In this document: piece by piece, positions 1 to 64,000 of the stretch
Layout of the letters: the number at the start of each line of letters is the position of its first letter
Position numbering within the stretch: position 1 is the first letter of the stretch
Source: Marinomonas sp. THO17
Lineage (GTDB): Bacteria; Pseudomonadota; Gammaproteobacteria; Pseudomonadales; Marinomonadaceae
Direction of reading: 5' to 3'
Assembly (NCBI RefSeq): GCF_040436405.1
Contig: NZ_AP031575.1
Span: 562,501 to 626,500 of the forward strand
Length of the DNA stretch: 64,000 bases
Notes under the pieces: model-generated
What the model was told of the DNA's origin: nothing
Database searches by the model: none
What the model saw: the letters and a program-made list of their open reading frames with translations, nothing else
Position numbers and translations under genes: made by a program

Positions 1-886
1 GCACCAAATCCGCCGGACCAGAACCGTCTAGGACAAAATGCGCATGACGTGTTGCTGCACAGTTTGGAATCATGGCAACAGGCAAAGAGGCCGCATGGGT
101 TGGATAATCCATGATTTTTACATCAAGAACGGTTGTAAGACCACCCAGACCTTGAGCGCCTATACCTAGATTATTGACCGCATCAAAGATAGCCAAACGT
201 AATTCTTCAACACGATTTTGTGGGCCACGCTCTCTTAGCTCATGAATATCAATTGGCTCCATCAGAGATTCTTTTGCCATCACCATGGCTTTTTCCGCGG
301 TTCCACCAATACCTATGCCCAACATGCCTGGCGGACACCAACCCGCACCCATAGTTGGAACGGTTTTCTTTACCCATTCAACAATGTCATCAGACGGATT
401 CAACATCGCCAATTTGGATTTATTCTCAGAACCGCCACCTTTCGCAGCCACATGAACTTCAACTGTATCACCAGGCACCACTTCCATATGAATAACAGCA
501 GGAGTGTTATCTTTCGTGTTTTTACGAGCACCAGCAGGGTCATCAAGAATAGATGCTCGAAGCACATTGTCAGGATGGAGATAGGCACGACGCACACCTT
601 CGTTAATCATATCCGCTACACTTTTAGTGCTTTGCCACTGGACATTCATACCAACTTTAACAAAAACCGTCACAATGCCAGTATCCTGACAAATAGGACG
701 CTTACCTTCAGCACACATACGAGAATTAATTAGGATTTGCGCCATAGCATCTTTTGCCGCTTGACTCTCTTCGCGTTCGTAAGCCTCATGAACCGCATTA
801 ACAAAATCTAACGGATGGTAATAAGAGATAAATTGCAGCGCATCCGCAACGCTATCAATCAAATCATCTTCTTTAATAATGCTCAT
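1..886 (-). CDS. Class I fumarate hydratase, partial (3' end off the left edge)
   Basis: Reversible hydration of fumarate to malate in the TCA cycle, using an oxygen-sensitive [4Fe-4S] cluster in the cytoplasm. I translated the minus strand by hand from the ATG at 886; it stays open to base 1, giving about 295 residues. Recognisable motifs are CQDTG (Cys66), the GGGSENKSK stretch, GAGWCPPGMLGIGIGG, GIGAQGLGGLTTVLD and DYPTHAASLPVAMIPNC, followed by ATRHAHFVLDGSGPA. These match the alpha half of the single-polypeptide (about 507-residue) Pseudomonas-type enzyme rather than E. coli FumA, which has a different N-terminus. The C-terminal beta domain lies outside the window. The start is supported by a purine-rich GGAGAGAAGC stretch just upstream on the minus strand. 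Tartrate dehydratase paralogues share the fold, but the motif match favours fumarase. Confidence 0.93.
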   Translation of the reverse strand, partial: MSIIKEDDLIDSVADALQFISYYHPLDFVNAVHEAYEREESQAAKDAMAQILINSRMCAEGKRPICQDTGIVTVFVKVGMNVQWQSTKSVADMINEGVRRAYLHPDNVLRASILDDPAGARKNTKDNTPAVIHMEVVPGDTVEVHVAAKGGGSENKSKLAMLNPSDDIVEWVKKTVPTMGAGWCPPGMLGIGIGGTAEKAMVMAKESLMEPIDIHELRERGPQNRVEELRLAIFDAVNNLGIGAQGLGGLTTVLDVKIMDYPTHAASLPVAMIPNCAATRHAHFVLDGSGPADLV

Positions 887-982
887 GCTTCTCTCCTGCT
901 GAGTATTATGAATGAATCAAAGATCGAAATGGTAAAAGATGCTGATCAGCAAAGAAAGGCTTAGGCAGGGATTTAACAAGAT

Positions 983-1015
983 ATACCCCTTATTATTATG
1001 GTGAATAAGGGGTAT
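983..1015. terminator. 12-bp perfect inverted repeat, probable terminator of the DUF2786 gene
   Basis: The arms ATACCCCTTATT (983-994) and AATAAGGGGTAT (1004-1015) pair perfectly around a 9-nt loop, just past the DUF2786 stop codon. The flanking T-runs are poor, so its efficiency as an intrinsic terminator is uncertain. It lies between two genes read in the same direction and may separate the DUF2786 gene from fumarase. Confidence 0.6.
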
Positions 1016-1031
1016 TTAGTAAGAATGATTT

Positions 1032-2714
1032 TTATTTGAGCTTCTTTTCCTGAGTAGCGCTTGGTTTTTGCACAGAATGTTGAATGTACTCTTCTAAAAT
1101 AGTAGCGGTAAACTTCTCTCGCTCTGGTAGAGAAACAATTCGCTCCGCCTCCCAGTTAATAAGACGAATAAAAACGGAATACTTCTTAATAAATTGGTAA
1201 CCAATATCGCGAACACCCACTTCATTCGCTTCCATTAAATACAAGACTTGCTCAAGATTTTTTTGCGTCTCAAACTGACCACCTTCACTGGCCGCCACCA
1301 AAAGTCGTTGAATTTGCTGAATTGGATTTTCATTAACTTTAGAATCTTTCTTACCATGACCAGAAGTTAAAAATTTATCCAGCATTTCTTCAGTATAACT
1401 TTCTCTTGCCTGCACATCCGTAATTTGAGCAGATTCACGCTCCAACAAACGAATAAAAAGACTCTTATTTTTAATGTCAGAAAACTCAAGATCCTTTAAA
1501 GACAAGCCATTCTCTTCCATAATTTCAATAACATTTTCATAAGAACCGCTGGCCTCTTCGCCTGACGATACTGCCAACATAAGCTGACGACGCAATTCAT
1601 GCATAATCTTCGCAGCACGATAATCCTCTTTGCGTTGCAGATGCTGCTGAAAAGCTTCTTTATTTTGTTCCAGTGCCTTACTAACGGAATCAAACCCTTG
1701 AATCGCTTCCTGCTCATCATGAAGACGATCCATGCGAATTTTATTACAGCTGGCCTCCCAAGCTTCATAGGATTTTGCTCGCGCCTGAAAGGCACGCTCT
1801 ATGGCTTTCTCAAAACTCAATTCAATTCGAGCGCGCTCAGCACGTTCAACAATTTCTTCTTGCTCATGCTCGTGACGTTTTTGCTTTTTAAGCTGAAGGT
1901 TCTCCTGCGCGAGTGACAACTGAGTTTGCAAATCATCAATATCTGATTGCACCTTAGCTTCATCAAAATCCGCTAATTTTTCATACACCTTTGACCAATA
2001 AGCATCTTCAGCAAATGGCACACTCGGATCACTGGTTGAATATTGCGTTTTTAATGTTTCACCAAAATCTGATGACGCAGGACGAAAGGCTTGAGCTGCA
2101 TCAATCACATTATCATTGGAATTATTATGTGAGACGGAGTCTGCATCATCAAAACCACTTTCAGACTTTTGCTCACTGTCAATAGAGTCTTTTGAAGTCA
2201 TTGGTTCAATCACCTCTTCCTCAACATCTTGATCATGGTTAGATGTTTGTTCATCCATAATATCCTCATTACTGATGACAGCCTCTCGTTCAGCAACAGA
2301 ATTCCTCTCAAGATCGTCTTTTTCAATTTCTTGATGAGTAGTTTCTGTCGGCTTTTGCTCCATTTCTGCCATATCATCTAAAATGGTTCGAACTGATTCA
2401 TACGCACGATCCGGATCAACACTTGTGTTTTTTTCACTGAAACGACGCTTGTACACAGAATCAGCAGAAGATGTTTTTTTATGCACTGCATCCTTCGCAT
2501 ATTTTGGAGAACCACCTCCCCAACTTACACGGTATAACATAGCAGAGTCGCACAGTTGCAAAATAGGCAACTCACGCTGGGCAATAGAATATTGCCTGAT
2601 CAGGGACTCCGCATGACGAAGAGCAAGATTGGACTCACTAGCGTTACTGGAAGTGGCAAGGTTCAACAGCTTCACCAACTTCTGTATGACTTTTTTTCTT
2701 CTGCGTGTACTCAT
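1032..2714 (-). CDS. DUF2786 N-terminal domain protein with coiled coil and duplicated C-terminal module
   Basis: Function unknown. Residues about 8-45 (KKVIQKLVKLLNLATSS, then a RHAESLIRQYSIA stretch) resemble the DUF2786 helical module. Residues about 90-240 are acidic and low-complexity, likely disordered. Residues about 245-375 are charged, Gln/Glu/Lys/Arg-rich and predicted by eye to be coiled coil. The tail carries two related copies of a roughly 77-residue unit at about 374-450 and 468-545, sharing the patterns [E/V]IMEENG / YLMEANE, then [S/K]xSxFIRL and an E-R/E-x-x-T-x-x-[ML]L[DE][KE][FY] ending. There is no signal peptide or membrane segment, so a cytoplasmic protein is expected. 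It is 57 bp downstream of the divergently unrelated HIT gene, also on the minus strand, and may be cotranscribed with it. DUF2786 proteins have no established biochemical role. Confidence 0.75.
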   Translation of the reverse strand: MSTRRRKKVIQKLVKLLNLATSSNASESNLALRHAESLIRQYSIAQRELPILQLCDSAMLYRVSWGGGSPKYAKDAVHKKTSSADSVYKRRFSEKNTSVDPDRAYESVRTILDDMAEMEQKPTETTHQEIEKDDLERNSVAEREAVISNEDIMDEQTSNHDQDVEEEVIEPMTSKDSIDSEQKSESGFDDADSVSHNNSNDNVIDAAQAFRPASSDFGETLKTQYSTSDPSVPFAEDAYWSKVYEKLADFDEAKVQSDIDDLQTQLSLAQENLQLKKQKRHEHEQEEIVERAERARIELSFEKAIERAFQARAKSYEAWEASCNKIRMDRLHDEQEAIQGFDSVSKALEQNKEAFQQHLQRKEDYRAAKIMHELRRQLMLAVSSGEEASGSYENVIEIMEENGLSLKDLEFSDIKNKSLFIRLLERESAQITDVQARESYTEEMLDKFLTSGHGKKDSKVNENPIQQIQRLLVAASEGGQFETQKNLEQVLYLMEANEVGVRDIGYQFIKKYSVFIRLINWEAERIVSLPEREKFTATILEEYIQHSVQKPSATQEKKLK

Positions 2715-2771
2715 AAAGCAAAATTCCAGTTAGGCAAGGTCACTTCAAAAATTCTAACAAGACAGCATTAA

Positions 2772-3215
2772 CTAATAATACAGCTCTGCATCATCACTGG
2801 GTAATTGCAAATCATCACTTAGCAATACTTGTACCTTCTGCAAAATCTCAGCCAACTTTTCCTTAGAATATGGAACTGCAGGAAATTTCCCCCAAATAGG
2901 CTCAGGCCAGCAAGAATCCGTGTCATAACGCACAATATGATGAAGATGCAGTTGTGAAACTTGATTACCTAGGGCGGCAACATTTAATTTAGTAGCGGTA
3001 AAAGCATCGTGCAAAGTTTCCGCTAGGAGGCAACTTTCTGCCATTAATGTATGACGATCCTCCTCAACCAATTGATAGATTTCGGTTATGCCTTTGCGCC
3101 TTGGCACTAAAATAAACCAAGGAAATTGAGCGTCATTGATCAGCCTTAACTCACACAGAGAAAAATAGCCCACCAATACGGAATCTCGTTGCAGCACAGG
3201 ATCTAACTGAAACAT
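2772..3215 (-). CDS. HIT domain protein
   Basis: A 147-residue member of the histidine-triad superfamily, whose members hydrolyse or transfer nucleoside phosphoramidates and related nucleotide conjugates. The triad region is QLHLHHIVRY (His90, His92, His93), followed by a WPEPIWG tail. The Gln in place of the first triad His is, as I recall, normal for a proteobacterial subfamily with QLHxH signatures; the His-phi-His core that holds the catalytic histidine is intact. The N-terminal part contains the usual strand segment PWFILVPRR. The substrate cannot be inferred. The gene sits just upstream of the DUF2786 gene in the same direction and is divergent from the SMP-30 gene, with 85 bp between the start codons. 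Confidence 0.85.
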   Translation of the reverse strand: MFQLDPVLQRDSVLVGYFSLCELRLINDAQFPWFILVPRRKGITEIYQLVEEDRHTLMAESCLLAETLHDAFTATKLNVAALGNQVSQLHLHHIVRYDTDSCWPEPIWGKFPAVPYSKEKLAEILQKVQVLLSDDLQLPSDDAELYY

Positions 3216-3300
3216 CTTTACATCTTCCTATTTACAAAAAAGCCAATCATAAGCACTATAGCACCCTATTTTTAAAAACACTCAGTGACTCGGAGCTTCC

Positions 3301-4170
3301 ATGACTGATATGCAGTGTGTCATTAATGCACAAGCAAAATTAGCCGAATGCCCACGTTGGGATGAACGCACTCAAACCCTTTACTTTGTCGATATTGATT
3401 CCTTTGTACTATACGCCTACGACACACAATCTAAAAGCCTAAAGCAACGTAAATTCAACGAAGAAATTGGTTGCTTTTCGCTAACGCAAAATAATGGTTT
3501 TATCGCCGCCTTCCGTTCTGGGGTTTATACTTTTAAGGATTTTGACGCTGAACTGGAAACTTACTGGTTAGCTGACTATGACCAACAAACCACTCGCTTT
3601 AATGATGGCCGTTGTGATGTCAAAGGTCGTTTCTTAGCTGGTACCATGTATTCTCCAAAAGATGCTTTCAAAGGTGCATTACACCAATTCAGTAATGGAC
3701 AACAAAAAATACTGGATCAAGCCGCTTGGACATCAAATGGCTTAGCTTTTTCCCCTGATAGCAGCATAATGTATTACTCAGACACACCAAATCATGTTGT
3801 TTACCAGTTCGATTACGATATCGAAACAGGGGAAGCCACCAATAAGCGTGAATTCATCCGTTTCCCTCATGGCAAGGGTCGCCCCGATGGAGCAGCAGTT
3901 GATGCCGAAGGAAACTATTGGTCAGCTTTATATCAAGGCCAAAGAGTGGTTAAAATCAGCCCAAATGGCGACATTCTAGGGGAATATCCTGTACCAGCAC
4001 ACTATCCTACTATGGTTGCTTTTGGCGGACCTGATATGACGACACTGTTTGTCAGCACTTGCCGAGCAGCACAAAGTGAAGAAGAACTGCAAAAATACCC
4101 ACAAGCAGGGGGCATTTTTGCGCTACAAACGTCCGTCAAAGGGCAAGTTGAGCCACGCTTTGCTGGCTAA
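3301..4170 (+). CDS. SMP-30/gluconolactonase-family (LRE) hydrolase
   Basis: Six-bladed beta-propeller enzyme family that usually opens sugar lactones with a divalent metal. Family signatures are AECPRWDERTQTLYFVDI near residue 16 (the metal-binding Glu), RFNDGRCDVKGRFLAGTM (Asn-Asp near 100), TSNGLAFSPDSSIMYYSD (Asn near 147) and GRPDGAAVDAEGNYWSA (the Asp that completes the metal site). At 289 residues it has the usual length. There is no signal peptide, so it is probably cytoplasmic. No sugar dehydrogenase or transporter gene is adjacent, so the particular lactone (gluconate, arabinonate or galactonate type) cannot be named. It is followed 39 bp later by proS in the same direction, though a functional link is not apparent. 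Confidence 0.9.
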   Translation: MTDMQCVINAQAKLAECPRWDERTQTLYFVDIDSFVLYAYDTQSKSLKQRKFNEEIGCFSLTQNNGFIAAFRSGVYTFKDFDAELETYWLADYDQQTTRFNDGRCDVKGRFLAGTMYSPKDAFKGALHQFSNGQQKILDQAAWTSNGLAFSPDSSIMYYSDTPNHVVYQFDYDIETGEATNKREFIRFPHGKGRPDGAAVDAEGNYWSALYQGQRVVKISPNGDILGEYPVPAHYPTMVAFGGPDMTTLFVSTCRAAQSEEELQKYPQAGGIFALQTSVKGQVEPRFAG

Positions 4171-4209
4171 TTTCAATTTTTTATCGATTATATAAAGAAC
4201 ATACATACT

Positions 4210-5937
4210 ATGCGCGCAAGCAACTATTTATTCTCTACCTTACGTGATGCCCCAACCGATGCGGTTGTAACCAGCCACCAACTCATGGTACGTGCTGGTA
4301 TGATTCGCCAGATTTCCAAAGGTCTTTATACTTGGCTTCCTACTGGCGTGAAAGTGTTTCGCAAAGTCGAAAGCATTGTCCGTGACGAGATGCAGAAAGC
4401 CGGTGCACTTGAAGTCATCATGCCTGGCGTACAGCCTGCTGAACTTTGGCAGGAGTCTGGCCGCTGGCAGAAATATGGGCCAGAACTATTACGCCTGAAA
4501 GATCGTCATGATCGCGACTATTGCGTTGGACCTACTCACGAAGAAGTCATTACTGAATTGGCGCGTAACGAATTAACCAGCTATAAGCAGTTGCCCATCA
4601 ACTTTTTCCAAATTCAGACCAAATTCCGCGATGAAGTTCGTCCACGTTTTGGTGTTATGCGTTCACGGGAATTCAGCATGAAAGACGCTTACTCATTCCA
4701 CGTTAACCCAGAATCCCTGAATGAAACCTATGATGTGATGCATCAAGCCTACTGCAACGTATTTGATCGCATCGGTTTAGATTATCGTCCTGTTCGTGCT
4801 GACACGGGTAGCATAGGGGGCGCTTACTCTCATGAATTCCACGTTCTCGCTGATTCTGGGGAAGACGACATTGCGTTCAGCGATAGCTCAGACTTTGCTG
4901 CTAATGTTGAGCTAGCAGAAGCCATCTGTCTGAAAGAAAAAGCCGATCCTGCCAGCGAATCACTGGAAGAAGTTTTCACTCCTGACTGCAAAACCATACA
5001 AAAAGTGGCTGATTTTTTAAATCTGGATGTGACCAAAACGGTTAAAACCATGCTAGTCAAAGGCATTGATGAAAAAGAGCAAGAAACCATAGTGGCGCTT
5101 GTCCTTCGCGGTGATCACAATATAAATGAGCTAAAAGTGGAAAAACTGGATGGCATTGTGTCGCCTTTTGAATTTGCCAGTGAAGCCGACATTATTAAGC
5201 AGATCGGCTGTACGCCGGGTTCTATCGGACCAAAAGGTTTAAAAGAAAAAGGCATTCGCATCATTGCGGATCGCTCTGCAGCTGTGATGTCTGATTTCTG
5301 TGCCGGAGCCAATAAAGACGACTACCACTTTACTGGCATCAATTGGGAGCGCGATTGCCCTGAATTTGAAGTTGCCGATTTGCGTAATGTGGTAGAAGGA
5401 GATCCTTCTCCCGATGGGCAAGGCACTATTGTGATCAAGCGCGGCATTGAAGTGGGCCATATTTTCCAACTCGGACAACAATATGCTCAAGCTCTTAACG
5501 CCAGCGTTCTTGATGAAAACGGCAAAGCACAAATTATGCACATGGGTTGTTACGGCATCGGGGTATCTCGTATCGTTGCTGCCGCCATTGAGCAGAACTT
5601 TGATGAAAAAGGCATTTTGTGGCCTGAAAGCATCGCCCCGTTTGATGTGGCTATTGTGGCAATGAATTACGACAAATCAGAAGCCGTACGCGAAGCCTGC
5701 GAGACACTTTATCAAGAGCTAACAACCAAAGGCTTAGATGTATTACTGGATGACCGCAAAGAACGCCCCGGCGTTAAATTTGCAGATTGCGAGTTACTCG
5801 GTATCCCCCATCGCTTTGTTGTTGGTGATAAAGGTTTGGCAAACAATACACTAGAGTACAAAAATCGTGCTCAAGGTGAAAACCAAGACATCGCCCTAGA
5901 TCAAGCTTGCGACTTCATACTGTCCATAAAGAAATAA
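4210..5937 (+). CDS. proS: Prolyl-tRNA synthetase (bacterial type with editing insertion)
   Basis: Charges tRNA-Pro with proline. At 575 residues it is the long bacterial class II ProRS. The N-terminal catalytic core has motif 2 (residues near 140-160, [18 protein letters not shown]) and the [19 protein letters not shown] segment. The central YbaK/INS editing domain (about 230-390) clears mischarged Ala-tRNA-Pro. The core resumes with [11 protein letters not shown] (motif 3), and the C-terminal anticodon-binding domain contains [20 protein letters not shown]. No disruptions are seen. A strong hairpin terminator follows directly, so proS may end the transcript, or partly read through into arsC 61 bp downstream. 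Confidence 0.98.
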
Positions 5938-5945
5938 CCAAAGCA

Positions 5946-5971
5946 ACGCCATTCTTTTGAGTGGCGTTTTT
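5946..5971 (+). terminator. Intrinsic terminator after proS
   Basis: A hairpin of AACGCCATTC with GAGTGGCGTT (one G-T pair, TTTT loop) is followed by a T-run. It lies 8 bases after the proS stop and before the arsC start. Confidence 0.8.
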
Positions 5972-5998
5972 CTTTCAAACAGATTAAGTGATACAAAT

Positions 5999-6343
5999 AT
6001 GACCACTATTTACCACAATCCACGCTGCTCTAAATCCAGACAAACCTTGGCACTTTTAGAGGAAAAAGGCATTCAAACTCAAGTAAGACTCTATCAAAAA
6101 GACTTATTAAGCAAAAAAGAGCTTGATCAGCTTATCATTCAGCTTGGCATTCAACCACTTGACCTTATGCGCACCAAAGAAGCGGCATACAAAGAACTTG
6201 GCTTAAACAAAGACAGTTCAGATGAAGAGCGCATTCAAGCTATGCTGGACAACCCAAGCTTGATTGAGCGTCCTATTGTTGTTCATAACGGCAAAGCCAA
6301 ATTAGGCAGACCACCAGAGAATGTACTGGAACTTTTCTCATGA
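5999..6343 (+). CDS. arsC: ArsC-family arsenate reductase (glutaredoxin-dependent type)
   Basis: Thioredoxin-fold protein of the ArsC/Spx superfamily; the family reference enzyme reduces arsenate to arsenite with glutathione and glutaredoxin. From the ATG at 5999 it has 114 residues. The catalytic Cys10 sits in NPRCSKSRQ, and the three arginines that bind the oxyanion in the family appear as Arg58 (LMRTKE), Arg91 (ERPIVV) and Arg104 (KLGRPPE). A longer reading frame with a TTG start at 5957 exists, but it begins inside the proS terminator, so the ATG is preferred. The last four bases overlap the wrbA start (ATGA), indicating translational coupling. No arsR or arsB is nearby, so a role in general redox or arsenate defence rather than a dedicated ars operon is likely. 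Confidence 0.92.
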   Translation: MTTIYHNPRCSKSRQTLALLEEKGIQTQVRLYQKDLLSKKELDQLIIQLGIQPLDLMRTKEAAYKELGLNKDSSDEERIQAMLDNPSLIERPIVVHNGKAKLGRPPENVLELFS

Positions 6344-6945
6344 ATGCCAGCACAATGCCTTATGTTCTAATTCTATTTTACAGTCGCCATGGCTCCATCG
6401 CAGAAATGGCCAAACACATTGCCCGCGGCGTGAATAAAGTGTCTGGAATTGAAGCCAAGATACGTCAAGTAGCAAACGTATCCAGCAACACTGAAACCAG
6501 CGAGCCAGCAATTCCCGAACAAGGTGCACCTTATTGCACTTTGGATGAGTTAAGCGATTGTGCTGGTTTAGCGTTAGGTTCGCCATCCTACTTTGGCAGT
6601 ATGGCAGCACCACTCAAGCACTTCATTGATCAAACGTCGACCTTGTGGATGACGGGACAATTAATAGACAAGCCAGCCTGTGGCTTCACGAGCGCCAGCA
6701 CCATGCATGGTGGTCAAGAACAATGCTTATACAGCATGATGACGCCACTTATTCACCATGGCATGATTTGGCTTGGCCTCCCCTACAAAAACAAAGAACT
6801 GATCAGTACCACCGGTGGCGGAACACCCTATGGCGCGAGCCATTTAGCCAGCAGCACACAAGAAAACTCTCTCACCAAGGAAGAACAAGCTTTGTGTGAG
6901 GCGCAAGGTGAACGCATTGCAAGAATGGCGCTAAAGCTAGTCTAA
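6340..6945 (+). CDS. wrbA: WrbA-type NAD(P)H:quinone oxidoreductase
   Basis: Flavodoxin-fold FMN enzyme that reduces quinones by two electrons, avoiding semiquinones. The N-terminal FMN phosphate loop is YSRHGSIAEMAKHIARG (residues about 14-30). Other family marks are LGSPSYFGSMAAPLKHFID, which binds the isoalloxazine, FTSASTMHGGQE, and a C-terminal STTGGGTPYGASH segment typical of WrbA. At 201 residues the length fits. It overlaps the arsC stop by 4 bp; the arsC-wrbA pairing is known from pseudomonads, where a small DUF2069 membrane protein often follows. That third gene is absent here, and a bidirectional terminator comes next. Confidence 0.93.
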   Translation: MNASTMPYVLILFYSRHGSIAEMAKHIARGVNKVSGIEAKIRQVANVSSNTETSEPAIPEQGAPYCTLDELSDCAGLALGSPSYFGSMAAPLKHFIDQTSTLWMTGQLIDKPACGFTSASTMHGGQEQCLYSMMTPLIHHGMIWLGLPYKNKELISTTGGGTPYGASHLASSTQENSLTKEEQALCEAQGERIARMALKLV

Positions 6946-6980
6946 CCAACACAAACCTCCCACAATTGAAAAATAGTCAC

Positions 6981-7018
6981 AAAAAAGCGCCAATCATTTA
7001 TATGAATGGCGCTTTTTT
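6981..7018. terminator. Bidirectional terminator between wrbA and cysB
   Basis: GCGCCA (6987-6992) pairs with TGGCGC (7007-7012), flanked by an A6 run on the left and a T6 run on the right. It can therefore terminate both converging genes. Confidence 0.85.
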
Positions 7019-7035
7019 ATTGGACAGATATGTAA

Positions 7036-8117
<1,082 letters not shown>

Positions 8118-8879
8118 ATGGAATTTATCTGGTTCATTTTTGCAGGTGCAGTAGTTGGCTTAGCCGTTGGTATAACGGGTGTTGGTGGTGGCTCATTAAT
8201 GACACCTCTGTTGTTATTATTTGGTTTCCCGCCCCACATCGCAGTCGGAACAGATTTACTTTATGCTGGTATAGCGAAAAGTACCGGTGTTGCCATGCAT
8301 GCAAAACGCGGCAATGTAAATTGGCGCATTGTTATTGCTATGGCTGCGGGAAGCCTACCTGCCTCTATCATCACAGTTTTTTTGTTATCTCAATTTGAAA
8401 AGCCAGACCATTACCAAGACATCTTAACAACCACTTTAGGATTGATGCTAACACTCACCGCAATCGTTGTATTGTTTCGCAAAAAATTGATTCAAACTTT
8501 CAATCTCAGCCTTAACCATGATCAAAGTACCAAGTTAATATTTGTCTGTGGTTTTATATTAGGCATCCTGGTCACATTGACTTCTGTCGGAGCTGGCGCA
8601 CTTGGCACAGCCATTATGATGATCTTATTTCCTTTGATGCGCGCCAAAAATATTGTCGGTACAGACTTAGCGCATGCGGTACCACTTACTTTAGTCGCAG
8701 GTATTGGTCATATATTTCTTGGCAATGTCGATTACTTGTTGCTAATGGCACTCTTAATGGGATCCATTCCTAGCATCTATTTAGGCACACGAATTGCCAG
8801 TCATGTTCCCAATAATGTGCTGCAACCTATATTAGCCAGCGCACTTCTTTCATTTGGCGTAAAATATCTGTTTTTTTAA
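8118..8879 (+). CDS. TauE/SafE-family membrane exporter (probable sulfite exporter)
   Basis: Polytopic inner-membrane protein of 253 residues with about eight hydrophobic segments. It begins with the family pattern GAVVGLAVGITGVGGGSLMTP (first repeat) and a matching TLTSVGAGALGTAIMMILF in the second repeat, typical of PF01925. Members export sulfite, sulfoacetate or related organosulfonates, and several are under control of CysB or sulfide-sensing regulators. Its position divergent from cysB supports a sulfur oxyanion substrate, but the substrate is inferred rather than read from residues. No ATPase or partner subunit is adjacent. Confidence 0.88.
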   Translation: MEFIWFIFAGAVVGLAVGITGVGGGSLMTPLLLLFGFPPHIAVGTDLLYAGIAKSTGVAMHAKRGNVNWRIVIAMAAGSLPASIITVFLLSQFEKPDHYQDILTTTLGLMLTLTAIVVLFRKKLIQTFNLSLNHDQSTKLIFVCGFILGILVTLTSVGAGALGTAIMMILFPLMRAKNIVGTDLAHAVPLTLVAGIGHIFLGNVDYLLLMALLMGSIPSIYLGTRIASHVPNNVLQPILASALLSFGVKYLFF

Positions 8880-8972
8880 TAAGAAAATGCTCTGAAAAAG
8901 GTTCATTCAAAATAAAAAAAAGTATATGGTTGTCCGCCATAATTAAAATGCAGCAAGCAGGAATCCCCCGCA

Positions 8973-10049
8973 ATGAGTAACAAGCGTCTTGAAGACCTAA
9001 ATATCGCCTCTTTTCATTCTTTGGTTACCCCAGTTGAATTAAAAAAAGAGTTGCCTATCAGTGAAGCCATCAGCAACCATGTTGCTGAGTCTCGCGATAC
9101 CATCAAAAACATCATGGATGGAAAAGATCACCGTCTAGCAATTGTCATTGGCCCTTGCTCTATCCATGATCCAGAAGCCGCTTTAGATTATGCAAAACGC
9201 TTAAAAGCGCTTTCCGAAAAACTAGACGACACCCTATATATCATTATGCGCGCGTATTTTGAAAAGCCTAGAACCACTGTGGGCTGGAAAGGCTTAATTA
9301 ATGATCCTAACCTAGACGGTACTTTTGATATCGACAAAGGCATTCGCATTGGTCGCAAATTGCTGATAGATCTTGCTGAATTAAGTCTACCTTTAGCGAC
9401 AGAAGCCCTCGATCCAATCTCACCTCAATATATTCAAGATTTGATTAGTTGGTCAGCTATTGGGGCTCGTACCACGGAGTCACAAACCCACCGCGAAATG
9501 GCTTCGGGTTTATCGGGTCCAGTAGGGTTTAAAAACGGTACTGATGGCAGTATGACGGTAGCGGTGAATGCCATGCAATCTGTATCGCACGGTCACTCTT
9601 TCTTAGGTATTAACGAAAACGGCCAAGTTAGCATTGTAAATACCAAAGGTAATGCTTACGGACATTTAGTACTTCGTGGTGGCAATGGTCAGCCTAACTA
9701 TGACGCCAAAAATGTTGCCATGAGCGAAGCAGCGTTAAGCAAAGCTAAGCTAAAACACAATATCATGGTGGATTGCTCACACGAGAATTCCAATAAGCAA
9801 CCTGAACGTCAGGTCAAGGTAATGGAAGACGCCACTCAGCAAATTTTGACTGGTAACCAGTCCATTATGGGTCTGATGATAGAAAGCAATATTGGCTGGG
9901 GCAACCAAAAAGTACCTGCTGACATAAGCCAACTAGAATACGGTGTTTCTATCACTGACGCTTGCATCGATTGGCAAACCACAGAAGAAGCATTAACCAC
10001 TATGGCCACCGCCTTACGTGATGTGTTGCCAAAACGTCAACGCCAATAA
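8973..10049 (+). CDS. 3-deoxy-7-phosphoheptulonate (DAHP) synthase, class I
   Basis: First step of the shikimate pathway: phosphoenolpyruvate plus erythrose 4-phosphate to DAHP. The 358-residue AroF/G/H-type enzyme shows IGPCSIHDPEAALDYAKRL (metal-binding Cys), YFEKPRTTVGWKGLINDP, GARTTESQTHREMASGLS, GPVGFKNGTDG and MVDCSHENSNK, then the C-terminal metal ligands near SITDACIDW. The N-terminal extension of about 45 residues is the part that carries feedback inhibition in this family. Whether it answers to tyrosine, phenylalanine or tryptophan cannot be settled by eye, so no isozyme symbol is given. I see no TyrR-type box in the 93-bp upstream gap. Confidence 0.96.
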   Translation: MSNKRLEDLNIASFHSLVTPVELKKELPISEAISNHVAESRDTIKNIMDGKDHRLAIVIGPCSIHDPEAALDYAKRLKALSEKLDDTLYIIMRAYFEKPRTTVGWKGLINDPNLDGTFDIDKGIRIGRKLLIDLAELSLPLATEALDPISPQYIQDLISWSAIGARTTESQTHREMASGLSGPVGFKNGTDGSMTVAVNAMQSVSHGHSFLGINENGQVSIVNTKGNAYGHLVLRGGNGQPNYDAKNVAMSEAALSKAKLKHNIMVDCSHENSNKQPERQVKVMEDATQQILTGNQSIMGLMIESNIGWGNQKVPADISQLEYGVSITDACIDWQTTEEALTTMATALRDVLPKRQRQ

Positions 10050-10071
10050 AGCGAAACTAAACTTTGGTCAT

Positions 10072-10100
10072 AAAAACGCGAACATCAGTTCGCGTTTTTT
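10072..10100. terminator. Bidirectional terminator between DAHP synthase gene and nfuA
   Basis: AAAAACGCGAAC (10072-10083) pairs perfectly with GTTCGCGTTTTT (10088-10099) around an ATCA loop, with A and T tracts on both sides. It serves both converging genes. Confidence 0.9.
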
Positions 10101-10121
10101 ATGTAAACCAGAATAATCCAG

Positions 10122-10703
10122 TTACATAAATGCGTTTTCTGTCACCGTATGGTCAGTTGCGTCTTTTACTGCTTTCAAGCCTGGCACTTTTTCGATCAAA
10201 GTTTTCTCAACCCCCTCTTTCAGAGTCAAGTCTACTGCACTACAACCTTGGCAGCCGCCACCAAATTTTAGAATAGCGACTTCACCATCCACTACTTCTA
10301 ATAAACTCACTTCACCACCGTGAGCTGCCAGACCTGGATTAATTTCAGAATACAGAACGTAATTAATTTGATCTTCAATTGGGCTATCCGCTGTGACTTT
10401 TGGCATTTTTGCATTCGGCGCCTTAATGGTTAATTGGCCACCCATTTTCTCAGTTGCATAATCAATAAATGCTTCATCTAAGAAATTCACCGAATTTTTT
10501 TCTACATAAACTTTTAGTTTAGGTAGATTCAAAATTTCATCAGTAGGATTTACTTCATCAGGGCGACAATAAGCCAAGCAGGTTTCAGCATAAGGCGTAC
10601 CAGGCTGTTGGATAAAAATACGTACAGCCATACCTTCTACGCCTTGTTTCTCAAGCAAAGAAGCCAAATATTCTTGAGCGGCATCAGTAATAATAATGTT
10701 CAT
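10122..10703 (-). CDS. nfuA: Fe/S biogenesis protein NfuA
   Basis: Carrier that receives [4Fe-4S] clusters and hands them to client enzymes, important under oxidative stress or iron limitation. The N-terminal degenerate A-type domain starts [17 protein letters not shown] and includes [15 protein letters not shown]. The C-terminal Nfu domain has the cluster ligands in [11 protein letters not shown] (Cys151 and Cys154). The chosen ATG at 10703 matches the E. coli NfuA N-terminus; a TTG two codons upstream is less likely. The length of 193 residues fits. Its neighbour is the siroheme/4Fe-4S sulfite reductase gene, divergent, which is a plausible client but unproven. Confidence 0.96.
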
Positions 10704-10828
10704 ATACAACCTTAAAAACTGGGTTACGATTAATAAGCTATATATTACCGCAGATAGGAGATAATGCCAAAGACCTAGTAAAAAACTAAGGTATTTTTCC
10801 TTGATTTATTGAGAGCCTTTCTCATTAG

Positions 10829-10894
10829 AAATATTCAAATAAGCCTTATTAGCAAAAACCCTAAAGATATAGATAAATATTCATTTTTCGAATA
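10829..10894. promoter_or_regulatory. Candidate operator sites upstream of cysI
   Basis: Two copies of AAATATTCA occur at 10829-10837 and 10875-10883. The second begins an inverted repeat, TATTC (10878-10882), 7-nt spacer, GAATA (10890-10894), ending 57 bp before the cysI start. In an AT-rich promoter region this could be a CysB or another sulfur regulator site. The reading rests on symmetry and context only. Confidence 0.3.
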
Positions 10895-10951
10895 AAGAGT
10901 TTTTGCTAGTATCACGATACTTAAAATTTGTTAATCACGGTTCAATTCAAT

Positions 10952-12613
10952 ATGTATCAATACGACGCCATTGACCAACAGCTTGTTGAAGAGCGTGTTG
11001 CCCAATTTCGCGACCAAACACGTCGCTATTTAAATAAAGAGTTAAGCGAGCAAGAATTCCTGCCATTACGCTTACAAAATGGTCTTTACGTACAGCGTTA
11101 TGCTCCTATGTTACGTATTGCTATCCCATACGGTATGTTGTCTAGTGTTCAGCTACGCAAACTGGCTGACATCAGTCGTCGTTATGACAAAGCATACGGC
11201 CACTTTAGCACTCGTCAGAATCTTCAACTAAACTGGCCAAAACTGGAAGATGTACCAGACATTCTTGCCGAACTGGCCGAAGTAGAAATGCACGCTGTAC
11301 AAACCAGTGGTAACTGTATTCGTAACACCACCACAGACCAATACGCTGGTGTTATTTCTGATGAAGTAGTTGACCCTCGCCCATACTGCGAACTGATTCG
11401 TCAGTGGTCTACCTTCCACCCAGAGTTTGCTTTTCTACCTCGCAAATTCAAAATTGCTGTCAATGCTACTGAGTCCGCTGACCGTGCAGCCACTCAAGTA
11501 CATGACATTGGTTTGCATATTAAGAAAAATGACGCAGGTGAAATTGGTTTTAAAGTTATTGTGGGTGGCGGCTTGGGACGTACCCCCATGGTTGGCGTAA
11601 CCATCAGTGAATTTATTCCTCGTGAAGATTTACTCACTTATCTTGATGCTATTATCCGCGTTTATAATCAACAAGGCCGCCGTGACAACAAATACAAGGC
11701 GCGCATCAAAATTCTGGTAAAAGCACTTGGTATTGAAGAATTCCGTCGCCGTGTTGATGCCGAATGGGCTCACCTACGTGGAAAAGAAAGCACAGTACCG
11801 ATGAGCGAATTTGATCGTTTGGCGTCTTTCTTTACTGAGCCGGCTTACGAATCTCTTGATAATCAACCTGTCGAGTTAAGCAATAAGATTGCAGAAAGCG
11901 CTGGCTTTGCTCGCTGGTACGAGCGAAATACATTCGAGCATAAGAAAGCTGGTTATCGCATTGTTACTCTCACTTTGAAAAAAGCCGGCCAAGCACCAGG
12001 CGATGCAACGGCTGAGCAAATGATCAAAGCCGCCGATCTTGCTGATCGTTTCAGCTTCGGTGAATTACGCGTCAGTCATGAGCAAAACCTAGTTTTGGCA
12101 GATGTTCGTCAAGACCAATTGGTTGAACTTTGGGAAGCAGCAAAAGAAGCTGGTTTCGCAACCCCAACCCTAGGTCTACTGACAGATATGATTTGCTGTC
12201 CTGGTGGTGATTTCTGCGCCTTGGCCAATGCGAAGTCCATTCCAATTGCCGCTCAAATCCAAGAAACTTTTGATGACCTGGATTACCTGTACGATCTTGG
12301 CAACATAGATCTAAACATATCAGGCTGTATGAACGCCTGTGGCCATCACCACGTGGGCAACATTGGTATTTTGGGTGTCGATAAGAAAGGCGAAGAGTTT
12401 TACCAAGTATCCATTGGCGGCGCATCAGGTCATGACGCTAGCATTGGTAAAATCTTAGGCCCCTCTTTCGCACAAGAAGAAATCAGCGGCGTTATTCAGA
12501 AACTCATGCAGGTTTATCTTGATAATCGTTCATCAGAAGAGCGTTTTATTGATACCTTCCGTCGCATGGGGATCGCACCATTTAAGGAGGCTGCATATGC
12601 CAAAACTAATTAA
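10952..12613 (+). CDS. cysI: Nitrite/sulfite reductase, CysI-type (pseudomonad form)
   Basis: Six-electron reduction of sulfite to sulfide for cysteine synthesis, using coupled siroheme and [4Fe-4S]. The protein of 553 residues from the ATG at 10952 has two ferredoxin-like half domains (near residues 55-125 and 310-380) and siroheme domains. The cluster ligands are in CCPGGDFC (Cys416 and Cys422) and SGCMNACGHH (Cys459 and Cys463). The TRQNLQLNW segment is also typical. A TTG start eight codons upstream is possible but less likely. It overlaps the DUF934 gene by 17 bp, the same cysI-DUF934 arrangement as in Pseudomonas. The electron donor (ferredoxin or a flavoprotein) is not encoded next to it. 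Confidence 0.94.
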   Translation: MYQYDAIDQQLVEERVAQFRDQTRRYLNKELSEQEFLPLRLQNGLYVQRYAPMLRIAIPYGMLSSVQLRKLADISRRYDKAYGHFSTRQNLQLNWPKLEDVPDILAELAEVEMHAVQTSGNCIRNTTTDQYAGVISDEVVDPRPYCELIRQWSTFHPEFAFLPRKFKIAVNATESADRAATQVHDIGLHIKKNDAGEIGFKVIVGGGLGRTPMVGVTISEFIPREDLLTYLDAIIRVYNQQGRRDNKYKARIKILVKALGIEEFRRRVDAEWAHLRGKESTVPMSEFDRLASFFTEPAYESLDNQPVELSNKIAESAGFARWYERNTFEHKKAGYRIVTLTLKKAGQAPGDATAEQMIKAADLADRFSFGELRVSHEQNLVLADVRQDQLVELWEAAKEAGFATPTLGLLTDMICCPGGDFCALANAKSIPIAAQIQETFDDLDYLYDLGNIDLNISGCMNACGHHHVGNIGILGVDKKGEEFYQVSIGGASGHDASIGKILGPSFAQEEISGVIQKLMQVYLDNRSSEERFIDTFRRMGIAPFKEAAYAKTN

Positions 12614-13073
12614 AGACGGCATCATTACAGAAAGCCCATTTGAATGGCAGCAAGATGCAGAAGCAAGCAGCAATGCAAATAGTATTGTTGCCGCTCAAAA
12701 ATGGTTATCTGAAAAAGATACTATTGGCAAAGTGGCCGGCATTTGGCTTGACGCAGGTGATGGTACTGAGATCCTCGAAGACATCAAGCTAGATCAATTT
12801 GCAGTGATTGGCGTCAATTTTCCAGCTTTTGCTGATGGTCGCGGTTTCAGTTATGCACGCCTGTTACGAGAACGCTTTAATTATCAAGGCGAAGTGCGAG
12901 CACTGGGTAGCTTCATCCCAGATCAACTTGGTTATCTATTACGCGTCGGCTTCAATAGCTTCCAATTTGGCGAAGAAGTGGATTTAGAAAAAGCCTTATT
13001 ACTTCACAAACCTTTTTCTGTTGCTTACCAAGGTGATGTCGCGGACCCTCGACCTTTGTTTTTACGTCGCTAA
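12597..13073 (+). CDS. DUF934 protein, partner of CysI
   Basis: A 158-residue protein of the DUF934 family, regularly encoded after cysI in pseudomonads and related bacteria and presumed to help sulfite reductase. It shows the family stretch FPAFADGRGFSYARLLRER and GDVADPRPLF. The start is fixed by AAGGAGG at 12584-12590 in front of the ATG at 12597, inside the cysI coding region. The overlap and strong ribosome site imply coupled translation. No catalytic residues are established for the family. The expected cysH (PAPS/APS reductase) does not follow here. Confidence 0.92.
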   Translation: MPKLIKDGIITESPFEWQQDAEASSNANSIVAAQKWLSEKDTIGKVAGIWLDAGDGTEILEDIKLDQFAVIGVNFPAFADGRGFSYARLLRERFNYQGEVRALGSFIPDQLGYLLRVGFNSFQFGEEVDLEKALLLHKPFSVAYQGDVADPRPLFLRR

Positions 13074-13142
13074 CGTATATTTACATGGTAATTTAGCCAG
13101 CAATCTATCCTTGCGATCAACTTCATTAACCAATTATCACAT

Positions 13143-13167
13143 AAAAGGCCATTTCAATGGCCTTTTT
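13143..13167 (+). terminator. Intrinsic terminator after cysI-DUF934
   Basis: AAAAGGCCAT and ATGGCCTTTT flank a short TTCA-type loop and are followed by further T residues, 70 bp after the DUF934 stop. Confidence 0.75.
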
Positions 13168-13234
13168 CTATTGCGTCTTGCCTAAGTCATGATTATCGTT
13201 GTAAAAGATCGATTCATTGTGAAAGGAATACCAC

Positions 13235-13900
13235 GTGACAAAGACGCACATCATCAGCCTATTATTAGGCAGTGTTTTATCAACTGCAGTACCTGCAGCT
13301 ACTGTTTATGTTTCTGACATTCAATTCGTTGCTATTCGAGAAGGACAAGATAATAGCACCAGAGCCGTTGAACGTGGCATTAAAAGCGGTACCCCACTTG
13401 AAGTACTTGAACAAGCCAATGGCTACACTAAGGTTCTAACACCCAGTGGCAACGAAGGCTGGGTGGCGGATTACTACTTATCCGATGACATGGTGACACG
13501 CGATCAACTCAATGAATTGCAAAAACGCCTAACCAGCGCCATCAAACGCCGTAATGAAATCAGCGATGAATTACGCGCAAGCCAACAAAAAAATCAGACT
13601 CTGCTTTTCGCACAACAAAGTCTTGAGCAAGAAAATGCCTCCCTTAAACAGCAGTTGGAAGATGTACAAGCTTTAGCAGAAAAGGCCGAAATCATTGTTT
13701 CTCAAAATGATACCGTTAGTTACCAAATCGAAAGCCTGCAGCAACAGGCAAATATTGCTCAGAAAAACAGCTTAAAAATACATAACAACCATCAACAGAA
13801 ATGGTTCATTATTGGCGCTGCCACCTTATTCGGCGGACTCCTTCTAGGCATATTGGCCCCCCTATTACGTCGTAAAAAAATCGCTAACGCTAATTGGTAA
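13235..13900 (+). CDS. TIGR04211-type SH3 domain / coiled-coil membrane protein (YgiM-like)
   Basis: A 221-residue protein with the architecture of the TIGR04211 family (E. coli YgiM type): signal peptide (about 1-22, ending VPAA), bacterial SH3 domain (about 23-87, ending EGWVADYYLS), long coiled coil (about 90-185), one transmembrane helix (about 190-212) and a basic cytoplasmic RRKK tail. The periplasmic SH3 domain suggests contact with peptidoglycan or an envelope protein, but the function is not established. The start is GTG at 13235 preceded by AAAGGAA. It lies 14 bp before the antiporter gene, so the two are probably one operon. Confidence 0.85.
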   Translation: MTKTHIISLLLGSVLSTAVPAATVYVSDIQFVAIREGQDNSTRAVERGIKSGTPLEVLEQANGYTKVLTPSGNEGWVADYYLSDDMVTRDQLNELQKRLTSAIKRRNEISDELRASQQKNQTLLFAQQSLEQENASLKQQLEDVQALAEKAEIIVSQNDTVSYQIESLQQQANIAQKNSLKIHNNHQQKWFIIGAATLFGGLLLGILAPLLRRKKIANANW

Positions 13901-13914
13901 TTTGAGGAGCGAAC

Positions 13915-15087
13915 ATGCTGGAAGTGTCGATTGTCCACTCCTTTTTTCTGATTTTTGCTGGAGCGGCTGTCGTAGCTTCCATTGCTCTATATACAAGACA
14001 ACCCATGATCATAGCCTACATTGCGTTAGGCATTTTATTTGGTCCATCCGCCCTTTCTCTCATTAACGAACCCAAGCTAATGGATGAAATGAGCCACATA
14101 GGCATTATTTTCTTGCTCTTCCTATTGGGTTTGGACATGCAGCCTAGCCATTTACTCAATATGCTTAAAAAAGCCTCTTGGGTAGCTTTACTGAGTTCCG
14201 CCATTTTTGCTGGACTGGGTTATCTGGTATCCATTTCTTTCGGTTACAGTCAAATGGAAAGCTTGATTATTGGTGTGGCAATGATGTTTTCCAGCACCAT
14301 TGTTTGTATCAAGTTACTGCCCACCACAGTACTTCACCACAAACATACTGGTGAATTGGTCGTTGGCTTATTGTTATTACAAGACATTATCGCCATTGCC
14401 GTTTTACTCGTGCTATACAGCAGTTCTGGAACAGCGGAAAATAGCCTAATGCAATACCTAAAGCCGCTACTCGGTTTACCCTTATTAATCGCCGCCTCAT
14501 TTGTGTTTGTGAAATACATTCTACTGAAACTCATCACGCGTTTTGATCGCTTTCATGAATACATTTTTCTAGTATCGATTGGCTGGTGTTTATCCCTAGC
14601 CGTACTGGCAGAAACTGCTGGCTTATCAGCAGAAATGGGGGCTTTCATCGCTGGCGTAAGCTTAGCAACCAGCCCAATTTCACAGTACATTGCCACTCAT
14701 CTCAAACCATTACGTGATTTCTTTTTGATCTTGTTTTTCTTTTCCATTGGCGCCAGCTTTAATTTGGACCTACTAAAAGCGGTCATTTTACCTGCACTTG
14801 TCTTGGCGATTGGTGCCATCTTGGTCAAACCAGTGGTGTTTCGCTATCTACTACAGGGCATAAAAGAAGAAACCAGTACAGCGTGGGAAGCGGGTTTTCG
14901 CCTTGGTCAAGTAAGCGAGTTTTCGCTACTGATTGCTTACTTAGCGGCAAGCATTGGCTTTTTGGGTCAAGAGGCCTCTCATGTTATTCAAGCAACCGCC
15001 ATTTTGAGTTTTGCCTTATCTACCTATGTGGTCATATTAAACTACCCGTCTCCTATCGCCATCTCAGATAAATTGCGCAAAGATTAA
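13915..15087 (+). CDS. CPA2-family monovalent cation:proton antiporter
   Basis: Inner-membrane sodium/hydrogen-exchanger-family protein of 390 residues with about 12 to 13 hydrophobic segments. Family marks include GILFGPSALSLI near residue 40, FLLFLLGLDMQP, SSTIVCIKLLP, LLLQDIIAIAVLL (the Gln-Asp pair of the ion site) and GLSAEMGAFIAGVSLA. It stops after the membrane domain: there is no C-terminal TrkA-N/RCK domain as in KefB or KefC, so nucleotide- or glutathione-gated control is not expected. The GAGGAG ribosome site precedes the ATG. The ion (potassium or sodium) cannot be decided. It is paired with the SH3 membrane protein gene. Confidence 0.9.
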   Translation: MLEVSIVHSFFLIFAGAAVVASIALYTRQPMIIAYIALGILFGPSALSLINEPKLMDEMSHIGIIFLLFLLGLDMQPSHLLNMLKKASWVALLSSAIFAGLGYLVSISFGYSQMESLIIGVAMMFSSTIVCIKLLPTTVLHHKHTGELVVGLLLLQDIIAIAVLLVLYSSSGTAENSLMQYLKPLLGLPLLIAASFVFVKYILLKLITRFDRFHEYIFLVSIGWCLSLAVLAETAGLSAEMGAFIAGVSLATSPISQYIATHLKPLRDFFLILFFFSIGASFNLDLLKAVILPALVLAIGAILVKPVVFRYLLQGIKEETSTAWEAGFRLGQVSEFSLLIAYLAASIGFLGQEASHVIQATAILSFALSTYVVILNYPSPIAISDKLRKD

Positions 15088-15091
15088 TCGC

Positions 15092-15114
15092 AAAGCCTTA
15101 TTCTATAAGGCTTT
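15092..15114 (+). terminator. Terminator after the antiporter gene
   Basis: AAAGCCTTA (15092-15100) pairs with TAAGGCTTT (15106-15114), just after the antiporter stop; the T-run is short. Confidence 0.65.
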
Positions 15115-15223
15115 TATACATTGAAACTGGTATTTATGAATTGCTTCTGGCTCACCCCTTTCTTTAATCCCATAAAATATAATAGAATAGCGCGAAATAT
15201 ATGGCCCTCCATGAGAAGTCCTG

Positions 15224-15229
15224 TATAAT
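15224..15229 (+). promoter_or_regulatory. Probable -10 element of the fusA2 promoter
   Basis: A perfect TATAAT lies 39 bp upstream of the EF-G start. The hexamer 17 bp upstream of it is only a weak -35 match. A second TATAAT at 15178-15183 is an alternative. Confidence 0.4.
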
Positions 15230-15268
15230 AACGCGCAAATTTCGTCCTCACTTATTTAGAGTAATGTA

Positions 15269-17356
15269 ATGGCTGACTTATCAAAATACAGAAATATCGG
15301 TATTTTTGCCCACGTTGATGCGGGTAAAACAACCACAACTGAACGTATTCTTAAACTAACTGGTAAAATCCATAAAACTGGTGAAGTTCATGATGGCGAA
15401 TCTACTACTGACTTCATGGAACAGGAAGCAGAACGAGGTATTACCATTCAGTCTGCTGCCGTCACTTGTGAGTGGAAACAGCACCGCCTAAACGTTATCG
15501 ACACACCTGGACACGTTGATTTCACAGTTGAAGTATACCGTTCGCTTAAAGTACTAGACGGTGGTATCGGTGTATTCTGTGGTTCTGGTGGTGTTGAGCC
15601 TCAGTCAGAAACGAACTGGCGTTACGCTAACGAATCAGAAGTTGCTCGTGTTATTTTCGTCAACAAGCTAGACCGTCTAGGTGCTAACTTCTATCGTGTG
15701 GTAGAGCAAGTTAAGAAAGTACTAGGTGCTAACCCACTTGTTATGACGCTTCCTATCGGTGAAGAAGACGAATTTGTTGGTGTTGTAGACGTTCTTTCTA
15801 AGAAAGCTTTCGTTTGGGATGATACTGGTCTTCCTGAAAACTACAGCATCGAAGACGTTCCTGCTGACATGGTAGACAAAGTTGAAGAATACCATGAAGC
15901 TTTGATCGAAACGGCTCTTGAGCAAGATGAAGATTTGTTGATGGCTTACCTTGAAGATGGTGAAGTTCCAGCTATCGAAGACATCAAGCGTTGTATCCGT
16001 AAAGGTACTCGTGACCTTGCATTCTTCCCAACTTACTGTGGTTCTGCCTTTAAAAACAAAGGTGTTCAGCTTGTACTTGATGCGGTTGTAGATTACCTAC
16101 CTAACCCAACTGAAGTTGACCCACAAGAATTGACTGACGAAGAAGGCAACCCAACTGGTGAAGTGGCAACCGTTAGTGCAGACGAGCCACTAAAAGCATT
16201 GGCATTCAAAATCATGGATGACCGTTTTGGTGCACTTACCTTCGTTCGTATTTACTCTGGTCGTATTCAGAAAGGTGACACTATCCTTAACTCTGCGACT
16301 GGCAAAACTGAACGTATTGGTCGCATGGTTGAGATGCAAGCTGACGACCGTAACGAGATCTCTTCAGCGCAAGCTGGTGACATCATCGCCATCGTTGGTA
16401 TGAAGAACGTACAAACAGGTCACACTCTTTGTGATCCTAAAAACCCTTGCACACTTGAGGCAATGGTTTTCCCAGAGCCAGTAATCTCTATCGCTGTTCA
16501 GCCAAAAGACAAAGGCGGTAACGAGAAAATGGGTATCGCAATCGGTAAAATGGTTGCAGAAGATCCATCTTTCCAAGTGGAAACAGACCAAGATTCTGGC
16601 GAAACTATCTTGAAAGGTATGGGTGAACTTCACCTAGATATCAAAGTAGATATCTTGAAGCGTACTTACGGCGTAGATCTAATCGTTGGCCAACCTCAAG
16701 TTGCTTACCGCGAAACCATTACGCAAGAAATCGAAGATACTTACACGCACAAGAAACAATCTGGTGGTTCTGGTCAGTTCGGTAAGATCGACTACCGTAT
16801 CAAACCAGGTGAGCCTAACTCTGGCTTCACATTCAGCTCAAGCGTTGTGGGTGGTAACGTTCCTAAGGAATTCTTCCCTGCTGTTGAGAAAGGCTTTAAG
16901 TCTATGATGGAGCAAGGTGTTCTAGCTGGTTACCCAGTTCTGGACGTTGAAGTTGAGTTGTTCGACGGTGGTTACCACGCAGTTGACTCCTCTGCTGTAG
17001 CCTTCGAAATCGCTGCTAAGGGCGCTTTCCGCCAATCTATGCCTAAAGCGGGTGCACAACTTCTTGAGCCTATCATGAAAGTTGACGTATTCACTCCAGA
17101 TGACAACGTTGGTGATGTAATTGGTGACTTAAACCGTCGTCGCGGCATGATCAAAGACCAAGAAGCTGGCCTAACTGGTGTACGCATTAAAGGTGAAGTA
17201 CCACTATCTGAAATGTTCGGATACATTGGTCACCTACGTACTATTACTTCTGGTCGTGGTCAGTTTTCTATGGAATTTGCGCACTATGCACCATGCCCTG
17301 CAAACGTTGCTGAAACTGTCATCGCTGCAGCCAAAGAGAAAAACGAAAAAGCTTAA
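15269..17356 (+). CDS. fusA: Translation elongation factor G, EF-G2 type
   Basis: Ribosomal translocation GTPase of 695 residues with all five EF-G domains: G1 loop [13 protein letters not shown], switch region [22 protein letters not shown], domain II, the RETI segment of domain IV start, and the C-terminal [16 protein letters not shown]. The variant AHVDAGK (canonical EF-G has AHIDAGK) and the overall sequence closely resemble the second EF-G of Vibrio species as I recall it. It stands alone with its own promoter and terminator, away from any rpsL-rpsG-tuf genes, which supports the EF-G2 identity. Codon choice is strongly biased (GGT, CGT, GTT, GAA), suggesting high expression. The division of labour with the canonical EF-G is unknown here. 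Confidence 0.93.
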
Positions 17357-17382
17357 TTCATAGCTTATTTGTTAATGATTCC

Positions 17383-17411
17383 AAAAAACCGATGCTTGCA
17401 TCGGTTTTTTT
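17383..17411 (+). terminator. Intrinsic terminator after fusA
   Basis: AAAAAACCGATG pairs with CATCGGTTTTTT around CTTG, followed by more T residues. It is perfect and lies 26 bp after the stop. Confidence 0.92.
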
Positions 17412-17452
17412 GTATCTGCAATTTGGATTTGAGACAGAAACATAAAGCATAA

Positions 17453-17475
17453 AAAAACCGGCAATGCCGGTTTTT
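17453..17475 (-). terminator. Intrinsic terminator after the aldo-keto reductase gene
   Basis: AAAAACCGGC (17453-17462) and GCCGGTTTTT (17466-17475) pair around AAT. The T-run on the minus strand follows the aldo-keto reductase stop at 17527; the hairpin is symmetric and could also act on the plus strand. Confidence 0.85.
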
Positions 17476-17526
17476 ATTTTACTTACGTTAAACTAAGCAC
17501 ATCATAGGGAATGACGTCATCAGCCA

Positions 17527-18579
17527 TTAAAATGGCACAGGATACTCTTTGAACACCGCCATAACGTCTTGCAGGGCTTTTTCTGATAATTCAAGATCAA
17601 AGGCAGACATATCTTCTTTGAGCTGTGCTAATGACGTTGCCCCTATAATGGTTGATGTCACACCGTCCACTTGATCGCACCAGGCCAATGCCAACTGAGC
17701 CGCTGTCATGCCATGGGCTTTTGCCACTTCCACATAAGCCGAAACCGCTTTATCCACCATTGGCGTATCACGGAATAAACCATTACGCTGCGCATAACTC
17801 CAACGACTGCCTGCTGGACGAGCCCCTCCTAAATACTTACCTGTTAATGCTCCCGCTGCTAATGGCGACCAAGGTAAATAAGCCACATCTTGGTGTACAC
17901 AATTTTCAATCAAATACGGCCAATCTTTAGCATGCAATAAACTAAATTCATTTTGTATCGATGCCACTCGTGGCAGATTGTGTTTTTCACTTAAACGCAA
18001 GTATTCATTAATTCCCCAAGTGGTATCGTCAGACAAACCAAAATGACGAATTTTACCTGCTTTTACACAAGCCTCTATACCTTGCAAAATATCCAACATT
18101 TGATTGGAATGATCTTCACCATTTACATCTGTAAAGCGGAAATTATTAGGGAAATGCTTACCAAAATGAGGAGAGGTACGATTAGGCCAGTGCAATTGAT
18201 ACAGGTCGATATAATCCGTTTGTAGACGTTTCAGAGAATCCTCTACCGCGATAATGACAGACTTACCGGTAATGGGGCAACCATCACGAACATAGCCTAA
18301 ACCTGGACCGGCAATTTTTGTCGCCAAGACAAAGTCATCGCGACGGGATGGATTACGAGATAACCAGTCACCAATAATGGTTTCTGTTTTACCATAGGAT
18401 TTAGGTGTTGGCGGTACAGAATACATTTCCGCCGTATCCATAAAGTTAACACCATGTTCTAAGGCATATTCAATTTGCTCATCAGCATCCGCTTGAGTGT
18501 TTTGCGTTCCCCATGTCATGGTCCCCAAACAAACGCGTGAAACCTCCAAGCCGGTTCGGCCTAATGGCACATATTTCAT
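17527..18579 (-). CDS. Tas-type NADP(H)-dependent aldo-keto reductase
   Basis: A 350-residue (beta/alpha)8 barrel oxidoreductase. The catalytic tetrad is visible as Asp48 and Tyr53 (NFMDTAEMYSVP), Lys88 (FVLATKIAG) and His130 (YQLHWPNR). The start MKYVPLGRTGLEVSRVCLGTM and the SVPPTPKSYGKTE stretch match E. coli Tas closely. Tas was found to complement a tyrosine-biosynthesis defect in E. coli under starvation, but its physiological substrate is not settled. It is a monocistronic-looking gene with its own terminator. The gap of about 106 bp to the peroxidase gene upstream leaves separate transcription likely. Confidence 0.92.
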   Translation of the reverse strand: MKYVPLGRTGLEVSRVCLGTMTWGTQNTQADADEQIEYALEHGVNFMDTAEMYSVPPTPKSYGKTETIIGDWLSRNPSRRDDFVLATKIAGPGLGYVRDGCPITGKSVIIAVEDSLKRLQTDYIDLYQLHWPNRTSPHFGKHFPNNFRFTDVNGEDHSNQMLDILQGIEACVKAGKIRHFGLSDDTTWGINEYLRLSEKHNLPRVASIQNEFSLLHAKDWPYLIENCVHQDVAYLPWSPLAAGALTGKYLGGARPAGSRWSYAQRNGLFRDTPMVDKAVSAYVEVAKAHGMTAAQLALAWCDQVDGVTSTIIGATSLAQLKEDMSAFDLELSEKALQDVMAVFKEYPVPF

Positions 18580-18685
18580 TATTCACATCCTTCTTATTAA
18601 AAAAAGAAAAATTCAATGTAAACAGAAATCGTCCCACTACACCAGTTTTATCAATGAAAACAATGAGGACTTGCGACTCTCCTCA

Positions 18686-19888
18686 CTAAAAATGGCTAGC
18701 CCCTTCATCAGACTCTAACAAAGATTCATAGCGTTGATCTGTCAAGGTCTTCAAGAAAGCGACGATGGCGTCTACTCTTTGATCCGGTAATGCTGGTCCT
18801 TTTTCAAGTTCCTCAAAATCAATATTCGCCGTCACTTCTGGGTCACCCCAAGGTTTATTCGTTTCGGGATTAATGGTGCGTTTAGGGTTATTGTACTTAT
18901 CGTAAAACAAAACGACGGTGCGCAAATCTTTGAATACCCCATTGTGCATATAAGGACCAGTAACAGCCACATTACGTAAACTCGGCACTTTAAACTTACC
19001 CGCCTGTTTTTCATCATGAATATCAGGATTATCCAGTAACCCCTTATCCACTGTTCCTGTATGCGTATACAAGGCTGGATTCACTGGAACACCTATATTG
19101 CGATACTCATAATTGGTAAAGGTTTCCTGAGGATTCAGAGGCGAAGTGTGTAACTGATGACAAGCATTACAATTAGTAAACTGTTGTGAGAAAAACAGGG
19201 TCTTACCCAGTTCTTCTTGTGGTGTCAGCTTTATTTCACCGCGCAATGCCCTATCGTATCTCGAATCAAAAGGCATAAAGAGTTTCGTTTTCTCAAAGCT
19301 TGCGATGGCATCCGCTATGGCATTGTAGCCCGCTTCTGTATCATCCAATACCCCATCGCTATATAGGCTATTAAAACGTTCAATATAAGAAGGATTCTCT
19401 TTAACGCGCTCGACAACCGCAGCACTATCCGATAACGCCATTTCAAGAGGATTAATGAATGGCCCTTGTGCTTGTTCAACTAACCCTGAAGCACGTCCAT
19501 CCAAGAATTGACCGCCACGGTATTCGCCATTGGCCATCTGATGAAACGCAGGCGAAAAAGCAGCATAACCAGCTGTTGGAGCATTACGCCCCCCCATAGA
19601 CAGCCCATCACTGCCCAACGAGACAGCACCATCCAAGGCGTCTGTTCGCTTATCAACAAAAGCGGTAGCAATTGCGTGACAGGTACCACAGGACTGATTG
19701 CGCTCTTTTGAAAGATTAGTATCAAAAAACAGCTGTGAACCTAGTAAGGCTTTGGGGTCAGTTGAAGCCACAGGTAACTCGTTAGCAGCTTGGTGCTGCT
19801 GTGACGTTGCCGCCACATCCAATTTAGATGACTCGTTACAAGCCGTTAATAAAAATACCGCGATTAAACCCAACGAAAGACGTAACAT
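18686..19888 (-). CDS. Di-heme cytochrome c peroxidase / MauG-family lipoprotein
   Basis: Periplasmic di-heme c-type enzyme family that reduces hydrogen peroxide or oxidises protein residues. Two heme attachment sites are visible: SCGTCH (residues near 68-73) and CNACH (near 240). The GGRNAPTAGYAAFSP segment and PYMHNGVFKDL (near 315) are family marks. The N-terminus has a lipobox, LLTAC with Cys17, so it is predicted to be a lipoprotein anchored facing the periplasm. The length of 400 residues is typical. A Fur-like site lies upstream, suggesting iron control. Whether it is a true peroxidase or a MauG-like enzyme cannot be told from sequence alone. Confidence 0.9.
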   Translation of the reverse strand: MLRLSLGLIAVFLLTACNESSKLDVAATSQQHQAANELPVASTDPKALLGSQLFFDTNLSKERNQSCGTCHAIATAFVDKRTDALDGAVSLGSDGLSMGGRNAPTAGYAAFSPAFHQMANGEYRGGQFLDGRASGLVEQAQGPFINPLEMALSDSAAVVERVKENPSYIERFNSLYSDGVLDDTEAGYNAIADAIASFEKTKLFMPFDSRYDRALRGEIKLTPQEELGKTLFFSQQFTNCNACHQLHTSPLNPQETFTNYEYRNIGVPVNPALYTHTGTVDKGLLDNPDIHDEKQAGKFKVPSLRNVAVTGPYMHNGVFKDLRTVVLFYDKYNNPKRTINPETNKPWGDPEVTANIDFEELEKGPALPDQRVDAIVAFLKTLTDQRYESLLESDEGASHF

Positions 19889-20261
19889 GAAAAACTACTC
19901 AAGACTCAGTTGAAAATTTGCAGAGCATAATACACCCTTAAAAAAAACCAGTAAAACAATGACAATCATTATTACTAAATTTCTCTGTAAAAAACTCAAA
20001 AACACGATTTATATCAAGTTATGAGATATCAATGAAATATTTCTGTGCAGCTTATTAAGTATCACAAACCAAGTTACTGATTAATAGCATAAAAATGCTC
20101 CTAATCAGTGCTTCGTAAAGCTTAGATGCTCAATATTGAACGAAGTTTTAAGTTTCTGTTTTTATTAATTTTTTACAACTTACTTACATGATTATTCCCA
20201 TTTATCTGGGGAAAACTTTTGCACCAGTTGCAAGCATGAGTGACCCCATCTGAATTTATCA
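19889..20261. other. Gene-free 373-bp region between sbcC and the peroxidase gene
   Basis: No coding potential was seen. It contains the Fur-like site at 19955-19973, a direct repeat of the type TTGATAT (minus strand, about 20010-20030) and an imperfect TTCCCA...TGGGGAA hairpin at 20194-20212 that may terminate sbcC. The sequence is strongly AT-rich. Confidence 0.6.
19955..19973. promoter_or_regulatory. Candidate Fur box upstream of the di-heme peroxidase gene
   Basis: The 19 bases match the E. coli Fur consensus (GATAATGATAATCATTATC) at 15 positions, with the core AATGACAATCATTAT intact apart from one base. It is 67 bp upstream of the peroxidase start codon, compatible with overlap of its promoter. 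Confidence 0.55.
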
Positions 20262-23200
20262 TTAAGTTTCATTGACAGCGTACTCTGATGCCAAACGACT
20301 AACCCCTAAACCACTTTGCTTGGTGAGTTTTATTTGCACTGGAATCCGCTCCTTCAAAGCGCTGATGTGGCTAATGATACCTATGGTTTTACCCGATGAA
20401 TGCAGATTATCTAAAGCATCTAGAGCCGACTCTAAGGTTTCACTGTCCAAAGTGCCAAAGCCTTCATCTAAGAAAAGTGAGTCAATACTGGTTTTGTGAG
20501 AAACCAAATCGGACAAAGCCAAGGCCAAAGCCAAACTGACTAAGAAAGACTCACCTCCAGACAAGGTTTTGGTGTCTCGTTTGGCATCCGCCTGCCAAGT
20601 ATCAAGTACTTCAAGAGACAATGTGTCTTCCTCACGGCGCTTTAATTGATAACGACGATGCAATACCAGCAAATGCTGGTTAGCCAAATACACTAAATGA
20701 TCCAATGTTAGACTCTGCGCAAAACGTCTAAACTTAGCGCCATCCGCCGAACCGATCACATAATTAAGACGCTCTAGATGAATAAAATCCGCACGTTTTT
20801 TATCTAGCTCATCAAGCAAACTGGCGACTTGCTCAGTGCGCTTTGCTTCTTGTTTCAGTTGTTCAGTTACCACGCCCCATTCGCGATGCATGGCTTGTTG
20901 TTGTGACTGTAAATCATCTCGCTTTACTCTCAATGCATCGAGATTCAGCGCTAATAAGGATGGATCAGCAAGATCTTTTTGCAATGCTTGATGTTGTTGC
21001 ACACTTTGCTGAGCCTGATCGAATAAGGTTTGCTGTTGTGCCAATTGAGTCTGTAAGGCTTTATCCCTTTCTTGCCATTGTTCGAGTTGCTCAGGTGAAA
21101 CGCGAGCGTTTTGCCAACTTTGCTCATCAGTGAAACCTACTTTATTAAGACTGGATAGCCACTTAGGCAGCAAAACTTGTTCACTTTGCTGCTGTTTTTC
21201 AATGTTAGTTTGAAGAGACTTAAGCTCAGTATTCAGGGCCAATAAGGCATCTTGTAACCTCTGCCATTCGACTTGCTGAGTTTGTTGTTCCAACTCAGCA
21301 TTCGCCAATTTCTCCTTCTTCGCTTGTTGCAATGAATCGATCGTCTCTTCCCCTAGTAACTCAAATAAGGAAGCACGCAAGTGAGCAAGCTCTTGTTCTA
21401 ATTCCTTATACTTATCATGGGCTTTTTTAAGATGAATTTGGCTTTCTTCTGAATCGGATTTCAGCTTACTTTGCTCAAATTGTTCCTGATTTCGTGCTTG
21501 AATAAGCTGATCCTGTGTGGCTTTGGCCTCTTTCCAACTGACGACATCCTGCTGTAAACGAGTTAATACTTGATCCATAGGTTGATCAAGCTTAGCCTTT
21601 GACACCCCAGCTTGCTGCATTGCAGACTGCAAAGCTTGTTCAGACTGAGTAATGTTATTCAATAGATGGTTTTGTTGTGCCTGCTCAGTTTCCAAGGCTT
21701 GCTTGGCTAACTGAAGATGCGATTCTAACTCAGCCAAACGCGCTGCATAATTTTGTTGTTGCTCTTGTAAAGCTTGCAATGCTTTTTCGAGTTCTACGAC
21801 GCGCTTGTGTTGCTGTAGAACCTTTGGCTGTATTTGCTCAAGGTTGAGCCAAGCTTGAATATAAGTCTCAACCTGCTGTTGATTAATGGCCACATCAAGC
21901 TCTTGATTTGGGTTATTTTCGACAAAATGGGCTGACAAGCCTAAGCTCGATAATAGGGACAAGACTTGCAGCTTTCTTTGTTCTTGCTGGTCTTGCAAAC
22001 TTGCTAGTTGTTGACCAAGTAACGCCACCTCTTTAGCTAACAGCTTTTCATCTGCCGCTAAATTCAGGCCTTGCTGTTTCATTGCTTCTAAAGACTGATT
22101 CAAGCTGATCAACTGCTGCTGATGACCTGAATCTTGTTGATACAAGGCTTGATGCAACTCATGCTGCGGTGAACCGCATAATGGGCAAGCTTGGCCTTCA
22201 TGCAATTGCTCACGAAGGGCGGTTAACGCAATAATATGACGCTCCGCTTCCACCAATTGCTCCAGACTTTTCTGATGGGCCGCTTGTTCCTTATAGATTT
22301 GGCGAGCCTCTACTAGCTGTTGCTTTATGTTGGTTATTTGAGAATTTAACTGTTGGACTCTCTTGTCTAGCTGAGTTTGCTCAAGGGCATTAGCATGATA
22401 ATCCTCTAGTAATTGTTCTATTTGTCGAGCTATTTGCGCCTGTCTTTCTGTTTGCAGAGCTTGATCCGACCAAGTTTGCCAATCTTGTCCTCCAGTTAAC
22501 TGATGAAAATCCTGTAAAGCCTCGGTATAACTCTGCTGTTTGCTTTGCCAAGCATTGGCTGACGTTTCACCCTGCGCCACATGGTCTTTTTGCTGACCAA
22601 GTGCATCCTCATAAACTTGCTGCTTTTGTTGAACTGTCGATCTAGATTGCGCCAACAATTGTTGATTGGCTGACAAGCTATCTAATTGATGTAACCAACT
22701 GGCTAATTCCGCTTCAACCTTCTCCATGCTTTGGTATTGATCAAGCTTTTGTTGGTTTTGCTCAAGGGAAGCGCAAATTTTAGCTAAATCAGCGTCTCGT
22801 TTAGTGGCTTCATTTACAAGCGATTGATGCTTTTGCTGAGCTTGCTCAACAATAACTTTTTGTTCTTCAAGCTGGCGAGACAACCCCTGTTCTTGCAAAA
22901 CCAAAGGCTGAATTTGCTGTTGAATTTTTTGCTGCACTTGTTCAGCTTCTTGTTGGCAAGCTGCCAATTGCGCTTTGCTGCTCTCAAGTCGCTTACTGAC
23001 CTCTTGCTGTGTGTCGAGCCTTTGTTGTTTATTTTTTTCCAGTGCTCGCCGCTCTTCTTGCGACTGGGACAAAGCATCACGAACCTCCACCAGCTTGGTA
23101 AAATCAGATTCAATACTTTGCGCTTTTTGTGACAATTCCATTGCATCTTTCTGATCAGCAAAAGACGACTGAGAAGCCTGCGCCTCTACTAAGGCTTGCT

Positions 23201-23981
23201 TTGCCTTTTGCTCTTGCTGTTCAAGCTCCAGTTGCTTTTTCCGCCACTCAAAAGCCGTTTGATGAAGTGTCACTTGTTGAGTAAACCTTGTGTCTTGTTC
23301 TGCAAACTGAGCTTCTTTTTGCTTTAACGCTTGCAGATCCTCAGCTGACATCAAAGTGGTTTGTTGACTGGCCAGCTCCAAGGCTGAAATGGCTTGTTTT
23401 TCTTGCTTATGCTTATCAAACACCCATTTCGATACTTGACCATAAATTTCCGTACCCGTGAGCTCTTCCAGTAATTCGGCACGTTCATTGGCTCTGGCAT
23501 TCAAGAATGCTGAAAAGCCACCTTGAGCCAACAACATGGATTTAGTGAAACGTGCAAAATCCAACCCGGTTAACTCAGCAATCTTATCGATTTTATCGTT
23601 TATCTTGGTGGTGATGATGTTGCCATCAATCTCACTCAGCTCACACGTCATAGGTTGAAGCTTGCCATCACTGACATTACGCGCTCGTCTTTGTGACCAA
23701 AAAGCACGATACCCCTTACCCTTTACTTCAAATTCCACTTCCGCCAAACATTCTGCCGTATGCCGGGTCATAATGTCATTTTGACTCGGCGAGACTTTTA
23801 ATCTTGGTGTTTCATGATACAAAGCCAAACAAATGGCATCCAATAAGGTAGATTTCCCCGCCCCGGTTGGACCAACAATGGCAAACACACCCGCTTCATC
23901 GAATGGACTTTTGCGAAAATCAATTTGCCATTCTCCTTTTAGAGAATTGAGATTCTTGAGTCGTAACTTACAAATCTTCAT
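20262..23981 (-). CDS. sbcC: SbcC, ATPase subunit of the SbcCD nuclease
   Basis: Rad50-like SMC-family ATPase that, with SbcD, processes DNA hairpins, palindromes and double-strand ends. In the 1239-residue protein, Walker A is [20 protein letters not shown] (residues about 38-57). Two very long Gln-rich coiled coils flank the zinc hook CPLCGS (Cys599 and Cys602), and the C-terminal lobe has the signature [15 protein letters not shown] and Walker [13 protein letters not shown] with the D-loop. The N-terminal [18 protein letters not shown] is the standard start. The gene overlaps the sbcD stop by 4 bp, in the normal sbcD-sbcC order. Confidence 0.96.
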
Positions 23982-25270
23982 TCGACGGTATCCTTTTCTA
24001 CCTTGTCATCACCTTCTGTTTGTTCATTCATTTCTTCAAGACATTGCTGAAAGAGTTGTGACAAGGCACTTTTTTCTTCATCTTTTAACTCTAGACTGGC
24101 GGCAACACTGCGATCAAAAACCTCTTCAACCGATAATTCAGATAAGGTTTGTCGTTCAGTAAAGGTCACTGAGATTTCACCTTGTGTTCTCTTACGCATT
24201 ACCCTTAATAACTCAATAGGCTTTGCTTCCACTGCTTCCATTAATTGCTTGTGCAGGTCGCTTAAATAGTCATCTGCCACCACGGACACTTCAAGCCAAA
24301 TGGTTTTGCCTTCTTCACAAGAAAGGTATTCAATCTGTGTTAATAAGCTTTGTAGATCACCTTGCAAACTCACCATAGGTTGAAAACTAGGTACTTTTTT
24401 TAGCAACACAGGGTCTTCTTGCTCAGCAAATAGGTCATCCATAACCTGCTTATCTTTAGACAATAGATTGGTATCAATAATCACCACGGATTTTTCACGA
24501 CCCAGCTCATCAAAACTGAGTGCGATGGGCGAACCGGAATAACGAAAGCAACCATTATTTCCTATGGCTTGTGGTCGATGAATATGGCCAAGTGCCAAAT
24601 AATCAAAAGGAGGGAAAACGGATGTCGGCAAGGTATCCAAGGTGCCCACATACAGGTCGCGAACCGATTCACTGAGCTGGCTACCAAAAGCGGTAAGATG
24701 GCCCGTTCCTATAATAGGCAATGGCTGCTTTCTCTCAGCATTACGCTTACTTGCTAACTGATAAAGGCGGAGATAAAAGTCTTTAATTTGCTCTAACAAA
24801 TCTTCTTTCTTATCTTGTTCTGACTGACCAGATTGGCTTTGCACTATGTCTTTTGGACGCAAATATGGCACAGCACACAGCCAAGCGGCCTCCTTACCTT
24901 GACGGTTTTTAAGGGGCACGATATGAGATTCTATATCCGATAAATCCGCTTGGGAAATGACTTGCACATCCAGATAAGCTAACAAGCTCTTTGATTCATT
25001 GAGCATACTCACAGAATCATGATTACCCGCTATCACCACTAACTGACATGCTCTGGCACGCATTTCCAAGACCAATTGATGGTACATTTCACGAGCGTAA
25101 CTTGGCGGTGAACCGGTATCAAACACATCCCCCGCGATAATCACGGCCTCTATCGACTCTTGCTCTACCACTGTCAACAGCCATTCAATGAATGCCTTAT
25201 GTTCTTCGCGACGGGTTTTGCCCATGAAATGCTGCCCCAGATGCCAATCTGAGGTGTGTAAAATCTTCAT
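23978..25270 (-). CDS. sbcD: SbcD, nuclease subunit of SbcCD
   Basis: Mre11-type metallophosphoesterase that cuts DNA within the SbcCD complex. Phosphoesterase motifs in order are [13 protein letters not shown] (Asp8, His10), [20 protein letters not shown] and ALGHIHRPQ. The 430-residue length includes the C-terminal capping domain. The stop overlaps the sbcC start (ATGA). Upstream, the ferredoxin-like gene ends 21 bp before the SbcD start, so a three-gene transcript is likely. Confidence 0.96.
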
Positions 25271-25291
25271 AATCTTACCTAATGGGGTTGC

Positions 25292-26134
25292 TCAGCGCAC
25301 AAAATGCAATTGCTGAATTCGAATGCGTTGTGATCGAAAAAATTCTTGCCAAACTTGCATGGAAATATCTTGTCCATGATACAGTATGTTTAACTCTGAG
25401 GAACTCGTTTTACTTAATTCTTCCCGCAGTGACGCCAGCCATTGAGCTTGTTCAGTCAAGTCAACAGACCTTTCTACCTTGCTATTCTGTAACGCAAGAA
25501 TCGCCACAATATCTGCCGAATAGGATGCTAAAGCTTGCTGCCAATACGCTTTATAGACTTGATTTTGTGCAGACAGAACCACCAGCCATTTACCTTGATC
25601 TACTCCTAACTCATGCAGCAAACGGCCTTTTCGTATCGTCTTATCTTGTTGCAAATACAGGCTATCATCGGGTTCAAGTTTAGTGATGATTTGCCAATCC
25701 GTATCTGACCATTGGCATCGCGATAAGATGAGCAAAAGATCTTGACCCGGAGTGTTCAATGCCATGCATTCTTGAGCCCGCCCCTCTTGCTTTAACGAGA
25801 CGATCACCCTATCACCAAAGGACTCATCACTTGGCCCCAAAAGCTGGCAAGCAAGCTCACTGTCAGTGAGAAACTGTTTCGCTAGAAGAGAAAAGCGGGA
25901 GTACGCCAGTGGAGGCTTAGTAGAGAGAGAACGATCAGAATCAATTTGAGTTTGGCAGGCTAATACTAAAGACTGAGTGTCGACATCGTAAAGACGACAA
26001 GCACCACATGCCCCAGCGCGACAACCATAATGCACATCAGCCCCCTGCGCCAACAAACTTGTCAGCAAGTTATCGCCAGATTGCCCTGTGTATGATTGGT
26101 CGTTTAATGAAATGATTACTGGCTTTGCATTCAT
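25292..26134 (-). CDS. 2Fe-2S ferredoxin-domain protein with unrecognised C-terminal domain
   Basis: The N-terminal 70 residues form a plant-type 2Fe-2S ferredoxin domain with ligands Cys38, Cys43, Cys46 and Cys60 (YGCRAGACGACRLY ... LACQTQI). The C-x4-C-x2-C part is classical, but only 13 residues separate the third and fourth Cys, shorter than the roughly 29 seen in reductase-linked ferredoxins and closer to the SdhB type. Residues about 75-280 look globular, but I cannot find FAD- or NAD-binding signatures; the region may be a diverged reductase module. It is in the same direction as sbcD and 21 bp upstream, so it is probably cotranscribed. The electron partner is unknown. There is no signal peptide. 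Confidence 0.75.
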   Translation of the reverse strand: MNAKPVIISLNDQSYTGQSGDNLLTSLLAQGADVHYGCRAGACGACRLYDVDTQSLVLACQTQIDSDRSLSTKPPLAYSRFSLLAKQFLTDSELACQLLGPSDESFGDRVIVSLKQEGRAQECMALNTPGQDLLLILSRCQWSDTDWQIITKLEPDDSLYLQQDKTIRKGRLLHELGVDQGKWLVVLSAQNQVYKAYWQQALASYSADIVAILALQNSKVERSVDLTEQAQWLASLREELSKTSSSELNILYHGQDISMQVWQEFFRSQRIRIQQLHFVR

Positions 26135-26247
26135 CCTCTGTTCGCTTTTGGTTATGTATTGATTCCCATAGGTTTAGTACCTAATAGCAGGATTATGACA
26201 TAAAAGAAACACAGAAAAACAAGAAGCATGACGCTCTAAAAATGACG

Positions 26248-26277
26248 TACTAGGCGGTGATAGATAACCGCCTAGTA
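26248..26277 (-). terminator. Terminator after pepD
   Basis: TACTAGGCGGT (26248-26258) and ACCGCCTAGTA (26267-26277) form an 11-bp stem after the pepD stop. On the minus strand a T5 run follows a few bases later. It separates pepD from the ferredoxin-like gene. Confidence 0.7.
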
Positions 26278-26301
26278 TAGAGTATCGATTTGTCTTCTGC
26301 G

Positions 26302-27771
26302 CTAGAGTTTTGGCGTATTAGCGAGCATTGCCACCAACAGGTTCCAGAAATCGCCAACAGAGTCAATTTCCATACGCTCACTGGGTGAATGGGCTCCACG
26401 AATATTTGGCCCAAAGGACACCATTTCCATACCCGGGTATTTAGCCCCTATGATACCGCATTCCAATCCAGCATGAATGACTTTAACATTGGCTTCGTAG
26501 CCCATGACCTCTTTATGTACCTGCAAAAAGGCTTTTAACAAACCCGCATTCGGATCCGGTCGCCAACCAGGGTAAGCGTTTTCCAATTTCACCTGTGCAC
26601 CAATGAGTGCAAAAGCGGATTTTGCCGACTGCGCAAGATGCTCCACGGCGGAATCCACCAAAGAGCGCACCAGCAAACATGCACTGAAGTGCATCTCTTG
26701 TTGATTCGGGGTCAATTCAATCACGCCTAAGTTGCAAGACGTCTCGGTCACCCCTTCCAGCTCCTGACTCATACGATGCACACCATGAGGCGCACAGAAC
26801 AAGGCATTGAGCAACTGATCTTGATCGTCTTTCTCTAGTGCCAAGTGTGCTTGGCAAGGGACTATTGAAATAGACAAATTGGTCTCGGTGGCTTGATACT
26901 CCAACTTTGTCTGCTGCTCAAATTCACTCATAAATTGCTTAAAGGCGTTAACTTGACTGCCATCCAAGCTGATACTAGCCACCGCATCGCGAGCAATGGC
27001 ATTGCGCAATGTTCCACCCTGAAAACCACTGAGCTGAAAGTCGCAAGTTTGCTTTAACAAATTTAAACAACGAATCAATAATACATTGGCATTGGCGCGA
27101 CCTTTATGAATATCCAAGCCGGAATGACCACCTTTGAGTCCAGATACTCGAATCTCAAAGCCATGTTGATTGGCGGGGAGTTCAAACAAAGCGTAAGACT
27201 TAGCAATATTGATGTCGGTACCACCGGCACAACCAATGTACACATCACCTCTGTCTTCTGAATCCAGATTAAACAGAATTTTTCCCTGCAAAATCCCTTT
27301 TTCTAACTGCAGGGCACCACGTAAGCTGGTTTCTTCTTCTATGGTAAATAAGGCTTCTATTGGCCCATGAGCAATCTCATTGGACTCCAACACCGCCAAT
27401 GCTGCTGCGACACCTATGCCATTGTCCGCTCCTAGTGTCGTGCCTTTCGCTGACACCCAGCCGTCGACAATCTGAGTTTGAATAGGGTCTTTAGTAAAAT
27501 CGTGCTCAAGTCCTGCTTCTTTTTGCGCCACCATATCAAGATGACCTTGCAACACCACGGTTTCCCTATCTTCCATACCTTTCGTCGCCGGTTTACGAAT
27601 CAACAAATTGCCAACAGGATCCACATAATGACTCAAACCAAGTTGCTCAGACCAAGCAATTAAGTGTTCACGCAACCGGGCTTCATGAAAAGACGGCCTT
27701 GGGATGTCGCATAGGGTTTTAAAATGTCGCCAAAGGATTGTTGGCTGCAACCTACTCAGTGCTTGATTCAT
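26302..27771 (-). CDS. pepD: Aminoacyl-histidine dipeptidase PepD (M20 family)
   Basis: Cytoplasmic zinc dipeptidase that cleaves X-His dipeptides and other dipeptides. The 489-residue protein carries the M20 metal motifs VVLQGHLDMVAQK (His and Asp ligands), TLGADNGIGVAAALAVLES (bridging Asp), TIEEETSLRGA (catalytic Glu pair), NLDSEDRGDVYIGCAGG and the C-terminal HAGLECGIIGAKYPGMEM with FGPNIRGAHSPSE (last His ligand). The length and the central dimerisation insertion are typical of PepD rather than of the shorter PepT. It appears monocistronic with its own terminator. Confidence 0.95.
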   Translation of the reverse strand: MNQALSRLQPTILWRHFKTLCDIPRPSFHEARLREHLIAWSEQLGLSHYVDPVGNLLIRKPATKGMEDRETVVLQGHLDMVAQKEAGLEHDFTKDPIQTQIVDGWVSAKGTTLGADNGIGVAAALAVLESNEIAHGPIEALFTIEEETSLRGALQLEKGILQGKILFNLDSEDRGDVYIGCAGGTDINIAKSYALFELPANQHGFEIRVSGLKGGHSGLDIHKGRANANVLLIRCLNLLKQTCDFQLSGFQGGTLRNAIARDAVASISLDGSQVNAFKQFMSEFEQQTKLEYQATETNLSISIVPCQAHLALEKDDQDQLLNALFCAPHGVHRMSQELEGVTETSCNLGVIELTPNQQEMHFSACLLVRSLVDSAVEHLAQSAKSAFALIGAQVKLENAYPGWRPDPNAGLLKAFLQVHKEVMGYEANVKVIHAGLECGIIGAKYPGMEMVSFGPNIRGAHSPSERMEIDSVGDFWNLLVAMLANTPKL

Positions 27772-28062
27772 AAAATGCTCTTACTTCCTATATAAAACCT
27801 TCAAAAATGAATGAGGGTTAGATTAAAGAAGCAATGGAACAGAGGCAATCGAAATTAAGCCTAGCACCATACAGAAAACGCATGCGCAAGCTCTTAAACA
27901 AGTTACACACTCATACCAAGACGTGAAACACAATTAAATTTATTTTGAAATAGCGTTTTATTTTATGGAATCTATTATGAAATTTCGCTAGTATTTTATT
28001 TACTAAGACGATTAGCAAATCAATAAAAGCAAGCAGACCAATAAAAACAATAGGACATGACG
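27772..28062. promoter_or_regulatory. Divergent region between pepD and the pectate lyase gene, with a KdgR-like half-matched box
   Basis: No gene is seen in this AT-rich region of about 290 bp. TGAAA-TAGCG-TTTTA at 27946-27960 differs by one base in the right arm from the TGAAA-N5-TTTCA core of enterobacterial KdgR sites. Since the gene ahead belongs to a pectate lyase family, this could be an operator, but chance agreement in AT-rich DNA is a real alternative. Confidence 0.25.
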
Positions 28063-29724
28063 ATGCAAGCTGTACTGGACTATCTCATTCAATACGCAGA
28101 TACCCTGTTGCGCGATTTTCGCGATCCATATCATAATACGCCTTTGTTTTTTGATGGCTGTAACGCACAAAGCAAACAAGCCGTTAGTTGGAAAAATGTC
28201 GATGGTCGAATTTGGCAACCATCGAACCTTGCAAGCCAGCAAAACCTTTTTCGCTTTTTTGTCGGCTTGTCCAACCTCACCCAAGATGGCAAATACAAAC
28301 AAGCAGCACAAGACGCGATTCAATGGCATTTTGATCATGCCGATGCCAGCGGTCTGATACGCTGGGGCGGTCATTCCTTTATTGATCTAAAAACCCTAGA
28401 TTCGGTTGGCCCAGAAAACAAAAACATGGTGCATGAACTCAAACACCATTGTCCCTTTTATGAACTCATGTATGAAACCGATGCCGCCGCAACTCGTAAG
28501 CTGATCAAGGCCATCTGGAATACACACGTTACCGATTGGCAGCAGATGGAAATGTCTCGTCATGGCCAATATGGATTGGATTTTGAGGAATTAAGCTTTT
28601 GGGACAAGCCAAAACAGGACAATTTACCGCCTTTACGTGAAATGAAAGGTTTATCCTTCGTCAACATAGGGAACGATTTGGTATTCAGTGCCGGTATGCT
28701 CTACGCCCTTGATGGTGATAAAAAAGCCCTGTCATGGGCTGAACATTTAATGAGTCAATACGTCAACAGCCGTCACCCAGATACTCAGCTTGGCTGCTAT
28801 CAATACAATCAACCCCTTAAAACTGGGGATGCTCCGACCGATGAACACCATCCGCAGTACACCTTTTCTTTTTGGGGGGACAGAGCACAAAGGCAGTTTG
28901 GTCCAGAGTACGGCGAGGTCGCCAAAGAAGCTTGGGTATTGTTCAAAGTAGACGAAGAAGCCCTCAACGGCCCCGAAGGTATTTATGGTGACTGCGCTTT
29001 GGCCCAAACCTTATTGGCGAGAGAATTAGGCGAACAGGGTAAACAACTGTTGGATTGGACCACACAAGGTCTAGAAGCCTGGGCCAAATACGCTTACGAT
29101 CCTGCCACCAATGAAATCAAACCTATGTTTGCTGATGGCAAAGACCTCACAGGACACAAGATCCCACGCTATGGTTATTATGGGCAACAAGGCCAAGAAT
29201 TGATTCGCCGTCCTCTGCCTGTTCACGTCTTCCTTGCTTATGTCGCTAACTGGTGTGAGTCTCGAAACCAAGTTCTCTGGTCAACTATTTGCGCCATGGC
29301 CCAGCATTTTGGTCTGGGAGACTGGCAGTCACGTTCAGAGTCAAAACAAGAGAAAGAGAAAGAGCAAGCTACGAAAACAGACGCGCTAAAGGATCCACTT
29401 TTACTCTTTGCTACCTTAGAAATGTATCGCGCCACCCAACACGCTTTCTATTTGGCCTTGGCCGATCGACTGGCCATCGATTTGTTCGAACAAACCGCTC
29501 ATCATGGTCTGTTTATGCCATCGTCAGAACATCTCTATTGTCGATTCGACGAGGTAACGCCACTTGCCCTACTCACTTGGATGGCGCATAAAAATGGTAA
29601 TCCTGAACAAATCCCCATTTATCGCAGTCGCGGTGGCTACATTCATGGCGACATAGTGCTGGATAACGGCAAGGTGAAAAACATCATGGATGTGAAGTTT
29701 ATTTATGAGCAGAAAAGGTCATAA
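28063..29724 (+). CDS. Family 2 pectate lyase (PL2, PelW/PelY-like), cytoplasmic form
   Basis: Predicted to cleave polygalacturonate oligomers by beta-elimination. The roughly 553-residue protein contains stretches I recognise from enterobacterial PL2 enzymes: QQNLFRFFVGLSNL, GLIRWGGHSFIDLKTLDS, MVHELKHHCPFYELM, MEMSRHGQYG and GDRAQRQFGPEYG. Numbered from the ATG at 28063, His104, Glu125 and His167 correspond to the metal ligands and Arg166 to the catalytic Arg of Yersinia YePL2A, at a constant offset of five (family knowledge from memory). There is no signal peptide, so it resembles the intracellular PelW branch acting on imported oligogalacturonides. The start at 28063 is favoured by AGGA seven bases upstream; an ATG two codons earlier is possible. 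No other pectin or uronate gene is adjacent. An AGE-type epimerase was considered and rejected. Confidence 0.85.
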   Translation: MQAVLDYLIQYADTLLRDFRDPYHNTPLFFDGCNAQSKQAVSWKNVDGRIWQPSNLASQQNLFRFFVGLSNLTQDGKYKQAAQDAIQWHFDHADASGLIRWGGHSFIDLKTLDSVGPENKNMVHELKHHCPFYELMYETDAAATRKLIKAIWNTHVTDWQQMEMSRHGQYGLDFEELSFWDKPKQDNLPPLREMKGLSFVNIGNDLVFSAGMLYALDGDKKALSWAEHLMSQYVNSRHPDTQLGCYQYNQPLKTGDAPTDEHHPQYTFSFWGDRAQRQFGPEYGEVAKEAWVLFKVDEEALNGPEGIYGDCALAQTLLARELGEQGKQLLDWTTQGLEAWAKYAYDPATNEIKPMFADGKDLTGHKIPRYGYYGQQGQELIRRPLPVHVFLAYVANWCESRNQVLWSTICAMAQHFGLGDWQSRSESKQEKEKEQATKTDALKDPLLLFATLEMYRATQHAFYLALADRLAIDLFEQTAHHGLFMPSSEHLYCRFDEVTPLALLTWMAHKNGNPEQIPIYRSRGGYIHGDIVLDNGKVKNIMDVKFIYEQKRS

Positions 29725-29731
29725 AGACAAA

Positions 29732-29766
29732 AAAGCTCACTCAAAAGGGGGAACAGAGTGAGCTTT
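29732..29766. terminator. Hairpin between the pectate lyase gene and the OMP gene
   Basis: AAAGCTCACTC (29732-29742) and GAGTGAGCTTT (29756-29766) pair perfectly. The T6 run on the minus strand makes it a good terminator for the OMP gene, and it sits 8 bp past the lyase stop on the plus strand. Confidence 0.8.
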
Positions 29767-29789
29767 AGGTCAGTTCCATTTAGTAGAAT

Positions 29790-30344
29790 TTAGAATTGGT
29801 AGCCTACGCCAACGGCTATGTTACTCAAGTCAATGTCAGTAGAATCATCTTCTGCTGCTATCATAGTATATTCTGCAGATAAGCTTAAACTATCAGTTAA
29901 TGCATAATCCAATCCAACACCATAATAAAGATCATTTGAAGAATTGGTTGCTGTGCTCGTACCATCTTCGTCTCTCTCAACACTTTCAATTTCCCATAAA
30001 GCAATACCTGCACGAGCATTTAAGGAAAATTGATCATTTAAGGCAAAGGTTTTTTTAACGCCTAAAGTAAATGCGGAAGTTGAATATTCATAGGTTTCCG
30101 TGTCACCCTCATCTTCTATTTTTGTAGACACATCCCCATAATTTTGAAATGCCGCTTCTGCAGACCATGAATCAGCAAATTCGTAAGCTAAGCGTATAAT
30201 CGAAGAAGTATCGTCATCATTTATAAAGTCGTCAATCTCAAAAGTCGCCTGCCCCACCAACACCTCTGCGGTAAAGGGTTTATCCGCTGCCATTGTCATA
30301 GAAGTACCTGAAATGGCCAACAAGGCAAAAAGCATTTTTTTCAT
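29790..30344 (-). CDS. Small outer-membrane beta-barrel protein (OmpA-like porin-fold family)
   Basis: A 184-residue exported protein. The signal peptide MKKMLFALLAISGTSMTMA is followed by AD at the likely cleavage point. The mature part alternates short amphipathic strands with acidic loops (for example FINDDDTSS, DEGDTETYEYS, EDDSTDIDL) and ends in VGVGYQF, with the C-terminal Phe that outer-membrane barrels use for BamA recognition. About eight strands are expected. The function is unknown; a specific family such as OmpW cannot be assigned. A palindrome 35 bp upstream may control it. Confidence 0.8.
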   Translation of the reverse strand: MKKMLFALLAISGTSMTMAADKPFTAEVLVGQATFEIDDFINDDDTSSIIRLAYEFADSWSAEAAFQNYGDVSTKIEDEGDTETYEYSTSAFTLGVKKTFALNDQFSLNARAGIALWEIESVERDEDGTSTATNSSNDLYYGVGLDYALTDSLSLSAEYTMIAAEDDSTDIDLSNIAVGVGYQF

Positions 30345-30378
30345 ATCCTTACAATCCTTATGTTATCAATAAAGTAAA

Positions 30379-30402
30379 ATTACGTAAATTAAAGTACGTA
30401 AT
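30379..30402. promoter_or_regulatory. Palindrome ATTACGTA-N8-TACGTAAT upstream of the OMP gene
   Basis: Eight-base arms at 30379-30386 and 30395-30402 are perfectly complementary and lie 35 to 58 bp upstream of the OMP start codon on the minus strand. This is a typical size and place for a dimeric repressor site. The regulator is unknown. Confidence 0.4.
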
Positions 30403-30461
30403 AGTAACCTATCAGCAAAATCTTACCTAAACAATCACTTATAAGGACTTTTTGTAAAAAA

Positions 30462-30498
30462 AAGCCAATAAATGTGCACTTAACGTCATTATTGGCTT
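30462..30498 (-). terminator. Terminator after gor
   Basis: AAGCCAATAA (30462-30471) and TTATTGGCTT (30489-30498) pair. On the minus strand a T7 run follows the stem, after the gor stop at 30565. Confidence 0.8.
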
Positions 30499-30564
30499 GC
30501 TAAGAAAGAAATATGGCGAGTTTACTGGGCTTTTACTAGAAGGGTAATGACGCTTTAAAAAAGG

Positions 30565-31941
30565 TTAATCGCGCTTTTTCAAAGCCGTTTCTGAGAAGGT
30601 CACAAACTCTTCCGCGCTGGTTGGATGAACGCCAACCGTGGCGTCAAAATCAGCCTTTGTCGCCCCTGCTTTGATGGCCACACCTAAGCCTTGAATGATT
30701 TCTCCAGCATAATCCCCCACCATGTGCGCACCAATGACTTTGTCATTCTCGTTATTGACCAAGAGTTTCATTAAGGAACGAGATGTACTGGCACTTAAGG
30801 TGTGTTTCATGGGACGGAAATCGGTTTGATAGACACGGAAATCCAATCCCCTGGTTTGCGCTTCTTGCTCAGTCAAGCCCACAGTACCAATGGCTGGCTG
30901 GCTGAATACCGCGGTGGGAATATTGTCGTAATCAAAATTCACAGGTTTACCGTCAAACCAATAATCTATCAATGCCATGGCTTCTTTGATGGCAACTGGC
31001 GTCAGCTGAATATTGTCGGTCACGTCACCAAGGGCAAAAACGCTGGGGACAGAGGTAGTGAAGTTACTATCAATCACTACAGCGCCATTCTTACCGGTAA
31101 TGATATTTGCTTTATCTAAGCCCAAAGTGTCTACATTCGGTACACGGCCTGTCGCATACAGCACCAAACCAAACTCTTCGCTCTGACCATCTTTAAAATG
31201 CACCAAGCGAGCACCTTCTGGCTGTTGAGGATCAAGCAATTCAATACTGGCAATATCGGTGTTTAAACGTACATCTATGCCGGATTTCACATACTCAACA
31301 CTGGCGAAGTTACGCACATCCTGGTCAAAACCTCGTAATAACTGATCCCCCCGATAAGCCAATGCCGTTTTCACGCCCAAGCCATTTAAGATGCCAGCGA
31401 ATTCCACCGCGATGTAACCACCGCCCACCACGAGGGCTTTACTGGGTAGAGAGTCCAAATAGAACATTTCATTAGAACTGACTACCAAATCATTCCCTTC
31501 GAACTCAGGAATAAAGGGCTTGGCACCAACGGCGATCAAAATACGTTCCGCCGTATAGGTCTGACCATTGACCTCCACTGTGTGAGCATCGACAAAACTG
31601 GCGTACCCCTTAATCAGTTCTACACCAGCATTATTCAACAGGTTTCCATAAATACCATTTAATCGTTCAATTTCCTTGGTTTTGTTGTCTCGTAACACAG
31701 ACCAGTCAAATGACACACCTTGGTGCTGCCAACCATAAGCAGCCGCTTCCTCAAAGCCATGACCATACTCAGACCCATAAACGAATAATTTCTTTGGTAC
31801 ACAACCAATATTGACGCAAGTGCCACCCAAAGCACTGCCTTCGGCAACTGCCACTTTATAACCTTTTGAAGCAGCAACACGACTGGCTCTTACCCCGCCA
31901 GAACCCGCACCGATAACAAATAAGTCATATTGATAAGTCAT
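30565..31941 (-). CDS. gor: Glutathione-disulfide reductase
   Basis: Cytoplasmic flavoenzyme that keeps glutathione reduced with NADPH. The 458-residue protein has the FAD motif FVIGAGSGGVRASR, the redox disulfide GGTCVNIGCVPKK, the NADPH-binding VVGGGYIAVEFAG, a second FAD motif FALGDVTDNIQLTPVA and the C-terminal active-site HPTSAEEF (His-Glu pair). The ATG at 31941 is preferred because GAGGAAAG precedes it and the protein then begins MTYQYDLFVIGAG as usual; an ATG five codons upstream lacks such a site. It is divergent from xthA. Confidence 0.95.
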   Translation of the reverse strand: MTYQYDLFVIGAGSGGVRASRVAASKGYKVAVAEGSALGGTCVNIGCVPKKLFVYGSEYGHGFEEAAAYGWQHQGVSFDWSVLRDNKTKEIERLNGIYGNLLNNAGVELIKGYASFVDAHTVEVNGQTYTAERILIAVGAKPFIPEFEGNDLVVSSNEMFYLDSLPSKALVVGGGYIAVEFAGILNGLGVKTALAYRGDQLLRGFDQDVRNFASVEYVKSGIDVRLNTDIASIELLDPQQPEGARLVHFKDGQSEEFGLVLYATGRVPNVDTLGLDKANIITGKNGAVVIDSNFTTSVPSVFALGDVTDNIQLTPVAIKEAMALIDYWFDGKPVNFDYDNIPTAVFSQPAIGTVGLTEQEAQTRGLDFRVYQTDFRPMKHTLSASTSRSLMKLLVNNENDKVIGAHMVGDYAGEIIQGLGVAIKAGATKADFDATVGVHPTSAEEFVTFSETALKKRD

Positions 31942-32099
31942 TGTGTCTTTCCTCATTGGAATGCTTTATAGAAATATGACGCCAGTGTAGCAAGGCTAAA
32001 ATAAAAAGTTCATAGAAAACATGAATTAGTCTTAGCTAAATACAAGAAGACAAGGAGGACATCTGGTATCATCAAAGAAATTTAAAACGGAAAGCCAGT

Positions 32100-32909
32100 A
32101 TGAAATTTGTTTCTTTTAATATCAATGGCCTACGCGCCAGACCCCATCAGATAGAAGCCTTGGTTAGCAAACATCAACCTGATGTCATTGGACTGCAAGA
32201 AACCAAGGTTCATGATGAAGCCTTTCCCCATGAAATACCTCAATCCATTGGCTATCATGCTTATTATTATGGTCAAAAATCCCATTACGGTGTGGCTATC
32301 TTCTCAAAACAAGAGGCAATAGAAGTAGAATACGGTTTTCCAGGAGACGAAGAAGACGCCCAGCGTCGAATGATCATTGCCACCTTTGCGACACCACAAG
32401 GCAAGGTGAAAGTCATCAATGGTTATTTTCCACAGGGTGAAAGTCGAGATCACGAAACCAAGTTCCCTGCCAAACGTAAATTTTATGCGGACTTAATGGC
32501 TTACTTGGCAAACCATAGAACAGACGAAAAGATCATTGTCATGGGTGATGTCAACATATCGCCTACCGACCTCGACATTGGCATAGGTGAGAATAATGCC
32601 AAACGCTGGTTAAAAACGGGAAAATGCAGCTTTTTGCCAGAAGAAAGAGAATGGTTTAACAGCTTATTAGATTGGGGATTCACCGACACCTATCGTCACC
32701 TTAACCCTAATAAAAATGATCGTTTCAGCTGGTTTGATTATCGCTCAAAAGGGTTTGATGACGAGCCCAAGCGTGGTTTAAGAATTGATGTCATATTGGC
32801 TTCAAAGGCTTTGGCCCCATTTATTCAAGAAGCAGATATAGATTATGAACTACGAGGTCTTGAGAAACCTTCGGATCATGCGCCAATTTGGACAGAATTT
32901 ACCCTATAG
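32100..32909 (+). CDS. xthA: Exodeoxyribonuclease III
   Basis: AP endonuclease and 3'-5' exonuclease of base excision repair. The 269-residue protein of the exonuclease-endonuclease-phosphatase fold shows [14 protein letters not shown] (Asn7), [13 protein letters not shown] (catalytic Glu34), [14 protein letters not shown] (Tyr), [13 protein letters not shown] (Asp/Asn) and the C-terminal SDHAPIW (catalytic His). The length fits E. coli XthA. It is divergent from gor, so two oxidative-damage functions share one intergenic region of 158 bp. Confidence 0.96.
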
Positions 32910-32924
32910 GCAAAAAGGCACATA

Positions 32925-32966
32925 ACGGCACTTGTTTATTATTTAATCAAAGCAAACAAGTGCCGT
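32925..32966. terminator. 13-bp inverted repeat after xthA
   Basis: ACGGCACTTGTTT (32925-32937) and AAACAAGTGCCGT (32954-32966) are perfect complements starting 15 bp after the xthA stop. No T-run follows, so it may act as a processing or attenuating hairpin rather than a classical terminator. Confidence 0.6.
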
Positions 32967-33009
32967 ATTATTTGATGAGAATGACTGTTAATTACGGCTA
33001 CCCCCAGAT

Positions 33010-33030
33010 TTATCCACAGAGAGTGTGGAT
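33010..33030. promoter_or_regulatory. ATCCACA-N5-TGTGGAT palindrome upstream of the ArsR-type gene
   Basis: Arms at 33012-33018 and 33024-33030 are perfect complements and end 47 bp before the ArsR start. The left arm with its flank, TTATCCACA at 33010-33018, is also a perfect DnaA box. An autoregulatory operator is the simpler reading. Confidence 0.4.
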
Positions 33031-33077
33031 GACTTTACCGACAGTAGAGTCAAAGAGACATAAGTAAGGAAAACGAC

Positions 33078-33392
33078 ATGACAAACAACACAATGACAAT
33101 GCAAGAGATGATTACTCAGTCTGCGCAAGCGGCAGTATTTTTGAAAGCATTAAGTAATGAAAACCGTTTACTCGTTTTGTGCCACCTACTGGAAGGTGAA
33201 ATGTCCGTCACTGCTCTCAATGAAAAGCTTCCCTTGAGCCAGTCCGCATTGTCTCAGCATCTTGCTGTGTTACGCAAAGACGGTCTTGTCACAACCAGAA
33301 GAGAGTCTCAAACTATTTACTACAGTCTAGGAGATCAAAAGGTCAAAACCTTAATAGACACCCTTCATACTTTATTTTGTCCAACTTTATAA
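33078..33392 (+). CDS. ArsR-family regulator, BigR/SqrR/YgaV-like (predicted persulfide sensor)
   Basis: A 104-residue winged-helix repressor. The domain runs through FLKALSNENRLLVLCHLLEG, the recognition helix LSQSALSQHLAVLRKDG, the wing VTTRRESQTIYYSL and a C-terminal helix ending LFCPTL. Cys35 and Cys101 are 66 residues apart, the same spacing as the two redox cysteines of BigR and SqrR as I recall them (Cys42/108 and Cys41/107), which form a persulfide-dependent link. No metal-binding ELCVC-type motif is seen. AAGGA lies before the start. No rhodanese, persulfide dioxygenase or sulfide:quinone reductase is adjacent, so its targets must be elsewhere, perhaps including its own promoter. The stop is 16 bp from the converging hydrolase gene. 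Confidence 0.85.
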   Translation: MTNNTMTMQEMITQSAQAAVFLKALSNENRLLVLCHLLEGEMSVTALNEKLPLSQSALSQHLAVLRKDGLVTTRRESQTIYYSLGDQKVKTLIDTLHTLFCPTL

Positions 33393-33408
33393 TCAATCAA
33401 GGCGATAC

Positions 33409-34113
33409 TTAGGATGACACAACCAAGGCTTGTTGAAGAATGCTGGCGATTTGCTGCGGGCATTCTAAAGGCAACATATGCCCTACCTCTGCAATTTCGA
33501 TATATCGGATCCTATTCTCCGCGATATACCTTTGTTTATCCTGCTCAGGCAATAAGGCATCTTCACCTCCAGTCATCACAGTCACAGGAAAAGAAGCCTG
33601 TACTATTTCATTCTGTAAATCCGGCCGCTCTAAACTGGCTGTTAATTGTTGCAGCAATATTTTCTCACCCAAGGTTTTATCCATAGCTTGAATCAATTCA
33701 ACCAAGTCATCATTTTTTGCCGCATGACGACCTAACATTGCTTGGGCTTTTTTACGTGGGATACCGGAATAACCTTGTTTACGAACCCAATTTAAGGCAA
33801 CTAACCTTTGTTGTTTTTCACTTTCAAGTAAGCCCGATGCTAAATTGGAAAGCACCACCAAGCTTTTGATTCGCGAGGGAAAACGCAAAGCAAAAGCCGT
33901 TGCCAAATACCCTCCCATGGAAAAGCCCAGCAAATGAAAAGGCGTATCAGGAAGAGATTCAGCCAATTCAGACAATATGTCGTCTATAGAAAACGCAACC
34001 GGTATGACTTGGTGAAATAAGTTCACATCATTAAGAAGGCTTTGCAGAGGTTGCCATAGCCTTTCATCACACATGGTACCAGGCAAACAATATAGATCTG
34101 TCACATTACTCAC
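33409..34113 (-). CDS. Alpha/beta hydrolase
   Basis: A 234-residue hydrolase-fold protein. The oxyanion region is LYCLPGTMCDERLW, the nucleophile elbow is GFSMGGYLA (Ser near 66), the acid is in MTGGEDALLPEQD (near 187) and the catalytic His in EVGHMLPLECPQQ (near 218). It has no signal peptide. The substrate is unknown; it is the size of BioH-like or small esterase enzymes, but no biotin genes are near. It lies 12 bp downstream of ligE in the same direction and may share its transcript. Confidence 0.85.
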   Translation of the reverse strand: MSNVTDLYCLPGTMCDERLWQPLQSLLNDVNLFHQVIPVAFSIDDILSELAESLPDTPFHLLGFSMGGYLATAFALRFPSRIKSLVVLSNLASGLLESEKQQRLVALNWVRKQGYSGIPRKKAQAMLGRHAAKNDDLVELIQAMDKTLGEKILLQQLTASLERPDLQNEIVQASFPVTVMTGGEDALLPEQDKQRYIAENRIRYIEIAEVGHMLPLECPQQIASILQQALVVSS

Positions 34114-34125
34114 TTACTATATGCA

Positions 34126-34965
34126 TCAATATTCAGCGTATCTTAACTTCTGAAATACCGCAAAGCGAGGTATGCCGCGATCCGTTAAACCACTGTGTTT
34201 GTAAATCACATGGTCACCCACTTTTGGAGGATTCGCCCTTTCTTGATCAGTAAAACCACTACCAATTTTAAACCTTAGGCCAGATGGCATCTCCACCAAT
34301 ATCGAGCCCATCATACCTTTATATTTTCCTTGCCCTGCTAATATGGCAACGACTTTGGCTTCATTTTCTTCATAAGGTTTGAGTTTAAGTAAATTGTCTG
34401 AACGACCACTTTCAAAAACAGCCATTTTACGATGTAACATGAGACCTTCGGCGCCATCAGCCACATACCGATCCAAATGCTCATAAAGCTCTTCAATTGT
34501 CTTAACCGTGAAGTGCTCAACAGGCTTAACATGAGGTAAATTAAGGTGTTCAAGTATGCGTTTATAACGTGCATACCTTTGTTCAAAGGTCAAATGGCGC
34601 TCCCGATCCGGCGCATCAAAGATCATGTATTGGATATGTTGCCATTCTTGATCCACTGGCTGTTTCTTGCGAACAATAGACATAATTCTGGAAAAGTCCT
34701 TGCGCTGCGTCCACAACTCGCCATCCAACCAGATATTTGGCAACTTATCTGTAAACCACCTTGGAGCATTAATGGGATTGCCATGACGGCTAATCAACTC
34801 GGATCCTGTCCATATCGCACGAATTCCATCGAACTTTTCGCTCACTAAATATTCACAGACATCAACATCGTCTTCAAATACAGTGGCCAACTGAACTGGT
34901 GTTTGTGCGAGTATTTGGGAAGGAAGGCTGAAGCACAGCCAGATTAAAAAGAGTCTTGCTAACAT
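34126..34965 (-). CDS. LigE, minimal ATP-dependent DNA ligase with signal peptide
   Basis: Seals nicks in duplex DNA using ATP. The 279-residue protein contains only the nucleotidyltransferase and OB-fold domains. The adenylated lysine is Lys44 in SEKFDGIRA, with motif III near MIFDAPDR, motif IV EGLMLH, motif V LLKLKPY and an OB domain ending in the GIPRFAVFQKLR stretch. A clear N-terminal signal peptide of about 20 residues, ending SQILA, predicts export to the periplasm, a hallmark of the Lig E class in Neisseria, Haemophilus and Vibrio, where a role in DNA uptake or extracellular DNA is proposed. Followed 12 bp later by the hydrolase gene. Confidence 0.92.
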   Translation of the reverse strand: MLARLFLIWLCFSLPSQILAQTPVQLATVFEDDVDVCEYLVSEKFDGIRAIWTGSELISRHGNPINAPRWFTDKLPNIWLDGELWTQRKDFSRIMSIVRKKQPVDQEWQHIQYMIFDAPDRERHLTFEQRYARYKRILEHLNLPHVKPVEHFTVKTIEELYEHLDRYVADGAEGLMLHRKMAVFESGRSDNLLKLKPYEENEAKVVAILAGQGKYKGMMGSILVEMPSGLRFKIGSGFTDQERANPPKVGDHVIYKHSGLTDRGIPRFAVFQKLRYAEY

Positions 34966-35076
34966 ATCTCACTCCCTGAGAAAATATAGAAAGCTAAACT
35001 AAAGGATTTTTGTTATTTTGGCAAATCCTATTAAACAAAAAGCCAACAAAGGTAAAAGTTATTAGCAGACATAAAA

Positions 35077-35100
35077 AAACCAAGCAAGATTGCTTGGTTT
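35077..35100 (-). terminator. Terminator after the DUF1127 gene
   Basis: AAACCAAGCAA (35077-35087) and TTGCTTGGTTT (35090-35100) pair, with a T-run on the minus strand, about 35 bp after the DUF1127 stop. Confidence 0.85.
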
Positions 35101-35133
35101 ATAGAATTCAATTGCGCTGTCTAGTATCTAGTA

Positions 35134-35307
35134 TTAGGCAGCAGATTGACGACCGAATTGAACGGCGTCTCTAATACCAATACGAGAAATACCTAGCTCT
35201 GCCAATTCACGATCAGAATAAGATTCTAATTCGTTAATAGCTTGCTGAGTATCAGCATCGGATTTTTTTACGAACAATAATACAAACAAAGAAAATAGTT
35301 TAGTCAT
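35134..35307 (-). CDS. DUF1127 small protein
   Basis: A 57-residue protein with the DUF1127 C-terminal signature (residues about 25-50): ESYSDRELAELGISRIGIRD. In other proteobacteria small DUF1127 proteins have been linked to phosphate, RNA turnover and stress adaptation, but no general mechanism is known. The N-terminus is hydrophobic (TKLFSLFVLLFV). The start at 35307 is chosen because GAGG lies eight bases upstream; in-frame starts further upstream (to TTG at 35388) would add up to 27 residues with no ribosome site. It has its own terminator. Confidence 0.8.
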   Translation of the reverse strand: MTKLFSLFVLLFVKKSDADTQQAINELESYSDRELAELGISRIGIRDAVQFGRQSAA

Positions 35308-35702
35308 AGCGAGCCTCATAAGATTCATTAGTTTAAAAATCTTGACCCCAATTGCTTTGGAAAGTGATATCTTTCGAGCGTTTGACAAGGTTCGTTTTAG
35401 GCTGCCGGATAGGCAAATTGTTATTTTTCTGAGGCTTTATCGAACACTTGACAATGGTTTGTGGTAAAATTACCACTTGGTCAAGTTATGTATAGATTAA
35501 GATCTAATCAGAAAAAAGTCTAGTCTCCTAGCACATGAATTCGACATATTTTTCATACTTTTTCTTTATATAAAATATGACGAATTATTGATTAAACTTC
35601 TATTCATTTTCGCTGCACCATTTCCCCAGCAGCCTTACCCAAAATCACCTTTAAAAATGACAAAGAGAGAAACACTAAAAGATCACCCAAGACTATTGTT
35701 AG
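35308..35702. other. Divergent gene-free region between the DUF1127 and lipase genes
   Basis: About 395 bp without a credible gene. It holds a TTGACA hexamer at 35448-35453 and the GTGGTAA-AA-TTACCAC palindrome at 35461-35476. The rest is AT-rich with no further structure that I can identify. Confidence 0.6.
35461..35476. promoter_or_regulatory. GTGGTAA-N2-TTACCAC palindrome
   Basis: Two perfect 7-bp arms separated by AA, eight bases after a TTGACA hexamer. The TGGT...ACCA form recalls GntR-family operators. It could control the lipase gene, the DUF1127 gene or both. Confidence 0.4.
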
Positions 35703-36638
35703 ATGCTTATTTCCAGTAAGCTTGCCAGATGTTTCTCTTATCGTCGCTTAACCATGTTACCACGTCATCTTTTTATTATTTTCTGTTTGTTCAATCTTCT
35801 ATTCTTGTTGCCAAAAGCCTATGCTCAAATCAACTTCAAGCAACTGAGTCAGTTTGCCAAATTGTCATCTGATACCTATATTGAAACACTGACTAAAAGT
35901 GAACTAGGCGATACACTTAAGCAACAGGGTCAACAGCTGATCCACCAAGCGGTCTTACCTAATTCTGATGTGTTGTATTTTTTGTCACAAAATAAACAAG
36001 CACAAACTCTCGCCATTCGCGGCACAGCTAACCTCAATAATGTCATATTAGATTTGACCGTATCTTTACAATTTGACCAAGCATTGGGTGTGCAATTGCA
36101 TACTGGCTTTGCACAAGCTGCACAACAAGTATTGCAAGATGTTCGCCCATACTTAGACAAGGATATACCGCTCGCCATTACTGGCCACAGTTTAGGCGGT
36201 GCCATTGCCGTGGTGCTGGCCATGTACTTAGAAGCAGAAGGCCACCCTATTGAATCCGTGGTGACCTTTGGTCAACCTAAGGTCACCAACCTCTCGGGGG
36301 CAAAAAAGTTTGCAGATATGCCGCTACTACGCATCGTCACAGAGCAAGACATAGTTCCTTTGGTACCTCCGATAAGCCCACTGCAAATCCAAAATTTAGA
36401 TATTTTTTGGCACATGGGAAAAGAGATTATTTTATTGGGCAAGCATCAATTTTCAGTAACAAGTGGCATCAAGAGCGCATTGCGAGCCACTAAGTTTAGT
36501 AATCAATTACCAAGTGAAGCCAACCTTAGAGCTCACCAAATAAGTCGATATATCATCTTACTTGACGCTTTGAGCACCAAAGAAGAGGAAGTTCCTTATC
36601 GAATGGAGATTAACCTATTTGGCATTTCCATTGATTAG
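35703..36638 (+). CDS. Class 3 lipase-family protein, exported
   Basis: Alpha/beta-hydrolase of the fungal-type lipase class 3 fold, 311 residues from the first ATG. The nucleophile motif is ITGHSLGGAIAVVLAMYL (Ser near 163), preceded by TLAIRGTANLNNV and LHTGFAQAAQQVL; the acid is likely in IVTEQDIVPLVPP (near 224). A hydrophobic export signal is present (LFIIFCLFNLLFLLPKAYA). If translation starts at the second ATG (35754) this is a standard signal peptide; neither start has a clear ribosome site. The substrate (acylglycerol or phospholipid) is unknown. A divergent DUF1127 gene lies upstream and the gene converges on uup. Confidence 0.85.
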   Translation: MLISSKLARCFSYRRLTMLPRHLFIIFCLFNLLFLLPKAYAQINFKQLSQFAKLSSDTYIETLTKSELGDTLKQQGQQLIHQAVLPNSDVLYFLSQNKQAQTLAIRGTANLNNVILDLTVSLQFDQALGVQLHTGFAQAAQQVLQDVRPYLDKDIPLAITGHSLGGAIAVVLAMYLEAEGHPIESVVTFGQPKVTNLSGAKKFADMPLLRIVTEQDIVPLVPPISPLQIQNLDIFWHMGKEIILLGKHQFSVTSGIKSALRATKFSNQLPSEANLRAHQISRYIILLDALSTKEEEVPYRMEINLFGISID

Positions 36639-36765
36639 GGCTTGAAAGGTAAACACAAAGCGATTTACCTCAAGCCACTGAGACCTCTTAGTTTAGGGCT
36701 TACAAAGGATAAAAGTTCTGCACCAAGCAGCACAAATGACACAGCATGGATCTGGCAATCCATTT

Positions 36766-38691
36766 TTATCCGTTTTGCATTTCTTCCAACTCAAGCCAGC
36801 GCTCCATTGTGGACTCAAGCTCTTGTTCTTTCTCGGCCATTTTCGTCAAGGTATCCTGCACCTTCTGAGCATCCCCCATATAAAAATCCGCGGCGCTGGT
36901 GATTTCTTGGAAGTTTTCCAGTTCTGCTTCCAATGCCGCAATGGTATCTGGCATGGCATCAAATTCACGCTGTAATTTATAACTTAATTTGGCTTTCACC
37001 TTGCTCGCCGATGCATTCTTCGAAGTGGCATTTGCTTCAACATCAGGCTTAGTGTTTTTTTCAGTCACTTTGTTGTCTGAGGTTTGAGACGTAGATTCCG
37101 TTGGGAATTTACCACCTTGACGAATCCAGTCTTGATAACCGCCAACGTATTCATTAACGTGACCTTGCCCTTCAAAGGCAATCACACTGGTCACCACATT
37201 ATCCAAGAAAGCCCGGTCGTGACTGACTAACAATAAGGTACCATCGTAATTCATCAAGAGTTCTTCCAATAGCTCAAGGGTTTCCACATCAAGGTCATTG
37301 GTAGGTTCATCCATTACCAATAAGTTGGCAGGTTTAGTAAAGAGCTTAGCCAATAACACACGGTTACGCTCCCCACCAGACAAGGCTTTCACAGGCGTTC
37401 GCGCGCGTTCTGGTGGGAACAAAAAGTCCCCCAAATAACCAATAACGTGTTTCGTATTACCATTTATTTCTATGGTATCCTTGCCTTCACCAACGTTTTC
37501 AGCAACCGTCTTTTCTGGATCAAGCTGTTCACGTAGTTGGTCAAAGTAAGCCACATTCAGTTTAGTACCTTGGCGCACCTTACCAGAGCTTGGCGTCAAA
37601 TCCCCTAATAGAATCTTTAAGAAGGTACTCTTACCGCAACCGTTTGGACCAATCAGACCAATTCGATCACCACGATTCACCATAAAGTCCATAGGTTGCA
37701 GTATTACTTTGTCTGCAAAAGCATGACTGACTTGAGTGAATTCCGCCACCAACTTACCCGACTTCTCTTTACTCTCAATCGTCATCTTAGCATTGCCTTG
37801 ACGATTGATACGCTCAGACCGCTCTACACGCATGGCTTTTAGGGCCCTGACTCGACCTTCATTTCGGGTTCTACGCGCTTTGATACCTTGACGAATCCAC
37901 ACTTCTTCTTCGGCAAGACGCTTATCAAACAAGGCATTGGCGCGTTCCTCTTCTTCCAATAACTTATCTTTATAAACCAAAAACTCATCCATGCTGCCCT
38001 TAAACGACAGCATGTTGCCACGATCTAACTCGACAATACGGTTGGCTAATTTTTCAAGGAAGCGACGGTCATGGGTAATGAACAAGATCAAACCACGAAA
38101 CTGCAATAACTGCTGTTCCATCCATTCGATGGTCGGCACGTCTAAATGGTTGGTTGGCTCATCCAGCAGTAATACATCCGGTGCAGAAATAAGCGCTTGA
38201 GCCAAAATAACACGACGACGCCAACCACCAGACAATTCCGACATTAATTTGTCTGCCGGTAAAGCCAAACGTTGGATCATATGATTAACGCGCTGTTCAA
38301 GATCCCAACCTTGCAAGCGATCCAGCTCATTTTGGATATGACTTAACTCATCAGCATGGTCCTGACTGGTATCTTCCAACAAAGCAAAATAGCGCGTCAT
38401 TAATTCGTGTACTTCACCTGCACCTTCACTCACTACCTGACGCACACTTTTATGATTGGCTTCAGGCAATTCTTGAGGTAATTGCGCGATGCGCATTCCG
38501 CCCTCTAAACGCACCACACCTTCATCAGGAATTTGCTCTCCTGATACGACTTTTAAAAAGGTGGATTTGCCTGCACCATTACGACCAATAATGGCAACTC
38601 GTTCACCGGCGTCGGCAGAAAAATTAATTTTTGACAGCAGTGGATTATGACCAAAGGCAACACTAACCTGTTCTAATGACAATAGACTCAT
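36766..38691 (-). CDS. uup: Uup-type ABC-F ATPase
   Basis: Cytoplasmic ABC-F protein of 641 residues with two ATPase domains and no membrane part. ABC1 has GRNGAGKSTFLK (near residue 36), LSGGWRRR and LLLDEPTNHLD; ABC2 has GPNGCGKSTFLK (near 350), LSGGERNRVLLAKLF and LVMDEPTNDLD. A charged linker contains RRTRNEGRVRALKAMR, and the C-terminal coiled coil (about 560-641) is the DNA-binding-type tail characteristic of Uup. In E. coli, Uup limits transposon precise excision and acts with ribosome or branched-DNA functions. Upstream is a long gene-free region shared with the RND genes. Confidence 0.94.
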   Translation of the reverse strand: MSLLSLEQVSVAFGHNPLLSKINFSADAGERVAIIGRNGAGKSTFLKVVSGEQIPDEGVVRLEGGMRIAQLPQELPEANHKSVRQVVSEGAGEVHELMTRYFALLEDTSQDHADELSHIQNELDRLQGWDLEQRVNHMIQRLALPADKLMSELSGGWRRRVILAQALISAPDVLLLDEPTNHLDVPTIEWMEQQLLQFRGLILFITHDRRFLEKLANRIVELDRGNMLSFKGSMDEFLVYKDKLLEEEERANALFDKRLAEEEVWIRQGIKARRTRNEGRVRALKAMRVERSERINRQGNAKMTIESKEKSGKLVAEFTQVSHAFADKVILQPMDFMVNRGDRIGLIGPNGCGKSTFLKILLGDLTPSSGKVRQGTKLNVAYFDQLREQLDPEKTVAENVGEGKDTIEINGNTKHVIGYLGDFLFPPERARTPVKALSGGERNRVLLAKLFTKPANLLVMDEPTNDLDVETLELLEELLMNYDGTLLLVSHDRAFLDNVVTSVIAFEGQGHVNEYVGGYQDWIRQGGKFPTESTSQTSDNKVTEKNTKPDVEANATSKNASASKVKAKLSYKLQREFDAMPDTIAALEAELENFQEITSAADFYMGDAQKVQDTLTKMAEKEQELESTMERWLELEEMQNG

Positions 38692-39258
38692 ATCTGTCCA
38701 ATTCTAATGAGGTAAATTTGTGGGCGCTATCATAGCACTCCTCAATAAGAAGGTTTAGTGAAAAAACGAACAAGTCATACAACAAGCCTGTGAGATAAAG
38801 TGATCATTTTTCTCAGGGGAAGCAGCTTGTTAGGTGAAAAATAATCCGCCTTTTCGTTCAATGACTTTGTATAAGAAGAAATGGTTAGCTTAACAAAATA
38901 GCCAATAAAGCCGTTTACGCATACTCAAGGGGAAAATTTTGTCTCTTTTTAAGAGCAAGACATCTTACTTTGAAAGGACGGACAAGATTTAACAGAGTTA
39001 TATAAGACAAATGTATACCTAAAATATCTTTTCCATATATTATTGTATCATTGCAAATTATGGGAGAAACGCCGAGGACTTCCCTGTTGAGATGAAAGCA
39101 TTATTTTACACCTCAACACATTATTCTTATCGAACTGATAGATAGATTTTACATCTTGACTATGATACTAACTGTTTGGCCTTTTTCGTTGGCACTAATA
39201 GCAATTAGCTTTTTCGCATCTATTGTGAACAACAAAATAAAAATCTATGGAGTGATAC
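38692..39258. other. 567-bp gene-free region between uup and the RND operon
   Basis: No credible gene is seen on either strand. It contains the inverted repeat TGTTGAG (39085-39091) / CTCAACA (39112-39118), 141 bp before the RND adaptor start, and AT-rich tracts. No TetR, MarR or LysR regulator gene accompanies the pump, so control must come from elsewhere or from the leader. Confidence 0.6.
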
Positions 39259-40362
39259 ATGGAGTTAAAAAGTAAAGCGGGTATGATCACAGCACTTTGT
39301 ATCGCTGGTGGTCTTGTTGCTTGGATGACGTTAGGTGGGAATGGGATCATCTCAAGTCCACACCAAACACAGATTCCACAAGAAACCATGGTCACCAGTA
39401 CCGATAAGGCGCAGGAAAATAAACTCGCTTACTCAGTTCAAGCCAAAACCTTAAGTGCTCAAATAATAGAGATTCACCTCCCGTTAAGCGGTCAAACCAT
39501 GGCCAATGACACTTTGGTATTGAGCAATCATTATCAGGGCAAAATCACGCGCCTCAATGTTGAAAAAGGTGATTTTGTAACCCAGGATCAAAGCCTCTTA
39601 GAGATCGACTCTCGCACTCTGAAAAGCCAAATCGAACAAGCCAAGCTGTTAATCCAGCAAAGAGAACTTGAACTCGATGGCATGAAAAAACTCAATGAGG
39701 GTAACCTCAGTTCTAAAGTCAATTTAGCGCAAGCGCAAACCGATCTGGCTTCCGCAAAAGCCAATTTACAGAGCTTGCTGGTAGATTTGGAAGATGCCAA
39801 TTTAAAAGCCCCTTTTGCCGGCATTATCAACACATTAGATGTTAAACAAGGGCAAGTTTTGTCAGTAGGATCACAGGTCGCCACCTTGGTATCCCTTAAT
39901 CCGATCAAAATAAGCGTCAACATTCCGCAAAACAAAATCCAGCAAATTCAACTTGGTACGATAGGCAAAGTTCAGTTAGAGTCAGGCTATCAAGCCGAAG
40001 GTACAGTGTCTTTTATCAACGCTATGGCCAATGAATCCAGCCGTACGGTGCAGGTGGAAATAGAAGTACCCAACCCTGATAACAAAATCGCGGCGGGATT
40101 AACTGCCAGTGTGGATTTTGTCTTAGAGAAACAAAAAGCGCATGCTTTCTCGCCAGCCTTGTTGACTCTGGATGACTCAGGTCATACCGCCGTAAAAATC
40201 ATTGATATCGACAACAAGGTCAAGATAGTACCTGTGGTCATCGTCAAATCTGAACGTGATCAAGTGTGGGTAAAAGGGCTACCAAACAATGTCAATATTA
40301 TTACTGTAGGACAAGGTTTTGTGGCCGCTGGCGATTCAGTTGACGCCCACTACCAAAATTAA
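39259..40362 (+). CDS. RND efflux periplasmic adaptor (membrane fusion protein)
   Basis: A 367-residue adaptor that links an inner-membrane RND pump to an outer-membrane channel. An N-terminal membrane anchor (about 8-25) has no lipobox Cys. The biotinyl-lipoyl half motifs are GKITRLNVEKGDFVTQ (near 95) and LKAPFAGIINTLDVKQGQVLS (near 188), flanking an alpha-helical hairpin (about 118-180), then beta-barrel and membrane-proximal domains. GGAG precedes the ATG. It is 11 bp upstream of the pump gene, clearly one operon. No outer-membrane factor gene follows, so a TolC-type protein encoded elsewhere is expected. Confidence 0.92.
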   Translation: MELKSKAGMITALCIAGGLVAWMTLGGNGIISSPHQTQIPQETMVTSTDKAQENKLAYSVQAKTLSAQIIEIHLPLSGQTMANDTLVLSNHYQGKITRLNVEKGDFVTQDQSLLEIDSRTLKSQIEQAKLLIQQRELELDGMKKLNEGNLSSKVNLAQAQTDLASAKANLQSLLVDLEDANLKAPFAGIINTLDVKQGQVLSVGSQVATLVSLNPIKISVNIPQNKIQQIQLGTIGKVQLESGYQAEGTVSFINAMANESSRTVQVEIEVPNPDNKIAAGLTASVDFVLEKQKAHAFSPALLTLDDSGHTAVKIIDIDNKVKIVPVVIVKSERDQVWVKGLPNNVNIITVGQGFVAAGDSVDAHYQN

Positions 40363-40373
40363 GGAGGCAAACA

Positions 40374-43300
40374 ATGCAAACTCTTATTGAAGCCGCCTTA
40401 GCTCGTTCTCGTACTGTACTGATGTTTTTTGTATTGGTGCTCATTATGGGCACAGTGTCTTATATTGAAATTCCTAAGGAAAGTGATCCTGACATCACGA
40501 TTCCTATGGCCTATGTGTCTGTTTCACTCGATGGCATATCCCCAGAAGACGCTGACAGCCTTCTGGTTCATCCTTTAGAAAAAGAGCTACAAGGTCTAGA
40601 AGGATTAAAAGAACTCAAGTCAACGGCCTCAGAAAGCCATGCTTCCATCATGTTGGAATTTGAGTCAGGGGTTGATATTGACCAAGCCATCAGTGATACG
40701 CGTGACAAAGTTGACCGAGCCAAAAGCGAGCTACCAGAAGACGCCGATGAACCAACCGTCACCGAAATCAATTTATCCACTTTCCCTGTAATACGCGTCA
40801 ACTTATCCGGTAATGTGGATTTCGCCACCTTGAGCCGTACCGCACAACACTTGCAAGATTCCATTGAAGCCATCGATGGTGTGTTAGAAGCCAGCATCAG
40901 TGGTGACCGAGATCAGCAAGCGCAGATTATTGTTCGCCCGGAACAATTGGAAAGCTATAACCTTTCATTAACGGAAGTGGCGAATTTTGTTTCAGGCAAT
41001 AATCGCCTTGTAGCGGCAGGTAATTTGGATACTGGAGCAGGTCGTTTTTCTCTAAAAGTGCCCGGTTTATTAAAAACCAAAGAAGACATTCTTAATCTGC
41101 CTGTAAAAGTAGACGGCGACCAAGTTGTTTTATTGGGTGATATCGCCACAGGTGAACTGACGTTTGAAGACCCTAACAGTTACGCTCGAGTAAATGGTAA
41201 ACGCAGCATTACACTTGGCGTATCTAAACGAGTGGGTGTCAACATTATTGAAACCATTGAATCCGTAAAAGCGGTTGTAGAACAAGAAAGTCGAAGCTGG
41301 CCAGACGGCGTCGAATACAGCCTGACAGGCGATAAGTCGGTAGACATAGAAACCTCGTTAAACGACTTATTTAATAACGTTCTTGCCGCCACATTACTGG
41401 TGATGATTGTCATTGTTTGGGCGCTTGGGGTTCGCAGTGCGATTTTGGTTGGCTTGGCCATTCCGGGAGCCTTTTTAACTGGAATTTTGCTGTTAAATAT
41501 TCAAGGTTTTACCATCAATATAGTGGTGTTATTTGCGCTTATTTTGAGTGTCGGCATGTTGGTTGACGGTGCTATTGTTGTCACTGAATATGCCGATAGA
41601 AAACTGGCCGAAGGCGCTTCAAAACGCCAGGCTTACAGTGAAGCAGCAAAGCGAATGGCATGGCCCATTACCGCATCTACTGCCACTACATTAGCGGTAT
41701 TCATGCCATTATTATTCTGGCCAGATATTGTTGGTGAATTCATGCGCTTTATGCCCATCACCATCATTGCGACCCTATCCTCGTCATTAATCATGGCCTT
41801 GATCGTGCTTCCCACGATTGGCTCTATTATTGGTAAGAAAGGTGCTTACAGTGATAAAACCATGCATACTTTGCGTATCACTGAAACAGGCAACCTTGCC
41901 GATCTGAAAGGCTTCACAGGTCTATACGGGCGCGTACTAACTCGCCTAGTGGAATACCCTATCTGGGTATTGTTGTTTACCATTGCCCTAATGATTTGCA
42001 TTTTTGCAGGTTACGGTAAGTTTGGCAAAGGAGTGGAATTCTTTCCGGACATAGAACCTGAATCCGCCAACCTTGATATTCGTGCACGTGGCGACCTTTC
42101 CCTAGATGAGAAAGACATCTTGGTCAAGCAGGTTGAAGATCAAATCCTCGGCACACCAGAACTAAAGAGTGTCGTTGTACGATCTTATGCCACACCCGAT
42201 AATAATTCTGCCCCAGACAGTATTGGCTCAATATCAATGGAATTTATTGATTGGTATGAACGCCCTTCTGCTAGCATCATTCTTGATCAGATTCGCGAAA
42301 AGACGAAACAGATACCTGGTATCGAAGTCAGCGCTGAAAAAGAGCAAGGTGGTCCACAATCCGGTGCAGATATTCAATTACAACTTAGCTCCAGCTATTC
42401 TGAGGCACTCAATCAAGCAGCGAACCAGATCACCAAAGAGCTGTTGCAGCGTGATGAAATTGTCAGCGTCAGTGATGATCGTTCCTTACCTGGTATTGAG
42501 TGGCGCATTGACATAAACCGAGAAGAAGCCAGTCGCTACGGAGTGGACGTAAATAGCCTGGGTAATGTGATCAAGCTGGTAACAACAGGCCTCACCTTGA
42601 GCGATTTTTTACCAGAAGGCGCAGATGACAAAATTGATATCGTTCTGCGCTACCCTGTAAATCAGCGTAACCTTGAACAATTGGATCAATTACAGATTCC
42701 AACCAACCAAGGCAGTATCCCTGCCAGCAACTTTATTGAACGTTATGCTGCCCCGAAACAAGGTGTGGTGAATCGTACTGAAGGAAAGAAAACCATTACC
42801 ATAGATGCGGATGTTGTCGATGGTCTGGTTGTGGATGAAGTAATCAAGCAGATTAAAGCGAAATTGGATGCCTCAGATTTAGGAGAGACAGTGGATTATG
42901 AATTCCGCGGTAACACGGAAGAACAACAAAAATCCATGGTTTTCTTAACCAAAGCCTTTGGTGTGGCTTTCTTTATCATGGCAATCATTTTGGTCACGCA
43001 ATTTAACAACTTCTTCCAATGTTTGTTGATATTAAGTGCGGTGATTTTCTCTACAATGGGTGTCTTCATTGGTCTAATGGTCAAAGGACAACCTTTTGGT
43101 GTGGTCATGAGTGGTGTGGGGGTTATTGCGTTAGCTGGTATTGTGGTGAACAACAATATCGTCTTAATCGATACTTTTAACGGTCTGCGCAAGCAAGGTA
43201 TGAAAGTTCGCGAAGCCGCCATTCGAACTGGCGTTCAACGTCTACGCCCCGTCCTTTTGACGACCATCACCACCATTCTTGGCTTAGTTCCTATGGTGTT

Positions 43301-43556
43301 TCAATTAAACATTGATTTAGTGAATCAAGCATTGAGCATAGGTGCCCCTTCTGCCCAATGGTGGACGCAACTTTCCACCGCCATTGCTGGTGGCTTAACC
43401 TTTGCAACGCCACTGACCTTGATACTAACCCCCTGCTTACTGGTACTGGGATATCGTCGCAAAGAACGCAAACAGCAAGAAGTCTTGTTGGCTGCAGAGT
43501 CTCTGACAAGCGAGGCAAATACAAATGATGAGCAAACGCCTATTCATGCATCATGA
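40374..43556 (+). CDS. RND-family efflux pump (HAE1-like)
   Basis: Proton-driven inner-membrane exporter of 1060 residues with 12 predicted helices and two large periplasmic loops in the usual RND layout. The N-terminal motif FPxxxxxxI equivalents appear as YIEIPKESDPDITIPM and YVSVSLDGISPEDADSL. The proton-relay helix 4 reads LSVGMLVDGAIVVTEYADR, with Asp398 but Gly399 where AcrB has a second Asp; such DG variants occur in some RND subfamilies. Helix 10 contains GVIALAGIVVNNNIVLIDTFN. AAGGAGG precedes the start. The substrate is unknown; the sequence does not look like the heavy-metal (CusA) group. Confidence 0.93.
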   Translation: MQTLIEAALARSRTVLMFFVLVLIMGTVSYIEIPKESDPDITIPMAYVSVSLDGISPEDADSLLVHPLEKELQGLEGLKELKSTASESHASIMLEFESGVDIDQAISDTRDKVDRAKSELPEDADEPTVTEINLSTFPVIRVNLSGNVDFATLSRTAQHLQDSIEAIDGVLEASISGDRDQQAQIIVRPEQLESYNLSLTEVANFVSGNNRLVAAGNLDTGAGRFSLKVPGLLKTKEDILNLPVKVDGDQVVLLGDIATGELTFEDPNSYARVNGKRSITLGVSKRVGVNIIETIESVKAVVEQESRSWPDGVEYSLTGDKSVDIETSLNDLFNNVLAATLLVMIVIVWALGVRSAILVGLAIPGAFLTGILLLNIQGFTINIVVLFALILSVGMLVDGAIVVTEYADRKLAEGASKRQAYSEAAKRMAWPITASTATTLAVFMPLLFWPDIVGEFMRFMPITIIATLSSSLIMALIVLPTIGSIIGKKGAYSDKTMHTLRITETGNLADLKGFTGLYGRVLTRLVEYPIWVLLFTIALMICIFAGYGKFGKGVEFFPDIEPESANLDIRARGDLSLDEKDILVKQVEDQILGTPELKSVVVRSYATPDNNSAPDSIGSISMEFIDWYERPSASIILDQIREKTKQIPGIEVSAEKEQGGPQSGADIQLQLSSSYSEALNQAANQITKELLQRDEIVSVSDDRSLPGIEWRIDINREEASRYGVDVNSLGNVIKLVTTGLTLSDFLPEGADDKIDIVLRYPVNQRNLEQLDQLQIPTNQGSIPASNFIERYAAPKQGVVNRTEGKKTITIDADVVDGLVVDEVIKQIKAKLDASDLGETVDYEFRGNTEEQQKSMVFLTKAFGVAFFIMAIILVTQFNNFFQCLLILSAVIFSTMGVFIGLMVKGQPFGVVMSGVGVIALAGIVVNNNIVLIDTFNGLRKQGMKVREAAIRTGVQRLRPVLLTTITTILGLVPMVFQLNIDLVNQALSIGAPSAQWWTQLSTAIAGGLTFATPLTLILTPCLLVLGYRRKERKQQEVLLAAESLTSEANTNDEQTPIHAS

Positions 43557-43663
43557 AGTGCACAAAAGTCGACTTTTTAGATGACAATTTGTCCAAAGAA
43601 AGGGGTTTAAAAGGAGTAGACAGCAACTTGCTCTCATCCATAAATCAGTAAGATAAAAACAAC

Positions 43664-43693
43664 AAAAAGGGCTTATTGGTAAGCCCTTTTTTT
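43664..43693. terminator. Bidirectional terminator between RND operon and metZ
   Basis: AAAAAGGGCTTA (43664-43675) and TAAGCCCTTTTT (43680-43691) pair perfectly around TTGG, with A and T tracts for both converging transcripts. Confidence 0.92.
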
Positions 43694-43710
43694 GTTGATA
43701 AGCAAGGCAA

Positions 43711-44886
43711 CTATACTAATTTCGCTAAGGCCGCTTCCACATCCGCAATAATGTCATCCATGTCTTCTAGACCAACAGAAACACGAACCAAACCTTCCTT
43801 AATGCCAGCCTGCGCCTTCTCTTCATCTGTTAAACGACCATGGGTTGTGGTTGCAGGGTGGGTCACGAGAGTTTTACTGTCACCCAAATTGCCCGTGATC
43901 GACATCAACTTAACGCTATCAATAAAGCGCCAAGCCGCCTCACGTCCTCCTGCTAATTCAAACGATAACAAGCCACCAAAGTCTTTTTGCTGCTGCTTCG
44001 CCAACTCGTGATATTTGTGACTTGGCAAGCCACCATAATTCACCTTCAACACTTTTGGATGGGCTTCCAAATACTCAGCTAATTTCAAAGCGTTAGCAGA
44101 GTGCGCTGTCATTCGCAAAGACAAGGTTTCTAGACCATTTAGTAATACCCAAGCGTTAAAAGGGCTCATGCAAGGCCCAGCACTGCGCATGAAGGCAGTG
44201 AAGACATCAACTATCTCTTGACTGGCAATCAAGGCACCACCTAAGCAACGCCCTTGACCATCAATAAACTTAGTAGCAGACTGCATTACGATATCCGCTC
44301 CTTGCGTGAGAGGATTCTGCAAAGCTGGAGTAGCCAATACCGTATCCACACACAATAGCGCACCTTTGTCATGGGCTAATTGCGCCACTTTTTCCACATC
44401 CACCACTTCGTATAATGGGTTTGATGGGGTTTCAAAGTAACACAAGCGTGTTTTATCGTTGATCGCCACTTGCCATGCATCATAATCCGTTGCATCAACA
44501 TACACGACTTCAACACCAAACTTAGTGGTATAGGTATTAAAGAACTTCACCGTTGAGCCAAAAATATTACGCGAACAAACCACTCGATCTCCAGCACTTA
44601 ACAGGCTGTATGCCATGGTCATTAATGCTGCCATACCCGAACTTGTCGCAATGGCCGCTTCACCCTTCTCTAAGGTCGCTAAACGTTCTTCAAAAAGCGC
44701 TACCGTAGGGTTAGTAAATCGTGAATAGACATTACCATCGTCCTCACCAGAAAATTTACCCGCCGCTTCTTCAGCACTGGCATAGGCAAAGCTTGAAGTG
44801 ACAAAAATCGCTTCGCTGTTTTCTTGCTCTTGGGTTTGACGCGTTCCCGCATGTATCGCATTGGTTGCGTCTTTATAAGCTGACAT
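43711..44886 (-). CDS. metZ: O-succinylhomoserine sulfhydrylase MetZ
   Basis: PLP enzyme that makes homocysteine directly from O-succinylhomoserine and sulfide. The 391-residue Cys/Met-metabolism-family protein begins MSAYKDATNAIHAGTRQ and carries SSFAYASAEEAAGKFSG, SSGMAALM, and the PLP lysine in MQSATKFIDGQGRCLGG. It is the last gene of the purF-side cluster, the typical pseudomonad place for metZ. The ATG at 44886 is preferred over a TTG five codons upstream. Its substrate sulfide would come from CysI, also in the window. A purF terminator separates it from purF by 138 bp. Confidence 0.93.
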   Translation of the reverse strand: MSAYKDATNAIHAGTRQTQEQENSEAIFVTSSFAYASAEEAAGKFSGEDDGNVYSRFTNPTVALFEERLATLEKGEAAIATSSGMAALMTMAYSLLSAGDRVVCSRNIFGSTVKFFNTYTTKFGVEVVYVDATDYDAWQVAINDKTRLCYFETPSNPLYEVVDVEKVAQLAHDKGALLCVDTVLATPALQNPLTQGADIVMQSATKFIDGQGRCLGGALIASQEIVDVFTAFMRSAGPCMSPFNAWVLLNGLETLSLRMTAHSANALKLAEYLEAHPKVLKVNYGGLPSHKYHELAKQQQKDFGGLLSFELAGGREAAWRFIDSVKLMSITGNLGDSKTLVTHPATTTHGRLTDEEKAQAGIKEGLVRVSVGLEDMDDIIADVEAALAKLV

Positions 44887-44976
44887 TTTGTTCTCCAACA
44901 ACCTATCTATAACTGTCTCAAATTACGGATCTAACATTATTAGTCTAAATCGACTCACTCGCACACTCTACAAAAA

Positions 44977-45003
44977 ATTAAGCCAGGACGAACCTGGCTT
45001 AAT
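44977..45003 (-). terminator. Terminator after purF
   Basis: ATTAAGCCAGG (44977-44987) and CCTGGCTTAAT (44993-45003) pair; a T6 run follows on the minus strand, 21 bp after the purF stop. Confidence 0.85.
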
Positions 45004-45024
45004 GACACATAGGTTCAAACAGTG

Positions 45025-46533
45025 TCACATAGGATGCATCATGTCACTCGCTTGTACTGCTTCAATAGACGCTTTGTTTTTGTCATTACGACTGCCTTCC
45101 AGCTGCATTAAGTAATCCACATCAATATTGCCAGCAATATAAGTCGCATCAAATACCGAGGTATCGAATTCTCGAACATCAGAGTGCTTCTCATCAATAC
45201 AAGCGTCGATCAGATCTTGTAGATCTTGGAAAATCAACTTATCGGCACCAATCAACTGACAAATCTCATCTGCTTCACGATTATGAGCAATTAATTCTGC
45301 CGCAGCCGGCATGTCAATACCATACACATTTGGATAACGTACTTCTGGTGCAGCAGAGGCTATGTAAACTTTCTTTGCCCCCGCTTCCCGTGCCATTTCA
45401 ATGATTTCTTTACTAGTCGTTCCACGAACAATGGAGTCGTCTACCAAAAGCACCGTTTTGTCTTTGAATTCAAAAGGCACGGGATTCAGCTTCTGGCGCA
45501 CGGACTTTTTACGCACCGCTTGTCCTGGCATGATGAAGGTTCGACCAATATAACGATTTTTCACTAACCCCTCACGGAATGGAATATTCAAGGCTTGGGC
45601 AATTTGCAGAGCGGCTGTACGACTGGTATCTGGAATGGGAATCACCACATCGATATCATGATCTTGCCATTCACGTTGGATTTTCGCCGCCAAACGATCT
45701 CCCATGTTCATACGCGCTTTGTACACAGAAATATTGTCAATCACTGTATCTGGACGAGCAAAATATACGTATTCAAATAAACAAGGACGCGCGGCCTTCT
45801 TAGGTGTGCATTGGTGTACATGTACCTTATGATTGACATCTAAGAAGATGGCTTCGCCGGGTAAAATATCACGTTCTACTTTAAAACCTGCGGCGTCCAA
45901 AGCCACACTTTCAGACGCAACCATGTATTCAATACCAGTCTCAGTTTGACGAGAACCATAAATTAATGGGCGAATGCCATCTGGGTCACGAAAGGCTAAG
46001 ATGCCGTAACCTGTGATCAGCGCCACCACAGCATAACCACCTTCGATACGCTTATAAACTCGCTCAAGGGCATTAAAAATATCTTCAGGCGTTGGCACCA
46101 ACTTGCCCTCTTCATGAAGTTCATGAGCCAACACATTGACCAAGACCTCAGAATCCGACGTAGTATTGATATGACGCAAATCAGACTCAAAGACTTCTTG
46201 CTTCAATTTCGCCGTGTTGGTCAAGTTACCATTGTGCGCAAGAGAAATACCATAAGGTGAATTAACATAAAAAGGTTGCGCTTCTGCGGAACTGGAAGTA
46301 CCAGCGGTTGGATAACGAACGTGGCCGATACCAATGTTACCCAGCAATTTTTTCATATGACGAGTGCGAAACACTTCGCTAACAGGTCCATTGTCTTTAC
46401 GCAGACATAAACGTCCATTATGGCTGGTTACCATACCTGCAGCATCCTGCCCGCGATGCTGAAGAAGGGTTAATGCATCAAAAATTGACTGATTAACCAC
46501 CGACGTGCCTACGACACCAACGATACCACACAT
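45025..46533 (-). CDS. purF: Amidophosphoribosyltransferase
   Basis: First committed step of purine synthesis: glutamine plus PRPP to phosphoribosylamine. The 502-residue protein has the mature-type N-terminal nucleophile Cys2 in MCGIVGVVG, glutaminase loop [16 protein letters not shown] with [12 protein letters not shown], and the PRPP-binding motif [15 protein letters not shown] (near residue 355). Without an N-terminal propeptide or Fe-S cysteines it is the E. coli type. It lies 81 bp downstream of cvpA, the classic cvpA-purF pairing. Confidence 0.97.
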
Positions 46534-46614
46534 TATCTAGATCCTCGTGTTGGGGAATTGCGACTTGGTCAGTCGCACGATTTTCTTTCAATTATTATCA
46601 TCACCTAGTAGTGA

Positions 46615-47130
46615 CTAATTACCAAGGGCACGATCAATGAGAGTCGAATCCATTAGTTCCGAACTCTTGCCTAACATTTCACGTGTCCATTCATTCAATT
46701 GACCTAACTGGGGGATCAACTGCGATGTTTGCCAAAATTCTGTTTCTTGAATGGCTGGGCTAAGACTCAATAGAGACACAAATGCCACCACAATCAAACT
46801 GCCACGAGCAAATCCAAATAACATACCCAATACGCGATCAGTACTAGATAAACCTGTCACTTGAATTAACGAACCCAACAAAAAGCTTACCAAAGCACCA
46901 ACGACCAAAGAGGCGACAAACAAGGAGATAAAGGCCACAATGTAGCGTATTTGGTCATTCTGGACTTGTTCAACCAACAGGGATTGCATCTGATCTGAAA
47001 ACTTCACAGCCACCACAAAGGCCACCACCCAAGTGAGCAGTGACAGCACTTCTTTGACGAAACCGCGCTTTAAACTCAACAAAGAAGATAACACCACAAC
47101 GGCCACAATCAGCCAATCAACGGTTGCCAT
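46615..47130 (-). CDS. cvpA: CvpA family membrane protein
   Basis: Inner-membrane protein of 171 residues with four hydrophobic helices (about 5-25, 30-47, 62-88, 100-125). The family stretch VVVLSSLLSLKRGFVKEVLSLLTWV is at the N-terminus and GFARGSLIVVAFVSLL near residue 107. CvpA is needed for colicin V production in E. coli and has been tied to envelope robustness, but its activity is not defined. Its location directly before purF is conserved across gammaproteobacteria. Confidence 0.93.
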   Translation of the reverse strand: MATVDWLIVAVVVLSSLLSLKRGFVKEVLSLLTWVVAFVVAVKFSDQMQSLLVEQVQNDQIRYIVAFISLFVASLVVGALVSFLLGSLIQVTGLSSTDRVLGMLFGFARGSLIVVAFVSLLSLSPAIQETEFWQTSQLIPQLGQLNEWTREMLGKSSELMDSTLIDRALGN

Positions 47131-47219
47131 TTATGTCTTTACTCCATGAACATCTATTAATCGCTGCGGAGTGTAACAGATGAATTAGGGATTCAAAATA
47201 CTGACTTGAAAGCCAATGA

Positions 47220-47762
47220 TCAATTCACCGAATACTTAACAACCAGACCCGCTAAGCCAAACTCTTTTTTTATGTCGTCGCGAATTTTTTTCGAAGTTTC
47301 ACGTTTAAATTCAGGCCCCACAAACACCTTATGGAGAGAGTTAGTGGTGATGCTGTATGCGTCGTAATTCGCCTCTTGTAACTTTGCAACCAGCCGCGTG
47401 GCATTGTCTTTACTTTTAAAGGTGGCAATTTGCACAGTCCAGCGATCCGCCGCCGCTGTCACGCTAGGCAGCGGTTTGGTTTTCGCCACTTCTGCCTTTT
47501 TCAGCTCCGTCACCGACTTAGCCACAGGAATCAGTTCTATATCTTGTGGGTCTTTTGGCGCCGCTTGTTGGGAATCAATTTCTTGAACAGACTTAACTGG
47601 AGCAATCTTTACCACCTCAAATGCCGGGGGTTCTGAGACCACTACTTGCATATCCAATTCTGCAGGCCGCTCTCCATCAAGCACCAAAGGTAATACTATG
47701 GCCGCCGAAGCTACTATCAAACCAGCGCCAATGAGTCGATAGGTTAAAGCTCTATCTATCAT
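47220..47762 (-). CDS. SPOR-domain membrane protein (DedD-like)
   Basis: A 180-residue protein with a short cytoplasmic start, one transmembrane helix (about 8-28, LIGAGLIVASAAIVLPLVL), a periplasmic linker (about 29-105) and a C-terminal SPOR domain (about 106-178; RWTVQIATFKSKDNATRLVAKL ... YSITTNSLHKVFVGP). SPOR domains bind denuded peptidoglycan at the division septum, so a cell-division role like that of DedD is expected. It overlaps the folC stop by 4 bp and sits between folC and cvpA, the same order as dedD in E. coli. Confidence 0.9.
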   Translation of the reverse strand: MIDRALTYRLIGAGLIVASAAIVLPLVLDGERPAELDMQVVVSEPPAFEVVKIAPVKSVQEIDSQQAAPKDPQDIELIPVAKSVTELKKAEVAKTKPLPSVTAAADRWTVQIATFKSKDNATRLVAKLQEANYDAYSITTNSLHKVFVGPEFKRETSKKIRDDIKKEFGLAGLVVKYSVN

Positions 47763-49021
47763 AATTCATGCTTTCCCTTAGCCATTTGCAAATACTCTGA
47801 GACAGTCACAAAAGAACCAAACACCACGATGGCACGATTTTCCATCAATGCTTGTTGTTTTGCCGCTTGAAAGGCCTGTGATACCGTTTCAAAAGCGTGG
47901 CACGACACTGACGAGGTGTCGGTTTCTTTGCTAATCAATGAAATAAGTTGTGTGGCTTTCGCCCCTCTTGAGCCAGCCAAATCAGCACAATACCAAGTTG
48001 CAAAACGACTCGCTAAACTGGCGATCACACTGTGAATGTCCTTATCCTGCAACATGCCACACACAGCAATAGGTTGACACTCAAACCCTGCTAGACGTTG
48101 CTGAAGTTCAACAGCGGCTTCCGGATTATGAGCGACATCGATATATACATCAGGTTGCTCAGCTACATGCTGAAAGCGCCCTGTTAATTCAGCATGAGCG
48201 AATAAATTCAACAGTGCTTCATGCTGCGGAGCCAATCCCATATAAACTAAGACAGCCACCACGGTCGCGGCATTTTGTAATGGCAATGATGGAATGGGTA
48301 AATGGTCAAAACGCACTTCCTGGTTATACCAAGACCATGTATCGCCAGACACCTTAAAATGAAAGTCTTGGCCCTTTTGTTTCAAGATAGAGCCAATCTC
48401 AGCGGACGTTTGGGCAATACTGACCGGGGGGTTCTCTACCCCACTGATCAACAAGCAATCACGACGCGCAATGCCAGTTTTCTCTCGACCAATGACTTCA
48501 ATGTTATCGCCTAACCAGTCCATATGATCAAGGGCAATGGAAGTCACCACAGCCACATCCGCATCTATCATATTGACCGAATCCAGACGACCACCTAAGC
48601 CGACTTCCAACACCCAATAATCCAACTGAGCATGATGAAAAATCCACAACGCCGCCAAGGTACTGAATTCAAAGTAGGTTAATGCTGTATCACCACGTGC
48701 TTGCTCAATGGCTTCAAAAGCCTGACAAATTAAATCGTCGTTACAGGCTTCATTATTGATGGCAATGCGCTCGTTGAAATCAATGAAGTGAGGTGAAGTG
48801 TAGGTGCCAACAGAATGGCCTTGTGAAACCAGATATTGCGTCAACATGGCGCAGGTAGAACCTTTACCATTGGTTCCAGACACAGTAATGACTTGTTGAT
48901 TTGGTCGCCCTAAGTTCAGCTTAGCAAGGACTCGATTACCTCGCTCTAAGCCCAACTCAATTTCCGCGGGATGCTGGCTCTCAATATAAGAGAGCCAGTC
49001 CGCTAATGACGACTTTGTCAT
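47759..49021 (-). CDS. folC: Folylpolyglutamate / dihydrofolate synthase
   Basis: Bifunctional Mur-ligase-family enzyme that makes dihydrofolate from dihydropteroate and then adds glutamates to folates. The roughly 420-residue protein has the ATP loop VSGTNGKGSTCAMLTQYL (near residue 50), TSPHFIDFNERIAIN, LEVGLGGRLDSVNMID, ALDHMDWLGD and, in the C-terminal domain, DVAHNPEA. The ATG at 49021, four bases after the accD stop, is preferred to a TTG four codons upstream. It overlaps the SPOR gene by 4 bp. Confidence 0.96.
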   Translation of the reverse strand: MTKSSLADWLSYIESQHPAEIELGLERGNRVLAKLNLGRPNQQVITVSGTNGKGSTCAMLTQYLVSQGHSVGTYTSPHFIDFNERIAINNEACNDDLICQAFEAIEQARGDTALTYFEFSTLAALWIFHHAQLDYWVLEVGLGGRLDSVNMIDADVAVVTSIALDHMDWLGDNIEVIGREKTGIARRDCLLISGVENPPVSIAQTSAEIGSILKQKGQDFHFKVSGDTWSWYNQEVRFDHLPIPSLPLQNAATVVAVLVYMGLAPQHEALLNLFAHAELTGRFQHVAEQPDVYIDVAHNPEAAVELQQRLAGFECQPIAVCGMLQDKDIHSVIASLASRFATWYCADLAGSRGAKATQLISLISKETDTSSVSCHAFETVSQAFQAAKQQALMENRAIVVFGSFVTVSEYLQMAKGKHEL

Positions 49022-49025
49022 TGAG

Positions 49026-49895
49026 TTATGCAACCTTATGATGGGTTAGCATGGCTAGGATATTAAACAAACGATCTCGCATTTCATCACGCTTAATGAT
49101 CATATCCAAAGCGCCTTTATCCAATAGGAATTCACTGCGCTGGAAGCCTTCTGGTAATTTTTCACGCACGGTTTGCTCGATAACACGAGGCCCCGCAAAA
49201 CCAATCAAGGCATTTGGCTCAGCCACATTCAAATCACCCAACATAGCCAAAGAAGCGGATACACCACCAAACACAGGGTCTGTCATCACAGAAATGTAAG
49301 GGATGCCCTCTTGCTTCATACGTTCCAGACCGGCACTGGTTTTCGCCATTTGCATCAAAGAAATCAAAGCTTCTTGCATGCGCGCGCCACCACTGGCAGA
49401 AAAACACACCAAGGGGAGGCGTTTTTCAAGACAAACGTTTACCGCTTGTATAAAACGCTCACCTACAATAGCTCCCATAGAGCCACCGAGGAAACTGAAT
49501 TCAAAAGCAACGGCCACCACAGGCATACCGTTTAATTCACCCTGCATTGCTACCAAGGCGTCTTTTTCACCTGTGGCTTTTTGTGCATCAACAAGACGAT
49601 CTTTATAACGCTTGGAGTCTTTAAACTTCAACTTATCTTCTGGTTCAAGATGCGCACCGATTTCCACACGACCTTCTTTGTCCAAAAAGATGTCGAGACG
49701 ACGACGAGCACTGACACGTAAGTGATGATTACACTTAGGACATACTTCTAAATTCTTTTCCAATTCTGGACGATACAAAACGTTTTCACATTTTGGGCAC
49801 TTCTTCCATAAACCTTCCGGTACCGAACCTGATGATGTACGACGCTTATCACTACGTACAATAGAAGGTACAAACTTATCTAACCAGCTACTCAT
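49026..49895 (-). CDS. accD: Acetyl-CoA carboxylase carboxyltransferase beta subunit
   Basis: Beta half of the carboxyltransferase that transfers CO2 from biotin to acetyl-CoA in fatty acid synthesis; the partner is AccA. In the 289-residue protein, the N-terminal C4 zinc finger is [16 protein letters not shown] with [11 protein letters not shown] (residues about 34-58). The crotonase-fold core shows [35 protein letters not shown] and [13 protein letters not shown], ending [19 protein letters not shown]. The order trpA-accD-folC is conserved in gammaproteobacteria. It lies 32 bp after trpA. Confidence 0.97.
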
Positions 49896-49927
49896 TTATT
49901 TCTCCATACTTCTTTAATTGCTGCCAC

Positions 49928-50734
49928 TCAGGCGTCCATTTCACTACGCATCGGAGCCAAAATTGCACCCAGAGCGTCAGCTATCTGTTCTTTCTGTTGA
50001 TCTTTATTCTCTGCTATCGCGTTAACCAATACGCTGCCTACTATGACACCATCTGAACAACGGCTTACTGCAGCAGCAGTTTTTGCATCGCGAATGCCAA
50101 AACCGACACCAATAGGTAAATCGGTCACACCACGCAAACGATCAACATGATCTTGAACACTGTCCACATCCAACGCGCTTGAACCCGTTACTCCTTTAAC
50201 GGAAACGTAGTACACATAACCGGATGCTAAATCACAAATCTTCTTCGCTCGTTCCATTGTCGTGGTAGGTGACAACAGATAAATTAGATCAATCTCATTT
50301 TGTCGGAAGCATTCTACTACATCTGTCGCTTCTTCTGGAGTCAGATCTACTAATAAAACACCATCCACTCCAGCTTGTTTTGCTGCATCAGCAAACTTTT
50401 GGTAGCCGTAAAACTCAATCGGGTTCAAATACCCCATTAAAACAATAGGGGTCGTCGAATTACCACGACGGAATTCAGCAATAATATCCAATACTTTTCG
50501 GACACTGGTGCCCGCCGCTAAAGCACGTTCGCAAGCCAGTTGAATCACAGGGCCATCGGCCATAGGATCAGAAAACGGCATACCAATTTCAATCACATCC
50601 GCACCCGCATCTACCAATGCATTCATCATGGTCACAGTGTACTCAGGTGAAGGATCCCCAGCAGTGATATAAGGAATGAGGGCCTTTTTACCAGATTTTT
50701 GTAAATTTTCAAAACATTGCTTTATTAGGCTCAT
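49928..50734 (-). CDS. trpA: Tryptophan synthase alpha subunit
   Basis: Cleaves indole-3-glycerol phosphate to indole and glyceraldehyde 3-phosphate; indole tunnels to TrpB. The 268-residue TIM barrel has catalytic Glu49 in [16 protein letters not shown] and Asp60 in that same loop, and the phosphate site [12 protein letters not shown] with [12 protein letters not shown]. It overlaps trpB by 4 bp (ATGA), as usual for this coupled pair. Confidence 0.98.
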
Positions 50735-51942
50735 ACTTCAATCCCATCCAATTCTGCCACAGTCAGAATGTCTTTATCACCACGACCAGACAGATTCACG
50801 ACCACTAGCTGATCAGGGCGCATACTAGAAGCCAATTTCATACCATAAGCAACCGCATGACTGGATTCCAACGCTGGCATAATACCTTCCAAGCGCGTCA
50901 AATCACGAAAAGCCTCCATCGCCTCATCGTCATTAATCGCCACATAGTTAGCTCGACCAACGTCTTTCAACCAGGCATGCTCAGGGCCAACGCCAGGATA
51001 ATCCAAACCAGCTGAAATAGAATGCGTTCCGATAATCTGACCATCATCATCTGCCATCACATAGGTGCGATTACCGTGCAACACACCTGGACGACCAGCA
51101 GATAATGGCGCCGCATGACGACCCGTTTCCACACCATCACCACCGGCTTCAACACCATACATAGCCACAGATTCGTCTTCAATAAAGGGATAAAACATAC
51201 CAATGGCATTGGAGCCGCCACCGACACAAGCCACCACCGCATCAGGTAAACGACCTTCTTGCTCCATACATTGCTGTTTTGCTTCGCGACCAATCACAGC
51301 TTGAAAATCACGCACTAGCTTAGGGTATGGATGTGGGCCAGCCGCCGTGCCTATGATGTAAAAAGTATCGTCCACATTGCCAACCCAATAACGCATGGCT
51401 TCGTTCAAAGCGTCTTTTAAGGTTTTGGTTCCTGACTCAACGGGCACCACTTCCGCACCCAATAACTTCATACGGTAAACGTTCAAAGATTGACGACGAA
51501 TGTCTTCCGCCCCCATGAAAACTTTACACTTCAAACCTAAGCGAGCTGCTACTGTCGCCGAAGCCACGCCGTGTTGCCCAGCTCCCGTTTCAGCTATGAT
51601 ATTCGGCTTGCCCATATGCTTGGCCAAAAGCGCTTGACCTATGGTGTTATTAATCTTGTGCGCACCCGTGTGATTCAAATCTTCACGCTTTAAATAAATC
51701 TTCGCACCACCGGCTTTTTCAGTAAGGCGCTCGGCAAAATACAATGGCGATGGACGGCCAACATAATGAGCAAGGTCTTTATCAAAAGCCGCCTGAAAAT
51801 CGGCATCTTTAGAAAGGGTGTCGTACATCTTTGCCAAATCATCCAGAGCGGACATCAGAGTTTCAGAGACAAACACCCCACCGTAGTCACCAAAACGGCC
51901 ATGTTCGTCCGGCAAATTCATTGGGATTTTTTTATTATCCAC
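50731..51942 (-). CDS. trpB: Tryptophan synthase beta subunit
   Basis: PLP enzyme condensing indole with serine. The 403-residue protein shows the PLP lysine in [19 protein letters not shown] (near residue 94), [21 protein letters not shown] (catalytic Glu), [15 protein letters not shown] (phosphate-binding loop) and [16 protein letters not shown]. It overlaps trpF by 8 bp and trpA by 4 bp. The other trp genes (trpEGDC) are not in the window, so this is the separate trpFBA unit of pseudomonads and relatives. I see no TrpI gene next to it. Confidence 0.98.
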
Positions 51943-52552
51943 GTTTCGCTCCAGCTATAAATTCAATTACTTTTTGTGAGTCCTTACGACCTTTTGATAA
52001 TTCCACGCCACCACTCACATCAACTGCATAAGGTTGCACTTGGCTAACCGCTTGTCGCACATTATCTGGGGTCAAACCGCCAGCCAACACTATCGGTTTA
52101 CTCAGATTGTCAGGAATGAGCGACCAATTAAATGTCTCACCCGTACCACCTGGAACCCCTTTTTTATAAGCGTCTAGCAAGATAGCGCTAGCAGATGTGT
52201 ATTGTGACACACTGCGCTCGATATCATCACCTTCTTTTACCCGTAATGCCTTCATATAGTGACGACCATAAGACGCACATTCGGCTTCATCTTCACGGCC
52301 ATGAAATTGAATCATCCACCGAGGGTTAGCAGTAATCACCTGCTCAACCAAAGACTTATCTGCATCCACAAAGAGCGCCACAGGCACCACAAAGGGAGGC
52401 AAGTTGGCGACTATTTGATTCGCTATATCAGGACTCACATAACGAGGACTTTTATCGTAAAAAACAAAGCCCAAAGCATCAGCACCCGCGGCAACCGCGA
52501 CTTCAGCATCATCCAGATTGGTTATTCCACAGATTTTAACTCGGCAATTCAT
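51935..52552 (-). CDS. trpF: Phosphoribosylanthranilate isomerase
   Basis: Converts phosphoribosylanthranilate to the CdRP intermediate of tryptophan synthesis. The 205-residue TIM barrel shows [16 protein letters not shown] (catalytic Cys8), [40 protein letters not shown] and [15 protein letters not shown] (catalytic Asp). The start is the ATG at 52552, 17 bp inside the truA end. It is monofunctional, not fused to trpC. Confidence 0.97.
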
Positions 52553-53360
52553 ATTTTGACTCGTCTACCCTTGGTAAAAAATGTGGCCCTAATTTGCACA
52601 CAGGCACATTAAAATGTGACGGGTACTCAGCATCCACAAAATACAGTCCATAAGGCGGTGCTGTGATACCCCCTTTTGCCCTGTCTTTTGCATCCAAGAC
52701 TTGCTGCGCCCATTCTACAGGCTGCTCGCCTGCTCCTATGGTCATTAACACCCCTGCAAAATTACGAATCATATGATGTAAAAAAGCATTGGCGCGCACA
52801 TCCAAAACAATGTATTGCCCCAATGCCTGCACATCAAAATTCACAATAGTACGCACTGGTGTGTGTGCCTGACAACCAACAGCACGAAATGAAGTAAAAT
52901 CATGGGTACCAATATAGGTTTTTGCGGCTTCACGCATACGATTCACATCAAGAGACTTATAGGTCCAAGTCACTCCTTTTGCCAAAATCGCAGGGCAAAA
53001 TTCGGCTTGATAGATCACATAACGATAACGTCGTGTTAACGCGCTGAATCTAGCATGGAAGTCATCGGCCACAGAGCGTGCGGCAACAACCGTAATATCA
53101 TCAGGAAGATAAGTATTAACACCCAAAGTCCAAGCGCGTTCATTACGCTCGGCTTGGGTTTCGAAGTGAACCACTTGGGCACTGGCATGCACACCGGAAT
53201 CAGTTCGTCCTGCACACACCACCTTAACAGTATGGTTGGCAATAACAGATAAGGCTTTTTCTAAACTTTCTTGAACACTTGGAACATCAAACTTTTGGGC
53301 TTGCCAGCCCTTATACGCTGAGCCGTTGTATTCAACGACCAGTACCACTTTCTTAGTCAC
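52536..53360 (-). CDS. truA: tRNA pseudouridine synthase A (positions 38-40)
   Basis: Modifies the anticodon arm of many tRNAs. The 274-residue protein has the catalytic Asp in VCAGRTDSGVHASAQV (near residue 54), KGWQAQKFDVPSVQESLE at the N-terminus and the C-terminal FLHHMIRNFAGVLMTIGAG. It is translationally coupled to fimV (8-bp overlap) upstream and trpF (17-bp overlap) downstream. Confidence 0.97.
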   Translation of the reverse strand: MTKKVVLVVEYNGSAYKGWQAQKFDVPSVQESLEKALSVIANHTVKVVCAGRTDSGVHASAQVVHFETQAERNERAWTLGVNTYLPDDITVVAARSVADDFHARFSALTRRYRYVIYQAEFCPAILAKGVTWTYKSLDVNRMREAAKTYIGTHDFTSFRAVGCQAHTPVRTIVNFDVQALGQYIVLDVRANAFLHHMIRNFAGVLMTIGAGEQPVEWAQQVLDAKDRAKGGITAPPYGLYFVDAEYPSHFNVPVCKLGPHFLPRVDESKYELPS

Positions 53361-55626
53361 TTGGGAACATTCGCTCCATCATACTTTGTGCTTCGGCAAT
53401 TTGCTGTTCATTACCAGACTCAACCACATCTTCCAAGATAACTCGAGCACCTTCTTCGTCCCCCATGTCCATGTAGGCTCTGGCTAAATCTAACTTGGTT
53501 GCCACTTCATCCCCACTGGCATCAAAGAAATCAAACTCTTCTTCATCATCACTGGCTTCTTCATCCGATGCAGCTTCAGCTTCACCAAATTCTGGTACTT
53601 CAAGCTCATCATCTGCTTCATTCTCCATTTCAGCCAGCGTTTCTTCTATGGAGTTTTCAACACTGTCGTCTGGCACACCATTAAAAATGCCAGACTCATC
53701 AACGTCTTCTTGTTCATTATCTTCTAATAAATTAGAAACAAAAGATGCTTCATCACTGTCAATTTCAGGCTCATCGAAAACGTCAAAATCATCCGTTTCT
53801 GGTTCTTCATCCGCCGTCGCTTCCTCAACCGCTTGATCAAAAACATCCAGCTCAGGTTCCATAGTCGGAATCTCATCTTCTGCTGGTTCGTCTTCATTAT
53901 CATCACCTAAATCCAGCACAGGATCAGGTAAGTCATCTACCTCTTCAAAACCTGGGAATTCTTCTGGCTCATCCGCGTTTTCCAGAATATCTTCCGCGAC
54001 GGCCTCTTCCTCAAAGCCCATTTCATCGTCATCAGTCACCTCTGGGAACTCAGTTGAAGTGACCTCTTCGTCAAAAGATTTGAATTCCTCCGACTCACCA
54101 TCACCAGCGACCACCTCTTCATCAGGCGTATCAAAATCAAAGGCGAAAGGATCTTCTTCAGGTAACTCTTGTTTTATTTCAGGTTCAGCAGGTGCCTCAT
54201 CCATTGCCTCAGCCACCACAGGCGCTGCAGCGACAGCCGCTGCTGCAGGTGCGAGATCAAATTCATCCTTTGACACCACCTCTTCTTCGGCTTTTTTCTT
54301 ACCTGAACGGCGCATAATTAAGCCGATAAGGAATCCAAGCAAAAGGAGAACCACAGCACCGATAGAAACGACAATAGGATTACCAAACACTTTATTCATC
54401 AGAGAGTCGGCTTCCGCCTGCTCTTTTTCACGACGAATTTGATCCGCTTCTAACAATTGATCAACCGTATTTTTTTGCTCTTGCATTGCCTGCTGAGCAC
54501 TGGCAAGTTGTTGCTGTAACTCTGCCATCTGCTTGTCTTTCAGGTTAATCAGCTGTTCTAATGTTTCCAACTGATTATTGAGCTCTGTTAGCTGATCTGA
54601 TAATTCTGTTTTTTCACGCTGTTCTTTATCCAGCATCTCTTGAGAAGCGGACAATTCACTTTTCAAGGATTCCACTAATGCCGAATCATTACCCTCATTA
54701 GAACTTGCTTCTTTCTCCGGTAACACACTTTGCCCAGAGGCCAAGGTCAATTTATCACCCGTGTTTTCAGGTGTTGAATCCGCAGGTTTGGCTTCTGCCT
54801 GAGTATTTAACTGCGCTTGCTTAACCTCGCCTTGAGTCGCTCCTCTAGCCGCTTTCAGGGCCATCCAAGCATCGTGTTGACGAAGAAACTCTTCTCTGGA
54901 GATATCATTGTTAAAAAGTGCTATTTGATCTTGTGTCGGCAAACGCAGCACCGCCCCCTCTTTAAGAAGGTTGATGTTGTCAGAATAGAAGGCATCTTTA
55001 TTGAGGGCCTGAATGGCCATCATGGTTTGATAAATCGTCAATTGATTGGCAGGACGATTGCGGCCAGCGATAGACCAAAGAGTATTACCTCTTTGGACAT
55101 TAAATTGGCCTTGTGATGACATTTGTTGTGCCCTTTGTGTCGCTTGACGGAACACACTGCCTGAAGCCGTATTAGTTTCCTCTGGTACGCTTGCCTGAGC
55201 AGCTTGCACCACTTCACTTTTGGCTTTTTCTACCAATGCCGTTTGATTTAACGGCACTTGATATTCTCGAACAACCTGCCCACTCGGCCATCGAGCCGCC
55301 AGCACAAAGTGCAACTCATCAACCATCAAAGGCATGTCCGATGTCACAGAAACAATTATTTCACCATTATCCTGTGCCACATCAAACTTTAATTGTGATA
55401 AGACCCTAGTTGGCGCAAAGCCTGCTTGACGAAATTCGCTCTCACTTCCGAGACGAACCAAAATGTCTTCTGTGGTCAATGCACCAACATCGGTAAGCTC
55501 AATTTTCCCACGGTACGGCTCATTTAAGCTCGATTGCGAGGTTAACTCACCCAACTCTAATGCGTAACTGCTAGACACATAAAGTGCACCTGACACAGCC
55601 ATACTGACGAGGGTTTTTCTGAGCAT
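53353..55626 (-). CDS. fimV: FimV-family inner-membrane protein with LysM and TPR regions
   Basis: Polar-hub protein that in Pseudomonas supports type IV pilus assembly, twitching and type II secretion. From the ATG at 55626 it has 757 residues: signal peptide (about 1-22), FimV N-terminal domain (about 25-130, LGELTSQSSLNEPYRGKIEL), LysM peptidoglycan-binding module (about 172-235, FNVQRGNTLWSIAGRN), coiled coil (about 330-410), transmembrane helix (about 417-438), a long Asp/Glu-rich cytoplasmic region (about 445-715) and a C-terminal TPR-like unit (about 718-752, LARAYMDMGDEEGARVILED). The ATG is preceded by AAAGGGAAGC; a longer TTG-initiated reading adds 49 residues without a signal sequence. 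The usual asd gene is not upstream. Confidence 0.93.
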   Translation of the reverse strand: MLRKTLVSMAVSGALYVSSSYALELGELTSQSSLNEPYRGKIELTDVGALTTEDILVRLGSESEFRQAGFAPTRVLSQLKFDVAQDNGEIIVSVTSDMPLMVDELHFVLAARWPSGQVVREYQVPLNQTALVEKAKSEVVQAAQASVPEETNTASGSVFRQATQRAQQMSSQGQFNVQRGNTLWSIAGRNRPANQLTIYQTMMAIQALNKDAFYSDNINLLKEGAVLRLPTQDQIALFNNDISREEFLRQHDAWMALKAARGATQGEVKQAQLNTQAEAKPADSTPENTGDKLTLASGQSVLPEKEASSNEGNDSALVESLKSELSASQEMLDKEQREKTELSDQLTELNNQLETLEQLINLKDKQMAELQQQLASAQQAMQEQKNTVDQLLEADQIRREKEQAEADSLMNKVFGNPIVVSIGAVVLLLLGFLIGLIMRRSGKKKAEEEVVSKDEFDLAPAAAAVAAAPVVAEAMDEAPAEPEIKQELPEEDPFAFDFDTPDEEVVAGDGESEEFKSFDEEVTSTEFPEVTDDDEMGFEEEAVAEDILENADEPEEFPGFEEVDDLPDPVLDLGDDNEDEPAEDEIPTMEPELDVFDQAVEEATADEEPETDDFDVFDEPEIDSDEASFVSNLLEDNEQEDVDESGIFNGVPDDSVENSIEETLAEMENEADDELEVPEFGEAEAASDEEASDDEEEFDFFDASGDEVATKLDLARAYMDMGDEEGARVILEDVVESGNEQQIAEAQSMMERMFPSD

Positions 55627-55813
55627 AAGCTTCCCTTTATTTACGAATAACGGACACAAATATTTAACAAGTATCTTACACAGGTGAGCATTTATCAATA
55701 GCTTTAGAATCAATGGTTTGGACTTCTCAAACCCCTGCTCAAATTTCGCACAGATTTTACACAAATCCAACAAACTAACTCTGGCAAAATGAGAGCGTTA
55801 TGTATTTCGCCAA

Positions 55814-56542
55814 TTAACTCCCCCAAAACTGAACAAATTGCTCTTTAAAATAAAAGCCCTGAATGTAATCCACACCGATTTGATGAGCAAAGGCAACATC
55901 CGATTCTGTTTCCACACCTTCCAACACCACTTTTTTGCCTGTCACCTTGGCAAAATCGATAATTTTTTCAACGAACACCATAAAATTAGCATCTAATCTT
56001 TGTTCTAGCACACATTTATCTAATTTAACCCACTCTACCAGCTGTAAAACCGCCACTGACAACATGGATTTTGGATTACACAGGTCATCCAACGCTGTCC
56101 TCACCCCAAGCTGATTAAAAACTTCAATCATGGACAAACTCATCATGGCATCACTCATTGCTGAGTTTTCAATCAATTCCACCACCACTCGGCCTTTATC
56201 TTGCGCTTGTATCAAATCGATAAAGGGATTATCAGCAAGCTTTTTACCACAAGCATAAAAAGCGTCCTGATCGAGATTCACAAAGATCCTGTGTTGATTA
56301 GATAAACCGCTCAACTGAATACGCTTTTGGGCCAACTCCACTTGTAAAAGCAATAATGGATTATCATGCAGCGCGGCATACACATAATCTGGTGGTATCA
56401 AGTTACCATGAGCATCTTTAAAACGTGACAGGGCTTCATAGGCGTACACCTCCTTTGAATCGAGAGCCACAATTGGCTGAAATTCCGCTCCAAATCGTTG
56501 TGCTTCTATTAATTCCAATAACTGTCGTTGTGACAACATCAT
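55814..56542 (-). CDS. Stand-alone EAL-domain cyclic-di-GMP phosphodiesterase
   Basis: A 242-residue protein consisting only of an EAL domain, expected to hydrolyse c-di-GMP to pGpG. Key residues are present: Glu36-Ala-Leu in YEALSRF, Asn in FVNLDQDAF, Glu in VVVELIENS, the Asp-Asp pair in TALDDLCNP, Lys in VKLDKCVLEQ, Glu in LEGVETESD and Gln in YIQGFYF. No sensory, GGDEF or membrane part is attached. It lies in the same direction as fimV with a 187-bp gap, and divergent from the esterase. Catalysis is probable but the loop after the DD pair is unusual (LCNP instead of the FGxG form). Confidence 0.9.
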   Translation of the reverse strand: MMLSQRQLLELIEAQRFGAEFQPIVALDSKEVYAYEALSRFKDAHGNLIPPDYVYAALHDNPLLLLQVELAQKRIQLSGLSNQHRIFVNLDQDAFYACGKKLADNPFIDLIQAQDKGRVVVELIENSAMSDAMMSLSMIEVFNQLGVRTALDDLCNPKSMLSVAVLQLVEWVKLDKCVLEQRLDANFMVFVEKIIDFAKVTGKKVVLEGVETESDVAFAHQIGVDYIQGFYFKEQFVQFWGS

Positions 56543-56789
56543 CTATTAACCAATACTCTATAAAATAAGGGAGAACGATAATGATACTCATCTAATGATA
56601 AGGCAAGATAAAATCATCAAAAAGCACAGTTTTTATTTTATTTTTCATGAGCTTACAAATGACTTAAAGATGACTAAACAGGTTTAATTGCTGTCTATGT
56701 AAAGAAATGTCTAGAGTCTTCTAGGCACAATTGAGAAACGATATCATTTTCAGGTAACGACAAACTGCCATTAGCCTTATGAGGAAACC

Positions 56790-57695
56790 ATGAAAAAATG
56801 CTTTGCTGTTACTGCCGTTATCACCGCAGTAGGATTCACTAACGCTCTAGCCGCACAAAGCGATCCATCCCAAACCAGTTATCAAATCGAAAAAAACATT
56901 ACTTTTAAACGCATTGACAACAAAGACATCAAACTCGATCTTTATCTGCCAAAAGCAAACACAGATACCAAAAGCCCATTGTTAGTCTGGGTACATGGTG
57001 GGGCATGGAAACGTGGCTCAAAGGACGCCATTCCCAATAAAAACCCACTATTACTCCGTTCGGTCCTTGAAGCTGGTTATGCCTTGGCATCTGTTGACTA
57101 TCGCTTAAGTGGTGAGGCTAGCTTTCCAGCACCAGTTCAAGACATAAACGACGCCATTAACTTCCTCAACCAACATGCCAATGACTACAATATAAAAGCG
57201 GATGAGTTGGTCATGATGGGACGATCCGCAGGTGGGCATTTAGCAGGCTTTATCGGCGCAACAAATGCCGCTTATGACAAGGTAGATTTTTACACTCACC
57301 CCAATTACAAAGTCGATGCCGTCGTCAGCTTCTTTGGCCCTACCGACCTACTGGCTATGGGCACCAAAAACGGCAAAAAAGTCGGACCAAGATCCTCTGT
57401 TTCCATGTTTCTTGGCAGCGCCCCTACCGACAATCCAGAACTCGCCAAACAAGCCTCTTCGACAAGTTACATCAACGCCCATTCTCCAGCTTACATTCAA
57501 CTACATGGAGATGAAGACAAACGCGTTCCCCTATCACAAAGTGAACACCTCAAAGCCTTACTGGATCAATATGGTGTGGACAACGAACTCTATGTAGAAC
57601 AAGGCGTCGGCCACAGCGCACGCATCTTTGACAGTGAAAAATATGTACCGACTGTGATGGCCTTTTTGAAAAAGCACTTTCCAGTGAATCAATAA
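56790..57695 (+). CDS. Exported alpha/beta hydrolase, BD-FAE-like esterase
   Basis: A 301-residue secreted esterase-type protein. The signal peptide is about residues 1-22 (ending TNALAA). The oxyanion motif is VHGGAWKRG (69-77), the nucleophile is Ser146 in MMGRSAGGHLAGF, the acid is in HGDEDKRVPLSQS (near 250) and the catalytic His in GVGHSARIF (near 275). The sequence pattern fits the BD-FAE family (acetyl-xylan and feruloyl esterases), which shares this hormone-sensitive-lipase-like arrangement; the particular ester is inferred from the family only. The gene is monocistronic with a strong shared terminator. Confidence 0.85.
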   Translation: MKKCFAVTAVITAVGFTNALAAQSDPSQTSYQIEKNITFKRIDNKDIKLDLYLPKANTDTKSPLLVWVHGGAWKRGSKDAIPNKNPLLLRSVLEAGYALASVDYRLSGEASFPAPVQDINDAINFLNQHANDYNIKADELVMMGRSAGGHLAGFIGATNAAYDKVDFYTHPNYKVDAVVSFFGPTDLLAMGTKNGKKVGPRSSVSMFLGSAPTDNPELAKQASSTSYINAHSPAYIQLHGDEDKRVPLSQSEHLKALLDQYGVDNELYVEQGVGHSARIFDSEKYVPTVMAFLKKHFPVNQ

Positions 57696-57714
57696 AGCTT
57701 ATTGGCCTTCAACA

Positions 57715-57756
57715 CAAAAAAGCCCCGCTACCTTTCGGCAGCGGGGCTTCTTTTTC
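57715..57756. terminator. Bidirectional terminator between esterase gene and groEL
   Basis: GCCCCGCT (57722-57729) and AGCGGGGC (57740-57747) form a GC-rich stem with A6 on the left and a T-rich tract on the right, serving both converging genes. Confidence 0.93.
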
Positions 57757-57781
57757 AGCTGAGCTGAGTGTTGGGGGATGA

Positions 57782-59431
<1,650 letters not shown>

Positions 59432-59488
59432 CTAATACCTTTTTAACTGTTTTAATCATGTAAAAATAAATAAGAAAGACAAGAAGAA

Positions 59489-59779
59489 TTAAGCTTCTAC
59501 CACTCCGTAGATTTCATCTTCTTTCATGATAAGTAGTTCTTCACCGTCGATTTTCACTGTCTGGCCAGAGTATTGACCGAACAAAACAGTGTCACCAACA
59601 CTAACAGCAAGCGCTTGCACGTCACCATTAGACTGAATACGGCCAGTGCCCACAGCCAAAACCTCGCCTTGTGTCGGTTTTTCTGTAGCAGATCCAGGTA
59701 AAACAATACCAGATGCGGTTGTTGTTTCTTCTTCTTTACGGCGAACAACGACACGATCGTGCAAAGGACGAATATTCAT
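59489..59779 (-). CDS. groS: Co-chaperonin GroES
   Basis: Seven-subunit lid of the GroEL chamber. The 96-residue protein [18 protein letters not shown] shows the mobile loop (about 16-33, [17 protein letters not shown]), [15 protein letters not shown] and [14 protein letters not shown] at the C-terminus. It is the first gene of the groESL operon behind a sigma-32-type promoter. Confidence 0.98.
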
Positions 59780-59807
59780 CTCTCATTTTCTCCAAATTAA
59801 AACAATA

Positions 59808-59849
59808 CCAGGACTCCCCTGGCAGGACTTATCTCGCACTCTCGCGAGA
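59808..59849 (-). promoter_or_regulatory. Structured 5' leader of the groES mRNA
   Basis: Between promoter and start lie a hairpin CCAGG/CCTGG (59808-59812 with 59818-59822), a doubled CAGGACT (59809-59815 and 59823-59829) and the 10-bp palindrome TCTCGCGAGA (59840-59849). No CIRCE-type element (TTAGCACTC-N9-GAGTGCTAA) is present. Confidence 0.4.
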
Positions 59850-59867
59850 ATCTCTATTCGTGCTCAT

Positions 59868-59894
59868 ATATAGAGCTACTCAATTATTTTTCAA
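59868..59894 (-). promoter_or_regulatory. Sigma-32 (heat-shock) type promoter of groES-groEL
   Basis: On the minus strand, TTGAAA (59889-59894) and CTCTATAT (59868-59875) are separated by 13 bp. This fits the sigma-32 pattern CTTGAA, 13 to 14 bp, CCCCATnT with a few changes. The region reads GGGGTTGAAAA before the spacer. It lies 89 bp upstream of the GroES start. Confidence 0.65.
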
Positions 59895-59907
59895 CCCCAG
59901 AAAAAAA

Positions 59908-60378
59908 TTATTTTTTATCAATTAAATCATTATCTTCGTTCTCGTATTCGCCTTCGATGATGTCACCATCTTGAGAAGATCGATACTGACCGCCAGCACG
60001 CCACTGGGCTCCTCGCGCCATCATGGAACTCATCAATTTAATTACCAAACCAGCGGCAAACAGTTTGCGCAAGCCGGGAATCAACAGCAAACCACCAATG
60101 GCATCGGTTACAAATCCTGGCATCAACAAACACAGACCTGCAAACAACAACATCACGCCTTCAGCCACTTCTGAGGCGGGCAACTCTCCACGCTGCATTT
60201 TCTCTTGGGCTTTCAAGGACATTTGCAAACCTTGCTTACGGATCAAACTCACCCCTACAATGGCGGTAAGGAATACCAGTCCCACTGTGGCCAAACTGCC
60301 AATTTCGCTGCCGACCTGAATCAGCACCGTCATTTCGATTATGGGCACAAGGATAAAAAGAAATATCGCAAATCTCAT
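59908..60378 (-). CDS. fxsA: FxsA family membrane protein
   Basis: Inner-membrane protein of about 156 residues with hydrophobic helices (about 3-20, 26-45, 75-95, 98-115) and a hydrophilic acidic C-terminal tail. FxsA of E. coli suppresses exclusion of phage T7 by F plasmid genes and is also encoded near groESL, as here. The family stretch is FAIFLFILVPIIEMTVLIQVG. The ATG at 60378 is chosen because AAGG lies eight bases upstream; an ATG four codons earlier has no ribosome site. It is upstream of groES in the same direction but outside its promoter. Confidence 0.9.
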   Translation of the reverse strand: MRFAIFLFILVPIIEMTVLIQVGSEIGSLATVGLVFLTAIVGVSLIRKQGLQMSLKAQEKMQRGELPASEVAEGVMLLFAGLCLLMPGFVTDAIGGLLLIPGLRKLFAAGLVIKLMSSMMARGAQWRAGGQYRSSQDGDIIEGEYENEDNDLIDKK

Positions 60379-60415
60379 GATCACCTTCATTTTGTTTTTG
60401 AGTTAACAGGTTACT

Positions 60416-60754
60416 ATGGGCAACAAAGCAACTAATCAAGCGATGAGCGAGTTTAAATCGCAAGTATTTCAAATTTTGAATCAAACTCAGATGGGAGAAT
60501 GTGTGAGTTATGGTGACATAGCGAAACAGGCTGGCTTTCCAGGTTACGCACGTCAAGTAGGCCAATTACTAAAAAAACTCCCTAAAGACACCAAATTGCC
60601 TTGGTATAGAGTCATCAATGCACAAGGCCGAATCAGCTTTGCAGAAGGCACAGATGCTTACCTGAGACAGAAACAACACCTTGAAGCGGAAGGTTGGTTA
60701 ATTGTCGGGAAAAAACTACAGACTAATAATCAAACCAAACTAAAAACTAAGTAA
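60416..60754 (+). CDS. Alkyltransferase-like protein (ATL; MGMT family without catalytic Cys)
   Basis: A 112-residue protein of the MGMT DNA-binding fold. In true O6-alkylguanine-DNA alkyltransferases the acceptor Cys lies in PCHRV; here the motif is LPWYRVINAQGRISF, with Trp in place of Cys, as in ATL proteins (usually PWHR). The Arg-finger helix is in ARQVGQLLKKLP and the N-terminal CVSYGDIAKQAGFPGYARQ matches the winged-helix core. ATLs bind O6-alkylguanine and flag it for nucleotide excision repair. It has Tyr where most ATLs have His, the residue after Trp. It is divergent from fxsA with 37 bp between the start codons. Confidence 0.9.
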   Translation: MGNKATNQAMSEFKSQVFQILNQTQMGECVSYGDIAKQAGFPGYARQVGQLLKKLPKDTKLPWYRVINAQGRISFAEGTDAYLRQKQHLEAEGWLIVGKKLQTNNQTKLKTK

Positions 60755-60879
60755 ATTCAAGAGTGTCAGAAAGCCTTATCAACTAAAGTGTCGTTTTTTT
60801 GATCAAAAACAGGCATGATGTCTCTAATTAAAGGATTTTGTAGACAATTCATCACCCAATAAAGAAGGAACTCAATAAG

Positions 60880-62604
60880 ATGAATAGTAAGAAGGTAGAT
60901 TCGTTGATCGCAACCCGAGGCATTTTAAAAGGCCTCAACTCCACCCTTGGCCTCACCTGTATTAGTCTCATCCTTATCTTCGTGCTGTATAGCATTCTAC
61001 TAGGCAAAACCGCCAGCTCTCAATTTTTCAATATCAAAAACTGGATTGAGCAAACCCTTGGCTGGTATTACATTGCCTTGATGCTGGCAGCGTTTCTGAT
61101 CTGCGTATATTTCATGCTTTCCAAAGTGGGTAGCATTCGTCTTGGGCGGGATAACGAAAAACCAGAGTTTTCTAATTTTGCTTGGTTTTCCATGTTATTT
61201 AGCTGTGGCACTGGCGCAGGAATGTTGTTTTTTTCCATGTCGGAGCCCATGCTGCACTTTGCCAGTCAATGGAACGGTGGCAATCCTTTCATGAATGTTG
61301 AAACCAAGCAGGCGGTACAGGCTTTTTTTGCTGCCAAACAAACCGCGCTGGAAAATGGTTTACAGCCTGGACAAAACGGCTTCCCTGTACCAAACGATTT
61401 GGTTGCCGATGCGGCCTCAGCAGGCTTAACACTTACCTTTTTCCATTGGGGAACAGTTGCATGGGGCATGTATGGCTTAGTGGGATTGTCTCTGGCCTAT
61501 TTTGCCTACCGAAAAGGCTTACCTTTATCCATTCGTTCAGCGCTTTACCCTATAATTGGCGATAAAATTTACGGCCCAATAGGCAATATTGCGGATATTC
61601 TCGCTGTACTCGGCACGATTTTTGGTATCTCCACCACATTGGGGCTGGGCATCCAACAAATTGGTGCAGGCTTAGTTGCATTAGGCATTATTGAACACAC
61701 TTCTTTATCTATCACAATTGGCTCCATCGTCATTGTGACGGCACTGGCTACCTTATCCGCCACCAGTGGCGTATCACGAGGGATAAAATCCTTAGCCACT
61801 TCCAACAGTTATATCTGCATTATTATCCTGCTGTATTTTCTGTTCGCCAGTGACGGTACCAATTACATCATTGCCAACACCTTAACTTCGTTAGGCGACT
61901 TTATATCGAATGCCACAGCAATGAGTTTATGGACAGCTCGTAGCCCTGAAGAACGAACCTGGCAAGGGAGTTGGACAATTTTTTACTGGGGGTGGTGGAT
62001 CGCTTGGTCTGCTTTTGTTGGTTTATTTATTGCTCGAATCTCTCGTGGTCGTACCATTCGTGAATTCGTACTGGGAGTGATTTTAATTCCATCTTTGGCA
62101 GCCATGCTGTGGTTTGGCATCATTGGCTCCGCAGGCATTTACGAATCCATCTACGGCACGGACATGAGCATTTATAATGAGGCCGTCACGAATTGGAATT
62201 ACGCTGGTAGCCTATATGCCGCTTTTGACGTATTAACACCTGGAAATATGGCTTTCATTGCCAAAGGTTTTGCGCTTATTGCCGTGGTGATTTTCTTTAT
62301 AACCGCTGCAGACTCCGGCACCTTAGTGGTAGGACGATTACTTGCATTTGGCCGTCGTCCCCCCAAACAACAGATCATTATCTGGGGTATTCTATTGGGC
62401 GCAGTCACCTTAATTGTTTTATTAATGGGCGGCAGAGAAGCATTACAAGGTTTGCAAGCAGCCTCTATTGCTGGTGCGCTCCCCTTCTCTCTGGTAGTGA
62501 TCGCCATGATGTTTGGTTTGATTAAATCGCTCATGAAAGAAGATCAATTGCTGACCTCAAAGCAAACAGAGATAAGTAACAACGTAAAAACCGATAATCT
62601 CTAA
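60880..62604 (+). CDS. BCCT-family betaine/choline/carnitine transporter
   Basis: Secondary transporter for quaternary ammonium compounds used as osmoprotectants. The 574-residue protein with 12 predicted helices has the family signature SWTIFYWGWWIAWSAFVGLF near residue 365, the glycine-rich SCGTGAGMLFFSMSEPM segment near 110 (Na+ or betaine binding), and FFHWGTVAWGMYGLVGL near 190. Substrate choice among betaine, choline, carnitine and DMSP is not deducible by eye. The C-terminus is short and lacks the long regulatory tail of BetP. It fits a marine, salt-stressed organism. No enzyme gene is adjacent. Confidence 0.93.
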   Translation: MNSKKVDSLIATRGILKGLNSTLGLTCISLILIFVLYSILLGKTASSQFFNIKNWIEQTLGWYYIALMLAAFLICVYFMLSKVGSIRLGRDNEKPEFSNFAWFSMLFSCGTGAGMLFFSMSEPMLHFASQWNGGNPFMNVETKQAVQAFFAAKQTALENGLQPGQNGFPVPNDLVADAASAGLTLTFFHWGTVAWGMYGLVGLSLAYFAYRKGLPLSIRSALYPIIGDKIYGPIGNIADILAVLGTIFGISTTLGLGIQQIGAGLVALGIIEHTSLSITIGSIVIVTALATLSATSGVSRGIKSLATSNSYICIIILLYFLFASDGTNYIIANTLTSLGDFISNATAMSLWTARSPEERTWQGSWTIFYWGWWIAWSAFVGLFIARISRGRTIREFVLGVILIPSLAAMLWFGIIGSAGIYESIYGTDMSIYNEAVTNWNYAGSLYAAFDVLTPGNMAFIAKGFALIAVVIFFITAADSGTLVVGRLLAFGRRPPKQQIIIWGILLGAVTLIVLLMGGREALQGLQAASIAGALPFSLVVIAMMFGLIKSLMKEDQLLTSKQTEISNNVKTDNL

Positions 62605-62643
62605 AACGAACAATCTGAAATACGATTCTAGAAAGACAACACA

Positions 62644-62680
62644 AAAGCCATATTCACCTTGCAAGGCGAATATGGCTTTA
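62644..62680. terminator. Terminator hairpin between the BCCT gene and yajQ
   Basis: AAAGCCATATTC (62644-62655) and GAATATGGCTTT (62668-62679) pair, with an inner CCTTGCAAGG palindrome. The location between converging genes suits a bidirectional terminator, though the T-run is short. Confidence 0.75.
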
Positions 62681-62712
62681 TGACTTAGCCTTCCTTAACT
62701 AAGTGAGCTTAC

Positions 62713-63198
62713 TTAGTCACGAAAATTAGTAAATTGTACGGGTTGGCCAAGGTCAGCACCGCGCAATAAACTCATCACTTGTTGTAGATCATCACGCTTC
62801 TTACCTGTTACACGTAATTGATCTCCTTGAATTTGCGCCTGCACCTTAATTTTGCTGTCCTTGATCATTTTTACGATCTTTTTAGCTTCAGCGGTTTCAA
62901 TGCCTTCTTTCATTTTAATGGCCTGCGACACACGCATACTGCCTCTATCAACCTCTTCCTTTTCCAGACTTTTCAAGTCAATGCCGCGCTTTACTAACTT
63001 CTGGTTCAAAATATCAGACAATTGAGTCAATTGAGGCTCTGCTTCAGCGTGCATAACAACGCTGGTCTTATCCTTAATTTCAAAGCTGGCTTTCACCCCT
63101 TTAAAGTCGTAACGTGTGGTCAGTTCACGATTGGCTTGGTCTACCGCGTTGCTGACTTCGTGCCAGTCCAATTCAGAGACAACATCAAATGATGGCAT
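62713..63198 (-). CDS. yajQ: YajQ family cyclic-di-GMP/nucleotide-binding protein
   Basis: A 161-residue protein of the UPF0234/DUF520 family. Landmarks: [37 protein letters not shown] at the N-terminus (read in parts: [16 protein letters not shown] then [14 protein letters not shown]), [20 protein letters not shown] and [18 protein letters not shown] near the C-terminus. Homologues bind c-di-GMP or nucleotides and act in regulation in Xanthomonas; the role in this organism is unknown. It is divergent from the panE-like gene. Confidence 0.93.
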
Positions 63199-63280
63199 TT
63201 TCTGCTCCTATGCATTTTCAATCAATTCATTTGGCGCGATAATAGCAAGAAATGAAATGAAACACCTAATGGATCACCCT

Positions 63281-64000
63281 ATGAAACAAACTCGTTGGTT
63301 AGTGGTCGGCTCAGGCGCAATTGGTCTTTTTTGGGCCTGCAAGCTGAAACGACTCGATCACAAAGTGCATATGGTCTACCGCAGCACCAACCCCGGGAAA
63401 TACATCACCCTTGATGCTCATGTTGATGAGTATGGCGAACAACTGGCTGAAACTCAGGTCTATAAAATCAAACCTTTCACCGCAGCCGAACTAGAAAAAC
63501 AATATGACCGAGTGTTGCTCTGCACCAAATCCTTTGATCTGCTTAATGCTTACCAACAAATCGCGCCACACTTGACCAAAGACGCGGAGGTGATTTGCCT
63601 GTGCAACGGCATGGGGGCACAAGCTGAATTGGCTAATGTACTCACAGCAGAGCAAACCCTATGGGCGGGCGTTACTAACGAAGGGGTGTTAAAAGTCGAT
63701 ATTAATCACATCAAGCACACTGGACTTGGGGATACCTTCGTTGGCCAATGGAACCGTGAAGCCGCAATGAAGACCTGTCCATTAGAAGGCTTTGGGGTCA
63801 TCAATATTCATCAAAGAATTCTTGAGAAGCTTGCTGTCAATGCTGTCATCAACCCCATTACAGCCATTTTCAACTTGCATAATGGCGACATTCTCAATGA
63901 TGAATATCAAAATTTGGTGCAGGCTACCCTCTCTGAACTGGCGAGTATTTTTACCCATCCTAAGTTTACTTACGCCGAACAAAGCCAACATCTCACCTAC
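63281..64000 (+). CDS. panE: 2-dehydropantoate 2-reductase (ketopantoate reductase), partial
   Basis: I translated the plus strand by hand from the ATG at 63281; it stays open for 240 codons to the window edge. The N-terminus LVVGSGAIGLFWACKLKR is the NADPH-binding GxGxxG motif, followed by LLCTKSFDLLNA, CLCNGMGAQAEL, and the substrate-domain stretch LEKLAVNAVINPITAIFNLHNG with the catalytic Lys and Asn residues. That pattern fits PanE-type reductases, which make pantoate for pantothenate and CoA. Other ApbA-family enzymes (for example 2-hydroxy acid reductases) are similar. An in-frame ATG at 63257 would add eight residues. The last part of the C-terminal domain is outside the window. Confidence 0.88.
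   Translation, partial: MKQTRWLVVGSGAIGLFWACKLKRLDHKVHMVYRSTNPGKYITLDAHVDEYGEQLAETQVYKIKPFTAAELEKQYDRVLLCTKSFDLLNAYQQIAPHLTKDAEVICLCNGMGAQAELANVLTAEQTLWAGVTNEGVLKVDINHIKHTGLGDTFVGQWNREAAMKTCPLEGFGVINIHQRILEKLAVNAVINPITAIFNLHNGDILNDEYQNLVQATLSELASIFTHPKFTYAEQSQHLTY

What the first reader, a model, noticed from the sequence alone, without database searches (positions are those of the whole stretch)
28063..29724. Orphan cytoplasmic family-2 pectate lyase in a marine-type genome
The protein keeps the catalytic Arg and the metal ligands of PL2 enzymes at a constant offset from YePL2A (recalled from the literature) and shares several long motifs. PL2 is known mainly from enterobacterial plant pathogens, where the intracellular form works on imported oligogalacturonides alongside ogl, kdu and kdg genes. 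Here no uptake or uronate genes flank it, so either these are elsewhere or the enzyme has a different uronate polymer as substrate.
Basis: partly seen in the sequence, partly recalled or inferred. Interest (0 to 1): 0.6.

Follow-up and report, generated by a model that had tools for sequence, protein, structure and literature searches.

The report
Scattered pectin-fragment enzyme in seawater bacterium
A marine bacterium carries a lone-looking enzyme for cutting pectin fragments inside the cell; it is probably not alone, because the same kind of control switch and the missing uptake and breakdown genes lie elsewhere in its genome, together with an unexplained transporter that seems to travel with such enzymes.

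Summary
The gene at 28063-29724 is a genuine family-2 pectate lyase: full-length PF06917, 657 bits; the PDB matches are YePL2A and a Vibrio vulnificus PL2. Catalytic Arg166 and metal ligands His104, Glu125 and His167 sit at a constant -5 from YePL2A and are invariant in 17 of 17 aligned sequences. It is an orphan only in position. The window's one match to a KdgR-type operator pattern lies 117 bp upstream; a like site lies 82-121 bp upstream in 9 of 9 PL2-bearing genus genomes, against 3 of 131 other upstream windows. The same genome encodes KdgR, Ogl, KdgF-like and DhuI-type proteins, a pectinesterase-family protein, KduD, a Tog-like ABC importer and TRAP systems. All 9 PL2 genomes have the Tog-like binding protein and Ogl; 4 of the 39 others do. 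Most likely it cuts imported oligogalacturonides under KdgR control: ordinary biology, unusual host. The new lead is a MATE transporter behind a like operator, whose Reinekea relatives adjoin PL2; plasmid relatives sit by uronate-lyase-type or kdu genes in 6 of 8 records (4 of 8 counted strictly), against 0 of 6 control MATEs. Its substrate is unknown.

The parts
27946..27960 (.). KdgR-type operator palindrome TGAAATAGCGTTTTA, 117 bp before the start codon
   Evidence: Only place matching TRRAAYRNYRTTTYA in the window, found on both strands (shuffles mean 0.21, and 4 of 100 shuffles reached 2 strand-matches). A like site stands upstream of PL2 in 9 of 9 genus genomes; AAA and GTTTTA are invariant in the nine, the four bases between them vary.
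28052..28055 (+). likely ribosome-binding site AGGA, 7 nt before ATG 28063
   Evidence: Direct reading; start supported by orthologues beginning Met-Gln.
28063..29724 (+). family-2 pectate lyase (PL2), 553 aa, inferred cytoplasmic and inferred exo-acting on imported oligogalacturonides
   Evidence: PF06917 657 bits full length; PDB 2v8i and 5a29.
28372..28374 (+). codon of metal ligand His104 (YePL2A His109)
   Evidence: invariant 17 of 17.
28435..28437 (+). codon of metal ligand Glu125 (YePL2A Glu130)
   Evidence: invariant 17 of 17.
28558..28563 (+). codons of catalytic Arg166 and metal ligand His167 (YePL2A Arg171, His172)
   Evidence: invariant 17 of 17.
28870..28875 (+). codons of Phe270-Trp271, at YePL2A Lys291-Phe292 (full-length numbering), the site of the K291W mutant in PDB 6ojk
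   Evidence: position 270 is Phe in 15 of 17, Tyr in 1, Lys in 1.

Best explanation
The gene encodes a cytoplasmic PL2 pectate lyase that works on oligogalacturonides brought in by a Tog-like ABC importer. It cuts them by metal-assisted beta-elimination, with Arg166 as base and His104, Glu125 and His167 holding the metal, probably from a chain end. Unsaturated dimers and short oligomers then pass to Ogl (PL22), a KdgF-like cupin, a DhuI-type isomerase and KduD. Expression is held down by KdgR bound to the palindrome at 27946-27960 and released when pectin breakdown products accumulate. The pathway is a scattered regulon (five predicted operators at four chromosomal places) rather than one cluster. 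Shown: family, active-site residues, operator sequence and its conservation, presence of the other genes, co-occurrence. Inferred: substrate, exo mode, repression by KdgR, localisation, the importer's substrate.
For: Family and active site. Operator: one place in 64 kb; 9 of 9 PL2 genes in the genus have a site with at most 2 mismatches to TGAAACNNNGTTTCA at 82-121 bp (same result with the control's 250-bp window), against 3 of 131 other upstream windows once 7 windows of the divergent peptidase, which share the same intergenic stretch, are set aside (10 of 138 before; Fisher 5e-12, ignoring kinship). Regulator: KdgR equivalog NF011671, 422 bits against a cut-off of 275. Other boxed genes in the same genome: kdgF-dhuI-pectinesterase (1984633), kduD (3155367), MATE (157323) and, weaker, ogl. 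Pathway: KduD 430 bits against 339; Ogl 554 bits against 30; Tog-like ABC, TRAP DctP/DctM and a KdgD-like dehydratase. Co-occurrence: the Tog-like binding protein (E 1e-60 or better) and Ogl occur in the same 13 of 48 genomes, PL2 in 9 of those 13 and in 0 of 35 others (Fisher 4e-7). In Reinekea sp. G2M2-21 the orthologue lies in a pectin locus: ABC genes, SDR/KduD, PfkB, KDPG aldolase, cupin, RpiB/DUF3666, IclR, MATE, PL2, a PL1 lyase. YePL2B/PelW, the cytoplasmic enterobacterial counterpart, is encoded in pelW-togMNAB, a KdgR-regulon operon (PMC5559549 passages), and makes almost only unsaturated digalacturonate (PMC10992409 passage).
Against: No biochemistry. The literature-type pattern has no genome-wide excess: 10 strand-matches against 8 for the reversed control. 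The second pattern (10 against 4) was drawn after seeing three of the sites, and 6 of its 10 matches are not at recognisable pectin genes (by eye). The ABC system is called Tog-like from its place beside kduD: its ATPase fits a sugar-ABC subfamily and its binding protein no oligogalacturonide family. KdgK, KduI, a KdgM porin and secreted pectinases were not searched for in this genome. 7 of 12 fetched kduD loci in the genus lack a box between the binding protein and kduD. The 9 named PL2 loci outside Marinomonas have no such box right upstream (best 3-6 mismatches). The exo mode rests on two positions, and 5a29, named an exopolygalacturonate lyase, keeps Lys where this clade has Phe. For 6 of the 13 Ogl matches the table notes one stop codon inside the match, not examined further; ours has none.
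Confidence: 0.85

Rival explanations
1. The enzyme's real substrate is another uronate polymer of the sea, such as alginate or the apiose-bearing galacturonan of seagrass, and KdgR control is shared because the downstream keto-uronates are alike.
For: The host group is marine. One +1 residue differs from YePL2A (Glu515 to His528). The clade is well separated from YePL2A and 5a29 (100/100, branch 1.21). A seagrass galacturonan with apiose side chains would have the same backbone (recalled, not tested).
Against: Co-occurs with Ogl and the Tog-like binding protein in 9 of 9 genomes; a pectinesterase-family gene lies in the kdgF operon; six of the seven YePL2A active-site and subsite residues checked are kept; in Reinekea it sits with a PL1 pectate lyase. 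His528 is also found in 5a29, named an exopolygalacturonate lyase.
Confidence: 0.1
2. The conserved palindrome belongs to another IclR-family regulator, and PL2 is not in a KdgR regulon.
For: IclR-type operators look alike (PMC8222616 passages); the genome holds six matches to the Reinekea IclR-family regulator.
Against: The best match is a KdgR equivalog by NCBIfam lying beside ogl and kdgF; the same kind of box stands before kdgF and kduD.
Confidence: 0.08
3. A relic: a horizontally acquired lyase kept but not used.
For: Only 9 of 48 genus genomes have it; in 6 of 7 named Marinomonas loci it lies at one spot between a peptidase and a glutathione-reductase-like gene.
Against: Intact frame, invariant active site, and an operator kept while much of the surrounding intergenic DNA drifts.
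Confidence: 0.03

Closest known systems
YePL2A (PelP), PL2 endo-lyase of Yersinia enterocolitica, PDB 2v8i/2v8j/2v8k/6ojk/6ojl
   Same: Fold (TM 0.86), 210 identical of 514 aligned residues, catalytic Arg and all three metal ligands.
   Different: YePL2A is periplasmic and endo-acting (PMC5559549, PMC10992409 passages); ours has no signal-like N-terminus, Phe at the Lys291 position and His for Glu515.
YePL2B (PelW), cytoplasmic exo-PL2, KdgR regulon, pelW-togMNAB operon
   Same: Inferred location, role on imported oligogalacturonides, KdgR-type control.
   Different: 387 bits against NCBI's PelW cut-off of 1000; not in an operon with tog; the genome has a DhuI-type isomerase gene. The PelW sequence itself was not compared.
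Vibrio vulnificus PL2 (PDB 5a29)
   Same: A PL2 of a Vibrio; same catalytic residues and the His at 528.
   Different: 190 identical of 523 residues; long branch apart.
Pectin locus of Reinekea sp. G2M2-21 (L010)
   Same: Orthologous PL2 (64%), KdgR-like IclR (63%), KduD (79%), KdgF-like and DhuI-like genes; the MATE (48%).
   Different: One contiguous locus with a PL1 lyase; here the genes lie at four places in the chromosome.
Alginate utilisation locus of Vibrio sp. C42 (PMC13390454)
   Same: Also holds a MATE gene among uronate-lyase and GntR-regulator genes.
   Different: Its authors list that MATE as not apparently related and did not study it (passage); its sequence was not compared here.

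Membership tests
Polysaccharide lyase family 2 / PF06917 | Profile match over the whole domain, above the curated cut-off | tested here: met
   656.9 bits against 26.6, positions 1-491 of 491
Polysaccharide lyase family 2 / PF06917 | Catalytic Arg and His/Glu/His metal site | tested here: met
   Arg166, His104, Glu125, His167; invariant 17 of 17; by alignment, distances in the model not measured
Polysaccharide lyase family 2 / PF06917 | (alpha/alpha)7 barrel | tested here: met
   Foldseek TM 0.86 to 2v8i; several stretches, chiefly 266-293 and 295-301, have pLDDT under 50
Polysaccharide lyase family 2 / PF06917 | Beta-elimination of polygalacturonate with a transition metal | not testable with these tools
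   Needs purified protein
PelW (NF041904 equivalog) | Score above the NCBI cut-off | tested here: not met
   387 against 1000 bits
PelW (NF041904 equivalog) | Cytoplasmic, exo-acting | tested here: inconclusive
   No hydrophobic N-terminus; aromatic residue at the K291W site; mode not assayed
Periplasmic PL2 (PelP / YePL2A type) | Signal peptide | tested here: not met
   Best 15-residue hydropathy mean 0.68 in the first 60 residues; no dedicated predictor run
KdgR regulon | KdgR orthologue in the genome | tested here: met
   NF011671 422 against 275 bits, C1:1984836-1985627
KdgR regulon | Operator upstream, conserved in relatives | tested here: met
   9 of 9 genus PL2 genes; not in the 9 named PL2 loci outside Marinomonas
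KdgR regulon | KdgR binds and represses | not testable with these tools
   Needs gel shift and expression data
Uronate-lyase-linked MATE subfamily (proposed) | Clade apart from other MATEs | tested here: met
   10 of 16 rows, 100/100, branch 5.42; the other six rows are few and long
Uronate-lyase-linked MATE subfamily (proposed) | Neighbours are uronate lyase or kdu genes | tested here: inconclusive
   6 of 8 plasmid records against 0 of 6 controls (Fisher 0.0097); without the two records that rest on an unscanned DUF4962 annotation, 4 of 8 (Fisher 0.085); 3 of 4 genus paralogue loci show no such gene by eye

The most novel reading that the evidence does not exclude
The MATE gene that carries the same kind of KdgR operator as this lyase belongs to a subfamily that is a regular partner of bacterial uronate lyases, pectate and alginate alike. 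It moves a lyase product, most likely exporting surplus unsaturated uronate or its reactive keto-aldehyde form so that intracellular depolymerisation does not poison the cell. A 'multidrug' family would thus hold a dedicated sugar-acid safety valve or transporter.
Probability: 0.33. Interest if true: 0.65.

Novelty: new member of a known kind. Interest (0 to 1): 0.4.

Why it matters
It turns a lone annotation into a testable pathway: a minority of this marine genus (9 of 48 genomes) carries a PL2 lyase that goes with a KdgR-type switch and with pectin-fragment genes dispersed over the chromosome, a link invisible from gene neighbourhood alone. It also gives a concrete, cheap hypothesis for a transporter family of which one published study of an alginate locus may have set a member aside as unrelated. 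If the MATE does move lyase products, it may explain how bacteria that depolymerise uronates inside the cell cope with reactive keto-uronates.

Tried and rejected
Other-polymer reading: set low because Ogl, a pectinesterase-family gene and KdgR go with the lyase.

Genome-wide operator scan as proof: rejected on its own. The literature-type pattern shows no excess over its reversed control. Two of its six distinct places matter (PL2 and MATE); the other four show no pectin gene by eye. The argument rests on conservation across species instead.

One MATE subfamily for all PL2 loci: rejected. The MATEs near PL2 in Vibrio tritonius pMA35 and Cetobacterium somerae are only 22-23% identical to ours and fall elsewhere in the tree. 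The Vibrio one is YeeO-like; the one other YeeO-like plasmid locus looked at has no pectin genes annotated nearby. So adjacency there is a separate, weaker observation. The haloarchaeal PL2 plasmid loci (5 of 5 records fetched) show GH28 and further pectate-lyase genes but no annotated MATE, in gene tables that are incomplete; the unnamed protein beside one of them has no Pfam match.

PL2 outside Marinomonas: no operator right upstream in the 9 named loci L008-L013 and L015-L017 (best 3-6 mismatches; one search had mispicked some starts). In L010 an exact match to the first pattern stands 296 bp before a large PL1-like gene.

Consensus scan around the gene: no sigma-70-like site (shuffles mean 3.0) and 4 terminator-like sites (shuffles mean 2.0, sd 1.4); not used.

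Not tried or not possible: KdgK, KduI, KdgM porin and secreted pectinases in this genome (genome search cap reached); the genome-wide count of MATE neighbours; PelW sequences.

Literature: ten searches. 'Marinomonas' with 'KdgR' gave 0 papers. Only open-licence PMC papers are held, so absence is weak evidence. Papers seen as passages: PMC5559549, PMC8222616, PMC10992409, PMC6537148, PMC13390454, PMC7953866; abstract and passages: PMC12838403; others as listings only. PMC7953866, on a marine pectin user, does not contain the word PL2. Rodionov 2004 (KdgR regulon) and the JBC 2015 PL2 paper were not read; what is said of them is recalled or second-hand.

Full report
WHAT IS THERE. Window 28063-29724 (+) encodes a 553-residue protein matching PF06917 over its whole length (656.9 bits, cut-off 26.6). 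phmmer against the PDB gives five distinct sequences at E 0.01: YePL2A and variants (2v8i, E 1.2e-117) and 5a29 (E 4.6e-95). An AlphaFold model from 17 aligned sequences has pTM 0.88 and mean pLDDT 80.3, weak chiefly at 266-293 and 295-301; Foldseek ranks five PL2 chains first, TM 0.83-0.87 by query length. Residue numbers for YePL2A come from passages of PMC10992409. The mapping agrees with PDB 6ojk and 6ojl, whose titles name K291W and R194K and whose chains carry those changes at the aligned columns, besides a few other differences from 2v8i. Arg166, His104, Glu125, Lys127, His167 and Arg274 are kept, invariant in 17 of 17 sequences; Glu515 is His528, His in 16 of 17.

MODE OF ACTION. The YePL2A position mutated in 6ojk (Lys291 to Trp) is Phe270 here, aromatic in 16 of 17. 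I recall that exo-acting PL2 enzymes differ there, but did not find that paper in the library. 5a29, named an exopolygalacturonate lyase, keeps Lys, so exo action is only an inference.

WHERE IT LIVES. The closest named relatives are Marinomonas (85-86% identity for the best two; found). In 6 of 7 named Marinomonas loci the gene lies between a peptidase and a glutathione-reductase-like gene; in L004 only the latter is there (by eye). The window's genome (G000, one contig, 3,920,899 bases) has this one PF06917 gene. Among 48 genomes of its genus 9 have it; in 369 genomes drawn from the class, 2 pass the cut-off, one of them ours. In a tree of 19 rows the 16 proteobacterial sequences form one group (100/100) apart from YePL2A, 5a29 and a Bacillota row; long branches make deeper placement unsafe. 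On plasmids, PL2 genes at 29-35% identity occur in 7 records: Vibrio tritonius, Cetobacterium somerae and five haloarchaeal ones.

THE SWITCH. Searching the window for a recalled KdgR consensus gave one place, 27946-27960, 117 bp before the start codon. Published consensus sites agree in form (passages). In all 9 PL2-bearing genus genomes a match with at most two mismatches to TGAAACNNNGTTTCA stands 82-121 bp upstream (again with the narrower control window). Of 138 other upstream windows in 7 loci and this window, 10 had such a match; 7 of those are the divergent peptidase sharing the same intergenic DNA, leaving 3 of 131. In the alignment of the nine upstream regions AAA and GTTTTA are invariant, the four bases between them vary, and much of the flanks drifts, though other short stretches, some next to the peptidase, are also conserved. 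Genome-wide the pattern itself shows no excess (10 against 8 for the reversed pattern), so conservation, not counting, carries the argument. The named Marinomonas rows fall into two related groups, so the Fisher values overstate independence. The 9 named PL2 loci outside Marinomonas have no such site right upstream.

THE MISSING PATHWAY. At C1:1982505-1987063: a pectinesterase-family protein without hydrophobic N-terminus, a RpiB/DUF3666 protein (DhuI belongs to the RpiB/LacA/LacB family: PMC12838403 passage), a KdgF-like cupin (named from its place and its Reinekea counterpart; Pfam says only cupin), a box (TGAAAAAGCGTTTCA) upstream of it, KdgR (equivalog NF011671) and, divergent, Ogl (PF14583, 554 bits) with a weaker box CGAAACAGCTTTTCA 118 bp before its likely start. 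L-rhamnose genes lie alongside (by eye). At C1:3144248-3159822: a TRAP transporter, a uronate-dehydrogenase-like protein (by eye; Pfam Epimerase), a 5-dehydro-4-deoxyglucarate dehydratase (over the NF002958 cut-off, just under that of TIGR03249), an aldehyde dehydrogenase, a Tog-like ABC system, a box (TGAAAAGCTGTTTCA), KduD (equivalog), and a second TRAP system. KduD and KdgR are 79% and 63% identical to the Reinekea proteins. The Tog-like binding protein and Ogl occur in exactly the same 13 of 48 genus genomes; PL2 in 9 of the 13 and none of the 35. In G045 and G020 kdgR, kdgK, kduD, tog and ogl genes form one cluster (by eye), so the layout varies within the genus. Two matches to the KDPG aldolase family are present. 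KdgK, KduI, porin and secreted pectinases were not searched for in this genome.

THE REINEKEA KEY. In L010 (Reinekea sp. G2M2-21) the orthologue lies in a pectin locus: ABC genes, SDR/KduD, PfkB, KDPG aldolase, cupin, RpiB/DUF3666, IclR, MATE, PL2, a PL1 lyase (PF00544) and a further large PL1-like protein not scanned. MATE and PL2 overlap by 4 bp there; in R. blandensis (L008) a MATE ends 9 bp before PL2. In the other 14 of 16 named loci tblastn with our MATE found none within the flank.

THE MATE. In our genome the MATE orthologue (48% to Reinekea; next best 23%) is at C1:157353-158726, its first possible start codon 30 bp after the beginning of another KdgR-type box, TGAAATGCTGTTTTA, which had turned up blind. 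Orthologues (70-74%) exist in three other genus genomes, all with PL2 (4 of 9 with PL2, 0 of 39 without); two of these have a box with 2 mismatches and one with 3, 60-62 bp upstream. Paralogues at 39-43% occur in two genomes without PL2 and have no box (4-6 mismatches); one of those four loci has a PL7 alginate lyase 4.5 kb away, the others show no such gene by eye. The box lies between the MATE and a divergent xylose-isomerase gene (by eye) and might serve either. On plasmids, all 8 records with a relative at E below 1e-40 were examined with 6-7 kb flanks. Six have a uronate-lyase-type or kdu gene there: Vibrio THAF190c (PF05426 and a KdgM porin), V. penaeicida (PL7, KdgM), Jannaschia (DUF4962 with heparinase-type domain, KduI, cupin), Limimaricola (PL7, KduD), and, on an unscanned DUF4962 annotation alone, Tropicibacter and strain SC52. 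Falsirhodobacter has ABC, GntR and TRAP genes only; Photobacterium has none recognised. Of the 12 records matching a different MATE I examined 5, and of 18 for a YeeO-like MATE 1: none of these 6 has such a gene annotated. V. tritonius itself, among the 18, does have pectin genes and is not one of the 6. The controls are from other taxa and were chosen by me among annotated records, so the contrast (Fisher 0.0097; 0.085 on the strict count of 4 of 8) is suggestive only. A published Vibrio alginate locus contains a MATE described as not apparently related to alginate use and not investigated (PMC13390454 passage).

VERDICT. A real, ordinary PL2 lyase in an uncommon host, most likely embedded in a scattered KdgR regulon for pectin fragments. 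The part that would surprise a specialist is the MATE partner, which needs a proper genome-wide count and a transport assay.

Noticed in passing
G000:C1:157353-158726 (L024:7354-8727): MATE transporter gene just behind a KdgR-type box; its relatives adjoin uronate-lyase-type or kdu genes in 6 of 8 plasmid records, 4 of 8 on a strict count.
   Followed up: partly
window 29790-30344 (-): A 184-aa outer-membrane beta-barrel protein (PF13505/PF01389) just downstream of the lyase on the other strand; similar frames lie beside PL2 in L003 and L004. Not a KdgM match.
   Followed up: partly
window 3301-4170 (+): A protein that looks like an SMP-30/gluconolactonase (by eye, not scanned) with TGAAACATCTTTACA 93 bp upstream; possibly the lactonase step of oxidative galacturonate breakdown, or one of the chance matches.
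   Followed up: no
G000:C1:1510693-1510818: A 42-residue stretch 62% identical to Reinekea KduD, broken by three stop codons: apparently a remnant of a second kduD.
   Followed up: no
L110 (Vibrio tritonius pMA35) 9107-21554: Plasmid-borne pectin locus: KdgM-family porin, ABC importer, PL2, a YeeO-like MATE, an SSF symporter and an oligogalacturonate lyase in a row.
   Followed up: partly
L112-L116, haloarchaeal plasmids: PL2 genes at 29-32% identity in five haloarchaeal plasmid records, beside GH28 and further pectate-lyase genes and, in two, an IclR regulator.
   Followed up: no
L012, L017: PL2 in Candidatus Dactylopiibacterium, which I recall as a symbiont of the plant-sucking cochineal insect.
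   Followed up: no
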